Positions 1 to 64,000 of a stretch of DNA of 64,000 nt are shown one piece after another. Position numbers and translations under genes: made by a program. The DNA comes from Clostridiales bacterium. GTDB taxonomy: Bacteria > Bacillota > Clostridia > Christensenellales > Borkfalkiaceae. Location: contig SVHN01000001.1 of assembly GCA_015055805.1 (NCBI GenBank), forward strand, positions 186,001 to 250,000. Reading direction: 5' to 3'. The notes under the pieces are model-generated. The model did not search any database, was not told where the DNA came from, and was given only the letters and a program-made list of their open reading frames with translations. The number at the start of each line of letters is the position of its first letter. Position 1 is the first letter of the stretch.

Positions 1-128
1 AAAAATACTATAAAGTAGCAAGCGAATATCTCGTTAGAAGTAAAAAACAGGACGAGCCTTGCCGCTTTGACGTGATAGAAATTGAAAAAGGAGAAATAAA
101 TCATATTTTTGATGCATTTTCGGTGTAA
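1..128 (+). CDS. yraN: YraN/UPF0102 family protein, C-terminal end (partial)
   Basis: The open frame enters from the left edge (first complete codon at base 3) and stops at TAA 126-128, giving the last 41 residues. They include the RSKKQDEPCRFDVIEIEKG stretch and end in IFDAFSV. This is the C-terminal pattern of the UPF0102/YraN family, predicted restriction-nuclease-fold proteins (an RFDV/I core, then a hydrophobic end with DAF or NAF). The position just upstream of rplS and comM fits the usual Firmicutes gene neighbourhood. The N-terminal half is outside the window, so the active-site residues cannot be judged. Confidence 0.75.
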   Translation, partial: KYYKVASEYLVRSKKQDEPCRFDVIEIEKGEINHIFDAFSV

Positions 129-133
129 AACGC

Positions 134-162
134 TTGCCAAGCAGTTAAAAATATGATATTAT
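134..162 (+). promoter_or_regulatory. Promoter of rplS
   Basis: TTGCCA (134-139) and TATTAT (157-162) are separated by exactly 17 bp, a good sigma-A promoter. It gives a leader of about 65 nt before rplS. The leader contains a short perfect hairpin, AACGC-TTTGG-GCGTT (167-181), and the ribosome binding site GGAGG at 221-225. Leaders of rplS are known regulatory sites in some Firmicutes, but I cannot match this one to a described L19 leader. Confidence 0.65.
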
Positions 163-235
163 ATAAAACGCTTTGGGCGTTCCTCTTGCATTATATATGA
201 CAATGAACGTTTAATAAAACGGAGGTAAAAGCAAT

Positions 236-583
236 ATGAGTAGCATAATCGACGCTATCAATCAGGAAAACATCAAGACAAGCATTCCCGCGTTCAACGT
301 AGGCGATACCGTTAAAGTAATGGTAAAGGTTATCGAAGGTGACAGGGAAAGATTACAGGCATTTGAAGGAATCGTTATCGCAAGAAAACACGGTGGCATT
401 TCTGAAACCTTCACGGTAAGAAGACTTTCTTTCGGTGTAGGCGTAGAAAAAACCTTCCCGATCCACTCGCCAAAGGTTGCGGATATCCAAGTCGTAAGAC
501 GTGGTAAAGTTCGTCGCGCAAAACTCTACTATTTGAGAGCGAGAACCGGAAAGGCTGCCAAAGTTAAAGAAATGGCAAGATAA
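236..583 (+). CDS. rplS: 50S ribosomal protein L19
   Basis: A 115-residue protein, the normal length for bacterial L19, which sits at the 30S-50S interface of the ribosome. Recognisable parts are the SH3-like core with [19 protein letters not shown], the [12 protein letters not shown] loop and a basic C-terminus ending in the conserved [15 protein letters not shown] segment (here [20 protein letters not shown]). The start ATG follows GGAGG by 10 bases. The gene has its own promoter (134-162) and terminator (599-631), so it is probably monocistronic although it lies between yraN and comM. Identification is firm. Confidence 0.97.
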
Positions 584-598
584 CAAACTGATGATTAA

Positions 599-631
599 GG
601 ACTTACCTAAATTAAGGTAAGTTCTTTTTTT
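599..631 (+). terminator. Rho-independent terminator after rplS
   Basis: Stem ACTTACCT / AGGTAAGT (601-608 with 615-622, extended by G-C and G-T pairs to 599-624), six-base loop, then seven T. It separates rplS from comM. Confidence 0.9.
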
Positions 632-658
632 CTAATCTAGTTTTTGCGATTAAAAACG

Positions 659-687
659 TTTACTTTTTAGAGAAAATATTATATAAT
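659..687 (+). promoter_or_regulatory. Promoter of the comM-dprA-topA-trmFO-hslVU block
   Basis: TTTACT (659-664) and TATAAT (682-687), spacer 17 bp, directly after the rplS terminator. No further terminator is visible until 14,241, so this could drive a very long transcript, although internal promoters cannot be excluded. Confidence 0.7.
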
Positions 688-743
688 ACAATAATAGGAT
701 AATAGGGTAGTGTGCCCGAAAGGAAGAACATAGGGTAGGTAGA

Positions 744-2255
744 ATGATTGCAAAGGTCAATGGCTTTACGCTAATGGGATTAAACGGAATACCCGTGGAA
801 GTTGAGGTGGACGTGAATAACGGACTGCCTGCTTTTGAAGTTGTTGGGCTTGCAGACACGGCGGTTAAAGAATCAAAAGAGCGCGTACGCTCTGCCATTA
901 AGAATAGTGGAAGAAGTATGCCGACGCGCAGAATAACCGCAAACCTTGCGCCTGCCGATATAAAAAAGGAAGGCTCTGCGCTTGATCTTCCGCTAGCAAT
1001 AGGCGTGCTTAAATCAAGCGGTCAATTAGTTGCGGATACCGACGGAATAATATTTATCGGTGAACTATCCTTGGACGGATCTTTGCGTAGGGTAAACGGC
1101 GTTCTGCCAACTATTATCTCAGCGAGGTCAAGGGGATATTCTAAGTTTATAATCCCTAAGGGCAATGAAAAGGAAGCGTCTTTCGTTGACGGCATAGAAG
1201 TCATAGCCGCTGAAAGTCTTTTGTCGGTTATTGACCACTTATCGGGACTAAAAGTATTAGAATCGGTTAAAAAGTGCGATTTCGTTGCTGAAAAATGTAA
1301 AAACACCTACGATAGCGACCTATCGCTCGTGAAAGGTCAAGCGGTTGCTAAACGCGCTTTGGAAGTTGCCGTGTCTGGTGGACACAATATACTTTTCGTC
1401 GGCGCGCCGGGTACGGGCAAAACTATGCTTGCAAAGTGTATTCCTACCATAATGCCCGACATGACGTTTGAAGAAGCGTTGGAAACTACAAAGATACACT
1501 CGGTTGCAGGTGTGCTTAGAGATTCGGACGGATTGATTTTTTCACGTCCGTTCAGAAGTCCGCACCACACGGCAAGCACCGTGTCAATGACGGGCGGCGG
1601 AAGCCATTTAAGACCGGGCGAAATTAGCCTTGCGCATAACGGCGTGCTGTTTTTGGACGAGATGCCAGAGTACACTAGGTCTGCGCTTGAAGCCTTGCGT
1701 CAACCCCTAGAAGACGGTGATATTACCGTGTCAAGAGCGGTGGGTAGCGTAGATTATCCTGCAAACTTTATGCTATGCGGAAGTATGAATCCTTGTCCGT
1801 GCGGAAACCACGGTTCTAGTGATAAAGTCTGCACCTGTACGCCCGCCCAAATATCTAAATATAAAGCGCGCATATCAGGTCCGTTACTCGATAGAATCGA
1901 CCTTCAAGTTCAGGTTGACGAAGTTAAGTACGCAGAACTTACTAGCGACGGAAGGGCAGAGACTTCTGAAACTGTAAGGGCTAGGGTTAATAGAACTAGA
2001 CTTATACAAAAAGAAAGGTTTAAAAACGACGGAATACTTACCAACGCCGATATGGGTGAAAGGCAGATAAATAAGTACTGCGCGCTTGATGAACAATGCG
2101 AAAATATACTTAAAAACGCATACGAAACTCTGCATTTATCACCAAGAGCAAGAAGTAGAATAATAAAGGTGGCAAGAACTATTGCGGATATGGATTTGTA
2201 CGACAATATTCGTCCCGAACATATCTTAGAGGCGATAAGTTATAGGCACTCGTGA
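744..2255 (+). CDS. comM: YifB/ComM family AAA+ ATPase (Mg-chelatase-like)
   Basis: A 503-residue member of the YifB/ComM family, close to the usual ~505. The N-terminal Lon-protease-like domain (about 1-170) has the family signatures GLPAFEVVGLADTAVKESKERV and NLAPADIKKEGSALDLP-type blocks. The Mg-chelatase AAA+ domain follows: Walker A GAPGTGKT at 220-227, Walker B VLFLDE at 301-306, and the Cys-rich NPCPCGN...CTCTP loop near 350. In Gram-negative bacteria ComM is a helicase promoting branch migration in natural transformation; in Clostridia its role is less clear. It overlaps the following dprA, another DNA-uptake gene, which supports a shared role in DNA processing. Confidence 0.93.
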   Translation: MIAKVNGFTLMGLNGIPVEVEVDVNNGLPAFEVVGLADTAVKESKERVRSAIKNSGRSMPTRRITANLAPADIKKEGSALDLPLAIGVLKSSGQLVADTDGIIFIGELSLDGSLRRVNGVLPTIISARSRGYSKFIIPKGNEKEASFVDGIEVIAAESLLSVIDHLSGLKVLESVKKCDFVAEKCKNTYDSDLSLVKGQAVAKRALEVAVSGGHNILFVGAPGTGKTMLAKCIPTIMPDMTFEEALETTKIHSVAGVLRDSDGLIFSRPFRSPHHTASTVSMTGGGSHLRPGEISLAHNGVLFLDEMPEYTRSALEALRQPLEDGDITVSRAVGSVDYPANFMLCGSMNPCPCGNHGSSDKVCTCTPAQISKYKARISGPLLDRIDLQVQVDEVKYAELTSDGRAETSETVRARVNRTRLIQKERFKNDGILTNADMGERQINKYCALDEQCENILKNAYETLHLSPRARSRIIKVARTIADMDLYDNIRPEHILEAISYRHS

Positions 2256-3358
2256 TAAGTATGAAAACGTACACTAACAGCGAATTATGCCTTATTTGGC
2301 TGGACAGCTTTATCGGACTGGAATATAAACACAAGATAGAACTGTATAAATATATAAACGGAAAAACCGATTTAAAATCGCTTATAGAAAAGGGCGAGGA
2401 CTATATAAAAAGTAGAGTAGGAGAAAAGGAATTTAAGACTCTATTAAGTTCGGCAAATCCCGTGTATATGGACCACGTTATAAACGGACTAAATAAAAGG
2501 GAACTCGTGGCGGTTACGCTAGAATCAATAGATTATCCCGAAAGCCTTAAAAACACACCGTGTCCACCGCTAGTGCTTTACGCCAAGGGCAACGTAAAAT
2601 TACTAAACGAAAAATGCTTTTCAATAGTTGGCAGCAGAAAGAGTTTACCGCTGTCTATAAAGATAGCCGAAGACTTTTCCGAACGGCTGATTGAAGGTGG
2701 TTTTACCTTGGTAACGGGAATAGCCGAAGGCGTTGACTCGGCAGTTTTAAGAACGGCTGTTCAAAAGGGAAGTAAGGTTATATCGGTTATTGCAGGCGGA
2801 ATAGATAACGTCTATCCCAAAAGCAATTTTGAACTTTTATCAAAGGTCGCAGAAGTTGGTTTACTAATAGCCGAATATCCGCCAGAAACCGTACCTATGC
2901 GCTTTCACTTTCCCGTGCGCAACAGAATTATTGCCGCACTATCGGTTGGAACGCTCATAGTTAGCGGCGGACGAAAAAGCGGAACTATTTACACGGCTGA
3001 GTACGCAATGGAATACGGCAGAGAACTGTTTGCTATTCCGTACAGCGTGGGTATACCGTCGGGCGTAGGTTGTAACGAACTTATAAAGCGTGGCGCAAAC
3101 CTTGTTGACGCGCCAGAAGATATTTTGGAATTTTTCGGCATAAAAACCGAGAAGGAAAAAAAATTAGAATTAAATGAATTAGAAAAAGAAATTGTGAACG
3201 CGTTAAAGGGCGGAGAAATGCACGTAGAAAAGCTATGCCAAACGCTAAATAAGCGCGTGTTTGAAATAACGCCGCAACTGTCTATCTTGGAAATGAAGAA
3301 ACTGGTTTATAGAAGCGGCAACGTCTACGGTATTAGCCGAGGCGATTTGGAGGAATAA
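2252..3358 (+). CDS. dprA: DNA-processing protein DprA/Smf
   Basis: DprA binds incoming single-stranded DNA and loads RecA. The protein is 368 residues from GTG 2252, which overlaps the comM stop in a GTGA arrangement; an in-frame ATG at 2261 is an alternative start. The Rossmann-like core is clear: SIVGSRKSLPLS, LVTGIAEGVDSAVL, SVIAGGIDNVYPKSN, FPVRNRIIAALSVGTLIV and a SGTIYTAEYAMEYGRELFAIP block. The last ~65 residues look like the winged-helix DML1-type domain. The usual 'SGlA.GiD..AH' histidine is replaced here (GVDSAVL), a small deviation. Coupled to comM and directly followed by topA. Confidence 0.93.
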   Translation: MISMKTYTNSELCLIWLDSFIGLEYKHKIELYKYINGKTDLKSLIEKGEDYIKSRVGEKEFKTLLSSANPVYMDHVINGLNKRELVAVTLESIDYPESLKNTPCPPLVLYAKGNVKLLNEKCFSIVGSRKSLPLSIKIAEDFSERLIEGGFTLVTGIAEGVDSAVLRTAVQKGSKVISVIAGGIDNVYPKSNFELLSKVAEVGLLIAEYPPETVPMRFHFPVRNRIIAALSVGTLIVSGGRKSGTIYTAEYAMEYGRELFAIPYSVGIPSGVGCNELIKRGANLVDAPEDILEFFGIKTEKEKKLELNELEKEIVNALKGGEMHVEKLCQTLNKRVFEITPQLSILEMKKLVYRSGNVYGISRGDLEE

Positions 3359-5524
3359 ATGCAATTAATTATAGTAGAGTCACCCCACAAAGCAAAAACC
3401 ATAGAGAAGTTTTTAAAGGGGGATTATAAGGTTGACGCGTCCAAAGGGCACGTAAGGGATTTGCCCACAAACTATATGGGCGTAAGCATAGCCAACAACT
3501 TTGAGCCGCATTACGTGGTAGCCCCCGAAAAGAAACAGGATATAAAAAGACTTTCGGAAGATGCGAAAAAAGCCGATAAAGTATATCTCGCAACCGACCC
3601 GGATAGAGAAGGGGAAGCGATATCGTGGCACTTAGCAGAAGTTTTGGGACTTGACGAAAATCAGGCGAACCGCATAGAATTTAACGAAATTTCCGAACAA
3701 GCGGTAAAAAAAGCACTTGCAAGTCCTAGGAAAATAGATAAGAACTTGGTTGACGCACAACAGGCAAGACGCGTTCTTGACAGAATAGTTGGTTACAGCA
3801 TATCACCTGCGGCGTCGTCAAGATTAAACGACAATCTTTCGGCAGGAAGAGTTCAGTCGGTTGCATTAAAAATGGTCGTGGATAGAGAACGTGAAATCAA
3901 AGCGTTCGTTCCGCAAGAATACTGGAACTTAAAAGCAGACGTAAATCCTGAGAATAAGAGCAATTTTAAGGTTTTACTCGTTGAAAAGAACGGCAAAAAA
4001 TATAAACCTTCAAGCGCGGAAGAGGCGGAGGCAGTAGAGAACCAACTTAAAAATTCAGATTTTGTAGTAAAGAACGTTAAGCGCGCACTTACCAAATCAC
4101 ACGCACCTGCACCGTATATAACTTCAACATTGCAGCAGGACGGGTCTATAAGACTAAACCTTACCGCGCCGCAAGTTATGCAGATAGCGCAACGCCTTTA
4201 CGAAGGTGTGGAAACGCCTAGGGGGCATATCGCGCTCATAACCTATATGAGAACGGACTCGGTAAGAATCTCTCAGGACGCGCAAAAACTTGCCCTTAAC
4301 TATATCAAAGAAAACTACGGCGACGATTACGTTCCGTCAAAACCCAACGTTTACCGCGCAAAAAAGGACGCGCAGGACGCGCACGAGGCTATCCGTCCAA
4401 TAGATATAAGAAGAACGCCCGATAGCGTAAAAGATCTTCTTGACAAAAATCAGTACAGACTTTATAAACTTATTTACGACCGCTTTATTGCGTCGCAGAT
4501 GTCCGAAGCAAAATACGACGGCGTGTCGGTCGAAGTCGGCGCAAGCGATTATACCCTTAAAACTAGCGGTAAAACCTTGGTGTTCAAAGGCTATACCGTA
4601 GTGTATGACGACACCAAAAAGGAAGAAGACGAAGAGAGCGGAAACGCGCTTTTGCCTGCTCTTACCGAAGGTGAAAAATTAAACCTTAACGCAATAACAA
4701 AGGAACAAAAGTTAACCAAACCCCCAACGCGTTATACCGAAGCAAGCCTTATCAAGAATATGGAAGATAAGGGTATCGGTAGACCGTCTACTTACGCAAC
4801 GATAATGGCTAAGTTGTCGGATAAAAAACGCGAGTACGTCTATAAAGATAAAAAGTATCTAGTTCCAAACGAGATAAGTTATTCACTAATAGATTTCTTG
4901 GTCAAGTATTTCCCCGACGTAATGGATATTTCCTTTACGGCAAAGATGGAAGACGATCTTGACGATATCGGTGAAGGTGGAAAAGACTGGCATAAACTTA
5001 TCGCAGACTTTTACGCGCCGTTTGAAGAACAGCTTAGAAAGTCTAAGGTAACTGAAGTGCTTTGCGACAAATGCGGCGCGCCTATGATAATCAACAGCGG
5101 TAAGTACGGTAATTATTACGCTTGCTCAAACTATCCTACTTGCCAAAACATCAAGGCAGTAAACGAAAAAGTGGTTATACCTACTGATAAAATTTGTTCA
5201 AAGTGTGGCGCAATGATGGTGGAAAGGGAAGGTAAGTTCGGAAAATTCCTTGCTTGCTCGAACTATCCTAAGTGTAAAAATACGGTGAGTATGACCGAAA
5301 CGGTTGGCGTTTGTCCCGACTGCGGAAAACCGACTAAAAAGATGACTAGCCGCGGCGGCAAACTGTTTTATGGCTGCTCTGGCTATCCCGATTGTAAGTT
5401 TATGAGTTGGGATATCCCGACGGGTGAAAAATGCCCGACGTGCGGAGCGTATTTAATAAGCGTTGACGGAGCGGTTAAGTGCTCGTCAAAGAAATGTAAC
5501 TATACTAAAAATGCAAAAAATTAA
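3359..5524 (+). CDS. topA: DNA topoisomerase I (type IA)
   Basis: Relaxes negative supercoils. The 721-residue protein starts at the base after the dprA stop. The Toprim domain is at the N-terminus (IVESPHKAKTIEKFL with E7, and ATDPDREGEAI with the acidic triad at 80-84). The cleavage domain has active-site Tyr296 within LITYMRTDS. The C-terminus carries four topoisomerase zinc ribbons, each with paired cysteines (CDKCGAPM, CSKCGAMM, CPDCGKPT, CPTCGAYL). Length and domain order are ordinary for Firmicutes TopA. The 3' end overlaps trmFO by 14 bases. Confidence 0.97.
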   Translation: MQLIIVESPHKAKTIEKFLKGDYKVDASKGHVRDLPTNYMGVSIANNFEPHYVVAPEKKQDIKRLSEDAKKADKVYLATDPDREGEAISWHLAEVLGLDENQANRIEFNEISEQAVKKALASPRKIDKNLVDAQQARRVLDRIVGYSISPAASSRLNDNLSAGRVQSVALKMVVDREREIKAFVPQEYWNLKADVNPENKSNFKVLLVEKNGKKYKPSSAEEAEAVENQLKNSDFVVKNVKRALTKSHAPAPYITSTLQQDGSIRLNLTAPQVMQIAQRLYEGVETPRGHIALITYMRTDSVRISQDAQKLALNYIKENYGDDYVPSKPNVYRAKKDAQDAHEAIRPIDIRRTPDSVKDLLDKNQYRLYKLIYDRFIASQMSEAKYDGVSVEVGASDYTLKTSGKTLVFKGYTVVYDDTKKEEDEESGNALLPALTEGEKLNLNAITKEQKLTKPPTRYTEASLIKNMEDKGIGRPSTYATIMAKLSDKKREYVYKDKKYLVPNEISYSLIDFLVKYFPDVMDISFTAKMEDDLDDIGEGGKDWHKLIADFYAPFEEQLRKSKVTEVLCDKCGAPMIINSGKYGNYYACSNYPTCQNIKAVNEKVVIPTDKICSKCGAMMVEREGKFGKFLACSNYPKCKNTVSMTETVGVCPDCGKPTKKMTSRGGKLFYGCSGYPDCKFMSWDIPTGEKCPTCGAYLISVDGAVKCSSKKCNYTKNAKN

Positions 5525-6812
5525 GGTAATAGGCGGTGGCTTAGCAGGGGCGGAAGCGGCGTATTATTTGGCTACACACGACGTAAAAGTTGAACTTTAC
5601 GACATTAAGCCAAAATCGTTCACACCTGCGCACGTCAGCGAAAAGTACGCGGAACTCGTATGCTCAAACTCGTTAAAGAGCAACGACGTTTACGGTAACG
5701 CAGCAGGACTTTTGAAAGAAGAAATGCGCGCTCTTAATTCGCTCGTCATTGAGGCGGCGGACAGTACCAGAGTTCCAGCAGGGAACGCGCTTGCCGTTGA
5801 TAGAGAAAAGTTTGCAGACTTTGTCACCAAAAAAATTAAATCAAACCCAAATATAGAGTGTATAACCGAAGAAGTCACGGATATCAATCCCGATGAATTT
5901 ACTATCGTCGCGACTGGTCCGCTTACCACCGATAAACTGTCGAAAACTATTCAAGATATGGTCGGCGGAGCGTTTAGTTTTTACGATGCGTCCGCGCCCA
6001 TAGTAGACTTTGAAAGTATAGATATGGAGCACGCCTTTTTCGGGGATAGATACGATAAAGGAAACGGCGATCACGTAAACTGTCCTATGAACAAAGACGA
6101 GTATCTCGCTTTTATAGATGCATTAAAGACCGCCGAACGCGCAAAACTTCACGACTTTGAAAATACCGCCGTGTTTGAAGGCTGTATGCCCATTGAAATT
6201 ATGGCGGCTCGTGGGACGGATACTTTAAGGTTTGGTCCGTTAAAACCAGTAGGACTTACCGACCCTAAGACGGGAAGATGGGCTTACGCGTGCTTGCAAC
6301 TGAGAAAGGAAGACGCCGACGGAAAAATGTATAATATGGTCGGCTTTCAAACAAACCTTACTTGGGGCGAACAGAAAAAGGTGTTTTCGCTTATACCAGC
6401 CTTAAAGAACGCCGAGTTTTTAAGATACGGAGTTATGCACAAAAACTCTTTTATAAACTCACCTAAGGTGTTAAATCCCGATTTTTCCTTAAAGGATTAC
6501 GAAAAGGTATTCTTTGCAGGTCAGATCACGGGCGTTGAAGGATACGTTGAAAGCGCGTGTTCGGGACTTATGGCAGGTATCTACGCGCTAAAAAAATTAA
6601 CCGAACAAAAAATCACGCCTATATCCGAAAACACGGTAACGGGCGCGCTGATTAAGTATATTACTACCGAAAATAAAGATTTTCAGCCTATGAACGCCAA
6701 CTTTGGAATACTTCCACCGCTCGGTCAAATCATAAGGGACAAGGCGGAAAGAAAACGTCAAATGGCAGAGAGAAGTTTAAGAGAGATTTCGGTTTTTAAG
6801 AAGGAGATATAA
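5511..6812 (+). CDS. trmFO: Folate/FAD-dependent tRNA m5U54 methyltransferase TrmFO
   Basis: Methylates U54 of the tRNA T-loop using methylenetetrahydrofolate and FAD. I place the start at ATG 5511, giving [15 protein letters not shown], because the dinucleotide-binding [10 protein letters not shown] motif must sit at the extreme N-terminus; an in-frame ORF extends upstream to 5463 inside topA but adds an unrelated leader. Family hallmarks include [19 protein letters not shown], a [12 protein letters not shown] block, [12 protein letters not shown] and [17 protein letters not shown]. At 433 residues the length is normal. The 14-base overlap with topA and the lack of a clear ribosome binding site suggest translational coupling. 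Confidence 0.95.
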
Positions 6813-6813
6813 T

Positions 6814-7350
6814 ATGAACGAATTTAGGGGAACGACCATTTGTGCCGTTAAAAAGGACGGCAAAACGGCTATTGCAGGCGACGGACAGGTTACCCTTTCC
6901 GAATCTGTAATATTCAAAAACAACGCGGTAAAAGTTAGACGCATTTATAACGGCAAAGTGATTTTAGGTTTTGCAGGTTCGGTATCCGATGCCTTTACGC
7001 TTACCGAACGCTTTGAAGAAATGCTCAATAAATATTCGGGCAACCTTATGAGAAGCGCGGTTGAACTAGCAGAACTTTGGCGACTTGATAAACTCGGCAG
7101 AAAGTTAGAAGCAATGATGATAACCGCCGACAAAGAAAACCTTTTAATCGTTTCGGGCTCAGGCGAAGTTATTGAACCCGACGGCGGAGTATGCGCTATC
7201 GGTAGCGGCGGAAACTATGCCTTAGCAGCAGCAAGGGCACTTAGACAAGAAACCGATTATTCGGCTGAAGAAATTGCGACTAAAGCGTTAAAGATCGCAA
7301 GCGAAATATGCGTGTTTACTAACGACCATATCACATGCGAAACCATTTAA
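6814..7350 (+). CDS. hslV: ATP-dependent protease proteolytic subunit HslV (ClpQ)
   Basis: N-terminal-nucleophile peptidase that forms the proteolytic core of the HslUV protease. The 178-residue product begins [16 protein letters not shown]; processing before Thr7 (or Thr8) would free the catalytic threonine, as in other HslV proteins with a short propeptide. The AGDGQVTL and [12 protein letters not shown] blocks are typical of the family. It starts two bases after the trmFO stop and is followed by hslU, its unfoldase partner. Confidence 0.96.
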
Positions 7351-7361
7351 GGGGGGAGATT

Positions 7362-8672
7362 ATGAATTTAAGTCCTAAACAGATAGTTACCGAACTAGAC
7401 AAATACATTATCGGACAGCCCGAAGCCAAAAAGGCGGTTGCTATTGCGCTCAGAAATAGATACAGAAGAAGTATGCTATCTCTTGAAGAAATGGAAGAGA
7501 TAACGCCAAAGAACATAATAATGAAAGGTCCGACGGGCGTTGGTAAAACCGAGATTGCAAGGCGTCTAGCTAAACTTGTTGGCGCACCGTTTATTAAGGT
7601 CGAGGCGACCAAGTACACCGAAGTCGGCTACGTCGGCAGAGATGTTGAGTCTATGATAAGAGATTTAGTTGAGTGTTCGGTTAGGCTTGTTAAGGAAGAG
7701 CGTTTTAACAAGGTCAACCAGAAAGCCGGCGCGGTAGTCGATCAAAAATTAGCAAAGATAATTGCCGATGTTCGCAGACTTGACCGTGGCGAAACACCAC
7801 AGGATATCTTTGAAAAGAACATTTTAGAAGGTCTTAAAAAAGGCTACTACGATAACGAAGTTATCGAGATAGAAATAGCAGATAACCCCAAGCCTATGGA
7901 ACTCGTTCCGGGTGGCGCGGAAATATCCATCGGAAGCATTTTCGGGGATATGATGCCTAAGAAACGTAAGAAACGTAAACTTGCAGTTAAAGAGGCAAGA
8001 AAAATCCTTATTCAGGAAGAAGCGGATAAACTTATTGACAAAGACTCGGTAAACGAAGAGGCTATACGCCGCGCGGAAAACGAAGGTATAATCTTTATCG
8101 ACGAGATAGATAAGATTGCGGCAAAAGGCAGTAAGGGCGGCGGACAAGACGTTTCAAGGGAAGGCGTTCAAAGGGATATTCTTCCCATAGTCGAAGGCTC
8201 AACCGTCATGACCAAGTACGGCGCAATCAAGACCGATTATATACTGTTTATCGCGGCAGGTGCTTTCCACGTTTCAAAGGTGAGCGACCTTATTCCGGAA
8301 TTGCAAGGAAGATTTCCCATACTTGTTGAACTGCACAGTTTGTCAAAGCAAGACTTTATCGACATATTGACCACGCCCAGAAACGCTATAACCTTGCAGT
8401 ACGCAACGCTATTAAAGGTGGACGGGGTAGATCTTAAATATACAGACGAGGCAATAGCAGAGATAGCGGCGATCGCAGAAGATATGAATACGACCAGCGA
8501 AGATATCGGCGCAAGACGTCTTCACACGGTTATGGAAAATCTTATCGAAGACATATCTTTTAACGCTGGTGGCGACACTATGGCAAGAGAAGTGGTTATA
8601 GACCGCGAATACGTCGTTAATAAACTCGGCGTAGAAAAGAAGAGCAAAGATCTCAAAAAATATATTCTTTAA
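7362..8672 (+). CDS. hslU: ATP-dependent protease ATPase subunit HslU (ClpY)
   Basis: AAA+ unfoldase feeding substrates to HslV. The start is set at ATG 7362, preceded by a strong GGGGGGAG site 11 bases upstream; the ORF could extend to 7335 but would then lie within hslV. The 436-residue protein has Walker [13 protein letters not shown], the pore loop GYVGRDVES, Walker [11 protein letters not shown] and sensor regions. The C-terminal tail DLKKYIL matches the conserved tail that docks into HslV. In many Firmicutes codY follows hslU; here hisS follows instead. Confidence 0.97.
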
Positions 8673-8685
8673 GGAAATTCAAGTA

Positions 8686-9933
8686 ATGATAAGCGTACCA
8701 AAAGGAACAAAAGACGTTCTGCCACAGGAAAGTTATAAATGGCAGTATATAGAAAATGCAGCGCGAAAGGTGGCTAAAACCTTTGGGGCGGCGGAAATTC
8801 GCACCCCGACTTTCGAGCATACCGAAGTGTTTTTGCGTGGCGTAGGCGAAACGACGGATATCGTCAATAAAGAGATGTATACCTTTTTGGATAAAGGTGG
8901 TAGAAGTATCACCTTAAAGCCTGAGGGTACGGCAGGGGTTGCTAGGGCGTTCGTGGATAACGGACTATTCAGCAGCGCGCTTCCAAGCAAACTCTTTTAT
9001 ATAACGCAATGTTTCCGTTACGAGCGTCCGCAGGCAGGTAGACTTCGTGAATTCCACCAGTTCGGTATAGAATTTTTAGGCGCGTCGGACGCTAATATCG
9101 ACGCGGAAGTAATACTTCTTGCCGACAGTTTCTTAAAAGAAGTTGGAATAAATAACGTAACACTTTATATAAACAGTATAGGCTGTAAAGAGTGCCGTAA
9201 AAAATATCAGCAAGCATTGATTGAATATCTCGGCAAAAACGCAGAAGATTTATGTCCTTTGTGTAAAGACCGCCTTGCTAAAAACCCGTTAAGAGTTCTT
9301 GACTGCAAGAACGACGACTGTAAAAAAATAACGGCAGGCGCGCCCAAGATTCTCGATTATATTTGCGACGACTGCTCAAAGCATTTTGAAAAGGTAAAAC
9401 GTTTACTAACGGTTGCAGGCGTTGATTATAAAGTTGATGCAGGAATAGTAAGGGGACTTGACTACTATACGAGAACGGTGTTTGAGTTCGTTTCTAATAA
9501 TATCGGCGCACAGGGTACTGTTTGCGGTGGCGGAAGATACGACGGACTTATTGCAGAACTAGGCGGAAACGACGTTCCGGGTATAGGTTTTGCGGTAGGT
9601 ATTGAAAGAATATTGATGCTGCTTGAAAATACGGGTGTGGAAATTCCTAACCCCGACAAGGTAAAAGTTTACCTTGCGCCTATGGGCGAAAAGGAAGCGG
9701 AAAAAGCGTTTGAACTTGCCTCTCTTTTAAGGGCAAGAGGCGTAGCCGCAGACTTTGACCACATGGGAAGGGGCATAAAAGCACAGTTTAAGTACGCAGA
9801 TAAAATCGGCGTTAGATACGTTGCGGTTATCGGCTCTGACGAACTAAATAACGGCGCGGTAAAACTCAAAGATATGACCGACGGAAAAGAAGAGATACTT
9901 AAATTTTCCGAACTGGTTAATAAGGAGTTTTAA
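8686..9933 (+). CDS. hisS: Histidyl-tRNA synthetase
   Basis: Class II aminoacyl-tRNA synthetase charging tRNA-His. The 415-residue protein has motif 2 as FRYERPQAGRLREFHQFG, the histidine-specific LDYYTRTVFEF and GGGRYDGL motifs, and motif 3 as GIGFAVGIERILMLL, followed by the anticodon-binding domain (PMGEKEAEKAFELASLLR). A Cys-rich insertion between motifs 2 and 3 (CKECRKK, CPLCKDR, CKNDDCKK, CDDC) is common in Firmicutes HisRS and may bind zinc. AAGGAA precedes the ATG. Confidence 0.96.
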   Translation: MISVPKGTKDVLPQESYKWQYIENAARKVAKTFGAAEIRTPTFEHTEVFLRGVGETTDIVNKEMYTFLDKGGRSITLKPEGTAGVARAFVDNGLFSSALPSKLFYITQCFRYERPQAGRLREFHQFGIEFLGASDANIDAEVILLADSFLKEVGINNVTLYINSIGCKECRKKYQQALIEYLGKNAEDLCPLCKDRLAKNPLRVLDCKNDDCKKITAGAPKILDYICDDCSKHFEKVKRLLTVAGVDYKVDAGIVRGLDYYTRTVFEFVSNNIGAQGTVCGGGRYDGLIAELGGNDVPGIGFAVGIERILMLLENTGVEIPNPDKVKVYLAPMGEKEAEKAFELASLLRARGVAADFDHMGRGIKAQFKYADKIGVRYVAVIGSDELNNGAVKLKDMTDGKEEILKFSELVNKEF

Positions 9934-10365
9934 ATGAACGAAATCGGCGTCGTAGTAAAAACCGATAAGACGAGAGCGACCGTAAAAGTGGACAAAAAAG
10001 ACGAGTGTAGTAAGTGCGGAATGTGCTTATTCCCAAAGAACGCAAGCAGCATAGAGTTTTCGTCGTCCAACCAAATAGGCGCGGAAGTCGGCGATACGGT
10101 TATGATAGATATGAAAGAGAGTGGAAAACTTCTCGGCGCAATTTTGGCGTTTTTAGTACCACTTCTTTTGATAGGTTTAGCCGTTGCCGTAACCAAAATA
10201 TTTTTCGATAGCGAAATTTGGATACTCGTTTTCAGTTTAATATTTATAGTTTTGTGGTATACTATCCTAGCGGTTATCGACAAAAAGCTGAAAAATTCGT
10301 TAAACTTCAGCCCGACTGTCGTTAGAATAATCCGCAAGGGAGAACAAAATGAGTCAGGTGACTGA
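9934..10365 (+). CDS. RseC/MucC-like membrane protein (SoxR-reducing system family)
   Basis: A 143-residue protein with an N-terminal cytoplasmic part beginning MNEIGVVVKTDKTRATVKV, a cysteine cluster CSKCGMC near residue 30, and two transmembrane helices (about 70-90 and 98-118). This layout is that of the RseC family, which is linked to Rnf-type electron transfer and to redox sensing in other bacteria. It begins directly after the hisS stop and overlaps the thioredoxin gene by 17 bases, which suggests a shared redox role. The Rnf operon is about 7 kb away, so a functional link is only an inference. Confidence 0.75.
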   Translation: MNEIGVVVKTDKTRATVKVDKKDECSKCGMCLFPKNASSIEFSSSNQIGAEVGDTVMIDMKESGKLLGAILAFLVPLLLIGLAVAVTKIFFDSEIWILVFSLIFIVLWYTILAVIDKKLKNSLNFSPTVVRIIRKGEQNESGD

Positions 10366-10669
10366 AATATTAGGAGACAAAGAATTTTACGGTGAAATAA
10401 TAGAGGGCGTAACACTAGTCGACTTTATGGCAAGCTGGTGCGCGCCGTGCAAAATGCAAGCCCCGATTATCCACGAGTTTAATGAAGAGATAAAGGGCAA
10501 AATAAAGATTATAAAAGTTGACGTAGACCAAAACCCAACGCTTGCAGAGCGGTATGGTATTAATTCAATACCGACGCTAGCGGTGTTTAAGGACGGTGAA
10601 CTTCAAGAAAAAACGGTTGGGCTAACCGCGAAAGCGCAACTTTCGGAAATGCTTATAAAATATTTGTAA
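10349..10669 (+). CDS. trxA: Thioredoxin
   Basis: A 106-residue thioredoxin with redox motif WCAPCK (near residues 30-35), the cis-proline segment SIPTLAVFKDG and typical length. It reduces protein disulfides. Translation begins inside the end of the RseC-like gene (17-base overlap), so the two are probably coupled. The family's usual active site is WCGPCK; the Gly-to-Ala change also occurs in other bacterial thioredoxins. Confidence 0.92.
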   Translation: MSQVTEILGDKEFYGEIIEGVTLVDFMASWCAPCKMQAPIIHEFNEEIKGKIKIIKVDVDQNPTLAERYGINSIPTLAVFKDGELQEKTVGLTAKAQLSEMLIKYL

Positions 10670-10724
10670 AACAGGGCGAAAAGTCCAATGATAAATTGTA
10701 AAAAAACAAAAGGAGAATATAGAA

Positions 10725-11975
10725 ATGATTGACCTTAACTCTATTAAGATGCAAGACCCCGAGCTTTATGAAGGCTTAGAAAAGGAACTAAACCGCCAGA
10801 GAAACAATATCGAACTTATTGCAAGCGAGAACTTTGTTTCTGAAAACGTAATGATCGCAGCTGGCAGTATGCTTACCAACAAGTACGCAGAAGGCTATCC
10901 CGAACACAGATATTACGGCGGTTGTCAGTACGTTGATATCGTTGAAAAACTCGCAATTGAGCGTGCTAAAAAATTGTTCGGCGCAGACCACGCAAACGTT
11001 CAGCCCCACAGCGGTGCAAACGCAAACTTTGCGGTATACTTTGCAGTATTGCAACCGGGTGATACCATTATGGGTATGAGCTTAGCGCACGGCGGACACT
11101 TAACTCACGGTAGCCCCGTAACCGTTTCAGGTAAATACTTTAACTCGGTTGGCTACGGCGTAAAGGAAGAAACGGGCACGATTGACTACGACGATTTAGA
11201 AGCACAGGTATTAGAAGTTAAACCTAAAATTTTCGTTTGCGGCGCAAGTGCATATCCCAGAATCCTTGACTTTAAGAGAATAAGGGAAATCTGTGATAAG
11301 GTCGGCGCGTATATGATGGTTGATATCGCGCATATCGCAGGCTTAGTTGCAACGGGATTGCACCCCAGCCCCGTACCTTACGCAGACTTTGTAACCACGA
11401 CTACGCACAAGACTTTAAGAGGTCCGAGAGGCGGTATGATTCTATGCAAAGAACAGTACGCAAAAATCATTGATAAAGCGGTATTCCCCGGAACTCAGGG
11501 CGGTCCTTTAATGCACATTATCGCAGCAAAAGCAGCAGCTTTTGGCGAAGCGTTAAAACCCGAATTTAAAGCTTATCAACAACAGATAGTATTAAACGCA
11601 AAAGCAATGAGCGAAAGATTCTTAGAACTCGGCGTTAAACTCGTTTCAGGCGGTACGGATAACCACTTGATGCTACTCGACCTTTCCGACAAAGATATCA
11701 GCGGTAAAGATTTAGAGAGAATGCTTGACGAAGTAAACATCACCGTAAACAAGAACGCAATACCCTTTGACAAGAAGAGCGCGTTTGTAACGAGCGGTGT
11801 AAGAATCGGTACGCCCAGCATAACCAGCCGTGGATTTGATGAAGAAGATTCAAGAAAGATAGCAGAACTTATCACAATGATAATCAACGATAAAGAAGCC
11901 GCATACGACACCGTACGAGAAGGCGTTAAAGCACTTATAGCAAAACATCCGCTTTACGAAGGTGTAATTATTTAA
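10725..11975 (+). CDS. glyA: Serine hydroxymethyltransferase
   Basis: PLP enzyme interconverting serine and glycine and supplying methylenetetrahydrofolate. The 416 residues match the family throughout: [47 protein letters not shown], and the PLP-lysine motif [15 protein letters not shown]. An AGGAG site lies 8-12 bases before the ATG. The 55-base gap after trxA holds no clear terminator. It supplies the folate cofactor used by TrmFO, but that connection is general rather than specific. Confidence 0.97.
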
Positions 11976-11986
11976 GGAGCAATATA

Positions 11987-12973
11987 ATGAAATATAAATC
12001 TGCGCTTAACCTTATTGAAACGGAAGTCGCAATAAAATTCATTAAAGATACTTTTGAGCGTGAGCTTGCAAAAGTGCTAGGTCTTACGCGTGTTTCCGCG
12101 CCCCTTTTCGTTCAGCCCGAAACGGGACTTAACGATAACCTAAACGGGTATGAACGCGCGGTAAGGTTTGACGTATTAACACTCGGCAAGGAAGTTGAAA
12201 TAGTTCAATCGCTTGCTAAGTGGAAGAGAATGGCACTTGCAAAGTACGGATTTGAACCGCAAACGGGGCTTTATACCGATATGAACGCAATCCGCCGTGA
12301 CGAAGTTTTGGACGAATTGCACTCGGTCTACGTCGATCAATGGGACTGGGAAAAGATTATAAGAAGAGAAGATAGAAAACTTTCTTACCTAAAAAAGACG
12401 GTAAAGAGCATTTATAAAGCACTACTAAAACTATCTTTTGCAGTAAACAAAAAGTATCCTGAACTTACTCACGACCTTCCTAAAGAGATAACCTTTATCT
12501 CGACTAAGGAACTAGAAGAAATGTATCCCGACCTTCCCAGAAAACAGAGGGAGGCGGAGGCTGCAAAAAAATACGGCGCGATATTCCTTTATAAAATAGG
12601 CTATCCGTTGTCCGACGGTGCACCGCACGACGGCAGAGCAGCCGACTACGACGACTGGAACCTTAACGGCGACATAATTTTATGGTACGACGTTTTGGGT
12701 ATAGCAATGGAAATATCTTCAATGGGTATAAGGGTTGATGAAAAGAGTTTGGTTAAACAGCTCAAAAAGAGAAAGGAATTACATAAGTTAGACAACCCCT
12801 ATTGTCAGGACATATTGAACCAAAGACTTCCGCTTACCATCGGCGGCGGTATAGGTCAGTCAAGGCTGTGTATGTTCTTCCTAAACAAGGCGCATATCGG
12901 GGAAGTTCAGTCATCAGTTTGGTCGGACGAGTGCATAAAACAAAATGCCGAAAAAGGCATATATCTTTTATAA
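11987..12973 (+). CDS. asnA: Aspartate-ammonia ligase (asparagine synthetase A)
   Basis: ATP-dependent amidation of aspartate using ammonia. The protein has 328 residues, close to the family's ~330. Blocks recognised are RVSAPLFVQPETGLNDNL, the AKWKRMALAKYGF region, DMNAIRRDE, DQWDWEK and the C-terminal LPLTIGGGIGQSRLCMFFL, which contains the class II synthetase motif 3 arginine. AAGGAGC precedes the ATG by 8 bases. Ammonia dependence is interesting beside the nadE in this window that seems unable to use glutamine. Confidence 0.95.
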   Translation: MKYKSALNLIETEVAIKFIKDTFERELAKVLGLTRVSAPLFVQPETGLNDNLNGYERAVRFDVLTLGKEVEIVQSLAKWKRMALAKYGFEPQTGLYTDMNAIRRDEVLDELHSVYVDQWDWEKIIRREDRKLSYLKKTVKSIYKALLKLSFAVNKKYPELTHDLPKEITFISTKELEEMYPDLPRKQREAEAAKKYGAIFLYKIGYPLSDGAPHDGRAADYDDWNLNGDIILWYDVLGIAMEISSMGIRVDEKSLVKQLKKRKELHKLDNPYCQDILNQRLPLTIGGGIGQSRLCMFFLNKAHIGEVQSSVWSDECIKQNAEKGIYLL

Positions 12974-13696
12974 ATGAAAGCTTTTGACAGGGTGGAAATG
13001 TTCCTTGGAAAATCTGCCTTAGAACAACTAAAAAAAACAAGCGTAGCAGTGTTCGGCGCAGGTGGTGTCGGCAGTTTTTGCCTTGAATCGCTCGCAAGGA
13101 GCGGCGTGGGCAAACTTACCGTCGTTGATGCGGATACGGTTGATGAAAGCAACCTTAATAGGCAACTCATTGCAACAGAAAGTACGGTTGGGAAATCAAA
13201 GGTTGACGCCGTAAAGGAAAGGCTTTTAAGTATCAATCCAGAACTACAAGTGGAAACGATAAAGTTATTCTATCTACCCGATAACGCCGATAGTATTGAC
13301 ATGTCGCAGTTTGACTACGTAGTCGACGCCGTTGACACGGTTAGCGCGAAAGTTGAAATAATATGCCGCGCGGTAAAAGCAGGAGTTAAGGTTATAACCT
13401 GTATGGGCACGGGTGGAAAACTTAAAATTGAAAGTTTAAGAGTTTCCACGGTGGAAAAGACTAGCGGTTGTCCGCTTGCAAGGGTTATGAGAAGAGAACT
13501 AAAAGCGCGTGGAATAACGGGCGTTAAAGCCGTCTGGTCGGAAGAGAGTACCGTGCAGAACAAGGAAGAAAATAGCGCGGTAAAAGCCGACGGCAAAACC
13601 GCGCCGCCAAGCATGATTTTTGTGCCGGGCGCAGCAGGGCTAATGCTTGCAAGAGAAGTTGTTTTAGATATCGTATCCTATAAAGAGGGATTATAA
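12974..13696 (+). CDS. tcdA: tRNA threonylcarbamoyladenosine dehydratase (TcdA/CsdL-like, ThiF fold)
   Basis: An E1-like enzyme that cyclises t6A37 of tRNA to ct6A with ATP. The 240 residues begin with FDRVEMFLGKSALEQLKKTS, then the nucleotide-binding VFGAGGVGSFCLESLARSG, the ESNLNRQLIA stretch and the family-typical PLARVMRRELKARGI. The start ATG immediately follows the asnA stop. The C-terminal part ends with the LMLAREVVLDIV helix. ThiF/MoeB relatives share the fold, but the LARVMRREL block points to TcdA. Confidence 0.9.
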   Translation: MKAFDRVEMFLGKSALEQLKKTSVAVFGAGGVGSFCLESLARSGVGKLTVVDADTVDESNLNRQLIATESTVGKSKVDAVKERLLSINPELQVETIKLFYLPDNADSIDMSQFDYVVDAVDTVSAKVEIICRAVKAGVKVITCMGTGGKLKIESLRVSTVEKTSGCPLARVMRRELKARGITGVKAVWSEESTVQNKEENSAVKADGKTAPPSMIFVPGAAGLMLAREVVLDIVSYKEGL

Positions 13697-14218
13697 ATGA
13701 AAATACTTATAGCGTCGGACCTTCACGGCTCAGCATATTATACGAAAAAACTTATAGAAAGGTTTGAAAAGGAAAACGCGGATAAACTCGTGCTTTTAGG
13801 CGATATTTATAACCATGGACCGAGAAATCCATTGCCGAAAGAGTACGCGCCGCTTACCGTTGCAGAAACACTCAATTCAATCAAGGAAAAATTGATAGTA
13901 ATAAAAGGTAACTGCGATAGTCAGGTGGATACGCTTATATCCGAGTTTTCGTTCGTCGAAGATATGGTTATTATAAGTGGTGAAAAGACGGTGTTTTTGA
14001 CACACGGACACGTTTATAATAAGGATAGTTTGCCCAAAACGGCTTTTGATGCGATAATATACGGTCATTTTCATACGGGATTTATTGAAGAGAAAGATGG
14101 CGTTATAATAGCAAACGCAGGTTCTATATCGCTACCAAAGAACGGCACCAAAAACAGTTATCTGATCTTAGATAACGGAAGTTTAACCTTAAAAGACTTA
14201 GACGGAAAAGAAATTTAA
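13697..14218 (+). CDS. yfcE: YfcE/MJ0936-type metallophosphoesterase
   Basis: A 173-residue calcineurin-like phosphodiesterase with metal-binding motifs ASDLHG, GDIYNHG, GNCDS, THGH and YGHFH in the usual order. YfcE-type enzymes hydrolyse phosphodiesters in vitro; the cellular substrate is generally unknown. It starts right after the tcdA stop and is the last gene before the terminator at 14,241. Confidence 0.9.
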   Translation: MKILIASDLHGSAYYTKKLIERFEKENADKLVLLGDIYNHGPRNPLPKEYAPLTVAETLNSIKEKLIVIKGNCDSQVDTLISEFSFVEDMVIISGEKTVFLTHGHVYNKDSLPKTAFDAIIYGHFHTGFIEEKDGVIIANAGSISLPKNGTKNSYLILDNGSLTLKDLDGKEI

Positions 14219-14240
14219 CGATAAGGCAATCAAAAACTAA

Positions 14241-14271
14241 AACGCTTGCAGAAAAATTGCGAGCGTTTTTT
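14241..14271 (+). terminator. Terminator closing the housekeeping block
   Basis: Stem AACGCTTGCA / TGCGAGCGTT (one G-T pair), 7-base loop, followed by a run of T to 14,271. Confidence 0.88.
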
Positions 14272-14285
14272 ATGTGTATAAAATA

Positions 14286-14314
14286 TTGCAAAACGCGTCG
14301 TTTTATGGTATTAT
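14286..14314 (+). promoter_or_regulatory. Promoter of the ABC/FtsX gene
   Basis: TTGCAA (14286-14291), 17-bp spacer, TATTAT (14309-14314), then AAGGGA as ribosome binding site before ATG 14336. Confidence 0.7.
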
Positions 14315-14335
14315 TTATCGGTAAGGGAAAAAATT

Positions 14336-17323
14336 ATGTTATCAATAAAAGATTTAGTAAAAGTGTATCAAACAAAAACGGGCGAGAGTGTTCGTGCGCT
14401 TGACGGAGTAAGCATAGACTTTCCGAAATCGGGAATGGTCTTTCTGCTTGGAAAGAGTGGATCGGGAAAGTCCACCCTTTTAAATGTTGCTGGCGGTTTA
14501 GATTTTCCGACAGAGGGCGAGATAATCGTTGACGGTAGGAGCAGTAAAGATTTTTCCATTGCTGATTTTGACGGGTATAGAAATTCGCATATAGGGTTCG
14601 TGTTCCAAGAATTTAATATGCTCGAAGAGTTTACCGTCGGGCAAAATATCGCTCTTGCACTTCAACTTCAAAACAAGGAAAAGGACGATAACGCCGTAAA
14701 AGAAATTCTAGATAGCGTTGACCTTAGCGGTGTGGAAAATCGTAGACCGAACACCCTTTCGGGCGGACAAAAACAAAGGGTTGCTATTGCAAGAGCACTC
14801 ATTAAAAATCCCAAGATTATTATGGCGGACGAGCCTACGGGCGCGCTTGATTCCACGACGGGAAAACAGATTTTTGAAACGCTTAAAAAACTTTCTTCAA
14901 CTCGCCTTGTCTTAGTAGTAACACACGATAGGGATTTTGCCGAAGAGTACGGCGATAGAATAATCGAGTTAAAGGACGGAAAAATTTTATCCGATATGAC
15001 AAAGGGCGTAACGGAAAGCGCAGATAAAAACGTGACCGTTATATCAGAAGACACGGTTAAAATTAACGACTGGGATAAGGTTACCGAGACCGACTTAAAA
15101 GAGATTGCAAAAATAATGAAGAGATCGGGATCAACGGTCATAACCACCAGAAACAATCTAGCCGAAGACAAAAAGGCGGTTTTGGAAAACGTCGGTTGCA
15201 GCTCGTCGGGATTTACACCTACCGTTAAAACGGAAAGGGGTGAATATAACGGCGAAAATGTGGACTTTATTAAGTCGCGATTGCCTTTTAAGAACGCGTT
15301 TAAGATGGCGTTCGAATCGTTAAAGTTAAAACCCATAAGGCTTGCCTTTACTGTGATACTTTCTATCATTGCATTTATCTTTTTTGGTGTGTCGGCAACC
15401 TTTATGCTGTACGATCCCAACTATTCGGTAGCGACGGCACTAACTAATTCTGAGTATAAGAGCATTGTTTTAGAAAAGCAATATGGTGCAGAGTTTTCCA
15501 CCAAGGAACTAGGTAGCGACGGCAAAACGGTGCAAGAAAATACTTACACGGAAAAACTTAACGCCGCCTTTACCGCAGAAGAGATAGAGCGATTAAACAG
15601 AAACAATCAAGACTTACGCTTTGCAGGGATTATGGATTTAGGCGCGTATGAAAACAACGCCGAGTGTGTTAAAGGGTATAAAGCAAGTACGTTATTGCAA
15701 CTCATGCATGTAAGTGTGGACGACAACTATAAAAATTACTTTTCCGTGCGTGGGCTTTGCGGATATTCTGATTGCGGTGAAGAGTTCTTAAACGATTGTG
15801 GCTTTAATTTAATAACGGGTAGATACCCAAACAACCACAGCGAGATTGCTGTAAGCAACTATATATATTTAATTTATAAGTACGCAAGTGAAGATTCAAA
15901 AGAGATAGGGAACTTTGATTATCCCACGGTAAATTCTTTTATCGGCGCAAAGATAAGGATAGATAACTTAGTGTTTACCGTTAGCGGCGTTTATAACGTC
16001 GGTGAAATACCCGAAAAGTATAACGAACTTTTCGAGCGTAAAAGCGGTCTTGACGGATACGGCACGAATAAACTTAAAGAAGAGTTTGCAGACTTTATTA
16101 AATACAGTTTTCATACGGTCGGATTCGTTAGTAAAGACTTTTACGACTATCATAGGTACGATAACGTAGAACTCGGCAATAGAACGCTAAACGGCGCGTA
16201 TATAACCGACGTTAAACCTATGGGACTGGTGTCGTCAACCAGCAAAAATGCTGTGTTTACACCCAAGTCTATATGGCAATACGACGAGCTTATAAGCTGT
16301 TACGACTTTAACTGCGAAAAGATAGACTTTGCAATCGACGATTATAAAATTTATCTTCCCATAACGTACGTACTAAATTCTTTGGAAAAATACGCTATAA
16401 AAATTCAAAATAGAGAAGAACAAAAATATAAGGATATTTACCAAGTATATCTAGATTACAAGTACAATCGTTGTACCGAAGAAGAAAAAATCTTCTTGAC
16501 AAAGACGCTCATTGAAGATTATGAAAATGTTTTAGGCGTGCCGCTAGATCTTCCCAAAGTAATGTATATAAAAAACGCAATGGGCAATGAGAGAGAACTG
16601 CAAGTTGCAGGGTTGTACTTGGTAACGGACGGAAAGTCTGAAACGAGTAGAAACTATATTGTATCCGACGGATTATGCGACGAGTTTTCTTTAACGAAAA
16701 AAGCAATTTATGTCGGTTCGGATTCTACACAAGATAGGGTATACGTAACAGCCCACGTCTTTAACGCCGACGTAGAGCGTTACGGCAGAATAATTACACT
16801 CACCGATAACGATATGGATCAGTCAATGTTTATGCTTAACGCGGGGAAGAACGGCGACTGGTACGCAATGAAGAATAAGGCGTATATCGACGCAAACGAG
16901 ATAGCAGAAGGCGTAGATATGATGAAAGGGATATTCTACGTCGCAGGCGGAATATTTGGTCTTTTTGCAATACTGATGCTGTTTAACTTTATTTCTGTAA
17001 CCGTATCGTCTAAACAAAAAGAGATAGGTATACTTAGGGCGATAGGCGCAAGAAAATCAGACGTGTTCAAAATTTTCGTTATAGAGGCCTTAATGATAAC
17101 TCTTACTTGCTTTGTTATAAGCGCGATATTAAGCGCGGTCGCATGTACTGTTATAAACGGATACTTATTAACTTCTGCCGTCGGTGTTACGGCGTTAGAT
17201 TTTGGCGTGCTAAGCGTTTTATGCTTATTGATGTCAACTATTGCAGTCGCGGCGATAGCGACGGTAATACCCGTATCTAAGGCGGCAAACAAAGCCCCAG
17301 TCGAGAGCATTAGACAAATTTAG
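14336..17323 (+). CDS. Fused ABC ATPase-FtsX/MacB-type permease
   Basis: A single 995-residue polypeptide combining an ABC ATPase (about 1-235; Walker A GKSGSGKST at 39-46, signature LSGGQKQR, Walker B IIMADEP, H-loop VVTHDRDF) with an FtsX-like permease. One transmembrane helix lies near 335-360, followed by a large ~470-residue extracellular domain and three C-terminal helices with the FtsX motif QKEIGILRAIGARKSDVF. Such fusions resemble MacB turned round (ATPase first) and usually act in lipoprotein or peptide export or antimicrobial-peptide resistance rather than import. It stands alone between its own promoter and terminator. No two-component system lies next to it. Confidence 0.88.
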   Translation: MLSIKDLVKVYQTKTGESVRALDGVSIDFPKSGMVFLLGKSGSGKSTLLNVAGGLDFPTEGEIIVDGRSSKDFSIADFDGYRNSHIGFVFQEFNMLEEFTVGQNIALALQLQNKEKDDNAVKEILDSVDLSGVENRRPNTLSGGQKQRVAIARALIKNPKIIMADEPTGALDSTTGKQIFETLKKLSSTRLVLVVTHDRDFAEEYGDRIIELKDGKILSDMTKGVTESADKNVTVISEDTVKINDWDKVTETDLKEIAKIMKRSGSTVITTRNNLAEDKKAVLENVGCSSSGFTPTVKTERGEYNGENVDFIKSRLPFKNAFKMAFESLKLKPIRLAFTVILSIIAFIFFGVSATFMLYDPNYSVATALTNSEYKSIVLEKQYGAEFSTKELGSDGKTVQENTYTEKLNAAFTAEEIERLNRNNQDLRFAGIMDLGAYENNAECVKGYKASTLLQLMHVSVDDNYKNYFSVRGLCGYSDCGEEFLNDCGFNLITGRYPNNHSEIAVSNYIYLIYKYASEDSKEIGNFDYPTVNSFIGAKIRIDNLVFTVSGVYNVGEIPEKYNELFERKSGLDGYGTNKLKEEFADFIKYSFHTVGFVSKDFYDYHRYDNVELGNRTLNGAYITDVKPMGLVSSTSKNAVFTPKSIWQYDELISCYDFNCEKIDFAIDDYKIYLPITYVLNSLEKYAIKIQNREEQKYKDIYQVYLDYKYNRCTEEEKIFLTKTLIEDYENVLGVPLDLPKVMYIKNAMGNERELQVAGLYLVTDGKSETSRNYIVSDGLCDEFSLTKKAIYVGSDSTQDRVYVTAHVFNADVERYGRIITLTDNDMDQSMFMLNAGKNGDWYAMKNKAYIDANEIAEGVDMMKGIFYVAGGIFGLFAILMLFNFISVTVSSKQKEIGILRAIGARKSDVFKIFVIEALMITLTCFVISAILSAVACTVINGYLLTSAVGVTALDFGVLSVLCLLMSTIAVAAIATVIPVSKAANKAPVESIRQI

Positions 17324-17355
17324 GCGCAGAGATAGTGATAATTAATAGATAAATA

Positions 17356-17392
17356 AAATCGGTGCAAGACTAACGGTCTTGCACCGATTTTT
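17356..17392. terminator. Bidirectional terminator between ABC/FtsX gene and rnfB
   Basis: A perfect 15-bp stem (17356-17370 with 17376-17390) and 5-base loop, flanked by A and T runs on both sides, so it can end transcripts from both converging genes. Confidence 0.93.
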
Positions 17393-17406
17393 ACGTTATA
17401 AATTTA

Positions 17407-18222
17407 TTAAAGTTCTTTGATAGTTTTTCTAGGACACTTGGAAATGCAAACCTTGCAACCTGAACACTTTGAGTAATCAATAACGGGAAGATTTTCTACC
17501 ATAGTGATTGCGCCTTGCGGACAATTTTTGGCGCATAATCCGCAACCGATACAGCCGACTGAACAAGCGTTCATTACTTCTTTTCCTTTACACTTAGAAG
17601 AGCACGCAACGTAAACTACAGCCGTTTTTGGAATAAGTTCAATAAGGTTCTTTGGACACTTTTTGATGCACGCGCCACAAGAAGTACATAGAACTTTGTC
17701 GGTAACGGGGACGCCGTCAACAATGGATATTCCGTCGTTAGTGCAAGCCGCTGCGCACGAGCCGTCACCAAGACAGCCGTCCTTGCAAAGTTTTGCGCCA
17801 CCCATAACTAAAATTTGGTTTTCGCAACCTTTGTTGCCTATGTACTCGAATTTGTTTTTGGCGTTAATACCGCCTGCGCATTTGACGACTGCGAACGTTT
17901 CCGCGCTAGCAGAAAAGGGGATACCAAGGATATCGGCGATTTTTTGTTTTGACTCGTTATCGGTTGCGCCGCAATCAGATATGCTTGCTTTGCCTTCGGA
18001 TAGAGCCTTTGCAAAGTCCGAGCACCCTGCGTAACCGCAGCCGCCACAGTTTGCCCCTGCAAGGTTTTCACTTATGGCTTTTGCCTTTTCGTCTTCTTTG
18101 ACGTAGCATAGTTTTGAAACCAAAACGATAAGAGCAGCAAAGACGATTGCGATAACGGCAACAATGCCGATTACCCACAGAAATGATGTTATATTAATAG
18201 GTTGTAAAAGTAAACTTAACAT
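17407..18222 (-). CDS. rnfB: Rnf complex subunit RnfB (ferredoxin-like iron-sulfur protein)
   Basis: Electron entry subunit of the ion-translocating ferredoxin:NAD oxidoreductase. The 271 residues have one N-terminal transmembrane helix (about 13-36), the four-cysteine cluster domain NCGGCGYAGC, and then several ferredoxin-type CxxCxxCxxxC clusters: CTSCGACIKKCP, CIGCGLCAKNCP, CSGCKVCISKCP, plus a cysteine-rich CLGDGSCAAAC region. It is the last gene of the operon, the common position of rnfB in Clostridia (order C-D-G-E-A-B), with a 19-base gap after rnfA. Confidence 0.95.
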   Translation of the reverse strand: MLSLLLQPINITSFLWVIGIVAVIAIVFAALIVLVSKLCYVKEDEKAKAISENLAGANCGGCGYAGCSDFAKALSEGKASISDCGATDNESKQKIADILGIPFSASAETFAVVKCAGGINAKNKFEYIGNKGCENQILVMGGAKLCKDGCLGDGSCAAACTNDGISIVDGVPVTDKVLCTSCGACIKKCPKNLIELIPKTAVVYVACSSKCKGKEVMNACSVGCIGCGLCAKNCPQGAITMVENLPVIDYSKCSGCKVCISKCPRKTIKEL

Positions 18223-18241
18223 TTTTTACTCCTTAAACTCG

Positions 18242-18850
18242 TTAGATAAGCGCGAACACGTAGAACGCCATAGCGATAAAGCAAGCAATAATCATAGCGA
18301 TAGGGAAGCCTTTTAAGTGTTTGTTCAGCGGTAGTCTTGAAACCTTTTCACGCATACCGCTCATGAGAACGATAGCAACGGTAAAGCCTAATCCAGCGAA
18401 TAATCCGTATAAAACGGCAAATCCCATATTCATTGCAGCGACTTCAATGCCTATAAGCGAAGCGATCTGCGCGCTGTCAATAACTAATTCCGCAACGCCT
18501 AGCACCGCGCAGTTAGTGGTGATAAGGGGAAGATAAATTCCCATAGCGTTATAAAGTGTTGGTGAGAACTTTTTAAGTGCCATTTCAATCATTTGAACGA
18601 TAGACGCAATGATGAAGATGAACACGATAATTTCCATATACTGAATTTCAAGCGGAACTAAAATGAACGTGTAGATGGGGTAGGTTATCAAACAAGTAAT
18701 GGTCATAACGAAAGTAACCGCGAGCCCCATACCTAGCGCGCTCTTAAAATCTTTGGAAACGCCAAGGAACGGACAAATTCCCAAGAACTGAACAACGACG
18801 AAGTTGTTGATAAATACCGCTGAAACGATAATCATAATAAATTCAGCCAT
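18242..18850 (-). CDS. rnfA: Rnf complex subunit RnfA
   Basis: Integral membrane subunit, 202 residues with six predicted transmembrane helices. Family landmarks are the N-terminal INNFVVVQFLGICPFLGVSK and the internal LPLITTNCAVLGVAE segment; conserved cysteines here hold the membrane-embedded iron-sulfur cluster shared with RnfE. One base separates it from rnfE upstream. Confidence 0.95.
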   Translation of the reverse strand: MAEFIMIIVSAVFINNFVVVQFLGICPFLGVSKDFKSALGMGLAVTFVMTITCLITYPIYTFILVPLEIQYMEIIVFIFIIASIVQMIEMALKKFSPTLYNAMGIYLPLITTNCAVLGVAELVIDSAQIASLIGIEVAAMNMGFAVLYGLFAGLGFTVAIVLMSGMREKVSRLPLNKHLKGFPIAMIIACFIAMAFYVFALI

Positions 18851-18851
18851 C

Positions 18852-19526
18852 TTATTCTACCTCCGTACTTTGTTGTTCGACTTGACAGGTTATGCCGATC
18901 GCACTCTTTTCGGCGAACGCCCTTTTCTTCTTTCTGTCTGAAAGAACGCCAGATACCAAACTAAATACTGCAATAAATACAGCGTAAGTAAAGAATGCGC
19001 CTGCGCTTGATGCGAAAAATCCGACTTGGAAAGACCAAAGTTTAATTCCGAATACTGCGCCCGAACCGAGTATTTCTCTAACTGCACCCATTAGTGTTAG
19101 CGCAAGTGTAAAACCTACGCCCATAAACAATCCGTCTGCCGCCGACGGAAGAATACCGTTTTTGCTAGCAAAACTTTCTGCCCTAGCAAGGATAATACAG
19201 TTTACGACGATAAGCGGTAGATATAATCCAAGCACGGCGTAAGCGTCGGGTAAAAGTTTATCGAGTAGTAGTCTAACTATCGTAACGAACGTTGCTATAA
19301 TTAAAACGAACGCAGGGATACGAACTTGGTTAGGAATAATTTTTCTTAAAAGAGAAATTAAGACGTTACTGCATATTAAAACGAAAGTAACGGCAATACC
19401 CATATAAATACCGTTCATTGCAGCCGTGGTAAGCGCAAGGGTAGGGCAAGTACCGAGAACTAGTTTTAGTGTGGGGTTATTTTTAACTACGCCGTCAACG
19501 GCTATCTTTTTATAATTAGTTTTCAT
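18852..19526 (-). CDS. rnfE: Rnf complex subunit RnfE
   Basis: Membrane subunit, 224 residues, paralogous to RnfA (compare NPTLKLVLGTCPTLALTTAA and LPLIVVNCIILARAESFA with RnfA). Six transmembrane helices are predicted. Its cysteines pair with those of RnfA to bind the central cluster. The start overlaps the end of rnfG by 11 bases, suggesting translational coupling. Confidence 0.95.
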   Translation of the reverse strand: MKTNYKKIAVDGVVKNNPTLKLVLGTCPTLALTTAAMNGIYMGIAVTFVLICSNVLISLLRKIIPNQVRIPAFVLIIATFVTIVRLLLDKLLPDAYAVLGLYLPLIVVNCIILARAESFASKNGILPSAADGLFMGVGFTLALTLMGAVREILGSGAVFGIKLWSFQVGFFASSAGAFFTYAVFIAVFSLVSGVLSDRKKKRAFAEKSAIGITCQVEQQSTEVE

Positions 19527-20133
19527 TGTTTTCCCCCAAATACTTTATTACGCAGTTTACAGCGTTGTTGCCAGCGTTAGCCGAATAAGTTGCGCCGCTC
19601 ACAGGGTTAGATAAATCGTTGCCGCTATCAGTGGTGAAAGACTTGCCGTCTTTGTAGGCGTCGGTAATATCGACTAGGAAAACGCTATAATAATCGTTGC
19701 CAAGTTTACCCATAAGCGTTTGTTTATCGTAACTTTCTAAAACGACTTTGTTTATGGAAATTCCGTCCGCCGAGTGCGTTACTTGAACCCAAAGGGTAAT
19801 CGTTCCGTTTTTATAGCCTTCGTAACCGGTGGTCTGGAAGAGAGTGTCGTAACTTCCGCTATTCTTGTCACCAACCGTGTAAATCTTGTTGATTTTTCCA
19901 AAATCGTATTCGATAGCAGTATTGATAGAACTGTCGTCGTTATCTACGTCAAGAATAATCGAATAATCTTTACTCTCTGCGTAAATCTTTTTTATTGCTC
20001 TATCCGTTCTGTCCTTAGGTGAAACGTAAAGCACGTCGTTAAGTATTGCAAGCGTACCGCCGAGAACAATTGCTAGAACAAGAAGAACGCTTATGCATCT
20101 AAACCAAATATTACTGAAAAATTTATTAGCCAT
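19516..20133 (-). CDS. rnfG: Rnf complex subunit RnfG (covalent flavoprotein)
   Basis: Extracytoplasmic FMN-binding subunit, 205 residues: one N-terminal transmembrane helix (about 12-32) and an FMN-binding domain. The flavinylation motif SGAT lies at 179-182, so Thr182 should carry FMN through a phosphoester bond made by ApbE. No apbE gene occurs in this window. It overlaps rnfD by 8 bases and rnfE by 11. Confidence 0.93.
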   Translation of the reverse strand: MANKFFSNIWFRCISVLLVLAIVLGGTLAILNDVLYVSPKDRTDRAIKKIYAESKDYSIILDVDNDDSSINTAIEYDFGKINKIYTVGDKNSGSYDTLFQTTGYEGYKNGTITLWVQVTHSADGISINKVVLESYDKQTLMGKLGNDYYSVFLVDITDAYKDGKSFTTDSGNDLSNPVSGATYSANAGNNAVNCVIKYLGENNEN

Positions 20134-21127
20134 TTTTGTTCTCCTTTACTTTTTTAGCGCGGATAAAACCGAAAGGCTTATTGATAACGAACTTGTCGAT
20201 CAACGGGACGAATAGGTTGCCTAGAAGTATTGCAAACGAAACGACTTCCATATGCGTAGCCTGTCTTAATCCTGCGGTTATAAGTCCTAAGAAAACGAAA
20301 TAAATAACGTTACCAAGGGTGGTGTTCGGGGTGGTGGTGTAATCGGTTGCCATAAAGATAGCACCGAGAATAAGTCCGCCCGATAGGATTGACGGTAAAA
20401 AGTAGGCAAAATCAAAACCGTTAAGAGCGACGGTGAAAAGACCTGTTACCGCTATGTAGATTATCGGATATCCTATATTGATAATACCTTCAATCGCGAG
20501 GTAAACGCCACCAGCGATAAGCGCGATTTTGCAGGTTTCGCCGATACAGCCGGCAAGCCCCGTGCCGAGAAGCAAGTCAAGATTAGACACGCCGTTTAGG
20601 TTAGAATTAAGCACGCTACCTAAAACGGTTGCGCCCGATTCAACGCTAAGACCGCCTACCGCACCGATATTTGGAATTACCCACGCGCCGACTACCGCTT
20701 GAAAGGACATAAATATAAAAATTCTTCCTGTTACTGCGGGGTTTACGACGTTTTTACCCGTTCCGCCGAACAACATTTTAACGACTACTACTGCAAACGT
20801 ACTGCCGAGTATAGGCGCGTACCAAGGATAATTTACGCCAATAGACAGACCTACTAAAAGTCCCGTTACGGCAGAAGTAAAGTCAAACTGCGCGATAATT
20901 TCTTTAATGGTCTTTTTGCCTATTAAAAGGTATACCGCCTCACTTGCTACTGCGCTGATTAAGGATAGGGCAATAATAAGAGCGGCTTTAAGTCCAAAAT
21001 AAACTATACCCATTATTGCGGCAGGAAGTAACGCGATACAAACGCGAATCATAATTTGCTTTGTAGTTCTTGTTGCTTTTACGTGTGGAGATGAAGAATA
21101 CTGATATAATACTTGATCGTTTGCCAT
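20126..21127 (-). CDS. rnfD: Rnf complex subunit RnfD (covalent flavoprotein)
   Basis: Polytopic membrane subunit of 333 residues with about ten helices. The flavinylation site is SGAT at 164-167 (VESGATVLGS), so Thr167 should bind FMN. Further family marks are GKNVVNPAVTGRIF and the C-terminal FMATDYTTTPNTTLG. The gene starts one base before the end of rnfC (shared base at 21127). Confidence 0.95.
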   Translation of the reverse strand: MANDQVLYQYSSSPHVKATRTTKQIMIRVCIALLPAAIMGIVYFGLKAALIIALSLISAVASEAVYLLIGKKTIKEIIAQFDFTSAVTGLLVGLSIGVNYPWYAPILGSTFAVVVVKMLFGGTGKNVVNPAVTGRIFIFMSFQAVVGAWVIPNIGAVGGLSVESGATVLGSVLNSNLNGVSNLDLLLGTGLAGCIGETCKIALIAGGVYLAIEGIINIGYPIIYIAVTGLFTVALNGFDFAYFLPSILSGGLILGAIFMATDYTTTPNTTLGNVIYFVFLGLITAGLRQATHMEVVSFAILLGNLFVPLIDKFVINKPFGFIRAKKVKENKNG

Positions 21128-22422
21128 TATATTTTCAACTCCTTTATCTTTGATTTAGCCATGGAAATGCTCTGAACGAGCGAACGTTTAGCAGGGCAAT
21201 TATAGGCGCAAGACCCACACTCAATACAGTTCATAGCCCCGTATTTTTTAGCGTTTTCATAATCACCTGCTAGCGCGTAACTTTCAATATACATAGGCAT
21301 TAACCGCATGGGGCAGTTTTTAGCGCACTTGCCGCAGTTAATGCAGTTTGACGGTTGCTCACTATTAGTTTCTTTTTCGGTAAGGAACAAGTATCCTGAA
21401 TTAGTTTTTCTAGTATAGGAATTAGTTCCGATCATGCCTTTACCCATCATAGGGCCACCGGCAACGATTTTAACAACGCCGTCCGTCAAACCACCGCAAA
21501 ATTCAATTATATCTTCTAGTGGTGTACCTATTTGAATACGCAGGTTCTTTGGCTCTTTTATTCCATTGCCACTTACCGTAAGAACGGTTGATGATAATGC
21601 TTTGTTGTCGTCTATAGCGTGCTTGATTGCAATAAGCGTTTTTATGTTTTGAACACAGCACCCAACGTCAAAAGGCATCTTGCCGATAGGCACTTTTTTC
21701 CCCGTCGTGCAATAAATCAAATGTTTTTCACTGCCCATAGGATATTGTTTTTTAAGTACTACGACCTCGATATCGTCGTATTTGGAAAGAGCCTCGATGG
21801 CTTTTGGCTTATTCGCTTCAATACCTATAATAATTTTTTTTATGCCGAGAGCCATAGCGCAATATTTTGCGCCTTTGTAAATATCTTCCGTGTTCTCTAT
21901 CATTAAGCGATAGTCGCAGTTAAGATACGGCTCGCATTCTGCGCCGTTGATAACAAGATACTCTAACTGCGTTTTGGGCGAAAGTTTAACTGCTGTTGGG
22001 AATCCTGCGCCACCAAGACCGACAATGCCCGCAAGTCTAATACGTTCAATGATAGTTTGCGGCTCAAAATTTTCAATATTGTCAAAGAAAATCTCGTCGT
22101 TTCTTCCATCGTTTTCGATTACGATGTGCGTCATTTTAAGACCGCTCGACGTGACGATATCTTCAATTGCCGTAACCGTTCCGCAGACAGACGAGAAGAC
22201 GTTTGCAGAAACAACCCCGCTCGCTTTACCGATAAGTTGCCTTTTAGTTACTTTGTCACCAACGTTTACCACAGGGATAGCAGGTGCGCCAATATGTTGA
22301 GACATACTTATGTACACCTTTTTAGGTGCAGGCATCTTAACGATAGGTGATTCTGCACACAGTTCTTTCATATCCTTAACGTGTATGCCGTAAGGATAAT
22401 TTTTGCCTTTTCTAATGCTCAA
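21127..22422 (-). CDS. rnfC: Rnf complex subunit RnfC (NADH-binding)
   Basis: Peripheral NADH-binding subunit, 431 residues, homologous to the NuoF fold. It carries the glycine-rich loop GLGGAGFPTAVKL, an SLBB-like region and two ferredoxin clusters near the C-terminus (CINCGKCAKNCP and CIECGSCAYNCP). Translation starts at TTG 22422, preceded by AAGGAGA with suitable spacing; no better ATG is close. First of the six Rnf genes, preceded by the Gx-type transporter. Confidence 0.95.
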   Translation of the reverse strand: MSIRKGKNYPYGIHVKDMKELCAESPIVKMPAPKKVYISMSQHIGAPAIPVVNVGDKVTKRQLIGKASGVVSANVFSSVCGTVTAIEDIVTSSGLKMTHIVIENDGRNDEIFFDNIENFEPQTIIERIRLAGIVGLGGAGFPTAVKLSPKTQLEYLVINGAECEPYLNCDYRLMIENTEDIYKGAKYCAMALGIKKIIIGIEANKPKAIEALSKYDDIEVVVLKKQYPMGSEKHLIYCTTGKKVPIGKMPFDVGCCVQNIKTLIAIKHAIDDNKALSSTVLTVSGNGIKEPKNLRIQIGTPLEDIIEFCGGLTDGVVKIVAGGPMMGKGMIGTNSYTRKTNSGYLFLTEKETNSEQPSNCINCGKCAKNCPMRLMPMYIESYALAGDYENAKKYGAMNCIECGSCAYNCPAKRSLVQSISMAKSKIKELKI

Positions 22423-22433
22423 AATATTTCTCC

Positions 22434-23015
22434 TTATATGTTAGTCTTTGGCGAAGAGTTTTCGCCGTATTTAACTTCTAATTGATTTTCCGTTTGAATT
22501 TCAAAGTTTGATATTGTTTTTGGTAACGGGATTTTTTTAACCGCTAGATAAACGGTAAATCCAACAACCACCCCTGCGATGATTCCGATAAGCGCAAGAT
22601 AGGGTATATAGGACAGATATTCAATGGATTCACCAACCAAGCAAAATATCAAGTTTTGCGCAGTTACGTTTATCACCGAGCCAAAAACGCTTATAGCAAC
22701 GATACTCACCCGTTTGGTAAAATAAATCAAAACAAGTTCAATTGTTAAAGCGATAAGCCCAGACGGAAGAGAATACATAACCGCAGATATGTTTCCGCCG
22801 AATAGACTACCCAGCACGGTTTTAATTACTAGTACCACTAAGGCGTACTTCGCACCGAGAAAGTATATTGCAACGAGTATAAACACGTTTGATAGTCCCA
22901 TACGCGCCCCGGGTAGGAACAGCGGAGGAAACAAGCCTTCGAGAACGAACGCTATCAAAGCGAACGCTGAAAGAAGTGAGCAGAGTGAAATTTTATAGGT
23001 AAGCCTGTTCTTCAT
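22434..23015 (-). CDS. Gx transporter family / heptaprenyl diphosphate synthase component I-like membrane protein
   Basis: A 193-residue polytopic membrane protein (five or six helices) with the PPLFLPGARMGLSNVFILVA motif and GSLFGGNISAVMYSLPSG, which mark the family annotated as heptaprenyl diphosphate synthase component I or Gx transporter (ECF-type S-component-like). It commonly accompanies rnf operons together with a NusG-II protein, possibly moving a flavin or quinone-related precursor; this role is inference. It sits 4 bases after the NusG-II gene and 11 bases before rnfC. Confidence 0.8.
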   Translation of the reverse strand: MKNRLTYKISLCSLLSAFALIAFVLEGLFPPLFLPGARMGLSNVFILVAIYFLGAKYALVVLVIKTVLGSLFGGNISAVMYSLPSGLIALTIELVLIYFTKRVSIVAISVFGSVINVTAQNLIFCLVGESIEYLSYIPYLALIGIIAGVVVGFTVYLAVKKIPLPKTISNFEIQTENQLEVKYGENSSPKTNI

Positions 23016-23019
23016 GTTT

Positions 23020-23499
23020 TTACCCCGTAATAGGCTCGGTTGAGCCGTCGCTTAGGATAGGTACTATTTTAAGAGAGTGCGGCGCGCATATTATTGCACC
23101 ACTATCGGTTATCGCGGGGGAAAAGGTGCAGTCTTTAGACAGCGAACAGTTGCTTTCTACAACCTTTGCCGATTCGTTGGCGGTGTCTAATAGGATTTTA
23201 TTGTAATGACCGTCGTTTGACGAAACGGTTAATAAATAATTTCCGTCGGTGTTATCAACTTCCACTACGTATCCATTAAGTTCTTTAATCACGTACTTGT
23301 CGCTAGCGGTATAATAAGTGAATACTTCATTGCCGCTTACAGTTACCTTAAATCCGCTGACGTGGTTGCTTTTAGGAAAAACAACCAAAAAAAGGAACAA
23401 AACCGCTACTAAAAGTAGGGTTAGACTATAAACGATAATATCGCCGAACTCAAACGGCTTTAAGTCTTTTGCTTTTGCGTGAACAGATTTTTTCAACAT
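23020..23499 (-). CDS. NusG domain II-containing membrane-anchored protein
   Basis: About 159 residues: a short cytoplasmic start, one transmembrane helix (near residues 25-45) and an outer domain with the NusG-II pattern CSLSKDC ... GAIICAPHSLKIVP. This family is repeatedly found beside rnf genes and the Gx-type transporter in Clostridia, but its function is not established. ATG 23499 follows GGGTGA closely; an in-frame GTG at 23505 is an alternative start. The promoter at 23520-23548 leaves a leader of only about 14 bases. Confidence 0.78.
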   Translation of the reverse strand: MLKKSVHAKAKDLKPFEFGDIIVYSLTLLLVAVLFLFLVVFPKSNHVSGFKVTVSGNEVFTYYTASDKYVIKELNGYVVEVDNTDGNYLLTVSSNDGHYNKILLDTANESAKVVESNCSLSKDCTFSPAITDSGAIICAPHSLKIVPILSDGSTEPITG

Positions 23500-23519
23500 A
23501 ATCACCCATTATCAGTAAT

Positions 23520-23548
23520 ATTTTAACAAAAAACACAGAAAAAGTCAA
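23520..23548 (-). promoter_or_regulatory. Promoter of the NusG-II/Gx/rnf operon
   Basis: On the minus strand: TTGACT (23548-23543), 17-bp spacer, TAAAAT (23525-23520). It is the only convincing promoter upstream of the eight-gene operon. The region 23549-23704 between it and the next terminator is very AT-rich and holds nothing else I can name. Confidence 0.72.
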
Positions 23549-23704
23549 GATGAGTTGCAAAATAAAAGTATAGTAAATAATAACAAAAAACTTATAGCAT
23601 ATATAAGTAACTATAATCACATAAAATATTATACAGTATTCGGTGATATAATTCTAGTATAATTGTTTTAAAATTGCTTACAATTACACAAATCGTAAAC
23701 TAAA

Positions 23705-23737
23705 TAAAAAAGCCCCCTGATCAAGTTAGTCAAGGGG
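23705..23737 (-). terminator. Terminator of the 23751-24992 membrane protein gene
   Basis: On the minus strand, CCCCTTGA pairs with TCAGGGG (one bulged T) and is followed by a GC and a T run (TTTTTTATT). It isolates the upstream gene from the rnf promoter. Confidence 0.8.
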
Positions 23738-23750
23738 AGATAAAGAATAA

Positions 23751-24992
23751 TTATCTTTTGGTAGAACAAATTCTTATAATGCTAGCAATTATTGAATAGC
23801 CACCTAACGAGGCAACGACGTAAAGACAATAATTTGATGGGAAAAGGTAATAGACGCCGCCACCGAATATCGCGGAGAAAAAGCAAGTTAAGAGCAAGAA
23901 ATCAGCCGTGCTAACTTTCTTTAAGCCAAGCGAAAATAGTGACGATAAAATCCCAAGAATAATAGGCGTAGTCGCGGTAATTAAAATTACGGATATAGCC
24001 GAAGTTATTAAAAGGTCGCTGCTTGGGAAATTTAAGATATAACTTTCCACCGCCGAAGTTTTTAATGCGATTATAGCGCAGATAGCGATTATACCTGCAA
24101 TCGCCAAGGCTTTTAATATTCCGTGTTTATAAGATACTCTGCCGTAATAATTAGCGAATTTGTTGTTTCTAATTGTGTATGGCTTTGGCAAGAGATTAAA
24201 GCTTGAAAATTTAATAAAGCAAAGTACTAGCCAACAAAGCGCGACGCTTAAAACGGCTATGGTTTTTGTTTCGGGAAAGGATAAAAGAGCAACGTCAACG
24301 ACCAAGATAGGCATTGATATAAAGCCTGATATCAGCGTGGCGTCGAACAGACCAACGCGCTTTTTTACCATACTCATAATAACGAATATCACCGAAGGGA
24401 TAAGCAAAACCCCTATAACAACTAGAAGTTTTTTGTCGTTATAGATAAGGCTAAAAAAGTCGGTGTTTATTATAAGATATCCTACGGCAACCGTCACTAT
24501 GGCAATGAGTGCAACGCCGATAACGGAATATTTATCTTTAATAGTCCCGAAATAATCTTTAAGTATATTTGAGCGATAAGTTTTCGTTTGGTCGCCGTTA
24601 AAGTAATAGGAGCGGACAATCATAAGTACGCCGCCGAAAAGGATAAGCGAAAGGCAAACGGCTGATTCTATTTGGCTTACCGATTTAACGGTGGCGGTGA
24701 GATAGATCAAAAATCCAACGCCAGATATTGCCATTGCAAAGTACACGGCGTCAGCAAGCGTAAGGGCTTTATCTTTTATGCCTAGTATAAATCCAAAACC
24801 AACCATGCAGACGAATATTAAGGTTGCAACGAGTATAAAGTTAATACTACTTAGCGACTGCAAGCGTTTAAGAACGGAAAACTCTTGGGTGGCAACCAAC
24901 AAAGTTACTAGCGCGCATGCAAAAAATAGCGACGTAACGATCGTCGTGAAACTTTTGAATATTTCTTTAAAGTACCATTTTTTGCCGTTCAT
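23751..24992 (-). CDS. Polytopic membrane protein of unknown function
   Basis: A 413-residue, very hydrophobic protein with about twelve predicted transmembrane helices and short loops; basic stretches such as MNGKKWYFKEIFKS at the N-terminus and YTIRNNKFANYYGRVSYKHG between helices suggest cytoplasmic loops. I recognise no transporter signature, no ATP- or metal-binding motif and no named family. It is monocistronic: own promoter at 25032-25060 and terminator at 23705-23737, divergent from galT. Being the only gene between the rnf operon and galT gives no functional hint. Confidence 0.8.
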   Translation of the reverse strand: MNGKKWYFKEIFKSFTTIVTSLFFACALVTLLVATQEFSVLKRLQSLSSINFILVATLIFVCMVGFGFILGIKDKALTLADAVYFAMAISGVGFLIYLTATVKSVSQIESAVCLSLILFGGVLMIVRSYYFNGDQTKTYRSNILKDYFGTIKDKYSVIGVALIAIVTVAVGYLIINTDFFSLIYNDKKLLVVIGVLLIPSVIFVIMSMVKKRVGLFDATLISGFISMPILVVDVALLSFPETKTIAVLSVALCWLVLCFIKFSSFNLLPKPYTIRNNKFANYYGRVSYKHGILKALAIAGIIAICAIIALKTSAVESYILNFPSSDLLITSAISVILITATTPIILGILSSLFSLGLKKVSTADFLLLTCFFSAIFGGGVYYLFPSNYCLYVVASLGGYSIIASIIRICSTKR

Positions 24993-25031
24993 AATAAACT
25001 CCGATAGGGATTTTAATTAACCTTTTATTAA

Positions 25032-25060
25032 ATTATATAGCATAACCGAAAAAATAACAA
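25032..25060 (-). promoter_or_regulatory. Promoter of the membrane protein gene (minus strand)
   Basis: Minus strand TTGTTA (25060-25055), 17-bp spacer, TATAAT (25037-25032), divergent from the galT promoter. Confidence 0.68.
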
Positions 25061-25153
25061 GCGATTTTTAGACGGATAACACTTCTAAAATTATAAAAAG
25101 GGACTTAAATGTTATAAAAAAAGATTAATGTAATATAAATTCCAAAAAAACAG

Positions 25154-25182
25154 TTGATAAAAGTTTAAGTTTTAGTTAAAAT
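25154..25182 (+). promoter_or_regulatory. Promoter of galT-galE
   Basis: TTGATA (25154-25159), 17-bp spacer, TAAAAT (25177-25182). The leader contains the short inverted repeat AAACGC-TAG-GCGTTT at about 25199-25213, just before the AAAGGAG ribosome binding site. Confidence 0.68.
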
Positions 25183-25233
25183 ATATCTAATCAAATTAAA
25201 CGCTAGGCGTTTAGAGATAAAGGAGTACCGATA

Positions 25234-26769
25234 ATGGTTGACGGAAAAATTTTAGTAGAAAAACTTTTGAGATACGCGGAAAAATTTTTGCATTTAAGTA
25301 AGCGTGACGAGATATATTTTAGAAATATTCTTCTTCGTGAATTTAAGTTGGACGAGCCCACCGAAGAAAATATTGACTTAAGCTTTATTGACACGCTCGA
25401 CGTTCCCGACGTTATCGTGAACGAACTTGAAACTTTTGCCTTAGCGAGCGGTTTGATTGAAAAAGGCTACGAAAATCTTTACAGCACGTATATTTTCGGT
25501 ATACTCTCACCATTGCCGTCTGAAGTTAATCGCGCTTTTAATGAAATCAAGGAAAAAGACGGTATCGAAAAGGCATGTCAATACTTTTATGACCTTTCGG
25601 TTAAAAATAATTACGTGCAAAAAACTGCAATCGGCAGAAACTTAAAGTGGGAATATCAAGACGGGGATAGAATGCTTGAAATCACCGTTAATTTAAGTAA
25701 GCCCGAAAAAGACAATAAAGAGATAGCAAAACTTTTGACCGCGCCTAAAAAATCAAAATATCCGGCATGCCTATTATGTAAAGAAAACGAAGGGTATCAA
25801 GGCACGCTTACCCACCCTGCAAGGGAGAATATAAGGACTATATCGCTAACGTTAGGCGGTGAACCGTGGTTCGTACAGTATTCGCCGTACGCATACTATA
25901 ACGAGCATATGATAGCCATATCCGAAAATCATACGCCTATGCATATCGCAGCGGATACGGTGGATAAGGTTTTAGATTACGTTGACTTTTTCCCCAACTA
26001 TATGATAGGTTCTAACGCCGCGTTGCCTATAATCGGCGGATCAATATTAAATCACGAACATTTTCAGGGTGGCGGACACCTTATGCCCATGCATAAAGCA
26101 CCCGTAAAAATAAAATGCGTAAGTGATAAATATCCCGAAGTTAAAGTAGGTGTGGTTGATTGGTATAACAGCGTAATTCGTTTGGAAAGTAGTTCGAGAA
26201 AGGCAATCCGTGATTTAGCGGTTGATATCATAAACGCTTGGGAAACCTTTACGGACGAGCCTTGCGGAATTTACGCCGTAACCGACGGAGTTCGCCATAA
26301 CTCATTGTCGCCCGTTTGCAGAAAGACCGACGACGGTTATATAATCGATATGATACTTAGAAATAATAGGACGAGCGAAGAATATCCCGACGGAATATTC
26401 CACGCCCACCCCGAATATCACAACATAAAGAAGGAAGGTATCGGCTTAATAGAGGCAATGGGATTGTTTATTCTTCCGGGAAGATTGAAAAAGCAACTTA
26501 ATATGATAGCGGAAATTCTTTGCGGAAAAGAAGAATACGACTATGAAAAACTTTCTAATCCGGAAAACTATTTGTACGCGCATAGGGACATGATAAAAGA
26601 ACTAGTTGCTAGCGGAATTGCGCCCGATATGAAAACGGCTGAAGAGCGCGTTACCGATAGGGTAAATAAGACGTGTAAAAACATATTATATAATACGGCA
26701 GTATTTAAGCCCGACGAACAAGGCATGGACGGATTTAAGCGTTTCTTGTTGGTTGCAGGCATAAGATAA
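25234..26769 (+). CDS. galT: UDP-glucose-hexose-1-phosphate uridylyltransferase (GalT, type II)
   Basis: Leloir pathway enzyme exchanging UMP between UDP-glucose and galactose-1-phosphate. The 511-residue length and the blocks CLLCKENEGYQG, SPYAYYNEHMI and GSILNHEHFQGGGH (catalytic HxH-type histidines, HEHFQGG) identify the Firmicutes type II GalT rather than the shorter E. coli type. Preceded by AAAGGAG. galE follows after 29 bases; galK and galM are not in this window. Confidence 0.95.
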   Translation: MVDGKILVEKLLRYAEKFLHLSKRDEIYFRNILLREFKLDEPTEENIDLSFIDTLDVPDVIVNELETFALASGLIEKGYENLYSTYIFGILSPLPSEVNRAFNEIKEKDGIEKACQYFYDLSVKNNYVQKTAIGRNLKWEYQDGDRMLEITVNLSKPEKDNKEIAKLLTAPKKSKYPACLLCKENEGYQGTLTHPARENIRTISLTLGGEPWFVQYSPYAYYNEHMIAISENHTPMHIAADTVDKVLDYVDFFPNYMIGSNAALPIIGGSILNHEHFQGGGHLMPMHKAPVKIKCVSDKYPEVKVGVVDWYNSVIRLESSSRKAIRDLAVDIINAWETFTDEPCGIYAVTDGVRHNSLSPVCRKTDDGYIIDMILRNNRTSEEYPDGIFHAHPEYHNIKKEGIGLIEAMGLFILPGRLKKQLNMIAEILCGKEEYDYEKLSNPENYLYAHRDMIKELVASGIAPDMKTAEERVTDRVNKTCKNILYNTAVFKPDEQGMDGFKRFLLVAGIR

Positions 26770-26798
26770 CTTAAAAGATAGATAAAAGGAGAAAAATT

Positions 26799-27812
26799 AT
26801 GAACGTATTAGTTACAGGTGGAGCAGGATACATAGGTTCACACACTTCGGTTGAACTTCTTGACGCAGGACATAACGTGGTGTGTATAGACAACTTTATG
26901 AACAGCAAATACGAGGCTGTTAAAAGGGTAGAGCAAATCACGGGCAAAAAGGTAAAGTTTTACGAAGGCGATATTCGCGACAGAGCAATTTTAGATAAGA
27001 TATTTACCGAGAATAAAATTGACGCAGTTATAAACTTTGCAGGCTTAAAAGCCGTTGGCGAATCTTGCGCTAAACCCTTAGAATACTATGAAAACAATAT
27101 TGAAGGACTTTTGGTTTTATGCTTTGCAATGCGTGACCACGGCGTAAAAAATCTCGTATTCTCGTCGTCGGCAACCGTTTACGGAAAGCCAAAGAGCGTA
27201 CCGATAAAAGAAGATTTCCCGCTTTCAACGTCAAATCCTTACGGCAGTACAAAACTGTTTATAGAATATATGCTCAAAGACTTGTTCAAGGCAGACCCAA
27301 GCTTTAACATAGCCATACTTAGATACTTTAACCCCGTAGGTGCGCACGCGTCGGGCATGATAGGCGAAGATCCCAAGGGTATTCCTAACAATCTTTGCCC
27401 GTATATCACTCAGGTTGCGGTTGGAAAGAGAGAATATCTCGGCGTATTCGGTAACGACTACGACACGCACGACGGAACGGGCGTAAGAGATTTTATCCAC
27501 GTAGTTGACCTTGCAAAAGGTCACGTACTTGCAGTAAATAAACTTGCTGAAAATCCGGGATTGATTATCGTAAACTTAGGCACGGGACACGGTTATAGCG
27601 TTCTCGATATGGTTAAGGCGTTTGAAAAGGTAACGGGCAAACCTATTCCTTATAAAATCATGCCGCGCCGTCCAGGTGATATCGACGAGTGCTACGCAGA
27701 CCCAACTTTAGCAAGAGAAATTCTCGGCTTTAAGGCGGAAAAGACTTTGGAAGATATGTGCCGTGACGCAATGAACTGGCAGACTAAAAACCCCGACGGG
27801 TATACAGAATAA
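26799..27812 (+). CDS. galE: UDP-glucose 4-epimerase
   Basis: Interconverts UDP-galactose and UDP-glucose. The 337 residues start with the NAD-binding VLVTGGAGYIGSHT; the catalytic SSSATVYG and YGSTK (Tyr-x3-Lys) are present, followed by ILRYFNPVGAH. Length is normal for the short-chain dehydrogenase-type GalE. Second gene of the galT-galE operon, closed by the terminator at 27,824. Confidence 0.96.
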   Translation: MNVLVTGGAGYIGSHTSVELLDAGHNVVCIDNFMNSKYEAVKRVEQITGKKVKFYEGDIRDRAILDKIFTENKIDAVINFAGLKAVGESCAKPLEYYENNIEGLLVLCFAMRDHGVKNLVFSSSATVYGKPKSVPIKEDFPLSTSNPYGSTKLFIEYMLKDLFKADPSFNIAILRYFNPVGAHASGMIGEDPKGIPNNLCPYITQVAVGKREYLGVFGNDYDTHDGTGVRDFIHVVDLAKGHVLAVNKLAENPGLIIVNLGTGHGYSVLDMVKAFEKVTGKPIPYKIMPRRPGDIDECYADPTLAREILGFKAEKTLEDMCRDAMNWQTKNPDGYTE

Positions 27813-27823
27813 TTAAGACAATG

Positions 27824-27865
27824 AAACAGCGATTTTTTGTTATTTTGCGAAAAATCGCTGTTTTT
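27824..27865 (+). terminator. Terminator after galE
   Basis: A 14-bp stem AAACAGCGATTTTT (27824-27837) with its complement at 27850-27863, ending in a T run. Confidence 0.9.
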
Positions 27866-27879
27866 ATAATGTCAAATTA

Positions 27880-27908
27880 TTGCAAAAATGTAAAAAATGG
27901 TGTAAAAT
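27880..27908 (+). promoter_or_regulatory. Promoter of nadE
   Basis: TTGCAA (27880-27885), 17-bp spacer, TAAAAT (27903-27908), 43 bases before ATG 27951. Confidence 0.65.
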
Positions 27909-27950
27909 TAGAAATATAAAAACTCATTTTTTATAAAAAAGGATAATTTT

Positions 27951-29786
27951 ATGAAATTGAATTACTTAAAAACTGCAACGTTTGCACCCGAAATAAAAGT
28001 GTGTGATACTGAATATAACGCAGCTAAGATAATCGACGCTATTAAACTTGCCGACAAAGAAAAGGTTGAACTTTTAGTTCTTCCCGAACTTTGCGTTGTC
28101 GGCTGTACGGCAGGTGATCTTATAAAGTTTTCAACCCTTTTAGACGGCGCAGATAAAGCAGTTAAAGATATTGCCGCTGCAACCGCAGGAAAAAACCTTA
28201 TCGTTTTCGTCGGCGCACCCGTAAGGCATGACGGCGCGGTGTTTAGTTCGGCAATATGTATTCGTGACGGAAAGATTCTAGGAATAGTTCCAAAATCGTA
28301 TAATTTTAGTAACGTAGTGTTTATTAATGCTTTCGGTCAAGACGATATCCCTATGGGTAAAAACGTTACGTTTAAAGCAAGTGGCGTTAATCTTAAACTC
28401 GGCGCAGAGATAGGCAGCGAACTGTTCGATAAATATCCACCGTCAATCGACCTTGAAAACGGCGGTTGTAACGTAATCGTCAATACCTATTCAGAGTACG
28501 AATATTCGGGCGCGGTGGAAAAACGCGCCTTGGCGGTGCGCGCAAATTCCGAGCGTTTAGGTGTGGCGTACGTTTTATCTAACGCAGGAAAAGGCGAGTC
28601 TACAACAGACGGAGTGTTTTCAGGCCACGGTATAATCTGTGAACGCGGAGAAGTGGTTTCGGAGAAAAAGCCGTTTGAAAGCGGACTTAACGTAAACTAT
28701 ATCGACCTTGACGGCTTTGCAGAAACCAATAGAGAAGTTTATAACAACGAAGTATACGAAGTAAAATTCCATCTTAAATTAAACGGCGAAAGTGAAAGAG
28801 GTTACGAAAGATTGCCCTTTATTAAAGACGGGGAAGAAGAGCTGCTTTTGAATATTCAGGCGCGTGGACTTGCTAAAAGAATAGAGCATACCCACTCAAA
28901 GACCTTGGTGCTTGGACTTTCGGGCGGACTTGATTCAACACTTGCGCTTATTGCGTGCGATAGAGCAATGACTATTTTAGGTCGCGATAAAAAAGACATT
29001 ATAACGGTTACGATGCCGTGTTTCGGAACGAGTTCAAGAACGCTTGATAACAGTATTCGTCTAGCAAAGGCTTTCGGTACGACACTTAAAAAGACAGACC
29101 TAACCAAAGCCGTTAAAAGACATCTAAAAGATATAGGGCACGACGGCGAAACCAAGGACGCCGCATACGAGAACGCTCAGGCAAGGGAACGCACGCAAGT
29201 GCTTATGGATATGGCGAATATGTATAACGGCTTAGTAGTCGGGACCGGTGACCTTTCCGAACTAGCCTTAGGCTTTGCAACCTATAACGGCGACCATATG
29301 AGTATGTACGCGGTCAACGCGTCTATCCCAAAAACACTCGTCCGTCATCTATCGGCATATTCTGCTAACAACTTAAAGGGTAAGGCGAAATCTACCATCA
29401 TGGATATCATTGATACACCCGTGAGTCCAGAACTTATTCCGTCGGGCGATAAGACTATCGTTCAAGTAACCGAAGATATAGTAGGTCCGTATATATTGCA
29501 CGACTTCTTTTTATATAATATGTTAAAGCGTGGCTTTTCACCCAAAAAGATTTATACTGCGGCAGTAAACACCTTTAATGGTGAGTTTGACGGTCAGACC
29601 ATATTAAAATGGCTTAAAGTTTTCGTTCGCCGTTTCTTTACCCAACAGTTTAAGCGTTCGTGCATGCCTGACGGCGTAAAAGCAACCGAACTTTCCTTAT
29701 CCCCAAGGTCAGGCTTTAAGATGCCGTCCGACGCGGTGTTTACTCTTTGGCAACAAGAACTTGACGATATTAGAGTAAACTCATAA
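27951..29786 (+). CDS. nadE: NAD+ synthase with degenerate glutaminase domain
   Basis: A 611-residue two-domain NAD synthase. The N-terminal nitrilase-like glutaminase domain keeps the catalytic Glu46 (LPELC) and Lys115 (VPKSY), but the position of the cysteine nucleophile (normally in a GVEICED...PPS context) reads GAEIGSELFDKYPPS, so residue 155 is glycine. The C-terminal synthetase domain is intact, with the PP-loop SGGLDS, a TMPCFGTSSRT block and GTGDLSELALGF. The enzyme therefore probably amidates deamido-NAD with free ammonia, or gets ammonia another way. Other cysteines (e.g. Cys173) do not align with the nucleophile. Monocistronic. Confidence 0.92.
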   Translation: MKLNYLKTATFAPEIKVCDTEYNAAKIIDAIKLADKEKVELLVLPELCVVGCTAGDLIKFSTLLDGADKAVKDIAAATAGKNLIVFVGAPVRHDGAVFSSAICIRDGKILGIVPKSYNFSNVVFINAFGQDDIPMGKNVTFKASGVNLKLGAEIGSELFDKYPPSIDLENGGCNVIVNTYSEYEYSGAVEKRALAVRANSERLGVAYVLSNAGKGESTTDGVFSGHGIICERGEVVSEKKPFESGLNVNYIDLDGFAETNREVYNNEVYEVKFHLKLNGESERGYERLPFIKDGEEELLLNIQARGLAKRIEHTHSKTLVLGLSGGLDSTLALIACDRAMTILGRDKKDIITVTMPCFGTSSRTLDNSIRLAKAFGTTLKKTDLTKAVKRHLKDIGHDGETKDAAYENAQARERTQVLMDMANMYNGLVVGTGDLSELALGFATYNGDHMSMYAVNASIPKTLVRHLSAYSANNLKGKAKSTIMDIIDTPVSPELIPSGDKTIVQVTEDIVGPYILHDFFLYNMLKRGFSPKKIYTAAVNTFNGEFDGQTILKWLKVFVRRFFTQQFKRSCMPDGVKATELSLSPRSGFKMPSDAVFTLWQQELDDIRVNS

Positions 29787-29805
29787 AAATCTAAATACAA
29801 CATAA

Positions 29806-29841
29806 AAAATTCACGGCAAAATCACGCCGTGAAATTTTTTT
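29806..29841 (+). terminator. Terminator after nadE
   Basis: Stem TTCACGGC / GCCGTGAA extended by A-T pairs, followed by a long T run. Confidence 0.9.
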
Positions 29842-29871
29842 AAAATTTTTTAATTTTTTTTGTAAAATCTC

Positions 29872-29900
29872 TTGACAAAACTAAAACGGCTGATTATAAT
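29872..29900 (+). promoter_or_regulatory. Consensus promoter of perR-rubrerythrin-rubredoxin
   Basis: TTGACA (29872-29877), exactly 17 bp, TATAAT (29895-29900): a full-consensus sigma-A promoter, overlapped by the PerR-type operator. Confidence 0.88.
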
Positions 29901-29916
29901 AATAGTAATCATTACT
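29894..29916 (+). promoter_or_regulatory. PerR/Fur-type operator overlapping the -10 box
   Basis: TTATAATAATAGTAA (29894-29908) matches the PerR box TTATAATnATTATAA at 12 of 14 defined positions and covers the -10 box. A second, perfect inverted repeat AGTAATCATTACT (29904-29916) overlaps it. The arrangement predicts autorepression by the Fur-family protein encoded immediately downstream, released on peroxide or metal change. Confidence 0.7.
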
Positions 29917-29970
29917 GATAACGCTTTTGCGGACGGCAATGATTAAAGAAAGCAAAAGGAGGTGGATAGC

Positions 29971-30363
29971 GTGAGATATTCAAGGCAAAGGGAAATAGTA
30001 TCGGATATCTTAAAGGGTAGGAAAGATCACCCTACGGCAGATATGATATATACGAGTGCAAGAGAGATTGAGCCGAATATAAGTTTAGGAACGGTTTATA
30101 GAAATTTGAAACTTCTTGCAGACGAAGGTCAAATTCTTACGCTAGAAACCGAAGATAAAAGATTGCATTACGACGGTGACACTTCTAGGCACTCACATTT
30201 CATATGTAGTAGGTGTGGAAAAATAATAGATTTGTTTAAGCCTGCAAAAACCCCGACCGAGATAAACGAACTTAACTTAAGAGTAACGGGTGAAAAGTGT
30301 GTGTATTACGGATATTGTACCGATTGTCTTGACGAGGCAGGGCACAACGCCGATGCAAACTAA
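29971..30363 (+). CDS. perR: Fur-family peroxide/metal regulator (PerR-like)
   Basis: About 130 residues with a winged-helix N-terminus (YSRQREIVSDILKG, then NISLGTVYRNLKLLADEG as recognition helix) and a C-terminal metal domain with YDGDTSRHSHFIC, CSRCGK and YCTDC. The two CxxC pairs bind structural zinc, and the Asp/His-x-His arrangement resembles the regulatory site of PerR. I use GTG 29971 because AAAGGAGG lies 8 bases upstream; the in-frame GTG at 29962 would overlap that site. The downstream rubrerythrin and rubredoxin form the oxidative-stress regulon, which favours PerR over Fur or Zur. Confidence 0.88.
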   Translation: MRYSRQREIVSDILKGRKDHPTADMIYTSAREIEPNISLGTVYRNLKLLADEGQILTLETEDKRLHYDGDTSRHSHFICSRCGKIIDLFKPAKTPTEINELNLRVTGEKCVYYGYCTDCLDEAGHNADAN

Positions 30364-30433
30364 AAAACAATAGACGAAAAAATAAAAAATAAAAAAATAT
30401 ATATGGGGAAACCCAAGAAAAAGGAGATTAGTT

Positions 30434-30979
30434 ATGAAAAAATTTGTATGTACTGTATGTGGTTACGTTCACGAAGGCGATGCTGCCCCTGCAAGATGCC
30501 CGCTTTGCGGCGCACCTGCTACCAAGTTTAAAGAGCAGGCAGAAGAACGCGCATGGGCTGCTGAGCACGTTGTAGGCGTTGCAAAAGGGGTTGATCCCGA
30601 AATAATCGAAGGACTTAGAATGAACTTTAACGGTGAATGCACCGAAGTAGGTATGTATCTTGCAATGGCAAGAGTAGCGCACCGTGAAGGGTATCCTGAA
30701 ATCGGACTTTACTGGGAAAAAGCGGCGTACGAAGAAGCGGAACACGCAGCAAAATTTGCAGAACTTTTGGGCGAAGTTGTAACCGATTCTACCAAGAAGA
30801 ATTTGGAACTTCGTATTGATGCTGAAAACGGCGCAACCGCAGGTAAATTCGAACTTGCTAAAAAGGCAAAAGAATTGAACCTTGACGCTATTCACGACAC
30901 CGTTCACGAAATGGCACGCGACGAAGCGCGTCACGGCAAAGCGTTTGAAGGTCTCTTAAAGAGATATTTTGGAAAATAA
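30434..30979 (+). CDS. Reverse rubrerythrin (rubredoxin domain first)
   Basis: A 181-residue peroxide reductase in which the rubredoxin domain is N-terminal (Cys6, Cys9, Cys22, Cys25) and the ferritin-like diiron domain follows, with carboxylate/His motifs EAEHAAKF and DEARHGKAF. This domain order marks reverse rubrerythrins, which reduce hydrogen peroxide and oxygen in anaerobic Clostridia. It lies 70 bases after perR with no terminator between and is followed by a rubredoxin, so the three genes probably form one oxidative-stress operon. Confidence 0.93.
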
Positions 30980-31009
30980 TAACGGTTTATAAAAAAAGAG
31001 GTGAGTCCA

Positions 31010-31141
31010 ATGAAATATGTATGTAAAGTTTGCGGATACGAATACGACGAAGAAGCGGAAGGCGTAAAGTTTGACGAACTTCCCGACGACTATGCTTGCC
31101 CATTGTGCGGCGTAGGTAAAGACGAGTTCGAACCTGCATAA
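31010..31141 (+). CDS. Rubredoxin (short)
   Basis: A 43-residue protein, [18 protein letters not shown]..., with the two cysteine pairs CKVCG (5, 8) and CPLCG (31, 34) binding one iron atom. Rubredoxins are usually 52-54 residues; this one lacks part of the loop between the pairs, as some short clostridial rubredoxins do. An AAGAGGTGAG ribosome binding site precedes the ATG. Likely electron donor to the adjacent reverse rubrerythrin. Confidence 0.92.
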
Positions 31142-31176
31142 TAAATAAAAAAATTATAAAAATCAAATGTGAGCAA

Positions 31177-31210
31177 AAAATAGCGACGGTGAATACACCG
31201 TCGCTATTTT
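31177..31210. terminator. Terminator after the rubredoxin gene
   Basis: A perfect 15-bp stem (31177-31191 with 31196-31210), loop AATA. The T run is short (TTTT), with A residues upstream, so it may work in both directions. Confidence 0.82.
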
Positions 31211-31337
31211 CGTGTTGACGGCAATCAAAAAACGCAAAATGTCAAATATTCATAATTTTAGGTCAAATTTTCAACTTGAAATATCATGATAAATATAATA
31301 TCATATATGAGATAAAGCATAAAAAACAAGGGGAATT

Positions 31338-32441
31338 ATGAATAAAACGATTAAGAAAATTATATGCCTGTTGCTTGTAGTGTTTAGTTTTTCCTTTATA
31401 TTTCAAGCGTGTAAGCCTGAGCCTGAAGAAGAAACCCCGCCACCACACGTTCACGAATATGAGAACGGGACTTGTGAGTGCGGTGAAATAGACAAGCAGT
31501 TTACTACTGACGGCGTTAAAATGGAACTAGTTAATGAAGAGTATTACAAAGTAACCGAGTATACGGGGACTAATAAGCGCGTGTTTATAGGCGAAACGTA
31601 TCAAGGAAAACCCGTCAAGGAAATAGCAGACGGCGCATTTAAGTCTAAACTGTTATTGAGATTGATAAATATTCCCGACGCGATCGAAGTTATCGGCGAG
31701 AAAGCATTTTTCGCTTGCACGGCGATAGAGAAGATAAAAGTTCCTGAAACAACTAGAAAGATAGGCAATAAAGCATTTGCCGAGTGCACTGCCGTTACCG
31801 AGATAGAATATAGAGCAAAAACTATTGAAATCGGAGAAAATCCGTATCTATATCTTTTCGATAACGTTGGAACGGCGGGGAAAGGCGTATCGGTAGTCAT
31901 AGGAAATTCGGTTGAGAGTATTCCCGATTATTTTTTCTATCCTGAAAAAACCGAAGACGGGAAATATCCAAGGGCAAATATAGCAAGCTTAAAGTTTGAA
32001 GATAATAGCGCATGTAAAGAAATAGGCGACGCTGCCTTTTACGCAATACGTCAAATCAAGGAAATCGACTTTGGCGCAAATTCGGTCTTGGAAGTTATAG
32101 GCGATTCTGCGTTCGGGTCTTGTAACGGCGTAGAAACGCTAACCTTACCAGCAACTATGAAATATATAGGTAGGTATGCTTTTGGAGCAATGCAAAAACT
32201 CACCACTCTATATATAGGCGAGGCTGACGGTTGGCAATTGAAAAGGGGTAAGAGCGATAATCAAGAGATTGTAAAGGTAGAAGATCTCAGCGCATACTTA
32301 AAGAGTTCTAGCGAGTTTAATACGATTGCTATTGACCAAGAAACAAAACTTTCGGATTTAGAATTTTCCAACCTTTCCGACCCTGAAATAAACGCACGAC
32401 TTTTTACTGCGTTAGGTAAGTTTGCTTGGGAAAGAGTATAA
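31338..32441 (+). CDS. BspA-like leucine-rich-repeat lipoprotein
   Basis: A 367-residue secreted lipoprotein. The signal peptide ends in a lipobox-like FQAC (Cys25), followed by an acidic, proline-rich linker and a short HVHEYENGTCECGE segment with His and Cys suited to metal binding. From about residue 85 there are BspA-type (LRR_5) repeats with patterns such as VKEIADGAFKSK, IEVIGEKAFFAC and TRKIGNKAFAEC. Such proteins sit on the surface of gut Firmicutes and mediate adhesion or binding; the ligand is unknown. A TATAAT at 31294-31299 may be its -10 box, but no good -35 box is visible. Confidence 0.85.
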   Translation: MNKTIKKIICLLLVVFSFSFIFQACKPEPEEETPPPHVHEYENGTCECGEIDKQFTTDGVKMELVNEEYYKVTEYTGTNKRVFIGETYQGKPVKEIADGAFKSKLLLRLINIPDAIEVIGEKAFFACTAIEKIKVPETTRKIGNKAFAECTAVTEIEYRAKTIEIGENPYLYLFDNVGTAGKGVSVVIGNSVESIPDYFFYPEKTEDGKYPRANIASLKFEDNSACKEIGDAAFYAIRQIKEIDFGANSVLEVIGDSAFGSCNGVETLTLPATMKYIGRYAFGAMQKLTTLYIGEADGWQLKRGKSDNQEIVKVEDLSAYLKSSSEFNTIAIDQETKLSDLEFSNLSDPEINARLFTALGKFAWERV

Positions 32442-32459
32442 AAATTGAATAATTAAACG

Positions 32460-32492
32460 GCGGCGGAAAAAAACTTTTCCGCTGCTTTTTTT
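32460..32492 (+). terminator. Terminator after the BspA-like gene
   Basis: Stem GCGGCGGAAAA / TTTTCCGCTGC (one G-T pair), loop of four, then seven T. Confidence 0.9.
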
Positions 32493-32513
32493 CGGTATAA
32501 ATATCCTAAACGA

Positions 32514-32542
32514 TTGTAATTTTTTGCAAGTTGTCGTATACT
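32514..32542 (+). promoter_or_regulatory. Promoter of the VTT protein and glycosylase genes
   Basis: TTGTAA (32514-32519), 17-bp spacer, TATACT (32537-32542), 35 bases before ATG 32578. Confidence 0.65.
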
Positions 32543-32577
32543 TATTAGGTAGAGAAAATTTAGGTTAAAAGGTATAA

Positions 32578-33330
32578 ATGACAAAGCTTAATCCGCAAAC
32601 CAAACAGGTAATAATAAAACTTCTAATATCAGCCGCGGTTATCGGCGCGATACTCGTCGCGTCGTACTTTGTTTTCCGCGCGCTTGGTTGGTCGGAACTA
32701 ACCAAAGAACAGTTGCAAGAATACATTAAATCCACGGGCGTTATTGCCCCGATAGTATTTATTGCAGTAACTTTCGCGCAGGTGACCTTAGTTCCTATTC
32801 CGGGCGCGGTAACCATACTTGCAGGAAACTATCTGTTCGGGTTTTGGCTTGCCTTTTTGTATTCGTATATAGGTATGATGATAGGATCGGTCGCGTCATT
32901 TGCGCTCGGCAGAATAATAGGAAGACCTTACGTAAACTGGGTGGCAGGCGGGAAAGAAAAGGCGGACGAGTGGATTAAAAAACTTAAAGGCAGAGAAACG
33001 GTGTTTTTATTCTTTGCGTTTTTATTGCCGCTTTTTCCCGACGATATTCTGTGCGCAATCGCAGGCGCATTGCCTATAAGATGGTCAACTTTTATGGCAA
33101 TGCAGTTTTTCACTAGGGCAACGTCCATATCGTGTACGCTTTTATTTATGTCGGGTGAAATAATTCCCTTTGCAGGCTGGGGACTTGTAGTGCTTGCGGT
33201 AGTTGGCGTTCTTGCGATAGTTGCGTTTATATTGAGCCTAAAATACGCCGAAAAAATCAACGCCTTTTTTTCGGATTTTATAGATAAAATAGTGAGCAAG
33301 TTCAAAAAATCTTCAAGCGAAGAAAAATAA
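32578..33330 (+). CDS. TVP38/TMEM64 (VTT/DedA-like) membrane protein
   Basis: A 250-residue membrane protein with about six helices and the VTT domain core: VPIPGAVTILAGNYLFG, then GSVASFALGRIIGRPYVNW and FLLPLFPDDILCAIAGALP. Relatives are lipid scramblase- or flippase-like proteins or handle undecaprenyl phosphate recycling; the exact substrate of TVP38-type bacterial members is not settled. It shares a promoter with the downstream DNA glycosylase (24-base gap). Confidence 0.87.
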   Translation: MTKLNPQTKQVIIKLLISAAVIGAILVASYFVFRALGWSELTKEQLQEYIKSTGVIAPIVFIAVTFAQVTLVPIPGAVTILAGNYLFGFWLAFLYSYIGMMIGSVASFALGRIIGRPYVNWVAGGKEKADEWIKKLKGRETVFLFFAFLLPLFPDDILCAIAGALPIRWSTFMAMQFFTRATSISCTLLFMSGEIIPFAGWGLVVLAVVGVLAIVAFILSLKYAEKINAFFSDFIDKIVSKFKKSSSEEK

Positions 33331-33354
33331 CGAAAGAATAAAGATTATACGATT

Positions 33355-34206
33355 ATGAAAAACCTTGTTAAGATAGAATTTTCAGCAGAATATTTTAACG
33401 TAAAAGACACCCTAGAGTGCGGTCAAATTTTTAGATTTATTCCGTATAAAGACGGATTTAAGGTGTACTCTAAGGACAAGTGCGCCTATTGTTACAATAT
33501 GCAAAAAAACGCAGTAATAGAGTGCGATAGGCAAGACGAAGAGTATTTTTATAACTTTTTTGACTTAGATCGCGACTATTCTGAAATTTACGAACAGGCA
33601 AAAGTGCAAGGCGTAGATATACTAAAAAAGGCGGCAGAGTACGGAAAGGGCATAAGAATACTTAATCAGGATAGGGAAGAAACACTTTTTTCCTTTATCG
33701 TATCGCAGAACAATAATATTCCTAGAATAAAGGGGATTATCGAAAAACTGTGCTTATATTTGGGCGATAAAAAAGAGTTTATGTGTGAAGAATATTTTTC
33801 CTTTCCAAAGGCGCAAAAAATGTCAGAGCGTAGCCAAGAGTTTTATAAAAGCATAGGCTTAGGCTATCGCGCCGAGTACGTGAGAAGACTTGCTGAAAAT
33901 ATTAATAACGGGTTTAACTTAGAAGATTTGGACAAGTTAAATACAGAAGACCTAAAAAAAGCCTTGCTTAAAATCCACGGCGTAGGTGGAAAGGTAGCAG
34001 ACTGTGTAACCCTTTTCGGGTTTAAAAGGAGCGACAGTTTTCCCGTAGATACTTGGATAGAAAAGGTGTATAGGGAAGACTTTAACGGCGCGCTTACCGA
34101 CAGAAGAAAAATTACCGAGTACTTTAACGAACGGTTTAAGGAATATGCCGGATATTTTCAGCAATATTTATTTTTTTATAAACGCAGCGGCGAAAAAAAT
34201 ATTTAA
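33355..34206 (+). CDS. 8-oxoguanine DNA glycosylase (OGG1-like)
   Basis: A 283-residue HhH-GPD glycosylase/AP lyase removing 8-oxoguanine. The N-terminal domain starts with the FNVKDTLECGQIFRF pattern of OGG proteins; SFIVSQNNNIPRIKGIIEKL follows. The helix-hairpin-helix IHGVGGKVADCVTLFGF contains the presumed catalytic Lys (GGKVADC), and the conserved Asp is in FPVDTWIEKVY. No iron-sulfur cluster, in keeping with the OGG1/AlkA branch. The ribosome binding site is weak. It is probably cotranscribed with the VTT gene and fits the oxidative-stress theme nearby. Confidence 0.9.
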   Translation: MKNLVKIEFSAEYFNVKDTLECGQIFRFIPYKDGFKVYSKDKCAYCYNMQKNAVIECDRQDEEYFYNFFDLDRDYSEIYEQAKVQGVDILKKAAEYGKGIRILNQDREETLFSFIVSQNNNIPRIKGIIEKLCLYLGDKKEFMCEEYFSFPKAQKMSERSQEFYKSIGLGYRAEYVRRLAENINNGFNLEDLDKLNTEDLKKALLKIHGVGGKVADCVTLFGFKRSDSFPVDTWIEKVYREDFNGALTDRRKITEYFNERFKEYAGYFQQYLFFYKRSGEKNI

Positions 34207-34242
34207 AAGCCCAAAAAGGGAATAAAAAGTCGATTAAAATAA

Positions 34243-34272
34243 TTGTCAAAAACAAAAGAATTGTGTTATACT
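34243..34272 (+). promoter_or_regulatory. Promoter of the NifU-like/GGGtGRT pair
   Basis: TTGTCA (34243-34248), 18-bp spacer, TATACT (34267-34272), followed by TTGGAGGG before ATG 34316. Confidence 0.68.
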
Positions 34273-34315
34273 AAGAAAAGTGAGATTATAAAAAATATTT
34301 GGAGGGCATAGATTT

Positions 34316-35017
34316 ATGCAGTATTCAACTGAAGTTAAAGAAATGACCTGCGTTTGCAAAGGACCTAAGCACGGTCCTGCTCCTATCCCTGAAGAGGGCA
34401 GATGGGTAGAGGCAAAGGAAATCAAAGATATTTCCGCGTATACGCACGGTGTAGGCTGGTGCGCACCCCAACAGGGCGCGTGCAAATTGTCGCTCAACGT
34501 TAAGAACGGTATTATTGAAGAAGCACTCGTTGAAACCATTGGTTGTTCAGGTATGACCCACTCTGCGGCAATGGCAGCAGAAATTCTTCCGGGCAAAACC
34601 CTTTTGGAAGCACTTAATACCGACCTTGTTTGCGACGCAATCAACACGGCAATGAGAGAACTTTTCTTGCAGATCGTTTACGGACGTTCACAGTCAGCGT
34701 TCTCAGAAGACGGTTTGGTAATCGGCGCAGGTATGGAAGACCTTGGTAAAGGCGAACGTTCAATGGTAGGTACTATGTACGGTACTAAGGCAAAGGGCGT
34801 AAGATACTTGGAAATGACCGAAGGTTATTGCACGAGAATGGCACTTGACGAGAACAACGAAGTTATCGGTTACGAATTTGTTTCACTCGGCAAAATGACC
34901 GACTTTATTAAGAAAGGTATGGAACCCAATGAAGCGTACGAAAAGGCAAAAGGCACTTACGGTCGCTTTAAGGAAGAAGACGGCGCGGTTAAGTACATTG
35001 ACCCGCGTAAGGAATAA
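34316..35017 (+). CDS. NifU-like iron-sulfur scaffold-type protein (GGGtGRT partner)
   Basis: A 233-residue protein related to the IscU/NifU N-terminal scaffold, with cysteines in TCVCKG, GWCAPQQGAC and ETIGCSGMTH and the continuing AEILPGKTLLEALNTDLVCDAI region. It contains an insertion relative to ordinary IscU. This type is found next to GGGtGRT proteins in many anaerobes. Its precise function is not known; assembly or delivery of an iron-sulfur cluster to the partner is a reasonable inference. Strong ribosome binding site GGAGGG. Confidence 0.82.
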   Translation: MQYSTEVKEMTCVCKGPKHGPAPIPEEGRWVEAKEIKDISAYTHGVGWCAPQQGACKLSLNVKNGIIEEALVETIGCSGMTHSAAMAAEILPGKTLLEALNTDLVCDAINTAMRELFLQIVYGRSQSAFSEDGLVIGAGMEDLGKGERSMVGTMYGTKAKGVRYLEMTEGYCTRMALDENNEVIGYEFVSLGKMTDFIKKGMEPNEAYEKAKGTYGRFKEEDGAVKYIDPRKE

Positions 35018-35034
35018 TAGGGAGGTACAATATC

Positions 35035-36048
35035 ATGGCACAGTTTGAAGGTTATGAAAGACGTGAAGCCAAAATTCTTGCTACGTTAAAAGAATACGGC
35101 ATTTCATCAATTGACGAATGTAAAGAAATCTGTGATAAGTACGGTATTGATCCCTATACTATCACACAGGAAACCCAGCCTATCTGCTTTGAAAACGCAA
35201 AATGGGCATACACCGTAGGTTCTGCAATCGCATTAAAAGCAGCAGAAAAAACCGGTGATAAGTCGGCTGCAACCGCAGCAGCAAATATCGGTATCGGTCT
35301 TCAGTCTTTCTGTATTCCCGGCTCGGTTGCTGAGAACAGAAAGGTTGGTTTAGGACACGGTAACCTTGGTAAAATGCTTTTATCTGAAGAAACCGAGTGT
35401 TTCTGTTTCTTAGCAGGCCACGAATCTTTCGCAGCAGCAGAAGGCGCAATCAAAATCGCATTGAACGCAAACAAAGTTCGTGTTAAACCTTTAAGAGTTA
35501 TCCTTAACGGTCTTGGTAAAGACGCAGCGTATATCATTTCTAGAATAAACGGCTTTACTTACGTTGAAACAAAGTTCGATCCTGCAACCGAAGAAGTAAA
35601 CGTTTTGGAAGAAAAACCCTTCTCTAAGGGCGCAAGAGCAAACGTAAAATGCTACGGTTCGGATAGCGTACCCGAAGGCGTTGCAATCATGAGATTAGAA
35701 AACGTAGGCGTTTCTATTACCGGTAACTCTACTAACCCCACCAGATTCCAGCATCCTGTTGCAGGAACTTATAAGAAGTGGGCAATCGAGAACGGCAAGA
35801 GCTACTTCTCTGTTGCATCAGGCGGCGGCACGGGCAGAACCTTGCACCCCGACAACATGGCAGCAGGCCCTGCATCTTACGGTATGACCGACACTATGGG
35901 AAGAATGCATAGCGACGCTCAGTTCGCAGGCTCAAGTTCAGTTCCCGCTCACGTTGAGATGATGGGTTTAATCGGTGCTGGTAACAACCCGATGGTTGGT
36001 ATGACCGTTGCTTGCGCAGTTGCTGTTCAAGAAGCATTAAATAAATAA
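35035..36048 (+). CDS. GGGtGRT protein
   Basis: A 337-residue protein with the family's name-giving motif GGGTGRT near residue 263, inside a glycine-rich C-terminal third (TGRTLHPDNMAAGPASYG, then GSSSVPAHVEMMGLIGAGNN). The family is conserved in anaerobic bacteria but has no established function. It is preceded by a GGGAGG site 17 bases after the NifU-like gene, so the two are cotranscribed. Codon use is strongly biased towards preferred codons (as in glyA and rubrerythrin), suggesting high expression. Confidence 0.9.
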   Translation: MAQFEGYERREAKILATLKEYGISSIDECKEICDKYGIDPYTITQETQPICFENAKWAYTVGSAIALKAAEKTGDKSAATAAANIGIGLQSFCIPGSVAENRKVGLGHGNLGKMLLSEETECFCFLAGHESFAAAEGAIKIALNANKVRVKPLRVILNGLGKDAAYIISRINGFTYVETKFDPATEEVNVLEEKPFSKGARANVKCYGSDSVPEGVAIMRLENVGVSITGNSTNPTRFQHPVAGTYKKWAIENGKSYFSVASGGGTGRTLHPDNMAAGPASYGMTDTMGRMHSDAQFAGSSSVPAHVEMMGLIGAGNNPMVGMTVACAVAVQEALNK

Positions 36049-36062
36049 GTAAATCTAAAAAT

Positions 36063-36097
36063 CAAAACACATCCTTTTTTGCTAAGGGTGTGTTTTG
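36063..36097 (+). terminator. Terminator-like hairpin after the GGGtGRT gene
   Basis: A 13-bp stem (36063-36075 with 36085-36097, one G-T pair). The downstream tract is only TTG rich, so some read-through into the deacetylase gene, which has no promoter of its own that I can see, is likely. Confidence 0.7.
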
Positions 36098-36113
36098 TTG
36101 TAAAGGTGGTAAA

Positions 36114-36830
36114 ATGTATAACGGAAAAATGAAAGCATTGACTTTTAGTTTTGACGACGGAGTAACTCAGGATAAAAGACTCATAGAAATATTTAATAAA
36201 TACGGCTTAAAGTCAACCTTTAACCTTAATTCGGAGTGGTTGGGAATGAGTGGGAGTCTTTCAATAAAAGACTATAAAGGGAACTATATAGTCCATAATA
36301 AGGTTGACCCTAAAGAAGTCGGAGAGTTGTATAAAGGGCACGAGATAGCCGTACATACACTCACGCACCCAAATCTTACCTTGATAGAAGACGATAAAGA
36401 AGTTATACGGCAAGTAGAACAGGATAGGTTGAATTTGAGTGAACTTTGTGGTTACGAAGTAATCGGTATGGCGTATCCTTGCGGTGGAGTAAACTGTAAC
36501 CAAAGGGTTGCAGATTTAATAAAGAACAACACAGGCGTAAAGTACGCAAGAACGATAACACTCACCGAAAGTTTTGAACCGTATCTTGATATATATCAGT
36601 ATAAAGCGACGGCATACCATAGAGCAATGGGCTGGGATAAAATGTTTGAACTAGCCGAAAAATTCGTCGCCCTTAAAACTGATACGCCAGCCGTGTTTTA
36701 CGTTTGGGGACATAGTTACGAGTTTGATATAGAAGAAAACGGCTGGGAAAATATAGAATGTTTTTGCCGTCTAGTAAGCGGAAAAAGTGATATATTTTAC
36801 GGCACGAACAAAGAAATCTTATTAAAATAA
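36114..36830 (+). CDS. Polysaccharide deacetylase family protein (NodB homology)
   Basis: A 238-residue cytosolic-type (no signal peptide) carbohydrate esterase 4-like protein. Motif 1 is TFSFDDG (catalytic Asp), motif 2 is HTLTHPNL, giving the metal-binding His-x3-His; YPCGG further on corresponds to motif 3. The substrate is unknown; relatives deacetylate peptidoglycan, chitin oligomers or other sugars. The start is taken at ATG 36114 with AAAGGTGG upstream; a GTG at 36090 would fall within the terminator stem. Confidence 0.83.
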   Translation: MYNGKMKALTFSFDDGVTQDKRLIEIFNKYGLKSTFNLNSEWLGMSGSLSIKDYKGNYIVHNKVDPKEVGELYKGHEIAVHTLTHPNLTLIEDDKEVIRQVEQDRLNLSELCGYEVIGMAYPCGGVNCNQRVADLIKNNTGVKYARTITLTESFEPYLDIYQYKATAYHRAMGWDKMFELAEKFVALKTDTPAVFYVWGHSYEFDIEENGWENIECFCRLVSGKSDIFYGTNKEILLK

Positions 36831-36834
36831 CACA

Positions 36835-36868
36835 AAAAAATGCTCTTTAATTTCAAGAGCATTTTTTT
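36835..36868. terminator. Bidirectional terminator between deacetylase and rubrerythrin genes
   Basis: Perfect stem AAAAAATGCTCTT / AAGAGCATTTTTT with A and T runs on both sides, ending both converging transcripts. Confidence 0.93.
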
Positions 36869-36877
36869 ATACACCGT

Positions 36878-37465
36878 TTATTCTTCATCAAATATAAGCA
36901 TAACGCTGCCTTGCTTTGCTTGGCAAAGGGGACAGGTTTCCCACGCCGATTTTAAGGTCGCCTCATACCCACAGTCGGCGCATTTCCATTTTACGGCTTT
37001 ATTCTTTTTATACATGGTATTGTTTTTGAACTGTTTATGAAGTTCTTTAAATCTCATAGCGTGGCAATTTTCCACTTGAGCGACGTTCAAAAACAGTTGT
37101 TCTATTTCAGGGAAACCTTCTTCTTTTGCAGTTTCAGCAAACTCTTTATAAAGTTCGATTTCTTTCAATTCGTCTTCTGCGGCAATCTTTAAATTTTCTT
37201 CTAAGTCCCATTTTTGTTTAAATGGATATCCTGCGCAGACGTCAATATTTTCAATGGGGGAATTGCTTGCATCTTGCAATTTCATATAAAACATTCTTGC
37301 GTGGTTAAACTCGTTATACACAACTTTGTCAATGAGTTCAGCAAGCTGTTTATAGCCTTGATTTCTCGCGCCGTATTCCATAAACTCGTATCTAGTGCGA
37401 GCTTGGCACTCACCAGCGTAAGAGCGCGCTAAGTTTTGATAGGTTTGACTTTCGATAAGTTTCAT
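36878..37465 (-). CDS. Rubrerythrin (classical domain order)
   Basis: A 195-residue peroxidase: N-terminal ferritin-like diiron domain (ECQARTRYEFM, NEFNHARMF, EDELKEIELY, and VENCHAMRF) and C-terminal rubredoxin domain (CADCGYEA ... CPLCQAK). It protects anaerobes against hydrogen peroxide. Preceded by AAGGAG. It differs from the reverse rubrerythrin at 30,434 in domain order, so the window encodes two different rubrerythrin types. I see no convincing promoter in the 79-base gap upstream. Confidence 0.94.
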   Translation of the reverse strand: MKLIESQTYQNLARSYAGECQARTRYEFMEYGARNQGYKQLAELIDKVVYNEFNHARMFYMKLQDASNSPIENIDVCAGYPFKQKWDLEENLKIAAEDELKEIELYKEFAETAKEEGFPEIEQLFLNVAQVENCHAMRFKELHKQFKNNTMYKKNKAVKWKCADCGYEATLKSAWETCPLCQAKQGSVMLIFDEE

Positions 37466-37544
37466 TTTTAAATCTCCTTTTTTACTGAGTATAACCGCTA
37501 GTGCAGTTTTTATACTGAAAAAAGGAAATTTTATAATGCTTTAG

Positions 37545-38285
37545 TTATTCCCAAGTTTCAAAGGCGAATTTTCTGTACCGCCTTGGGATAAAGTGATTTT
37601 GTTGACGCAGGTTTTTGCGTTCTTTAATATTGATTTCGTTATAGTACCGTTTCCACAAATCGTTCATAACCTTTTCTTTTTCGGACGGAGTAAAGGTGGG
37701 CGGTAGGTCGGTTACCATGCTTTTAAGGCTAGTTCCGTTGGACATACAAATAACGTTCCTTTTAACGTCGTGGATAATAAACGGAGTATTGCCCAGCCGT
37801 CTTAAAAAGTGCGGTGCGATAAGGTCTGTGATATCGTTATCGGGTGAATACTGGGCGTATAAAACGCCGCGTTCAGATTCGGAAAAGCGCAAAAATCCCG
37901 TCATAATATGCCGTTCGTGCAAAACCTTTTGAACGGTATAAGAAAAGTCGGAAACAGCCTTTAAGGAGAGCATTTCAGAAACGTCTTTGCGCTCGGATAA
38001 TATAAGGTGCGCGTAATTAAAAGCGACGGTTAAAGCCGACGGTGAGCAGGACTTTATGCACACGCGCATGAGCGCGATAACGTCGTCACCAGCGTACCTA
38101 ACTAGCGCGGATTTAACGCGTTCCAAACTTTTAAGGTCGGTTACGACGTCGATAGCAACCGAGCCGATTTTGGGCTGATAAACACGCCTATCTTCAACCG
38201 TATCGGGTATAATGTTTTCCGTAAAACTAATAAAAAGCGCGCTTAAAACGCCGTTTACATGGTTATCAATCAAAAAAGTTTTCAT
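37545..38285 (-). CDS. DUF4130 / TIGR03915-type putative DNA repair protein
   Basis: A 246-residue protein of the family that always accompanies a radical SAM DNA-repair candidate. Recognisable parts are the MTGFLRFSE block, then IAPHFLRRLGNTPFIIHDVKR, and a basic C-terminal region with WKRYYNEINIKERKN and NHFIPRRYRKF. The biochemical role is not established. Its ATG overlaps the stop of the radical SAM gene (38282-38285), indicating translational coupling and a joint function. Confidence 0.88.
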   Translation of the reverse strand: MKTFLIDNHVNGVLSALFISFTENIIPDTVEDRRVYQPKIGSVAIDVVTDLKSLERVKSALVRYAGDDVIALMRVCIKSCSPSALTVAFNYAHLILSERKDVSEMLSLKAVSDFSYTVQKVLHERHIMTGFLRFSESERGVLYAQYSPDNDITDLIAPHFLRRLGNTPFIIHDVKRNVICMSNGTSLKSMVTDLPPTFTPSEKEKVMNDLWKRYYNEINIKERKNLRQQNHFIPRRYRKFAFETWE

Positions 38286-39547
38286 AATTCACCGTTAAGC
38301 GCAGACGTTGCGGCGTACACGTTGTTGTCGAACACCGATAACTGTCTAGCGTTTTCGTTCCACTCGGCAGCGGAAAGTAGTCCCTTTATCGTGCTAGTTT
38401 TTCCGCTACCTATAAATTTGCCTTTACACGTTATAAAATGTACCGCCCTTTTAAGCACCACGCGAAGTCTTTTAAGGTCGCCAAAATCAAGTTTGGCAGT
38501 TTTTCTTGCAAGCATAATTCTATACGCGCTCTTAACACCGATACCGGGTACGCGAAGTAGCATTTGTGGGGACGCCGTGTTTATCTCAACGGGGAACAGT
38601 TCGGGGTGGCGTATAGCCCAAGCGCATTTGGGGTCTAGTTCCAAGGATAAAAATCCGTCGTTTTCGGTAATCTCTTCGGCGGTAAAACCGTAAAACCTAA
38701 GCAACCAGTCGGCTTGATAAAGTCGGTGTTCTCTAATTTGCGGTGCTTGTTCGTAGGGAAGTAAGGACGTTGAAAAGTTGGTGGGTGAATAGTTAGAATA
38801 ATACACCCTTTTTAACCGATAGTTGTGGTACATATATTCGGTAAGTTTTAATATATGAGCGTCTGACTCTGGCGACGCACCTATAATCATCTGCGTGGTT
38901 TGACCCGCCGGCAAAAAATCTTTTCTTCTGGTAAGGCTTTTAGGATCGGCGTAATACTTGTCGTGAGCAAGTGTTTTCATAGGCGCGATAATGGCGTTTT
39001 TATCCTTTTGCGGAGCGAGAAGTTTAAGGCTTTTCTCGCTCGGCAGTTCAATATTAAAACTTATTCTATCTACGTAAAAACCAGCCCTTTCAATCAAGAT
39101 TCTATCCGCGCTAGGTATACCTTTAAGATGAATATAGCCGTTAAAACGATACTTGGTTCGCAAAAGTTTTACGGTATCGAACAGCCTTTCCATAGTATAG
39201 TCTGGCGTCTTAACCACGGCAGAAGATAAAAATAACCCTTCGATATAATTGCGCTTATAAAAATCAATCACAAGTTCGCAAATCTCTTCTGGTTCAGCCG
39301 TAGCCCTTGGAATAGGGTTAGAACGGCGGTTGTTGCAGTAGGCGCAGTCGTAATAACAGTCGTTGCTCATAAGTATTTTAAGCAGCGAAATACACCGCCC
39401 GTCCTGAGTAAACGAGTGACATATCCCACCAAAACACGCGTTTCCGATACCGCCCTTTTTGTTTTCTCTTCGCGATCCGCTTGACGAGCAAGATACGTCG
39501 TACTTTGCCGCCTCGGATAAAATCGCAAGCCTTCTTTCGTCTAACAT
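38282..39547 (-). CDS. Putative DNA modification/repair radical SAM protein
   Basis: About 421 residues. The radical SAM cluster motif is CYYDCAYC, preceded by a cysteine-rich N-terminus (CSSSGS, CFGGICH, GRCISLLK). The C-terminal part contains a helix-hairpin-helix, LLRVPGIGVKSAYRIMLARK, typical of DNA binding. The pair with DUF4130 is conserved in many bacteria and is annotated as putative DNA repair. I set the start at ATG 39547, after AAGGTGA; the frame is open further upstream but lacks a better start. Confidence 0.9.
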   Translation of the reverse strand: MLDERRLAILSEAAKYDVSCSSSGSRRENKKGGIGNACFGGICHSFTQDGRCISLLKILMSNDCYYDCAYCNNRRSNPIPRATAEPEEICELVIDFYKRNYIEGLFLSSAVVKTPDYTMERLFDTVKLLRTKYRFNGYIHLKGIPSADRILIERAGFYVDRISFNIELPSEKSLKLLAPQKDKNAIIAPMKTLAHDKYYADPKSLTRRKDFLPAGQTTQMIIGASPESDAHILKLTEYMYHNYRLKRVYYSNYSPTNFSTSLLPYEQAPQIREHRLYQADWLLRFYGFTAEEITENDGFLSLELDPKCAWAIRHPELFPVEINTASPQMLLRVPGIGVKSAYRIMLARKTAKLDFGDLKRLRVVLKRAVHFITCKGKFIGSGKTSTIKGLLSAAEWNENARQLSVFDNNVYAATSALNGEL

Positions 39548-39567
39548 AATTTCACCTTCGTAAGTGT

Positions 39568-39596
39568 ATTGTATCACAACAAAAACCAAAAAGCAA
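39568..39596 (-). promoter_or_regulatory. Promoter of the radical SAM/DUF4130 operon
   Basis: Minus strand TTGCTT (39596-39591), 17-bp spacer, TACAAT (39573-39568), 20 bases before ATG 39547. Confidence 0.68.
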
Positions 39597-39652
39597 ACAA
39601 ATGTTCGCTTTTTTAAAAATAAAATTCAATCAGGTTTTTATAGGCAAGTGGA

Positions 39653-39681
39653 TTGACAATAAAATTTTATAGTTGTATAAT
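39653..39681 (+). promoter_or_regulatory. Consensus promoter of the CapA-like/M20 operon
   Basis: TTGACA (39653-39658), 17-bp spacer, TATAAT (39676-39681): full consensus. GAGG follows at 39704-39707 before GTG 39718. Confidence 0.85.
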
Positions 39682-39717
39682 CAATTGTAAAATAAAATCA
39701 ATACGAGGTAGTTTATA

Positions 39718-41022
39718 GTGGGAAAGGGTTTTAAGCTAATAGCTACTGGCGACGCATTATTTACAGCAGACGTTCCAAACGAGTATTTTTCGGGCGACTT
39801 TAAGAAGATACAAACGTTTATGTCAGATGCGGACGCAAAGATGACAAACCTAGAAACCAACGTTTCAGCGTTCGGTGAGTTTCCTAATCAGTACAGCGGC
39901 GGAACGTGGCTTAACGTCACGCCCGAAGAGTTTGACGATTTGGTTAAGTTTGGGTTTGATTATTTTAGTACGGCGAATAACCATTGCATGGACTATTCGT
40001 ATCACGGCTTGCTTTCAACGATAGCAGAACTTGACAAAAGGGGACTTAAACACTCAGGTACGGGAAAGAGTTTGAAAGACGCTGCTGCACCAGCAACCCT
40101 TAACTTTAACGGCGGTTCGGTTGGCATAATAGCGGTGGACACAAGTTTTAAAGAGCCGTCCAAAGCAGGCGTTGAAACTAAGACTATGAAGTCGCGACCG
40201 GGCGTAAACTACGTCGGGTTTGAGCAGTATTTCCCGATTGATTTAGTTCAACTTGAACAGCTTAAAAACATAGCGGCAACTAGCAAGGTCAACGCGTATA
40301 ACGACTTGCTTACGGCGGACGGGTTTTCGTTAAAGGCAGAAAACGGCGTTTATCAGTTTGGCAACACTAAATTCTGTTACGACGGTTCAAAGAAGAAAAC
40401 CGAGTGTAACAAAAAGGACAAGGCAAGACTGATGCAATCAATCGAACAGGCAAAAAAGGTTTACGATTACGTCGTGCTTGCGGTGCATTGCCACGAGATA
40501 GGCGATACTAAGCACGAAGAAGTTCCTGAATTTTTAAGTGAACTTACTAAAAGCGCGGTTGATGCAGGTGCTAACGCCGTTATCTGTAACGGAACGCATC
40601 AACTTCGTCCGTTAGAGATTTATAAAGATAGTCCTATTTTCTATTCGTTAGGCGATTTTATATATCAAGGTATGCGCGTTAAATATTTGCCTGCGGATTT
40701 TATGATAAAGTACGGAATAGACGTAAACTCAACGGCGTACGAAGGACTTATGGCAAGGTCTGAAGGCGGCAAGAAAGGACTTCAAACCAAACGTTGTAAT
40801 TTCTTGACCGTTCTCCCCAAAATGACCTTTGAGGGCGGAAAACTTAAAACTCTTGAAATGTTACCCGTGGTTGCAGGGTTTAAGCGGCAGGGCAAGATGG
40901 ACGGGCTTCCTTACGTTGCAGAAGGCGACGAGGCGATTGAGATTTTCAATATCCTAAAAGAACTCAGCGCACCGTACGGCACAGAACTTGAACTTAATAA
41001 CGGGATTATAGTATTAAAATAA
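39718..41022 (+). CDS. CapA-like metallophosphatase-fold protein
   Basis: A 434-residue protein of the CapA/PGA_cap family (calcineurin-like fold). Motifs seen are ATGDALFTADV, TNLETNVS, TANNHCMDY, VLAVHCHEIGD, NGTHQLRPLEIY and SLGDFIYQ. CapA takes part in poly-gamma-glutamate capsule export in bacilli, but this protein has no signal peptide or membrane anchor, so a cytoplasmic hydrolase role is more likely. A GTG start 10 bases after GAGG. The next gene, an amidohydrolase, begins 9 bases after the stop and probably acts on a related amide substrate. Confidence 0.85.
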   Translation: MGKGFKLIATGDALFTADVPNEYFSGDFKKIQTFMSDADAKMTNLETNVSAFGEFPNQYSGGTWLNVTPEEFDDLVKFGFDYFSTANNHCMDYSYHGLLSTIAELDKRGLKHSGTGKSLKDAAAPATLNFNGGSVGIIAVDTSFKEPSKAGVETKTMKSRPGVNYVGFEQYFPIDLVQLEQLKNIAATSKVNAYNDLLTADGFSLKAENGVYQFGNTKFCYDGSKKKTECNKKDKARLMQSIEQAKKVYDYVVLAVHCHEIGDTKHEEVPEFLSELTKSAVDAGANAVICNGTHQLRPLEIYKDSPIFYSLGDFIYQGMRVKYLPADFMIKYGIDVNSTAYEGLMARSEGGKKGLQTKRCNFLTVLPKMTFEGGKLKTLEMLPVVAGFKRQGKMDGLPYVAEGDEAIEIFNILKELSAPYGTELELNNGIIVLK

Positions 41023-41031
41023 GGTGACGAA

Positions 41032-42390
41032 ATGATAGAACAGATTAAGATTATAGATAAATACAGAGAACTTATACTTAACGCAGAACAATATATTTGG
41101 AAAAATCCTGAAACAGGTTATAAAGAATATAAAACCAACGCGTATATGATAGAAAACTTTGAAAAGCTCGGCTATACCGTGAAAAAGGCAGAAGGGATTA
41201 CGGGGTTTTCTGCCGAAGTTGATACGCAAAAAGCAGGACCAACCGTTATGGTTATTGCAGAGCTTGACTCTCTGATAAATAAATCACACCCCGATTGCGA
41301 TAAAGAAACGGGAACGGTGCACTCTTGCGGACACAACGCACAATGCGCGGCAATGTTAGGTATAGCAGCGGCACTAAAACATAAAGAAATATTAGATAAC
41401 CTTTGTGGAAAGGTTAGACTTTTGGTTGTTCCCGCTGAAGAAGGCGTTGAAGTTGCTTATAGAAAACAGCTTATAGAAAAAGGCGTTATCGAGTTTACTT
41501 CGGGAAAACCCGAGTTTATCAAAAGAGGATTTTTTAAAGGCGTTGATATTGCGTTCATGGTGCACGCCCACTCAAATTCTGAAACCGAACAGGGCAAAAG
41601 ATTTTTACTTGGTACGGGCAGCAACGGCAATGCGAGAAAGTTCACCGAATTTCAGGGTGTTTCTGCGCACGCGGGTAGCAACCCTCACGACGGTGTAAAC
41701 GCGCTCAACGTAGCGTCAACGGCAATCACTACCGTCAATTCTTTAAGGGAAACGTTCAAAGAGTGCGATAATATAAGATTTCACTCTATAATAACTAAGG
41801 GCGGTGATGCGGTAAACGCCGTACCTGACTCTGTGGTTATGGAAAGTTACGTAAGAGCATCATCAGCTAAGGCATTAAAAGACGCAAACGAAAAAATCAA
41901 TAGAGCGTTATCGGCAGTAGCCGCGGCTTTCGGCGCAAACGTAAAGATACAGGATATGGCAGGTTCTGTCGCTCTACACGACGATCCTACCTTAAACGGC
42001 TATGCGAGAGAAGTTTTAACCGAGTTCGTTGGCGAAGGTGCGTTTGGGCAGAGAGAGTTCTTAGCGTCATCTACCGACATGGGTGACGTCAGCGCGCTGT
42101 TCCCGTGTATACACGCTTACGCTTGCGGTTGTTCGGGAACTTTGCACGGCAAAGATTTTAGAGTGGCTGACCCCGAAGCGGTGTGCGTAGACAATGCAAA
42201 ATTCCAGCTCGGTCTTTTGATTAAACTTTTATCTAACGGAGCAAAAGCGGCTTACGACGTAATTAAAAATTATAAGCCGGTATTCAGTTCGATAGAAGAA
42301 TACTTAGCGCATAAGCGTTCGTTTAACATAAATAAGCAAACGGTAAAGTACAATCAGGACGGAACGCTTACCTTAGATTTTAAGGCATAA
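41032..42390 (+). CDS. M20-family amidohydrolase (AbgB/aminoacylase-like)
   Basis: A 452-residue metallopeptidase-fold amidohydrolase. Metal-site motifs are AELDSL, HSCGHNAQCA, PAEEGVEV and a late ACGCSGTLHGKDF histidine. The dimerisation domain insert starts near FQGVSAHAGSNPHDGVNAL. Relatives hydrolyse p-aminobenzoyl-glutamate or N-acyl amino acids; substrate assignment is not possible from sequence. Preceded by AAGGTGA, in an operon with the CapA-like gene. No terminator follows, so transcription may continue towards 42,511. Confidence 0.87.
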   Translation: MIEQIKIIDKYRELILNAEQYIWKNPETGYKEYKTNAYMIENFEKLGYTVKKAEGITGFSAEVDTQKAGPTVMVIAELDSLINKSHPDCDKETGTVHSCGHNAQCAAMLGIAAALKHKEILDNLCGKVRLLVVPAEEGVEVAYRKQLIEKGVIEFTSGKPEFIKRGFFKGVDIAFMVHAHSNSETEQGKRFLLGTGSNGNARKFTEFQGVSAHAGSNPHDGVNALNVASTAITTVNSLRETFKECDNIRFHSIITKGGDAVNAVPDSVVMESYVRASSAKALKDANEKINRALSAVAAAFGANVKIQDMAGSVALHDDPTLNGYAREVLTEFVGEGAFGQREFLASSTDMGDVSALFPCIHAYACGCSGTLHGKDFRVADPEAVCVDNAKFQLGLLIKLLSNGAKAAYDVIKNYKPVFSSIEEYLAHKRSFNINKQTVKYNQDGTLTLDFKA

Positions 42391-42409
42391 TAAAATCGTA
42401 TCTTTACTG

Positions 42410-42451
42410 ACAACAAAATAGAGCACCTTTTAGACAATTTCGTATATTTAC
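42410..42451 (+). promoter_or_regulatory. Conserved 42-bp upstream element, copy A (putative AraC operator)
   Basis: This 42-bp stretch is identical at 35 positions, without gaps, to 44719-44760. It contains ACAAAATAGAGCAC and, 21 bp further on, ACAATTTCGTATAT: two half-sites beginning ACAA two helical turns apart, the layout used by AraC-family activators. Its 3' end overlaps the -35 box of the following promoter. The likely binding protein is the AraC-family regulator encoded at 43,586-44,425. Confidence 0.72.
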
Positions 42452-42475
42452 AAATTCGGCGCGTGATATTATAAT
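42447..42475 (+). promoter_or_regulatory. Promoter of the 42,511 phosphoesterase gene
   Basis: TTTACA (42447-42452), 17-bp spacer, TATAAT (42470-42475), placed directly at the end of element A. Confidence 0.75.
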
Positions 42476-42510
42476 AATTCGGCAAATAAAAAATTAAAAG
42501 AGGAATAGTT

Positions 42511-43515
42511 GTGAAAACTGAGATCCCCGAATACTGGAAAAAACATATAGACTTAAAACTTGAAAAGATTAACGCAATCCGCGATATGGCGGAAGGAAAG
42601 ATTGCAGAGTTTATATTTTCAACCGATACCCACGTCGAAGTAGGGGAAAACAGAACGCCCGAACTTTGTAGATATATAATTGAAAAAACGGGTATTGATA
42701 AGGTTGTTTTCGGCGGCGACTTTATGGACGGCAGAAAGGATAAGAACGAGGCGCTAAAAAACTTAAAGCGTTGGCGTGATCTGTGGTGTGATTTACCTGT
42801 TTACGGGGTTAGGGGAAACCACGATACTAACACGGCTGGCGATTTTACCGAAGAGAACAGAATGACTGACGAAGAGTACCGCGAACAGATATATAAATAT
42901 TTTAAAAACGAGAATAACGGCAAGGGATTTTATTCTTACGTCGACGATGAAAAGAACAAAATAAGATACTTTTTATTGGATACAGGCGCGAAGTATTCTC
43001 AATTTTTTGGCGAAGGACACGAAAAAGATTTTATACTTTACGGCGCGCCTATCCCAGCGTATAAAGAACAGCTCGATTTTGTTTGGGAAAAGTCAAAAGA
43101 ACTCGGAAGGAACTGGCACGTCGTTGCAATTCAGCACATTATAATAGGCGGTCAAAACTGTAAAAATCCACGTCCTGTATATTTAATGCCGCAAGGCAAA
43201 GACCTACTGGTTACGCTGGATAAAATACAGGAAGACCCCGAAATGCCGAGAGTTTTAGTTGCAATGTGTGGACATAACCATATAGATAGAGAAATGCTTG
43301 GCATGGGTGGTTACCCCGTTTTATCCACTACTTGTGATAGTGGAACGCTGGCGGCAAAGCATAGCCAAGAAAATCCGTTAAGGGAAGTTGGAACAACCGA
43401 CGAGCAAGCTTTTGACGTTGTTCAATTAGATTTGACTAATTATAGATTTTATTCAACCAGAATAGGCTACGGCAAAGATAGAACGTACAAAATGTTTTTG
43501 TCGGTAACTCAATAA
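42511..43515 (+). CDS. Calcineurin-like metallophosphoesterase
   Basis: A 334-residue cytoplasmic phosphoesterase starting at GTG after AGAGGAA. Metal-binding motifs appear in order: FSTDTHVE, FGGDFMDG, GVRGNHDT, AIQHI and CGHNHID. No signal peptide. The substrate is unknown. Its promoter shares the 42-bp element with the sugar transporter operon, so it is probably coregulated with that locus and may process a phosphorylated or phosphodiester-linked sugar; this is inference from context. Confidence 0.86.
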   Translation: MKTEIPEYWKKHIDLKLEKINAIRDMAEGKIAEFIFSTDTHVEVGENRTPELCRYIIEKTGIDKVVFGGDFMDGRKDKNEALKNLKRWRDLWCDLPVYGVRGNHDTNTAGDFTEENRMTDEEYREQIYKYFKNENNGKGFYSYVDDEKNKIRYFLLDTGAKYSQFFGEGHEKDFILYGAPIPAYKEQLDFVWEKSKELGRNWHVVAIQHIIIGGQNCKNPRPVYLMPQGKDLLVTLDKIQEDPEMPRVLVAMCGHNHIDREMLGMGGYPVLSTTCDSGTLAAKHSQENPLREVGTTDEQAFDVVQLDLTNYRFYSTRIGYGKDRTYKMFLSVTQ

Positions 43516-43534
43516 TTTGCATAGGTGATTTAAC

Positions 43535-43574
43535 AAAAAAGGCTTTTAGAGAAAGTTCTCTAAAAGCCTTTTTT
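43535..43574. terminator. Bidirectional terminator between phosphoesterase and araC-type gene
   Basis: Long stem AAAAAAGGCTTTTAGAGAA paired with its complement at 43556-43574, with A and T runs at either end, ending both converging genes. Confidence 0.93.
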
Positions 43575-43585
43575 AACGTTTTACG

Positions 43586-44425
43586 TTAGTTTGAAGTGTT
43601 AAGTTTTCGGTATTGTGACGGGGTCAAAGAGTATTTTTTGTAGAAAAGTTTGTGGAAATAAGATAAACTGTCGTAACCCACTCTGTCACAGATTTCCCTT
43701 AAACTGAGCGACGTGCTGACAAGATAAAAGGACGCGTGCTTTAATTTTATCTCGTTTGCGTATTCGGTTATGGTCATGCCCGTTTCTTTCTTGAAGTAAT
43801 GGCAGATATACGACGGGGAATAGTGGAATTTATTTATTATACCTTGCAACGGGTTGGTTATGTTGTGATTCATGTTTAGAATCTCAATGATGCGTGAAAT
43901 AAGTTGCGGTTTGGCAGCGGACTGTTCGACGTTGTGGCATGCGGCTAAAAACTTGCTAAAAAACATATATAAAAAGATTTGCCCGCTTGAAATTTTAATA
44001 TTGATGTCGTTTTGAAGTTGTATATTACTTAGATTTTTTTCAATAAAGTCCACTTCGTCTTGTGAAAAGTTGACGATAGTGCGCTTGTAGTTTTCGTGAA
44101 TTTTTTTGTGTAGCCCAACCATGTTGTCGCATTGTTGCTTAAAGAAAGATTTGTCAACCAAAAAGTCACGCTTATAATAATAAGACATTTCGCCGTAAAA
44201 GGTATGCGAAACGCCGGGGATAACGATAATACAATCTCCGGCTTTTAGTTTTTCGTATTTTTTTCCGTCGTACGAGTGGAAGAATTCGCCTTTTATAACG
44301 TAAATAATCTCATAGAAATCATGAAGATGAGGCTGGCTTTTGCTGTAAGTATTGACAAGTGTGTAAAAGTGCGTGCCTTCGCTTATAAAAAAATTCTCTT
44401 CGTACTGTGTAGTGTTGTGTCCCAT
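43586..44425 (-). CDS. AraC-family transcriptional regulator
   Basis: About 279 residues: N-terminal cupin-like sensor domain (HLHDFYEIIYVIKGEFFHSY, then CIIVIPGVSHTF) and C-terminal double helix-turn-helix domain (QGIINKFHYSPSYICHYFKK, LREICDRVGYDSLSYFHKLF, LTPSQYRKL). It lies between two outward-facing promoters that carry the same 42-bp element, so it very probably controls both, responding to a sugar bound in the cupin domain. ATG 44425 coincides with the expected transcription start, so the message may be leaderless; an in-frame TTG at 44443 lies upstream of the promoter's start point. Confidence 0.9.
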   Translation of the reverse strand: MGHNTTQYEENFFISEGTHFYTLVNTYSKSQPHLHDFYEIIYVIKGEFFHSYDGKKYEKLKAGDCIIVIPGVSHTFYGEMSYYYKRDFLVDKSFFKQQCDNMVGLHKKIHENYKRTIVNFSQDEVDFIEKNLSNIQLQNDINIKISSGQIFLYMFFSKFLAACHNVEQSAAKPQLISRIIEILNMNHNITNPLQGIINKFHYSPSYICHYFKKETGMTITEYANEIKLKHASFYLVSTSLSLREICDRVGYDSLSYFHKLFYKKYSLTPSQYRKLNTSN

Positions 44426-44431
44426 AGTCGT

Positions 44432-44460
44432 ATGATAACACAATAAACAAGTTTAGTCAA
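44432..44460 (-). promoter_or_regulatory. Promoter of the araC-type gene
   Basis: Minus strand TTGACT (44460-44455), 17-bp spacer, TATCAT (44437-44432). The start point predicted from this promoter is at or next to the ATG at 44425. Confidence 0.75.
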
Positions 44461-44718
44461 GCATATCCGAATTTTTTAAGTTGAAGTTGAGCAAAATAAA
44501 ACAATATAGAGTTTAATTTGAGATATAAAATAACCGATAAAGGCTTATGTGAAAACAAACAAAACACCTGTGAAATTACAAAAAAATCAAATGATTTTAT
44601 AAAGTTAAAGTGGCTAAAATTGTATGGAAATACTTGTAATAAACGATTTTTATAAAAAATCAAAAAACATTAGGTAAAAGTTAAACGGTAAATTAAATGC
44701 TGCTATTGTTTTTATAAA
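44461..44718. other. AT-rich intergenic region without recognisable gene
   Basis: A very AT-rich 258-base stretch between the araC-type promoter and element B. Short ORFs lack ribosome binding sites. A weak GATTTTT/AAAAAATC hairpin lies near 44644-44660. I see no other feature. Confidence 0.5.
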
Positions 44719-44760
44719 ACAACAAAATTGAGCACATCTGGAACAATTGCGTATATTTAC
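44719..44760 (+). promoter_or_regulatory. Conserved 42-bp upstream element, copy B (putative AraC operator)
   Basis: Second copy of the element at 42410-42451 (35 of 42 identical, no gaps), with half-sites ACAAAATTGAGCAC and ACAATTGCGTATAT 21 bp apart. It abuts the -35 box of the sugar-locus promoter at exactly the same distance from the -10 box (18 bases) as copy A. Confidence 0.72.
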
Positions 44761-44784
44761 TAAATAAATCGGTAGATGTATAAT
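44756..44784 (+). promoter_or_regulatory. Promoter of the carbohydrate locus
   Basis: TTTACT (44756-44761), 17-bp spacer, TATAAT (44779-44784), giving a leader of about 120 nt before the solute-binding protein gene. The -35 box is poor, as expected for an activator-dependent promoter. Confidence 0.78.
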
Positions 44785-44811
44785 AAAAACGCATACTAGA
44801 GAAGTGTGTCG

Positions 44812-44854
44812 AGAAAGGGAGATCTCCCTTTCTGCAAACCGGTTTGCAGAAAGG
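44812..44854 (+). repeat. Two overlapping perfect palindromes in the operon leader
   Basis: A perfect 22-bp palindrome (44812-44833, AGAAAGGGAGA with its complement) overlaps a perfect 28-bp palindrome (44827-44854, CCTTTCTGCAAACC with its complement). The segment CCTTTCT is shared, so in RNA the middle strand can pair with either the upstream or the downstream strand but not both. It lies about 20-65 nt after the expected transcription start. No T run follows, so it is not an ordinary terminator; it could control mRNA stability or attenuation, or be a second operator in DNA. Confidence 0.8.
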
Positions 44855-44911
44855 CGTATTGATGGATTTAATATGCTACGGCATAAATAACATAATCAAA
44901 AGGAGAACAAG

Positions 44912-46687
44912 ATGAAGAAAAGAATTTGTGTTTTATTGATGGCTGCGCTTTTAGCGGTCACGGGCGTGTTTACTTTTGGCGGTTGCGCGGCAAAAGAAGA
45001 GCTGACTGGCGACTCTAAAACTCTTAACGTAAAGATTAAGAGTTCGGGTTACGGCACGGATTTTATCCATGCGCTAAAAGAGCAGTTTGAAACTACGTTT
45101 GCTGAAGAAGGGTACAAGATCAACGTTCTTGCGCCGGATACGGCTCTTAGTGAAACCAAGATTTTGCAGACCGTTTATACCCAAAAGGGCGATAGCGGTG
45201 TAGATATCTTCTTTAGTTCGCTGAACGCTAGAAACGGCGTTGAAGGGAATTACGGTCAATGTATAGCAGACCTTACCGAAAACGTTTGGAAGAAAACACC
45301 TATTAAGTTTGACAAATCTACCGAAGACAAAACGGTTGAAGAAAAGGTTGCGGGCATGGATTTCCAAGGCGCAAGCGAATATAACGGAAAGTATTACGGC
45401 GTACCTTACGCTTTGGCGTTCGGTGGACTTGCTGTTAATAAAAAGGTTTTAGAGACGTTTAAAGATGCAGACGGTAAAACGCTTGAACTTCCCAAGACGT
45501 CCAACGAACTTTTCGAATGTGCAAGGGTAATTATGAGCAAGGCGACCAAGCCTACCGACGTAAAACCTTTTACCTATTCGACTAGTGGTAACAACTACGC
45601 GATATCTACCGTTAACCCCTGGCTTGCTCAGTACGAAGGTTACGATAGATTTAATCAGTTCTGGAGTTTTGAAGACGAAAACGGTCCTATGGTTGATGGG
45701 GAAGACGCTACTAGATGCGCAGAAGTCTTTGCTTTTGAAGGCGTAGAAAAAACTTTCGAAGCACTCTTTGAAATGTACGACTATAACGTAGCGGCTCAGG
45801 GCGCAAACAGCCAGACCTTTAATCAGGCGCAAGGTCAGCTTATGAACGGCGACGCCGTATTCTATTCGGTTGGTAGCTGGATGCTTAACGAAGAATACGT
45901 TCGTTGGAAAGACAACATTAACGACGTAGTATTTATTAGAACCCCCGTATTATCCGCGCTTGGGACAAAGATGTTCGGCGAAGGAACGGATTACGCTATG
46001 AGCGACGCCGATTGCGAAAAAGCACTTAGAATGATAATTGACGGTGCAGACGAAGATAAAGCGCCTGAAGATATTAAACCTACAATTGACGCAGCATTTG
46101 GTAAGGATTTCAAAACTGATGATATTTTAAGAGTATGCGAAGCGCGTGGCTACGCAAAGAACAGTTCGGGCAACGGCGCGTATCTCAATGAAAAATCTAA
46201 CAAAAAAGAACTTGCGTATACCTTCCTTCGCTTTATAGCAAGCGAAGATGCTGGTAAACTCATTGCGTCAAACACCAGAACCCCAAGTCCCTTTGCAAAG
46301 GAATGCTTGAAAGATAGCGAAATAGAATACTTGCGTAACCTTGACGAGATCGCAAACAGCAGATACTTTAAGATGATTACCGCAGATTCTTCGGGATACA
46401 GAAAAGAAATGGGCGTAAACTCAATGTTTATGTCTTACGCAGGCGAATATTTTGCAAACAAAGTTCGTGACTGGCGTGTAAGTATTTATAAAGACGACGT
46501 TTACACGTTTAAGGATACCGTATCGGTAGCAAACGGCGATACCAAGCATTCTGCTAAAATCGCAGATATAACCATTAACGGCAAATATTCAAGAGAACCG
46601 TATACTATTTGCGCAGAAGCATTTGCAAACGAAATATATAAAGTAGCAATAGAAAATCTAAAATCAGGTTTGTGGAAAGTTCAATAA
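44912..46687 (+). CDS. Sugar ABC transporter substrate-binding lipoprotein
   Basis: A 591-residue extracellular solute-binding protein, larger than the usual ~430-450. The signal peptide ends in lipobox FGGC (Cys25). The family 1-type binding fold is suggested by GASEYNGKYYGVPYALAFGG, LPKTSNELFECARVIM and FNQAQGQLMNGDAVFYSVGSW. First gene of the locus, preceded by AAAAGGAG. Two permeases follow, forming a CUT1-type importer for oligosaccharides. The size suggests a large ligand. No ATPase subunit is present, so a shared MsmX-like ATPase elsewhere must drive it. Confidence 0.9.
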   Translation: MKKRICVLLMAALLAVTGVFTFGGCAAKEELTGDSKTLNVKIKSSGYGTDFIHALKEQFETTFAEEGYKINVLAPDTALSETKILQTVYTQKGDSGVDIFFSSLNARNGVEGNYGQCIADLTENVWKKTPIKFDKSTEDKTVEEKVAGMDFQGASEYNGKYYGVPYALAFGGLAVNKKVLETFKDADGKTLELPKTSNELFECARVIMSKATKPTDVKPFTYSTSGNNYAISTVNPWLAQYEGYDRFNQFWSFEDENGPMVDGEDATRCAEVFAFEGVEKTFEALFEMYDYNVAAQGANSQTFNQAQGQLMNGDAVFYSVGSWMLNEEYVRWKDNINDVVFIRTPVLSALGTKMFGEGTDYAMSDADCEKALRMIIDGADEDKAPEDIKPTIDAAFGKDFKTDDILRVCEARGYAKNSSGNGAYLNEKSNKKELAYTFLRFIASEDAGKLIASNTRTPSPFAKECLKDSEIEYLRNLDEIANSRYFKMITADSSGYRKEMGVNSMFMSYAGEYFANKVRDWRVSIYKDDVYTFKDTVSVANGDTKHSAKIADITINGKYSREPYTICAEAFANEIYKVAIENLKSGLWKVQ

Positions 46688-46702
46688 CTTTGGAGAAGAA
46701 AG

Positions 46703-47677
46703 ATGGCTGATAATAAAAAGAAAGGGATATTAAGCAAGTATTCGGTTTGGGATAGGAAAAAATTCTCGTTCGTATACGTTATTCTAATCTATCCCGTAAT
46801 ACACGTTTTACTGTTCTATTTTTACGTTCATATCGATTCATTCCTTATGGCGTTTCAGGATACAAAGGGTGACTGGTCGTTCCAGTCGCTAGAAAGAGTG
46901 TTCAACGGATTTTTTAAGGGTGAAGACCCAGTTTCTGGTATTAATCTTCTAGAATACCTTTGGAAATCTCTTCTTATTTGGGTAAACGGCACAATCGTTA
47001 CAGACGTTATATCGCTCGTGATAGCCTTTATGTTAACCAAACATATGGTAGGTAGTAAAGCGTTCAGGGTTGTGTACAGTATACCGGGTCTTGTTGGCGG
47101 CGTTGTATTTTCAAGAATAATGCAGAATATTTACGCATATAACGGACCTATGATAGCACTTCTCGACTCAATGGGCGTAGAACTTAGCAACTTCGTTAGA
47201 AACGACGGATTACTTGGTGCGCAAGAAACGGCTTATGCAACCCTTTTAACTCAGTTCTTTATTTTCGGCATAACCGGCGGATCAATGATTATAGCAGGCG
47301 CGTATATGAAAGTGCCCGAAGAAATTTTTGAATCGGCAAGAATGGACGGTTGCGGCTTAGTAAGAGAGTGTGTCAGCATTGGTATTCCTTGTATTTGGCC
47401 AACTTTCTCTACCTTGTTGACTTTCTCGCTGTGCGGAATGTTCGTTGGCGGCGCAGACTTCTATCTGTATTCAAACGGTACGGGCGCAAACGGTCTAGTT
47501 TCAATAGGCTACTATATGCATAGACTTCAAGTTGCTATATCGCAAAACGTCGGTAACAACCAGTACTTGTTCGGATTTGCGTCTGCGTTCGGTATGGTTA
47601 TTACTATGTTTACTATACCTGTCGTTTTAATCGGTAAGAAAATTCTTTCCAAGATTAACGACGTGGTTGATTTTTAA
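46703..47677 (+). CDS. Sugar ABC transporter permease (MalF/UgpA type)
   Basis: A 324-residue membrane permease with six or seven helices. The EAA loop that contacts the ATPase is visible as ESARMDGCGLVRECVSIGIP. The N-terminal helix starts at about residue 22. It lies 15 bases after the solute-binding protein gene and 14 bases before the second permease, in the standard order of CUT1 sugar importers. Confidence 0.92.
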   Translation: MADNKKKGILSKYSVWDRKKFSFVYVILIYPVIHVLLFYFYVHIDSFLMAFQDTKGDWSFQSLERVFNGFFKGEDPVSGINLLEYLWKSLLIWVNGTIVTDVISLVIAFMLTKHMVGSKAFRVVYSIPGLVGGVVFSRIMQNIYAYNGPMIALLDSMGVELSNFVRNDGLLGAQETAYATLLTQFFIFGITGGSMIIAGAYMKVPEEIFESARMDGCGLVRECVSIGIPCIWPTFSTLLTFSLCGMFVGGADFYLYSNGTGANGLVSIGYYMHRLQVAISQNVGNNQYLFGFASAFGMVITMFTIPVVLIGKKILSKINDVVDF

Positions 47678-47691
47678 TAGGGGGGACGACT

Positions 47692-48588
47692 ATGAAAAAA
47701 ATGAAAGCTAAAACAAATCCCTTCGTTAAATTTCACAATTTGCATTTGGGAACGAAAATAATACTTATCGTATTCTTCTTGTACTTTATGTTGCAAGCGT
47801 TTATCCACCTTTATCCGTTCGTGTGGGTGTTCAATAACTCACTCAAAACGACTAAGGAATTTGCAACTAGCACTATGGCGATAACCCAAAGTTGGTCGTT
47901 TGTAAACTACTTGAAAGTTTTCAGCGACTTTAAGGGCAACGGCGTAGTTGGATACTGGAGTATGTTTATGAACTCGGTATGGCAGACTATGACTTATTTG
48001 CTCATTAACTTAGGTTCTAGTATGCTAGTTGCTTATGCAATAAGTAAGTTCAAATTCCCAGGAAGAAATCTTTTGTACGGATTTATGATCTTTACCCAAA
48101 CAATTCCGATTTTCGGTGCAGGCGCAGCAAGCTTTAAATTGCAGTACGCTTTGGGTTTTTATAACAACCCTTGGACTATATGGCTTGGCTGGGGTATGGG
48201 CTTTGACTATTCGGCGTTTATACTTTACGGAACGTTTATGTCCATAAGCAACTCTTACGCAGAATCCGCCTCGCTTGACGGTGCAAACGAATATCAAATA
48301 TTCGGCAAAGTAATACTTCCTCAGGTTGCGCCCGTTATGGCAGCATTAGTCGTTCAGAACTTTATCGGAAGATGGAACAACTACGGTACGTCGCAAGTAT
48401 ATCTTCCTGCGTATCCCAACCTTGCTTACGGTCTTTTCACTTTTGAAAAGCAAGCAATGTACACGGAAAACGCCGACGGCGTATATTTTGCCGCGCTATT
48501 AATCGCAGCAATACCAGGAATACTTATCTATTCTTTCTCACAAAACCTTATTATAAAGAACATCTCTGTTGGTGGTCTTAAAGGTTAA
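47692..48588 (+). CDS. Sugar ABC transporter permease (MalG/UgpE type)
   Basis: A 298-residue permease with six helices; the EAA loop reads ESASLDGANEYQIFGKVILP, and the final VGGLKG is the common C-terminus of MalG-type subunits. Together with the preceding permease it makes the transmembrane channel. A GGGGGGAC site precedes the ATG. Confidence 0.93.
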   Translation: MKKMKAKTNPFVKFHNLHLGTKIILIVFFLYFMLQAFIHLYPFVWVFNNSLKTTKEFATSTMAITQSWSFVNYLKVFSDFKGNGVVGYWSMFMNSVWQTMTYLLINLGSSMLVAYAISKFKFPGRNLLYGFMIFTQTIPIFGAGAASFKLQYALGFYNNPWTIWLGWGMGFDYSAFILYGTFMSISNSYAESASLDGANEYQIFGKVILPQVAPVMAALVVQNFIGRWNNYGTSQVYLPAYPNLAYGLFTFEKQAMYTENADGVYFAALLIAAIPGILIYSFSQNLIIKNISVGGLKG

Positions 48589-48603
48589 TATTCGGAGGGA
48601 AAA

Positions 48604-51600
48604 ATGAAGTTGAAAAGAATTTTAACCCTAACTTTAACCGCGGTTATGACTATGTGCGTACTTTTTTTAGTTGCGTGTGGCTCAACTAAAAACGTGCAAA
48701 TAAATTTCCGCGATACTAAAGCAGTATATAGGGTAGGCGAAACCATTGACCTAAAAGATATAGTTGAAACTGAAAAAGGTTTAACTTATTCTTTTTCGTA
48801 CTCAATCGACGGCGGTGAAACCGTCGACGTTGAGGCAAGAACGTTGTTTGCCGCAAAAGCAGGCGAATACACCATTAATTGCAAAGCTATAAATCAAAAG
48901 GGAAAAGAAGTCGGTAATAACAGCACGTCTATATGCGTTTACGACCAAGAACCGTTGATGTTTATGACCAACACAACGTATAGCTTTGTATACTTGGAAA
49001 AATATTACCTAGAAAAACTCATACCCCTTTACGATATGTTTTATCAATCGGAAGGTGATTACGAGTTTATTATAGATTATTGTTATCACTATAAAAATCC
49101 TTACGTAACCGAAGGCGTAAAAATCGAGTTCGGTGAAACGCCGTCAACTGGCGAATACGAAGGGTTTTACGACGGAAAAGATAGCGTCACCTTTATCAAG
49201 GAAGGAAAATACGAGTTCCACTTGATTATGAGAAACGGCGGCGGCGAAATTGACGATACGTTTATTGTGACCGTTCGTGAAAATTTCGAAGCGTTTGAAG
49301 ATTTATTAAACGATAAAGATTACCAAGGTCAATATACGCTTGATTACGACGTAGCAACGGGTATAGCAAGTTGGACGCCTTTTGACGGCGCGTCTTGGTA
49401 TAAGGTTAAAATCGACTACGAAACCGTTTATACGCAGAGTACTAGCCTTGATATAAGACCGTACTTTGTCCCGGCTGAAGAACGCGATAGCAAGGGCAAC
49501 GCAAAGATTCATTTCCAACTCTTTGATTTCACGGTTATACCGCTTGACGAAAATAAACAGCCTGTTCGTACGGGTATTCAAGAAGATAACGTTTTAGGAT
49601 ACAAATATCAACTTAAAGACTTCGTTGTTGCGCCCGAACAATGCGGAGCTGCCGTATTGTCAAAGGGTACTACCGTAACCGAAAAGGACGGAATTTATAC
49701 TGCAAGCCTATTAGGCGGAAAATCTAGGTCTAAGGGTTGGAGTACAGGCGTTCATATGCTTGACAACAACTACGTCGCTTGGCTTGGCGAATACGGAACG
49801 GGTACTTACGTTGACTTTACCTTTAAGGGCAACAACCTACCGCAAATGATGTTCTTTGCGGATAAAGTAAACGGCGACATGAGTATGGGTAACGAGAGTG
49901 ATCCTAACCAAGGTGTGTTTATCAATAACGGTATGTACTGCGCGATCGTAGATACGAGTTATCAGTTGTTTAGCGCGGACAGAATCACCGTTTGGGGGCC
50001 GAACAGATTCTACGGTTCTTCAAGTTCGACGGCAAAGACGTGGTCTGGTAGGGACGATAACGGCGTTAATCACAGAATAGCGCACGAACTTACCTATCCT
50101 GCATTTACTCAAAACTATCTTATGAGTAAAGAGGTTGAAAACACTAACTTCAAATATACCGTCGGTACTTACGAAAAGGGTGGATTATTGTGGATCAATA
50201 TGGCACTCTACAATCTTGATAACGGCAGTGAAATAAGCGTTGCGCATATAAGAACTACGCTTACGCCCGACAAGGTGAAAGCCGGCAATATCATAGCGTA
50301 CGCAAGCGTAAAAGTAGATGCGGAAGACTCGCAGTTTACCTTTACTAAACCTTACCAGAGTGAACCCGTTTACGGAAGTGTTTATCTCGGAACGGTCGAA
50401 AAGACAGGCGAAAATACCGGTAACGTTTTACTAAACGGTATAAGACCTGTTCACGCAGGCAGCGGCTCTGGCGTTGGTGCTAACTCGTCAATAGGCGTTC
50501 AAGACAGTTACTTACTCTTTAAGGGTGACTACGGCGTAGGCAATTACGTTGAGTTTACGTTTAAGGGCAACAATATGCCGTATCTTAATATGTTCTCTAA
50601 CGATATCGACGGTTATCTAGGTGATAACGGTTTAGGTGGTACAGGTTTAGTACTTATAAACGGTATAGTTGACAGAAACAACAATAAAGATGCAACAAAC
50701 GTTAACGTCGTTAAAGATGGCAACTATATAGATAGAGAAGTTTTATGCGATAAACTTACCGTTTGGGGACCCAACAGATACAGAGCGCAGCACGACGGTT
50801 CTAACGGTACTGGTGACGGCGGAAAACCGCTATTAACGTTCACTTACGAAGATTATCCGTTACTCACTCAAAAAGGTCTAAAAGAAGATACGTCGGGCAG
50901 AACTTATAAATATAGAGTTGGTACGTATTATGACGCAATCGGCAATCTATACCTTGATATTACCTTGTCTGATGCGTCGAACAACTCAGTAATTCACAGT
51001 ATTAAAGAGATAACAGGGCTTTCGTCGTTAGATATAGTTGAAGGCAATATCCTTGCCCTTGGTTGTATGAAAGGCGAAAACAACCCGACGGAATTTAGTT
51101 TCGTTGCGCCTAAACTCGATAAACCCGACACCGAAACCAACGTCGTTGCAAGAGACGCTATTCTTAATGCAGACAGTTCGGTAACGCTTAAAGGTGTTCG
51201 TCCTGTCAACTCTCAGGGAACGAAAGGCGTGGGCGCAGTTGGAAGTATCGGAAAAGAAGACAGCTATATCGCGTTTAAGGGCGATTACGGTGTAGGCAAC
51301 TACGTTGAATTTACGTTCAGCGGAAATAATATGCCGTATCTAAACCTGTTTGCAGATACCGTTGACGGTTGGCTCGGTATTACCGATTCTGAAATGGTCG
51401 GTGAAGGCGAAGAACAGCAAGAAGTCGGTATCCCAGGAAAGGGTATAGTTATCATAAACGGTATAGTTGACCAAGGCAACCAACGCAAAGACGATACCGT
51501 AAATAGGGAAATCCGCTGCGAAGAATATAACGTTTGGGGTCCCAACAGATACACGACTACTAGACAGGACGGAGCAAACATAGGCGAACATAAACCCCTA

Positions 51601-52665
51601 TTATCTCTGTCGTATAGCGAGTATCCGCTACTTACACAGAAAGGCTTAAAGGAAGATACGTCGGGTAAGACCTATAAGTACAAAGTCGGAACGTATTACG
51701 ACGTTATAGGTAATTTGATTTTAGATATTAAACTTTCCGATGCGTCGAACGACCAAGTAATATACGATATTCAAGAAGTACTAGAACTCGGCACGACAGA
51801 AATCGGTACGGGCAATATCGTAGCCCTTGCGCCTATGAAAGGCTTAAATCAAGACAGCACGTTTAAGTTTAGTGCGCCTGTAAAAGAAAAATCAGACGTA
51901 AAACCCGCAATCACAGCATCTGGCGCAGCAGTAAATGCTGATAACTCTGTAACCTTAACGGGTATCTCTGTTACAAATGGTCAAATTGGCACATGGAAAG
52001 CAGTTAAAAATAACTATATCGGTTTTGATAGTTTGTATGGTTTAGGCACTTATATTGACTTATATTACACTGGCGATAACGTACCTTACGTTACTTTCTT
52101 TGCAGACCAAATTGACGGTTGTATGAACGCTTATGATTCTACTGGCAGTAACAGTATTGACGGTTTTAATAGAGTAGGAATAATGATAGCATCAGGCGGT
52201 AGAACTTATACAACGCCAGGAACGAGTGGAGCTCAAGTTGCGGCAAACACTGAGAATAATTTATTTTTCTACGGTCCGTATAGATATCATTATACTAGCT
52301 CTTATTATACCAAATATGACGTTGCGAATTATACAAGTGTAGAAAATAGCAACTTTACAGAAATACTTCATAATAACGCTGTTGATAATAAGCAGTATAA
52401 GTTGACCTACGGTATGATTGACGTTGACGGAAGTATTTACGCGGATATAACTCTTTCGTATCTAAAAGAAAACGAAACCGAATATACGCCTATTTGTTCA
52501 TTAAAATTAGATACTGGAGTAACTGTAGAAGAAATGAAGACTGTACTCGGCATAACTAATGGCGAACTTAAAGGCAAAATTATTATCTACGCTGCTATTA
52601 AAGGCGCAGGCAACGATACGACTTTCTCGTTTAGTCAGCCGTATCAACCGCAACAAGGAGAATAA
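48604..52665 (+). CDS. Large surface lipoprotein with four tandem ~250-residue domains
   Basis: A 1353-residue lipoprotein: signal peptide with lipobox LVAC (Cys25), Ig-like regions (about 30-340), then four copies of an unrecognised domain with cores starting near residues 389, 635, 886 and 1136. Each copy has a SYxxFKGDYGVGxYVEFTF pattern, GNNMPYLNMF, an ING segment, VWGPNRY, a YPLLTQKGL or related stretch and a closing PxFSFxAP. I infer beta-sandwich (lectin-like) carbohydrate-binding modules; no catalytic motif is visible. Copy 4 is more divergent and nearly identical to the end of the protein at 54,535. Part of the transporter operon (16 bases after the permease). Confidence 0.83.
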   Translation: MKLKRILTLTLTAVMTMCVLFLVACGSTKNVQINFRDTKAVYRVGETIDLKDIVETEKGLTYSFSYSIDGGETVDVEARTLFAAKAGEYTINCKAINQKGKEVGNNSTSICVYDQEPLMFMTNTTYSFVYLEKYYLEKLIPLYDMFYQSEGDYEFIIDYCYHYKNPYVTEGVKIEFGETPSTGEYEGFYDGKDSVTFIKEGKYEFHLIMRNGGGEIDDTFIVTVRENFEAFEDLLNDKDYQGQYTLDYDVATGIASWTPFDGASWYKVKIDYETVYTQSTSLDIRPYFVPAEERDSKGNAKIHFQLFDFTVIPLDENKQPVRTGIQEDNVLGYKYQLKDFVVAPEQCGAAVLSKGTTVTEKDGIYTASLLGGKSRSKGWSTGVHMLDNNYVAWLGEYGTGTYVDFTFKGNNLPQMMFFADKVNGDMSMGNESDPNQGVFINNGMYCAIVDTSYQLFSADRITVWGPNRFYGSSSSTAKTWSGRDDNGVNHRIAHELTYPAFTQNYLMSKEVENTNFKYTVGTYEKGGLLWINMALYNLDNGSEISVAHIRTTLTPDKVKAGNIIAYASVKVDAEDSQFTFTKPYQSEPVYGSVYLGTVEKTGENTGNVLLNGIRPVHAGSGSGVGANSSIGVQDSYLLFKGDYGVGNYVEFTFKGNNMPYLNMFSNDIDGYLGDNGLGGTGLVLINGIVDRNNNKDATNVNVVKDGNYIDREVLCDKLTVWGPNRYRAQHDGSNGTGDGGKPLLTFTYEDYPLLTQKGLKEDTSGRTYKYRVGTYYDAIGNLYLDITLSDASNNSVIHSIKEITGLSSLDIVEGNILALGCMKGENNPTEFSFVAPKLDKPDTETNVVARDAILNADSSVTLKGVRPVNSQGTKGVGAVGSIGKEDSYIAFKGDYGVGNYVEFTFSGNNMPYLNLFADTVDGWLGITDSEMVGEGEEQQEVGIPGKGIVIINGIVDQGNQRKDDTVNREIRCEEYNVWGPNRYTTTRQDGANIGEHKPLLSLSYSEYPLLTQKGLKEDTSGKTYKYKVGTYYDVIGNLILDIKLSDASNDQVIYDIQEVLELGTTEIGTGNIVALAPMKGLNQDSTFKFSAPVKEKSDVKPAITASGAAVNADNSVTLTGISVTNGQIGTWKAVKNNYIGFDSLYGLGTYIDLYYTGDNVPYVTFFADQIDGCMNAYDSTGSNSIDGFNRVGIMIASGGRTYTTPGTSGAQVAANTENNLFFYGPYRYHYTSSYYTKYDVANYTSVENSNFTEILHNNAVDNKQYKLTYGMIDVDGSIYADITLSYLKENETEYTPICSLKLDTGVTVEEMKTVLGITNGELKGKIIIYAAIKGAGNDTTFSFSQPYQPQQGE
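51949..52644 (+). repeat. Direct DNA repeat, copy 1 (696 bp)
   Basis: Codes for copy 4 of the repeated domain. It matches 56113-56805 almost throughout, including long identical runs (for instance from the TACGACGTT-like stretch near 52,310 to 52,440), with one 3-base indel near 52,225. Both copies are in the same reading frame relative to their genes. Confidence 0.9.
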
Positions 52666-52667
52666 TT

Positions 52668-54242
52668 ATGAAGAAAATATTAATAAAAATCATAACGCTT
52701 ATGCTTTGCGCGGTTTTGTGCTTATCAACCCTTATCGGCTGCGCAGGTGGCCCGAAAGTAAAACTTCCCGATTATACTGGTGAAGAGTTTAAGTTTTTCG
52801 CTTATACTTCGCCAACCTCAGGCGAGTGGGTAAAGGACGGCGAAATCTATTATACTGAAGACTATCAAACGGTAGAAAGATATAAAGAGTACAAAGAATC
52901 AGGTCTAAACATCTTAATGCTTACGGGTGATTCAGGTTTTACTAACGAAGGTCCGTGGAAAGAAAGTACCGCTTATAAGTGTATGACAAACGCGTACGCG
53001 GCAGGTATTGACAAAATCATTTTGGACGATATTCGCCTAACAACTTTGGTGTATTCACAAAGTTTGGTGGGTGGCGAAGGTGCTATTTATAGCCCGGAAG
53101 ACGCTGACGGAGACGGCGTTTCAGACGCGTTATATAGAGACGTTAAATCGTACCTTGAAACATATTATAAGCAGCCCGGTTTTTATGGAATAAGACTTGG
53201 CGACGAGCCCGATTGTAAATATCAAGAATCGTTCGGACACGTTTATAGGGCGGTAACCGCGGCGTCAAAAAAACTGGGTATGGAAGACATTTACATCTTC
53301 TTAAATCTATTCCCGCACTTTGCCCCGGGCGAAAACACCTTTTCAGAAGAACCGACTAGCACTTTTGAACAGGCATATATGAGTTATTTGGAAGGATTTT
53401 TGGAAACGACCAGAGCACCTAGACTTTGCGTAGACATCTATTTCTTCAAGGGTTACGGCATGACTAGGGGGAATTACGCTTGCTTACAACTCTTTGAAAG
53501 GGCGTGCAAGAATTACGGAGCGCGTACGACTTTCGCTCTTCAATCATACGAAGGGTGGTCGGGCAACACCGTAAACTACGACCTTATGGATAGAGCAATG
53601 ATGAACTTTGAAATGAACAGCTGTATCGGCATGGGAATGACTGAGTTTGCCTATTACACCTATATGCCAGGTAAATCCTATTCGACTACGGGCACAAAGG
53701 CTTTGGAGCGCGGCTCTTTCTTAACTAGAAACGGCGAAAAGACTAATATCTATTATTACGCTCAGGAAACTATGGCGATAGCGCAGAAACTTGCGCCCAT
53801 CATTACTAACTATAAATTCCAAGGCTCTAAACTCTATACTTGCGACGATCCTTGGACACAGGATAACCCGATTGTTGCAAACTTTGATTACACTAACTAT
53901 TTCCGCAGTTCGGTTGACGAAAAAACGAATACCGCAATCGAGTTTGACAACAGCTACAAATTTAAAAAAATCAATAAGGTCAATATAGATAACGACATAG
54001 CATTTGTTACCGAACTATACGATCAGACTAACGACCTATATATGTATATGGCTCAAAACGTAATTGATCCTAGAAGCGGTGCGCTTGGTAGAACGGATAT
54101 GAACGTTTCAATTGACTTTGGCGATTACGAATGGGTTGCTCAAATAGAAGACGGTGACGTAACTTACGTAAAGCTTGAAGACGGCATATATAACAAAGCA
54201 CTCTCGGCTGGTTATGCGGTATATTTAGTACCGTTAGTATAA
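52668..54242 (+). CDS. Glycosidase-like surface lipoprotein (DEP-motif family)
   Basis: A 524-residue lipoprotein (lipobox LIGC, Cys25) with what looks like a TIM-barrel glycosidase fold. Candidate catalytic residues are Glu180 in GIRLGDEPD and Asp256 in PRLCVDIYFF, the first resembling the acid/base Glu of clan GH-A enzymes. An inserted loop DADGDGVSD (145-153) has the pattern of a calcium-binding loop. It is a clear paralogue of the intracellular protein at 56,922 (shared DEP, RLCVD and NGEK...YY blocks). I cannot assign a GH family. It starts 2 bases after the previous gene, so it is cotranscribed. Confidence 0.78.
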   Translation: MKKILIKIITLMLCAVLCLSTLIGCAGGPKVKLPDYTGEEFKFFAYTSPTSGEWVKDGEIYYTEDYQTVERYKEYKESGLNILMLTGDSGFTNEGPWKESTAYKCMTNAYAAGIDKIILDDIRLTTLVYSQSLVGGEGAIYSPEDADGDGVSDALYRDVKSYLETYYKQPGFYGIRLGDEPDCKYQESFGHVYRAVTAASKKLGMEDIYIFLNLFPHFAPGENTFSEEPTSTFEQAYMSYLEGFLETTRAPRLCVDIYFFKGYGMTRGNYACLQLFERACKNYGARTTFALQSYEGWSGNTVNYDLMDRAMMNFEMNSCIGMGMTEFAYYTYMPGKSYSTTGTKALERGSFLTRNGEKTNIYYYAQETMAIAQKLAPIITNYKFQGSKLYTCDDPWTQDNPIVANFDYTNYFRSSVDEKTNTAIEFDNSYKFKKINKVNIDNDIAFVTELYDQTNDLYMYMAQNVIDPRSGALGRTDMNVSIDFGDYEWVAQIEDGDVTYVKLEDGIYNKALSAGYAVYLVPLV

Positions 54243-54260
54243 TTAATTTGTTGACACATA

Positions 54261-54293
54261 GGGCGGACGGCGTTCGCCCCATTGTCGTACAAT
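54261..54293 (+). other. Two tandem hairpins between the lipoprotein and peptide genes
   Basis: Hairpin 1: GGGCGGAC (54261-54268) pairs with GTTCGCCC (54272-54279), loop GGC. Hairpin 2: ATTGT-CGT-ACAAT (54281-54293). No T run follows, so they may be processing or stabilising elements in the operon mRNA rather than terminators. Confidence 0.6.
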
Positions 54294-54306
54294 AATGGCA
54301 AAAACG

Positions 54307-54320
54307 TGAAAACGTTAAAA
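54307..54320 (+). promoter_or_regulatory. Possible catabolite-responsive (cre-like) element
   Basis: TGAAAACGTTAAAA fits the CcpA cre consensus TGWAANCGNTNWCA at all but one defined position. A TACAAT at 54321-54326 could be a -10 box, but no -35 box is spaced correctly. Chance match is possible. Confidence 0.3.
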
Positions 54321-54371
54321 TACAATTCATACGGACAGAAAACTATAAAATCTCAATAAAGGAGAAAAGAG

Positions 54372-54521
54372 ATGAAAAAGTTTTATGAAACAATTTTAGC
54401 AGAACTCACAGAGTTCAACGCGGACGACGTTATAATGGCAAGTCCGGCAACAGGCGATGGGGATAACTATCTTGGCGATTCAGGCGACCTAAAAGGCATC
54501 GGCAGTATAGGCGATCTATAA
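54372..54521 (+). CDS. 49-residue small protein of unknown function
   Basis: Reads MKKFYETILAELTEFNADDV, then IMASPATGDGDNYLGDSGDL, then KGIGSIGDL. Acidic and glycine-rich at the C-terminus, no signal peptide or transmembrane helix. AAAGGAG lies 7 bases before the ATG, and the next gene starts 13 bases after its stop, so translation is credible. Small proteins with an N-terminal amphipathic part followed by a DVIxAS stretch occur near secreted proteins in gut Firmicutes, but I know no function. It could be a peptide signal, a chaperone for the next protein, or a cell-surface tag. Confidence 0.72.
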   Translation: MKKFYETILAELTEFNADDVIMASPATGDGDNYLGDSGDLKGIGSIGDL

Positions 54522-54534
54522 GGGGGAAAAGAAA

Positions 54535-56823
54535 ATGACTAAAAGAATTAGAAATTTATTCGTAGCAATACTTTCTTGCTTGTTAGTAGCCGTAGCGTGT
54601 GTTGGTATGGTAAGTTTAGTAAAAGCAGACGTTACCGTTATCACAATGACAGGAACAGCCGAAGCAAACGTTAAGACGGCGGAAAAGTCAGGATTGAGAT
54701 TTTCAGCAGTTATAAATAAGAGTGAGTATCAAACGCTCACCCAAGACAAAGATGCAAAAGTAGGTATGATAATAGTACCTACCGACCACTTGAACGCTGC
54801 AATATCGCAAGGCTTGGATTTTACAATAGAGGAACTAAGCACTTACGCACCGTTCGAAGGCTATGCGTTTTACGACTATGCAGAAACCGTAAAGGATAAC
54901 GGAGACGAGTATCAATTTTGGATGACCGTTCCAAATATATCGGGGGCAAACTATAACAGAGATTTTTCAGCAAGAGCGTTTATAGAGATAAACGAAGGAA
55001 ATAGCGTGTCGCGCGTATATGCAGACTATGACGCAGAAAACGCAAGGAATGTATACGAAGTAGCGTATAGCGCGTATACCGATGGAACGATAGAAGATCA
55101 AACTGGAAAAGAGATTGCAAAGACATTTATTGATGGTGTAGCAGTATTAGAATACGACAGTAATAGTGGCAAAGTAGTAATCGCAAACAACCAAGGTGAT
55201 TATACTTCACCTTATACCATAGAAAAAGACGGCTTAGGCAATTATATTATAAACGGCAGGGGCGTTAATCCGTCTGCTATGACCTATGGTTTAGAACGCA
55301 AAACATCGTTCACTTTCACCGACACCACGAATAGTGCTACCGTCAATACGATTCTTACGCAAGAAGCAAAGTTTGGCGAAAACAACTCAGTATCCTTACA
55401 GAGCGCACAAGTTAATGGTAACAGTACAAAAGCAAATTTACAGGCTGTATCAGATTATATCGGATACGTTGCATTTAATGGTAGTTACGATGTTGGAACT
55501 TACGTTACCACAACCTTTAAGGGTAACAACATGCCGCAAGTAATGTTCTTTTCTAACGTTATTGACGGCGACTTAACAGGTGTTGCCTATGATGATGAGA
55601 CAAGACAAGGTGTTGTCGCAATGAACGGCGTTGTTGGTTATGGTGGTGCAAACCATGCGACAAATCTATATAAGGTTATAGGTCCGAATAGAATGTCTGT
55701 TAGCAACTATACATCAGAATATTATATTAACCTAAATATTTTAAACGGGGATAGTTATCCACTTCTCACGCAAGATGGGTTAAATGTAGATACTTCCGAC
55801 GTTACCTATAGATACACTGTAGGAACGTATCTTAACGATTCAAATGCAATTATTTGGGAAGTTTTCTTATATAATAACGATACTGATGCACTAATTTATC
55901 ACGAAGAACTTGCTCTAAGGAATACTGCTGCGGGATATAATCCTTTGATGAGTGACGATATCACGGCAAGTAATATTGTAATATATTCTTGCCTAAAAGG
56001 GACTAAAGATTTATACGATACTGATTTTACTTATTCAATGCCGTTTAGTAGAGATATATTGCTTGAAGACATTAAACATAGTGGTGCAACGATAAATGAT
56101 CGTTGTGACACGGTAACCTTAACGGGTATCTCTGTTACAAATGGTCAAATTGGTACGTGGAAAGCAGTTAAAAATAACTATATTGGTTTTGATAGCTTGT
56201 ATGGTTTAGGTACTTATATTGATTTCTATTATACTGGTGATAACGTACCTTACGTTACTTTCTTTGCGGACCAAATTGACGGTTGTATGAATGCATATGA
56301 TTCTACTGGCAGTAACAGTATTGATGGTTTTAATAGAGCCGGAATAATGATAGCATCTGGTGGTAGAACGTATACTACTCCGGGATCTGGATCTCAAGCT
56401 ACCGCAAACACTGAGAATAATTTATACTTCTACGGTCCGTATAGATATCATTATACTAGCTCTTATTATACCAAATATGACGTTGCGAATTATACAAGTG
56501 TAGAAAATAGCAACTTTACAGAAATACTTCATAATAACGCTGTTGATAATAAGCAGTATAAGTTGACCTACGGTATGATTGACGTTGACGGAAGTATTTA
56601 TGCAGATATCGCTCTTTCGTATCTAAAAGAAAACGAAACCGAATATACGCCTATTTGTTCGTTGAAATTAGATACTGGTGTAACTGTAGAAGAGATGAAA
56701 ACCGCTCTTGATATAACTGAAGGTGATCTTGTAGGTAAGATCATTGTGTATGCAGCGGTTAAAGGCGCAGGCAACGATACCACTTTCAGATTTAGTCAAC
56801 CTTACACCAAGACCAACGGTTAA
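54535..56823 (+). CDS. Secreted protein with two copies of the repeated domain
   Basis: A 762-residue protein with a signal peptide (hydrophobic stretch near 8-30, no lipobox cysteine at the cleavage site). An N-terminal domain of about 40-215 contains KSGLRFSAVINKSEY and GMIIVPTDHL, a pattern I recognise only as recurrent in secreted proteins of gut Clostridia. Two copies of the large lipoprotein's repeat follow, with cores near residues 306 and 547. The second is almost identical to copy 4 of the 1353-aa protein. No catalytic motif; binding of a glycan is inferred. Confidence 0.8.
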   Translation: MTKRIRNLFVAILSCLLVAVACVGMVSLVKADVTVITMTGTAEANVKTAEKSGLRFSAVINKSEYQTLTQDKDAKVGMIIVPTDHLNAAISQGLDFTIEELSTYAPFEGYAFYDYAETVKDNGDEYQFWMTVPNISGANYNRDFSARAFIEINEGNSVSRVYADYDAENARNVYEVAYSAYTDGTIEDQTGKEIAKTFIDGVAVLEYDSNSGKVVIANNQGDYTSPYTIEKDGLGNYIINGRGVNPSAMTYGLERKTSFTFTDTTNSATVNTILTQEAKFGENNSVSLQSAQVNGNSTKANLQAVSDYIGYVAFNGSYDVGTYVTTTFKGNNMPQVMFFSNVIDGDLTGVAYDDETRQGVVAMNGVVGYGGANHATNLYKVIGPNRMSVSNYTSEYYINLNILNGDSYPLLTQDGLNVDTSDVTYRYTVGTYLNDSNAIIWEVFLYNNDTDALIYHEELALRNTAAGYNPLMSDDITASNIVIYSCLKGTKDLYDTDFTYSMPFSRDILLEDIKHSGATINDRCDTVTLTGISVTNGQIGTWKAVKNNYIGFDSLYGLGTYIDFYYTGDNVPYVTFFADQIDGCMNAYDSTGSNSIDGFNRAGIMIASGGRTYTTPGSGSQATANTENNLYFYGPYRYHYTSSYYTKYDVANYTSVENSNFTEILHNNAVDNKQYKLTYGMIDVDGSIYADIALSYLKENETEYTPICSLKLDTGVTVEEMKTALDITEGDLVGKIIVYAAVKGAGNDTTFRFSQPYTKTNG
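56113..56805 (+). repeat. Direct DNA repeat, copy 2 (693 bp)
   Basis: Second copy of the repeat at 51949-52644, about 4.16 kb downstream, same strand and same relative reading frame. Recent duplication or gene conversion is indicated by the high DNA identity compared with the other, clearly diverged copies of this domain. Confidence 0.9.
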
Positions 56824-56836
56824 ATAAATACAAAAA

Positions 56837-56878
56837 ACAACAGCCTACCTAGACAGAAACTGTCTAGGTAGGGGTTGT
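56837..56878 (+). other. Strong hairpin after the secreted repeat protein
   Basis: CCTACCTAGACAG (56844-56856), loop AAA, CTGTCTAGGTAGG (56860-56872), with further pairing of ACAAC (56837-56841) and GTTGT (56874-56878). Only a weak T-rich tail (TTGTGTTAT) follows. It may reduce, rather than stop, transcription into the last three genes. Confidence 0.75.
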
Positions 56879-56921
56879 GTTATCAAAATTCAGAGTTTTT
56901 AAGGACGAAAAGGCATATATT

Positions 56922-58310
56922 ATGGACAAAAAAATAAAAGATAAGTTTCGCGTTTACGCGTATACCGCACCAGGGTCGGTTGGAATATGTCGCCACGACG
57001 ATTCGGTAATGAAAGATTTCGTTGATGCAGGGTTTAACTGCTATCTTTTAACGGGGCTTAATCAATTTAACGGCGGCGATTATCAAAATTCTGATGCTAA
57101 AAAGACTATCGAACTTGCAAAAAAACACGGCATAAACGAATTTATTATGCGTGACGGTAGGCTTATCGACTTAATTTTCTTAAAAGACAAACTTTTAGGC
57201 GAAAAGGACTGTAAATTTAAGACGGAAGACCAACTCGACGAATATGTTCTAACCTGTCTAAACGACTATTTATCGGACGTAATCGGCGTAGATTTAAGGG
57301 ACGAGCCAAAGTATTATGAAACGGATAGTTTTTGCACCGTTTACCGTTCGATAAGAAGGGTTACGGATAAACTCGGCATAGAAGATTTTTATATTCACAT
57401 AAATCTTCTGCCTATAAACTACGAGCGACTAATAACAGTAAATCCCGATAAATCGAGGACGTATATAAACTCAAACGTCTTTGTTCCCGACAAGGAATAT
57501 GAAAGCATAAACCAAGCGTTTAGAACGTATATTACAAGATATTTAGACGGTTGCAAGGCGAATAGACTTTGCGTGGACGATTATCCTTTCCGTAGGGGAA
57601 GATTTTTATCTACGTATTTTACTTCTCTGCAAATTTTAGCCGAAGAGTGTAGAAAGCGCGACGTAGAATTTTCCTTTATTCTACAAGCGTACGACACTAA
57701 AAACTGCATATTTAGAGAAGTCGATAAGTTCAATATGTACCTACAAATGAACGCCGTCGTTGGGTTTGGCGCAAAAGATATCGGATTTTATACCTATATG
57801 GCACACGGTGGGTCTGACGATAAGTACGTTGCGAAGTCGTCTTTCGTGCGTGCTAACGGCGAAAAAAATCCCACTTATTATAACGGTAAAAAGGTAATAA
57901 AAGAATTTCAAGACTTTGCAAAGGTAATTCAGCCTTTTAATTATAAGGGCGCAAAGTTCTTCTATAACACCGACTTTTACTACTTATCAATAACAGAAAA
58001 CTTCGATAATGGTTACGAGTTTAAATACTTAAAAAATCTTTCGGTAGATAACGACCTTATTTTAACAACCGAGATGGCAAAATATAATTCGCAGTATTTA
58101 TACATGATATCTAACGCAGCGGATACCGTATATAATCTTGGTGAAGTAAATTTCACGGCAGAGTTTGACGGAGAATTTACACACGTTGAAGAATATTATT
58201 TCGGAACGCAAGAAGAGTGCGGATATAAGGGCAAGAAAGAACTTAAAGACGGCAAATACACAAAGACACTCGCATCGGGAGCGGCAGTATATTTAATCCC
58301 GACAAAGTAG
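56922..58310 (+). CDS. Cytoplasmic glycosidase-like protein (DEP-motif family)
   Basis: A 462-residue paralogue of the lipoprotein at 52,668, without signal peptide. Candidate catalytic residues are Glu128 in GVDLRDEPKY and Asp219 in NRLCVDDYPF. The final ~100 residues form a beta-type domain in both paralogues (ending AVYLIPTK here and AVYLVPLV there). The start is ATG 56922, after AAAGG; the frame is open upstream to 56877 but that part overlaps the hairpin. An outer and an inner version of one enzyme would act on the polymer outside and on imported oligomers inside. No known GH family can be assigned. Confidence 0.77.
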   Translation: MDKKIKDKFRVYAYTAPGSVGICRHDDSVMKDFVDAGFNCYLLTGLNQFNGGDYQNSDAKKTIELAKKHGINEFIMRDGRLIDLIFLKDKLLGEKDCKFKTEDQLDEYVLTCLNDYLSDVIGVDLRDEPKYYETDSFCTVYRSIRRVTDKLGIEDFYIHINLLPINYERLITVNPDKSRTYINSNVFVPDKEYESINQAFRTYITRYLDGCKANRLCVDDYPFRRGRFLSTYFTSLQILAEECRKRDVEFSFILQAYDTKNCIFREVDKFNMYLQMNAVVGFGAKDIGFYTYMAHGGSDDKYVAKSSFVRANGEKNPTYYNGKKVIKEFQDFAKVIQPFNYKGAKFFYNTDFYYLSITENFDNGYEFKYLKNLSVDNDLILTTEMAKYNSQYLYMISNAADTVYNLGEVNFTAEFDGEFTHVEEYYFGTQEECGYKGKKELKDGKYTKTLASGAAVYLIPTK

Positions 58311-58319
58311 GAGATCATC

Positions 58320-59630
58320 ATGAAAAAATTAAGTTGTTTCGTTTTGGGCTACGGCGCAAGGGGTAAAGTATATTCAAGGTATGCAATTAAGCACCCCGAC
58401 CTTTTAGAAGTTAAGGGCGTAATAGAATTAGACCCCAATAGGCGCGAAGAAGCTCGTGAAAAATACAATCTAAAAGAAGAAAACATATTTTCTTCCTTAG
58501 CAGATTTTTTTGCGGCAAAAAAGACGTGTGATTTTATAATCAATGCAACGATGGATCAAATGCACTATGAAACGGGTAAGCAGGTTTTAGAGCACGGCTA
58601 CAATATGCTCATTGAAAAACCCGTTACTGCAAACTATGAAGAACTTTTAGACCTTGAGAATATAGCAAAAGAAAAAGGCTTAAAGGTTGCAGTTTGTCAC
58701 GTTTTAAGGTATACTGAATTTTATCGTCAAATAAAAACGCTAATAAATAGCGGAGAACTCGGCAAAATCGTAAATATCCAGATGAACGAACACATAAGCC
58801 ACCGCCACTTTATAAACTCTTACGTAAGGGGAAAATGGCGCAGCGAATTAAAATGCGGTTCGGGACTGTTGCTTGCGAAAACCTGTCACGATATAGACCT
58901 TGGTTGCTGGATAAACAACACAACCAAACCTGAGTGGATTCAAAGTTTCGGTTCAAGAAAACAGTATTGCCCAGAGAACGCACCAAAGGGAAGCGCAGAG
59001 TATTGCGTAGACTGTCCGCTAAAAAGTGATTGCGACTACGAAGCGGTGCACTTCGAGTTCAAAAACGGCAGTATTCCGTACACCGCGTATTACGATTTGG
59101 GAAAACCCCTAGACCAGATTACCGATCAAGAAAAACTTGAATACTTAAAGTATAGCGACTTCGGCAAATGCGTTTATAAAACCGACATGGATATCGTTGA
59201 TAGACAAACGGTAAACGTAAGTTTTGAAGATGGTTCGTTATTAGTTTTGACGGTAGTCGGCGGAGCATGTAAACCCGATAGACACATACACATAGTATGT
59301 GAGCGCGGTGAAGTCGTAGGGTACATAAACGAAAACAAATATACCGTAAGAAAATATAGAAGAGAAGACGCTCGTTGGAGCGAAGAAACGATTGATTTAA
59401 GCGGTGTAGTTGACCTTGGAAAAATCGACAACGCAACTATCGGTCATTATGGCGGCGACTATAATATTATGGTTGACCTTGTTAAATTTTTCGGTGGAGA
59501 ACAGACGTCACCGTCAACTACGGTGTTGTCCGATTCGATTAGCGGACACATGGTTTGTTATGCGGCTGAAAGGTCAAGAAAAGAAAACCGCATTGTAAAC
59601 ATAAAAGAATTTTATTCAGACGAGCAGTAA
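58320..59630 (+). CDS. Gfo/Idh/MocA family oxidoreductase
   Basis: A 436-residue NAD(P)-dependent sugar dehydrogenase-like protein. The N-terminal Rossmann motif is GYGARGKVYSRYA; the family motif EKP appears in MLIEKPVTANYEEL. The C-terminal domain carries an unusual cysteine set (CPENAPKGSAEYC, CPLKSDCDYEA) that may bind zinc and occurs in a subset of the family. Members oxidise or epimerise sugars or act in NAD-dependent glycoside cleavage. Starts 9 bases after the previous gene. Confidence 0.87.
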   Translation: MKKLSCFVLGYGARGKVYSRYAIKHPDLLEVKGVIELDPNRREEAREKYNLKEENIFSSLADFFAAKKTCDFIINATMDQMHYETGKQVLEHGYNMLIEKPVTANYEELLDLENIAKEKGLKVAVCHVLRYTEFYRQIKTLINSGELGKIVNIQMNEHISHRHFINSYVRGKWRSELKCGSGLLLAKTCHDIDLGCWINNTTKPEWIQSFGSRKQYCPENAPKGSAEYCVDCPLKSDCDYEAVHFEFKNGSIPYTAYYDLGKPLDQITDQEKLEYLKYSDFGKCVYKTDMDIVDRQTVNVSFEDGSLLVLTVVGGACKPDRHIHIVCERGEVVGYINENKYTVRKYRREDARWSEETIDLSGVVDLGKIDNATIGHYGGDYNIMVDLVKFFGGEQTSPSTTVLSDSISGHMVCYAAERSRKENRIVNIKEFYSDEQ

Positions 59631-59642
59631 AAGGAAACGAAC

Positions 59643-61502
59643 GTGCAAAGTACAGTATTTGACAAAAATACCAAATGGATATGGAAAACAGGTGGCGCAT
59701 ACAAGGACGAGTACGCGGAGTTTAACACGGAATTTAACGTAGAAAACCCGTCAGACGTATTCTTAAAAGTGTCTTACGACGGCACCTTTTGCGCCTACTT
59801 AAACGACCAAATAGTGGCGTTTTCAAGGTGTTCTGATTATCCTTACTACAAATTTTACGATCAAATAAACTTAACTAAGTATTGCAGAAAAAACAACGTA
59901 TTAAAAATCCAAGTTTGGCACAACGGCGAAGAGTGTATGACTTACGTCGGTGCAGACGCAGGGGTTATTTTTGAAGTGGTTCAGGACGGAAATATTCTTG
60001 CATTTAGCAACGAACAAACCCTATCCAGACAAATGAACGAATACAAAAACGGATACTTAAAGACTATTACAATCCAGCTAGGGCTTAGTTTTTGTTATGA
60101 TTTGAACACGGTAAAAAGCAAGTATTGCGAGAGTGTAGAAGTTGAAAAACCCTTGCTGTTTACAAAGCGACCCACAAAGCAACTATTAATGGGTGAGCGT
60201 GTAAATACGGCGGTGGTTTTCAGTTCTGAAAGCACCGCGCTTATCGACCTAAAAAGAGAAAGCGTAGGCTTTTTAGATTTGGATATTGAGAGCGAAGAAA
60301 CGCAAAAAATAACCATTGCTTACGGCGAACATATTGCCGACGGGGGCGTAAGACAAATAATCGGCAACCGCGATTTTAGCGTGGAAATAATCCTTAAAAA
60401 GGGCAGTAATAAGTATACCAACTGTTTTAGAAGATTAGCAGGAAGATACTTGCAGGTTTTCTTTGAAAAGCCTATAAAAATCAACTATCTAGGACTTAAA
60501 GAAGTTTATTACGACGTGGAGCGTAAGGACAAAAAATTTAGCGATAAACTTATTCAGCAGATATACGACGTTTCGGTACATACCTTGCGTTGCTGTATGT
60601 TTGAGCATTACGAAGACTGCCCGTGGCGTGAACAAGCACTTTACGCTTTGGATAGTAGACACCAAATGATGTGCGGTTATTATGCGTTTAAAGGGTACGA
60701 CTATCAAAGGGCAAATCTTATTTTTATGAGTAAGGGTATGAACGAATACGATCTTCTTGATATTTGTTTCCCGATAAAGCACGATAGAACGATTCCAAGC
60801 TTTTCACTTTTTTATATTCTCGCCGTGTGCGAATATCTTGAAATTACGGGCGATATGACCTTACTTGACGAAGTAAGACCTGCAATAGACAAGATATTAG
60901 ATAAATATTTTTCAAGCATAGACGATACGGGCTTATTACCAGAGTTTGGTAAACCGCAATGGAATTTTTACGAGTGGAATCAGTTTTCCAACGGTTTCCG
61001 CCCACCCGAGGATAAAACGACGTACAGTATTATTTTGAACTGTCTGTTAGTATACGTCGTTGAAAGGTATAACGAATATCTTTCAATGCCCGTAAAAGTA
61101 GACGGCTTAAAGGAAAACATTGCCAAGTATTTTCGTCTGCCTGACGGAACGTTTAAAATATCTAGCGAAAAGGACAACAGAAGTCAGTTAGGCAACGCGC
61201 TTGCTTTGCTTATAGGTCTAGGTGATAAATCGCTTGCCGAAAAACTTGTAAAAGATGATACCTTGGTTGAAGCAACGCTTGCAATGCGTGGATTCGTATA
61301 CGACGCGTTGTTGACTTTTGGCGACGAGTATAAAGAGTATATAATCAGCGATATTAAACGGCGTTATAAAAAAATGTTAGATGCAGGTGCAACCACGTTT
61401 TGGGAAACCGAAGAAGGCTTATCTGCTTTCCGTGGCGCGGGTAGTTTGTGCCACGGCTGGTCGGCTTTGCCCGTGTACTATTTTTCAAAACTGCTAGATT
61501 AA
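59643..61502 (+). CDS. Alpha-L-rhamnosidase-like glycoside hydrolase (GH78)
   Basis: A 619-residue cytoplasmic protein (no signal peptide). A beta-sandwich N-terminal part (about 1-290) precedes an (alpha/alpha)6 barrel. The GH78 signature region is EDCPWRE at 324-330, followed by ALDSRHQMMCGYYAF; the closing CHGWSALPVYYF near the end is also typical. Inverting hydrolysis of terminal alpha-L-rhamnose (or a related sugar) from imported oligosaccharides is the expected activity. GTG start after AAAAGGAAA, 12 bases after the dehydrogenase stop. Last gene of the locus. Confidence 0.85.
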   Translation: MQSTVFDKNTKWIWKTGGAYKDEYAEFNTEFNVENPSDVFLKVSYDGTFCAYLNDQIVAFSRCSDYPYYKFYDQINLTKYCRKNNVLKIQVWHNGEECMTYVGADAGVIFEVVQDGNILAFSNEQTLSRQMNEYKNGYLKTITIQLGLSFCYDLNTVKSKYCESVEVEKPLLFTKRPTKQLLMGERVNTAVVFSSESTALIDLKRESVGFLDLDIESEETQKITIAYGEHIADGGVRQIIGNRDFSVEIILKKGSNKYTNCFRRLAGRYLQVFFEKPIKINYLGLKEVYYDVERKDKKFSDKLIQQIYDVSVHTLRCCMFEHYEDCPWREQALYALDSRHQMMCGYYAFKGYDYQRANLIFMSKGMNEYDLLDICFPIKHDRTIPSFSLFYILAVCEYLEITGDMTLLDEVRPAIDKILDKYFSSIDDTGLLPEFGKPQWNFYEWNQFSNGFRPPEDKTTYSIILNCLLVYVVERYNEYLSMPVKVDGLKENIAKYFRLPDGTFKISSEKDNRSQLGNALALLIGLGDKSLAEKLVKDDTLVEATLAMRGFVYDALLTFGDEYKEYIISDIKRRYKKMLDAGATTFWETEEGLSAFRGAGSLCHGWSALPVYYFSKLLD

Positions 61503-61523
61503 CGAGCATTTAATAGACTTAAC

Positions 61524-61566
61524 AAAATCGGAGAACGAAGAGAATAATCGTTTTCCGATTTTTTGT
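61524..61566 (+). terminator. Terminator closing the carbohydrate locus
   Basis: Stem AAATCGGAGAACGA paired with TCGTTTTCCGATTT (one G-T pair), 9-base loop, T run. Confidence 0.9.
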
Positions 61567-61575
61567 TTTTGATTG

Positions 61576-61604
61576 TTGACACAACTTATATTTAATGCTA
61601 GAAT
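61576..61604 (+). promoter_or_regulatory. Promoter of the DUF1295 gene
   Basis: TTGACA (61576-61581), 17-bp spacer, TAGAAT (61599-61604). Confidence 0.8.
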
Positions 61605-61629
61605 ATTCTAGTACCAAAGAGGAGAGAAA

Positions 61630-62478
61630 ATGAAAGACAGTAGAGTAAAAAGTTTTATAGTAGTAGGCGTTATTTACGCCCTAGCAATTGCCGTCGGGAT
61701 AGTGTCGTATATACTTTTGCCGATAGAAAGCGTGTTTCTAAAATTACTTTTAGCAGACGTTATCGCAACGGTATTTACGTTTATATTCAGCGTAATATTA
61801 AAAAACGCGTCGGTTTACGACCCTTACTGGAGCGTTCAACCGCTAGTTATTGTCTTATGTTTTGCAATAGGTAAAGAATTGACCGTTATGCGTATCCTAA
61901 TTTTGATTGCAGTATTCTACTGGGGGATAAGGCTAACGGCAAACTGGGCGTATACCTTTCACGGACTTAACCACCAAGACTGGCGATATACTATGCTCAA
62001 TGAAAAAACGGGCAAGTTATATCCGGTTATAAACTTCTTAGGAATACATATGTTTCCGACGCTCGTAGTTTACCTTTGCTGTTTACCGGCAGTCTACGCG
62101 TTTATAAACGATTTGGACGTCACGGTGTTTAGCGTATTATTTATACTAGTGTCGTGCGGCGCAGCCACCTTGCAACTCGTTGCAGATATTCAAATGCAAT
62201 CGTTTAGAAACTCTAAGGTGGGCGGGTTTATCCGCAAAGGTCTATGGAAATATTCTCGCCACCCAAACTATCTTGGCGAAATACTTATGTGGTGGGGAAT
62301 TGCGCTTGCCGTGATATGTGCAGTACCGTCCGCGTGGTATTTAGCACTAGGCGCACTAGTAAACACGCTTATGTTCTTAATCGTAAGTATTCCTATGGCA
62401 GATAAGCGTCAGTCAAGAAAAGACGGATTTACCGAATATAAAAAGGCAACGCGCATGCTTTTGCCCATAAAAAAATAA
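61630..62478 (+). CDS. DUF1295 / steroid 5-alpha-reductase-like membrane protein
   Basis: A 282-residue membrane protein with about seven helices. Family features are VYDPYWSVQPL, RLTANWAYTFHGLNHQDWRY and the C-terminal GLWKYSRHPNYLGEILMWWG, which resembles the active region of isoprenylcysteine methyltransferases and steroid reductases. The function in bacteria is not known. It has a promoter of its own; the metal transporter gene follows after 29 bases. Confidence 0.88.
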   Translation: MKDSRVKSFIVVGVIYALAIAVGIVSYILLPIESVFLKLLLADVIATVFTFIFSVILKNASVYDPYWSVQPLVIVLCFAIGKELTVMRILILIAVFYWGIRLTANWAYTFHGLNHQDWRYTMLNEKTGKLYPVINFLGIHMFPTLVVYLCCLPAVYAFINDLDVTVFSVLFILVSCGAATLQLVADIQMQSFRNSKVGGFIRKGLWKYSRHPNYLGEILMWWGIALAVICAVPSAWYLALGALVNTLMFLIVSIPMADKRQSRKDGFTEYKKATRMLLPIKK

Positions 62479-62507
62479 CGTGTTAAAAATTGATAGGGAA
62501 AAGATAT

Positions 62508-63632
62508 ATGGATAACCAAGTAAAACCCAACCGAGATGAAGTGGGGAAAAGTACGAGTATAATAGGCATTATAGTCAATTCTATTCTTGCCGTTGGAAAA
62601 ATAGTTCTAGGCATAATAAGCGGCGCAATATCGGTGCTAGCGGACGGGCTTAATAATTTAACCGATTGCGGTAGCAGTATAATATCTACGATATCTTTTA
62701 AGTTGTCGTCAAAACCTGCCGATAAAGAACACCCTTACGGACACGAACGTATAGAATACGTCTGTTCTTTGGCGGTTGCGTTTTTGATACTTTTAGTGGC
62801 GTTTGAAACCATAATGGAATCGGTCAATAAAATTATCGCACCGATAGGAGTGGACTTTTCTATCGTGTTAGTTTTGGTTTTAGTGGTGTCGATATTAGCA
62901 AAACTTTGCTTGTTTATTTATTATAGAGCAGTTGCTAAACGGATAAATTCCGACATATTAAAAGCAACTGCAACCGACAGTTTAACAGACAGCATTTCAA
63001 CCTTTGTGGTATTAGCGTCGTTATGCGTGTATAAATTTACGGGCGTAAACGTAGACGGTTACGCAGGGATCTTGGTCGCGGCGTTCATTGCCTATTCTGC
63101 GGTAGGGATACTTAAAGATATGTTTTCAAAACTCATAGGTCAAGCGGTAGACGAACAAATGCTTTTTGAGATAAAAAGAAAGATAATGACCTATACTGGG
63201 GTTTTAGGCGTTCACGACTTGTCCGTTTATAGTTACGGACCTAATAAGTACTTTGCCAGCGCGCATATCGAAGTTGATGCAAGTGTAGACGTGTTAGTTT
63301 CGCACGAACTCGTTGATTTTATAGAGAAAAGTTTTATTGAAGATACGAATATAGTTTTAACAGGACATTTAGACCCGATTGTAGTCGACGACGAAAGGGT
63401 AAACCAACTAAAAGAAAAGGTGGAAACAATAATAAATGAGATAAACGAATGTTTTACAATCCACGATTTTAGGGTGGTGTTCGGCGAAAACCGAACCAAC
63501 GTTTTGTTTGACGTGGCTGTTCCGTATGCGCTTATTGAAAATAAAAATCAAATAAAACAAACTATAGAAAAAAGAATAAAAACTCTTGGCGAACAATACT
63601 ACGCCGTAATCACGGTAGAGCCGACCAACTGA
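62508..63632 (+). CDS. Cation diffusion facilitator (CDF) metal transporter
   Basis: About 374 residues: six transmembrane helices in the first ~220 residues and a cytoplasmic ferredoxin-like domain at the C-terminus. Metal-site segments are LADGLNNLTDCGSS in helix 2 and ATATDSLTDSISTF in helix 5; PYGHERIEYV is a family hallmark. The second pattern has Asp residues suited to Mn, Zn or Co transport, but selectivity cannot be told from sequence. ATG 62508 with AGGGAAAAG upstream is preferred over the in-frame TTG at 62490. Confidence 0.92.
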   Translation: MDNQVKPNRDEVGKSTSIIGIIVNSILAVGKIVLGIISGAISVLADGLNNLTDCGSSIISTISFKLSSKPADKEHPYGHERIEYVCSLAVAFLILLVAFETIMESVNKIIAPIGVDFSIVLVLVLVVSILAKLCLFIYYRAVAKRINSDILKATATDSLTDSISTFVVLASLCVYKFTGVNVDGYAGILVAAFIAYSAVGILKDMFSKLIGQAVDEQMLFEIKRKIMTYTGVLGVHDLSVYSYGPNKYFASAHIEVDASVDVLVSHELVDFIEKSFIEDTNIVLTGHLDPIVVDDERVNQLKEKVETIINEINECFTIHDFRVVFGENRTNVLFDVAVPYALIENKNQIKQTIEKRIKTLGEQYYAVITVEPTN

Positions 63633-63651
63633 TACAAAGAAAAATCATATA

Positions 63652-63692
63652 TTATGCAAAAAAGAGCAAGCCACCTTGCTCTTTTTGCATAA
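63652..63692. terminator. Terminator after the CDF gene
   Basis: Long stem TTATGCAAAAAAGAGCAAG with its near-perfect complement at 63675-63692 (one bulged A) and loop CCAC; the T run is within the stem. Confidence 0.82.
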
Positions 63693-63747
63693 TAATTTAT
63701 TTAACTTGTAAAATAATATTCAGTTTTTTATAAATCGGGATTATCTA

Positions 63748-63776
63748 TTGACACCTTGTTTTTTATAATCTATAAT
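63748..63776 (+). promoter_or_regulatory. Promoter of the last, partial gene
   Basis: TTGACA (63748-63753), 17-bp spacer, TATAAT (63771-63776): full consensus. A second TATAAT at 63764-63769 is too close to the -35 box. Confidence 0.85.
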
Positions 63777-63820
63777 TTAATAAAGTTCAGCGAGTAAAAT
63801 AAAAAAGGTGTAACTAGCAA

Positions 63821-64000
63821 ATGAAAGATAAAAAAGAATTTGGATATATTTTAAGATATTATTTGCCCGTAGAGCCTAATTTTAGTGCAGAGTTTACTAA
63901 AAAGCGGTTTGATGAATTGCTAAGTTTTTGCAAAGAAAACAAAGTGGGGGCAGTAATCTTTTACGTCGCATTAGACCCTAACTTTTATTATATGCCCGAT
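63821..64000 (+). CDS. Unidentified protein, N-terminal 60 residues (partial)
   Basis: Begins MKDKKEFGYILRYYLPVEPN and runs off the right edge. AAGGTG lies 10 bases before the ATG. No signal peptide or transmembrane helix in the visible part; FTKKRFDELLSFCKENKVGA followed by VIFYVALD could be the first alpha-beta unit of a TIM barrel, as in some glycosidase-like proteins. That is a guess from pattern only. Confidence 0.7.
   Translation, partial: MKDKKEFGYILRYYLPVEPNFSAEFTKKRFDELLSFCKENKVGAVIFYVALDPNFYYMPD

What the first reader, a model, noticed from the sequence alone, without database searches (positions are those of the whole stretch)
42410..44784. Twin 42-bp promoter elements flanking an AraC-type regulator
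42410-42451 and 44719-44760 agree at 35 of 42 positions with no gap, although the coding sequences downstream are unrelated. Each ends in the -35 box of its promoter and stands exactly 18 bases before a TATAAT. Within each, two ACAA-starting half-sites lie 21 bp apart, as expected for an AraC-family activator. The AraC-family gene between them is the obvious binding protein. The phosphoesterase and the ten-gene locus would then form one regulon, and the motif can be used to find further members in the genome.
Basis: partly seen in the sequence, partly recalled or inferred. Interest (0 to 1): 0.72.

Follow-up and report, generated by a model that had tools for sequence, protein, structure and literature searches.

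The report
Paired AraC-type activator promoter sites
Two nearly identical 42-base elements, the only two in this genome at the similarity searched, stand before a phosphoesterase-like gene and a nine-gene transport locus on either side of a gene for an AraC-type regulator, which likely binds both and would switch them on together.

Summary
42410-42451 and 44719-44760 agree at 35 of 42 positions. Each runs into a -35 box followed by 17 bp and TATAAT. Five of the 7 differences fall in the 8-bp gap between the half-sites. At up to 3 mismatches these are the only two copies in the 1.73-Mb genome.

In another species of the genus the nearest regulator homologue with DNA (41% identical) is also divergent from a related transport protein. 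The DNA between them holds a like element (29 of 42; best of 1000 shuffles 26) with TTGACC-17-TATAAT. More widely, promoters divergent from AraC-type genes favour direct repeats 21 bp apart ending at the -35 box.

Against it: inside these elements a 19-bp register scores as well or better, regulator and site similarity hardly correlate, no further member was found, and the phosphoesterase has no relative at E 1e-40 in the other 43 genus genomes.

Side finding: 12 of 28 readable AraC-type genes here look leaderless, this one included, against 0 of 51 other window genes.

The parts
42410..42451 (+). Element copy 1, before the phosphoesterase gene; half-sites 42413-42425 and 42434-42446, 8-bp gap between them
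   Evidence: 35 of 42 identical to copy 2; one of two copies in the genome at up to 3 mismatches
42447..42475 (+). Promoter of the phosphoesterase gene: TTTACA, 17 bp, TATAAT
   Evidence: 11 of 12 consensus positions; consensus match only
42511..43515 (+). Calcineurin-like metallophosphoesterase, 334 aa, predicted regulon member
   Evidence: PF00149 at 1.8e-12; no relative at E 1e-40 in the other 43 genus genomes
43586..44425 (-). AraC-type regulator, cupin plus HTH, 279 aa from the ATG at 44425; predicted binding protein
   Evidence: PF12833, PF00165, PF02311, PF07883; predicted orthologues P0001 to P0004 begin at this aligned column
44432..44460 (-). Promoter of the regulator gene: TTGACT, 17 bp, TATCAT, ending 6 nt before the ATG (predicted leaderless mRNA)
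44719..44760 (+). Element copy 2, before the transport locus; half-sites 44722-44734 and 44743-44755
   Evidence: like element at the same place in G020
44756..44784 (+). Promoter of the transport locus: TTTACT, 17 bp, TATAAT
   Evidence: 10 of 12 consensus positions; consensus match only
44912..61502 (+). Nine co-directional genes: solute-binding protein, one clear and one likely permease, four proteins without a Pfam match, GFO/IDH/MocA oxidoreductase, alpha-L-rhamnosidase-like protein; predicted regulon member, a single transcript not shown

Best explanation
The two elements are likely the operators of one small regulon, in which the AraC-type regulator encoded between them would bind each as two neighbouring half-sites ending at the -35 box and activate transcription. 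Shown: the twin elements, their promoter-like sequences, their rarity in genome and genus, a like element at the homologous place in another species, and a family-wide excess of 21-bp direct repeats ending at the -35 box. Inferred: that this regulator binds them, that it activates, that its cupin domain senses a sugar or oligosaccharide brought in by the transporter, and that the phosphoesterase serves the same pathway.
For: 35 of 42 match. Only two copies in the genome within 3 mismatches, 0 in the reversed control. Five of 7 differences lie in the 8-bp gap between half-sites, p 0.0012. In G020 the nearest regulator homologue with DNA (41%) is divergent from a transport-protein homologue (44%), and the DNA between has the element at 29 of 42, with TTGACC-17-TATAAT; 0 of 1000 shuffles reach 29. 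At promoters divergent from AraC-type genes the 21-bp spacing scores 7.31 of 13 against 5.34 for the 21 other spacings (sd 0.23, 32 regions); without the four loci that suggested the rule, 7.25 against 5.31 (28 regions); in a further set 6.96 against 5.35 (23 regions, one of them already in the first set). The score peaks with half-site 2 ending at the -35 box.
Against: Within the elements the best 21-bp repeat is 7, 6 and (G020) 8 of 13, while a 19-bp repeat gives 7, 9 and 10; 19 bp is also the runner-up in the further set (6.43). DNA-binding-domain similarity and site similarity correlate weakly (r 0.10, p 0.053, 32 loci). A site assigned to a 32% identical regulator (L006) matches the phosphoesterase element at 18 of 26 half-site positions, slightly better than the G020 site (17). 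Three other regulator and transport-protein pairs lack the element (best 21-23 of 42). The -35 boxes match consensus at 5 and 4 of 6, so the promoters might work unaided. No third member was found, and the phosphoesterase part could not be checked in another species.
Confidence: 0.75

Rival explanations
1. The elements are real operators, but for another of the genome's AraC-type proteins, and the gene between them is a bystander.
For: The genome has 29 AraC-type genes. Regulator and site similarity hardly correlate, and another regulator's assigned site matches the phosphoesterase element at 18 of 26.
Against: The regulator homologue and the element occur together again in G020. A regulator divergent from its target is the common layout here: 36 of 45 AraC-type loci examined have a divergent gene start 80 to 500 nt away.
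Confidence: 0.12
2. The regulator binds the elements but represses both promoters.
For: The elements touch the -35 boxes, which match consensus at 5 and 4 of 6, with perfect -10 boxes and 17-bp spacers, so the promoters could work unaided.
Against: The site lies upstream of the core promoter. In Caldicellulosiruptor bescii all four single-component AraC-family regulators have tandem sites upstream of the promoter and are read as activators (PMC8579813, passages).
Confidence: 0.1
3. The likeness is a leftover of a recent copying of a promoter fragment and has no present role at the phosphoesterase gene.
For: The phosphoesterase has no relative at E 1e-40 in 43 other genus genomes, so it may be a late arrival that took over a promoter.
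Against: Differences sit in the gap between half-sites, not evenly (p 0.0012), and the flanks are unrelated.
Confidence: 0.03

Closest known systems
AraC/XylS-type activators with two tandem half-sites (XylS, MekR, AraC, MtlR)
   Same: The site formulas quoted for XylS and MekR add up to 21 bases per half-site period (PMC4514859, passages; the addition is mine). The MtlR site lies directly upstream of the -35 sequence (same passages).
   Different: Other bases in the half-sites; the regulator reaches no curated cut-off of a named NCBIfam AraC-type model among the 25 shown; two separate promoters flank the regulator gene.
Local AraC-family sugar regulons of Caldicellulosiruptor bescii
   Same: AraC-family regulator next to transporter genes, tandem-repeat sites upstream of the promoter, inferred activation (PMC8579813, passages).
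   Different: Another lineage; here LacI genes were not found at all, whereas that paper lists LacI, DeoR and other families for sugar use.
Leaderless bacterial genes (side finding)
   Same: -10 box a few bases before the ATG and no Shine-Dalgarno sequence; transcription genes (COG K) are more often leaderless (PMC3160421, passages).
   Different: In Firmicutes that survey places leaderless genes mainly in Lactobacillales and Mycoplasma; here they gather in one regulator family. 5' ends are not mapped.

Membership tests
AraC/XylS family (the protein) | C-terminal pair of helix-turn-helix motifs | tested here: met
   PF12833 at 6.9e-21 over residues 204-280, PF00165 at 1.5e-17
AraC/XylS family (the protein) | N-terminal ligand-binding cupin domain (sugar-regulator branch) | tested here: met
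   PF02311 at 7.5e-09 and PF07883 at 1e-08
AraC/XylS-type tandem operator | Two direct-repeat half-sites 21 bp apart | tested here: inconclusive
   7 and 6 of 13 at 21 bp, 7 and 9 at 19 bp in the two copies; 21 bp is best family-wide
AraC/XylS-type tandem operator | Downstream half-site next to the -35 box | tested here: met
   Half-site 2 ends where the -35 hexamer begins in both copies and in G020
AraC/XylS-type tandem operator | The regulator binds it and activates | not testable with these tools
   No binding or expression data
One regulon of the two promoters | Same element before both targets, rare elsewhere | tested here: met
One regulon of the two promoters | Element kept before orthologues of both targets | tested here: inconclusive
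   Kept before the transport protein in G020; no phosphoesterase relative in 43 other genus genomes
Leaderless gene (the regulator) | Promoter directly before the start codon, no Shine-Dalgarno sequence | tested here: met
   TTGACT-17-TATCAT ends 6 nt before ATG 44425
Leaderless gene (the regulator) | mRNA 5' end at the start codon | not testable with these tools
   No transcript data

The most novel reading that the evidence does not exclude
The locus is one instance of a shared regulatory format. AraC-rich species of this uncultured genus (29 such genes here, 27 in G029) run much of their glycan use through local AraC-type activators, each divergent from its target, whose promoter carries a 13-8-13 operator ending at the -35 box. 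Many of these regulators are made from leaderless mRNAs, and LacI-type regulators are absent here. This regulator has captured a second promoter, that of the phosphoesterase, by a second copy of its operator.
Probability: 0.45. Interest if true: 0.55.

Novelty: new member of a known kind. Interest (0 to 1): 0.4.

Why it matters
It names a two-promoter regulon with a defined operator in an uncultured lineage, ready for one binding test. The same layout at dozens of AraC-type loci, with different letters but a preferred spacing and place, is raw material for learning which residues of this large family choose which bases. If the leaderless starts are real, their concentration in one regulator family makes it testable why some genes do without a leader.

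Tried and rejected
Chance likeness: rejected. Palindromic operator of LacI or TetR type: the best inverted match of 13-mers within each element is 8 of 13, in two of three cases a 13-mer against itself; the genome search found 0 LacI and 2 TetR genes. Known RNA element in 42300-45000: 5 matches at E up to 5, none near its gathering score. Long duplication: the flanks are unrelated.

Co-variation of regulator and site: r 0.10, p 0.053 over 32 loci, inconclusive; the sites were picked by an automatic rule and some are surely wrong. Further regulon members: none in the genome or in 44 genus genomes. The patterns were written after seeing the G020 element, so they show that other copies are absent, not independent conservation. 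The element beside another regulator (L037) has a single copy, the only such comparison I made.

Close orthologues of the regulator (P0002 to P0004, 74-81%) and of the phosphoesterase (P0010 to P0012, 67-69%) could not be read as DNA. P0004 and P0011 are both listed with a longest contig of 45290 bases, perhaps the same contig; I could not confirm it. The genome-contig scan gave two distant relatives that I did not use further. The phosphoesterase matches no solved structure at E 0.01.

Rows dropped: of 29 AraC-type genes L063 could not be read. Of 45 loci, 36 had a divergent start 80-500 nt away and 32 of these a candidate promoter. One search found 51 genes in five genomes and returned 30 loci; 26 had a divergent start and 23 a candidate promoter; L097 among them is the locus L012 of the first set. 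For L004 and L038 I named the promoter by hand, which feeds only.

Full report
WHAT IS THERE. The two 42-bp stretches agree at 35 of 42 positions. Each runs into a promoter-like sequence with a 17-bp spacer and a perfect TATAAT; the -35 boxes are TTTACA and TTTACT. Likeness stops at the element and the -10 region. The seven differences are uneven: five lie in the eight bases between the half-sites (p 0.0012), as one would expect of a protein that holds two separate half-sites. Within 3 mismatches of a pattern with 29 fixed bases, the genome (1,725,581 bases in 20 contigs, 95.7% complete) holds these two copies and no other, and the reversed control gives none.

GENES. The phosphoesterase (42511-43515) carries PF00149. 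The regulator has cupin and AraC-type HTH domains. The nine genes 44912-61502 include a solute-binding protein, one clear permease (PF00528) and one likely (weak NCBIfam match only), four proteins without a Pfam match, a GFO/IDH/MocA oxidoreductase and an alpha-L-rhamnosidase-like protein. The next gene (61630, DUF1295) has a promoter-like sequence of its own. Uptake and breakdown of a glycan, perhaps one with rhamnose, is inferred from these families.

CONSERVATION. Of 151 genomes searched, the own one included, 13 hold a match to the regulator at E 1e-30. The best outside the own genome (G020) is 41% identical and divergent from a 44% identical transport protein. The DNA between them matches copy 1 at 29 of 42 (copy 2 at 25), followed by TTGACC-17-TATAAT. 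In 1000 dinucleotide shuffles of that region the best match to either copy was 26. A pattern fitted to all three gives these three places only in 44 genus genomes at up to 3 mismatches, with no control hit; being fitted, it shows rarity and no more. Three other regulator and transport-protein pairs (L005, L007, L018; regulators 32-34% identical) lack the element, best 21 to 23 of 42.

THE FAMILY PATTERN. The own genome has 29 AraC-type genes, 2 TetR and no LacI. For regions between AraC-type genes and divergent genes I asked which direct-repeat spacing, ending at a -35 box, stands out among 12 to 33 bp. It is 21 bp: mean 7.31 of 13 against 5.34 for the others (sd 0.23, highest other 5.81; 32 regions). 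The own-genome part (19 regions, 7.26) and the part from relatives (13 regions, 7.38) both show it. Without the four loci that suggested the rule it is 7.25 against 5.31 in 28 regions, and 21 bp is top or tied in 12 of 28 (2.45 expected). A further set from five genomes of four genera gives 6.96 against 5.35 in 23 regions, top or tied in 7 (1.5 expected); 19 bp is second at 6.43, and one of these loci was in the first set. The score peaks when half-site 2 ends at the -35 box. Known sites have this form: the XylS and MekR formulas quoted in PMC4514859 add up to 21 bases per period (passages; the addition is mine).

WEAK POINTS. In the two window elements and the G020 element the best 21-bp repeat is 7, 6 and 8 of 13, while a 19-bp repeat gives 7, 9 and 10. 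So the 21-bp reading rests on the family. Regulators with more similar DNA-binding domains have only slightly more similar sites (r 0.10, p 0.053), and the site assigned to another regulator (L006) matches the phosphoesterase element at 18 of 26, the G020 site at 17. The phosphoesterase has no relative at E 1e-40 in the 43 other genus genomes nor in 395 others drawn from the order, so its membership rests on the 35 of 42 match. Relatives at 67-69% exist in the protein database; one is listed with the same longest-contig length as a 74% regulator orthologue.

MECHANISM. Most likely the regulator, on sensing a sugar through its cupin domain, binds each element as two neighbouring half-sites and helps RNA polymerase at an imperfect -35 box. 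Element, promoter-like sequence, rarity, conservation in G020 and the family spacing are shown. Binding, activation, ligand and shared pathway are inferred.

LEADERLESS REGULATOR (side finding). The regulator's own promoter-like sequence ends six bases before ATG 44425, with no Shine-Dalgarno sequence; predicted orthologues P0001 to P0004 begin at that aligned column. The same holds for 12 of 28 readable AraC-type genes of the genome, each time at the first in-frame ATG, 11 times at six bases and once at seven. Among the other window genes it is 0 of 51, and 40 of all 52 have a Shine-Dalgarno-like sequence at a possible start (Fisher p 6e-7). That control is imperfect: many window genes lie inside operons and need no promoter of their own. 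The rate at random positions upstream of AraC-type genes is 1.1%. Elsewhere it is 11 of 17 regulator homologues, one (L009) probably spurious, and 7 of 30 AraC-type genes of five further genomes, 1 of 10 in G029. A survey reports more leaderless genes in transcription (COG K) and, in Firmicutes, mainly in Lactobacillales and Mycoplasma (PMC3160421, passages). C. difficile mapping gave 15 potentially leaderless genes (PMC7438776, passage), but 212 leaderless transcripts are reported for C. acetobutylicum (PMC4533764, passages), so such mRNAs are not foreign to clostridia. The AraC-type activator VirF of Shigella has a leaderless mRNA for a shorter form (PMC5101355, abstract opening in the search listing). 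The listings showed no report of an AraC-wide habit in Clostridia; those lists are capped.

VERDICT.

Noticed in passing
44425-44460 (minus strand); AraC-type loci L004 to L022, L036 to L064, L070 to L099: Many AraC-type regulator genes carry a promoter-like sequence ending 6-7 nt before the ATG and no Shine-Dalgarno sequence, as in leaderless mRNAs: 12 of 28 in this genome, 11 of 17 homologues, 7 of 30 in five further genomes.
   Followed up: yes
44811-44855: The leader of the transport locus holds two perfect palindromes that share a strand, so that two hairpins exclude each other; no T-run follows. The leader folds better than shuffles (z -3.6). The G020 leader has two neighbouring hairpins with other letters (z -2.5).
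   Followed up: partly
48604-52665 and 54535-56823; 52668-54242 and 56877-58310: Two pairs of related genes inside the locus: the 1353-aa and 762-aa proteins are 57% identical over 537 residues, nearly identical at their C-terminal ends; the 524-aa and 477-aa proteins are 28% identical. None has a Pfam match at E 0.001.
   Followed up: partly
whole genome G000: 29 AraC-type (HTH_18) genes, 2 TetR and no LacI gene in 1.73 Mb; G029 of the same genus has 27 AraC-type genes, G043 only 5.
   Followed up: partly
56844-56872: A 13-bp perfect stem with a 3-base loop stands between two genes of the locus; the terminator scan lists it on both strands, with a weak T-run.
   Followed up: no
regulator residues 39, 41, 45 and 80: H39, H41, E45 and H80 are invariant in the 7 aligned regulator proteins; from memory this resembles the metal-binding residues of cupins.
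   Followed up: no
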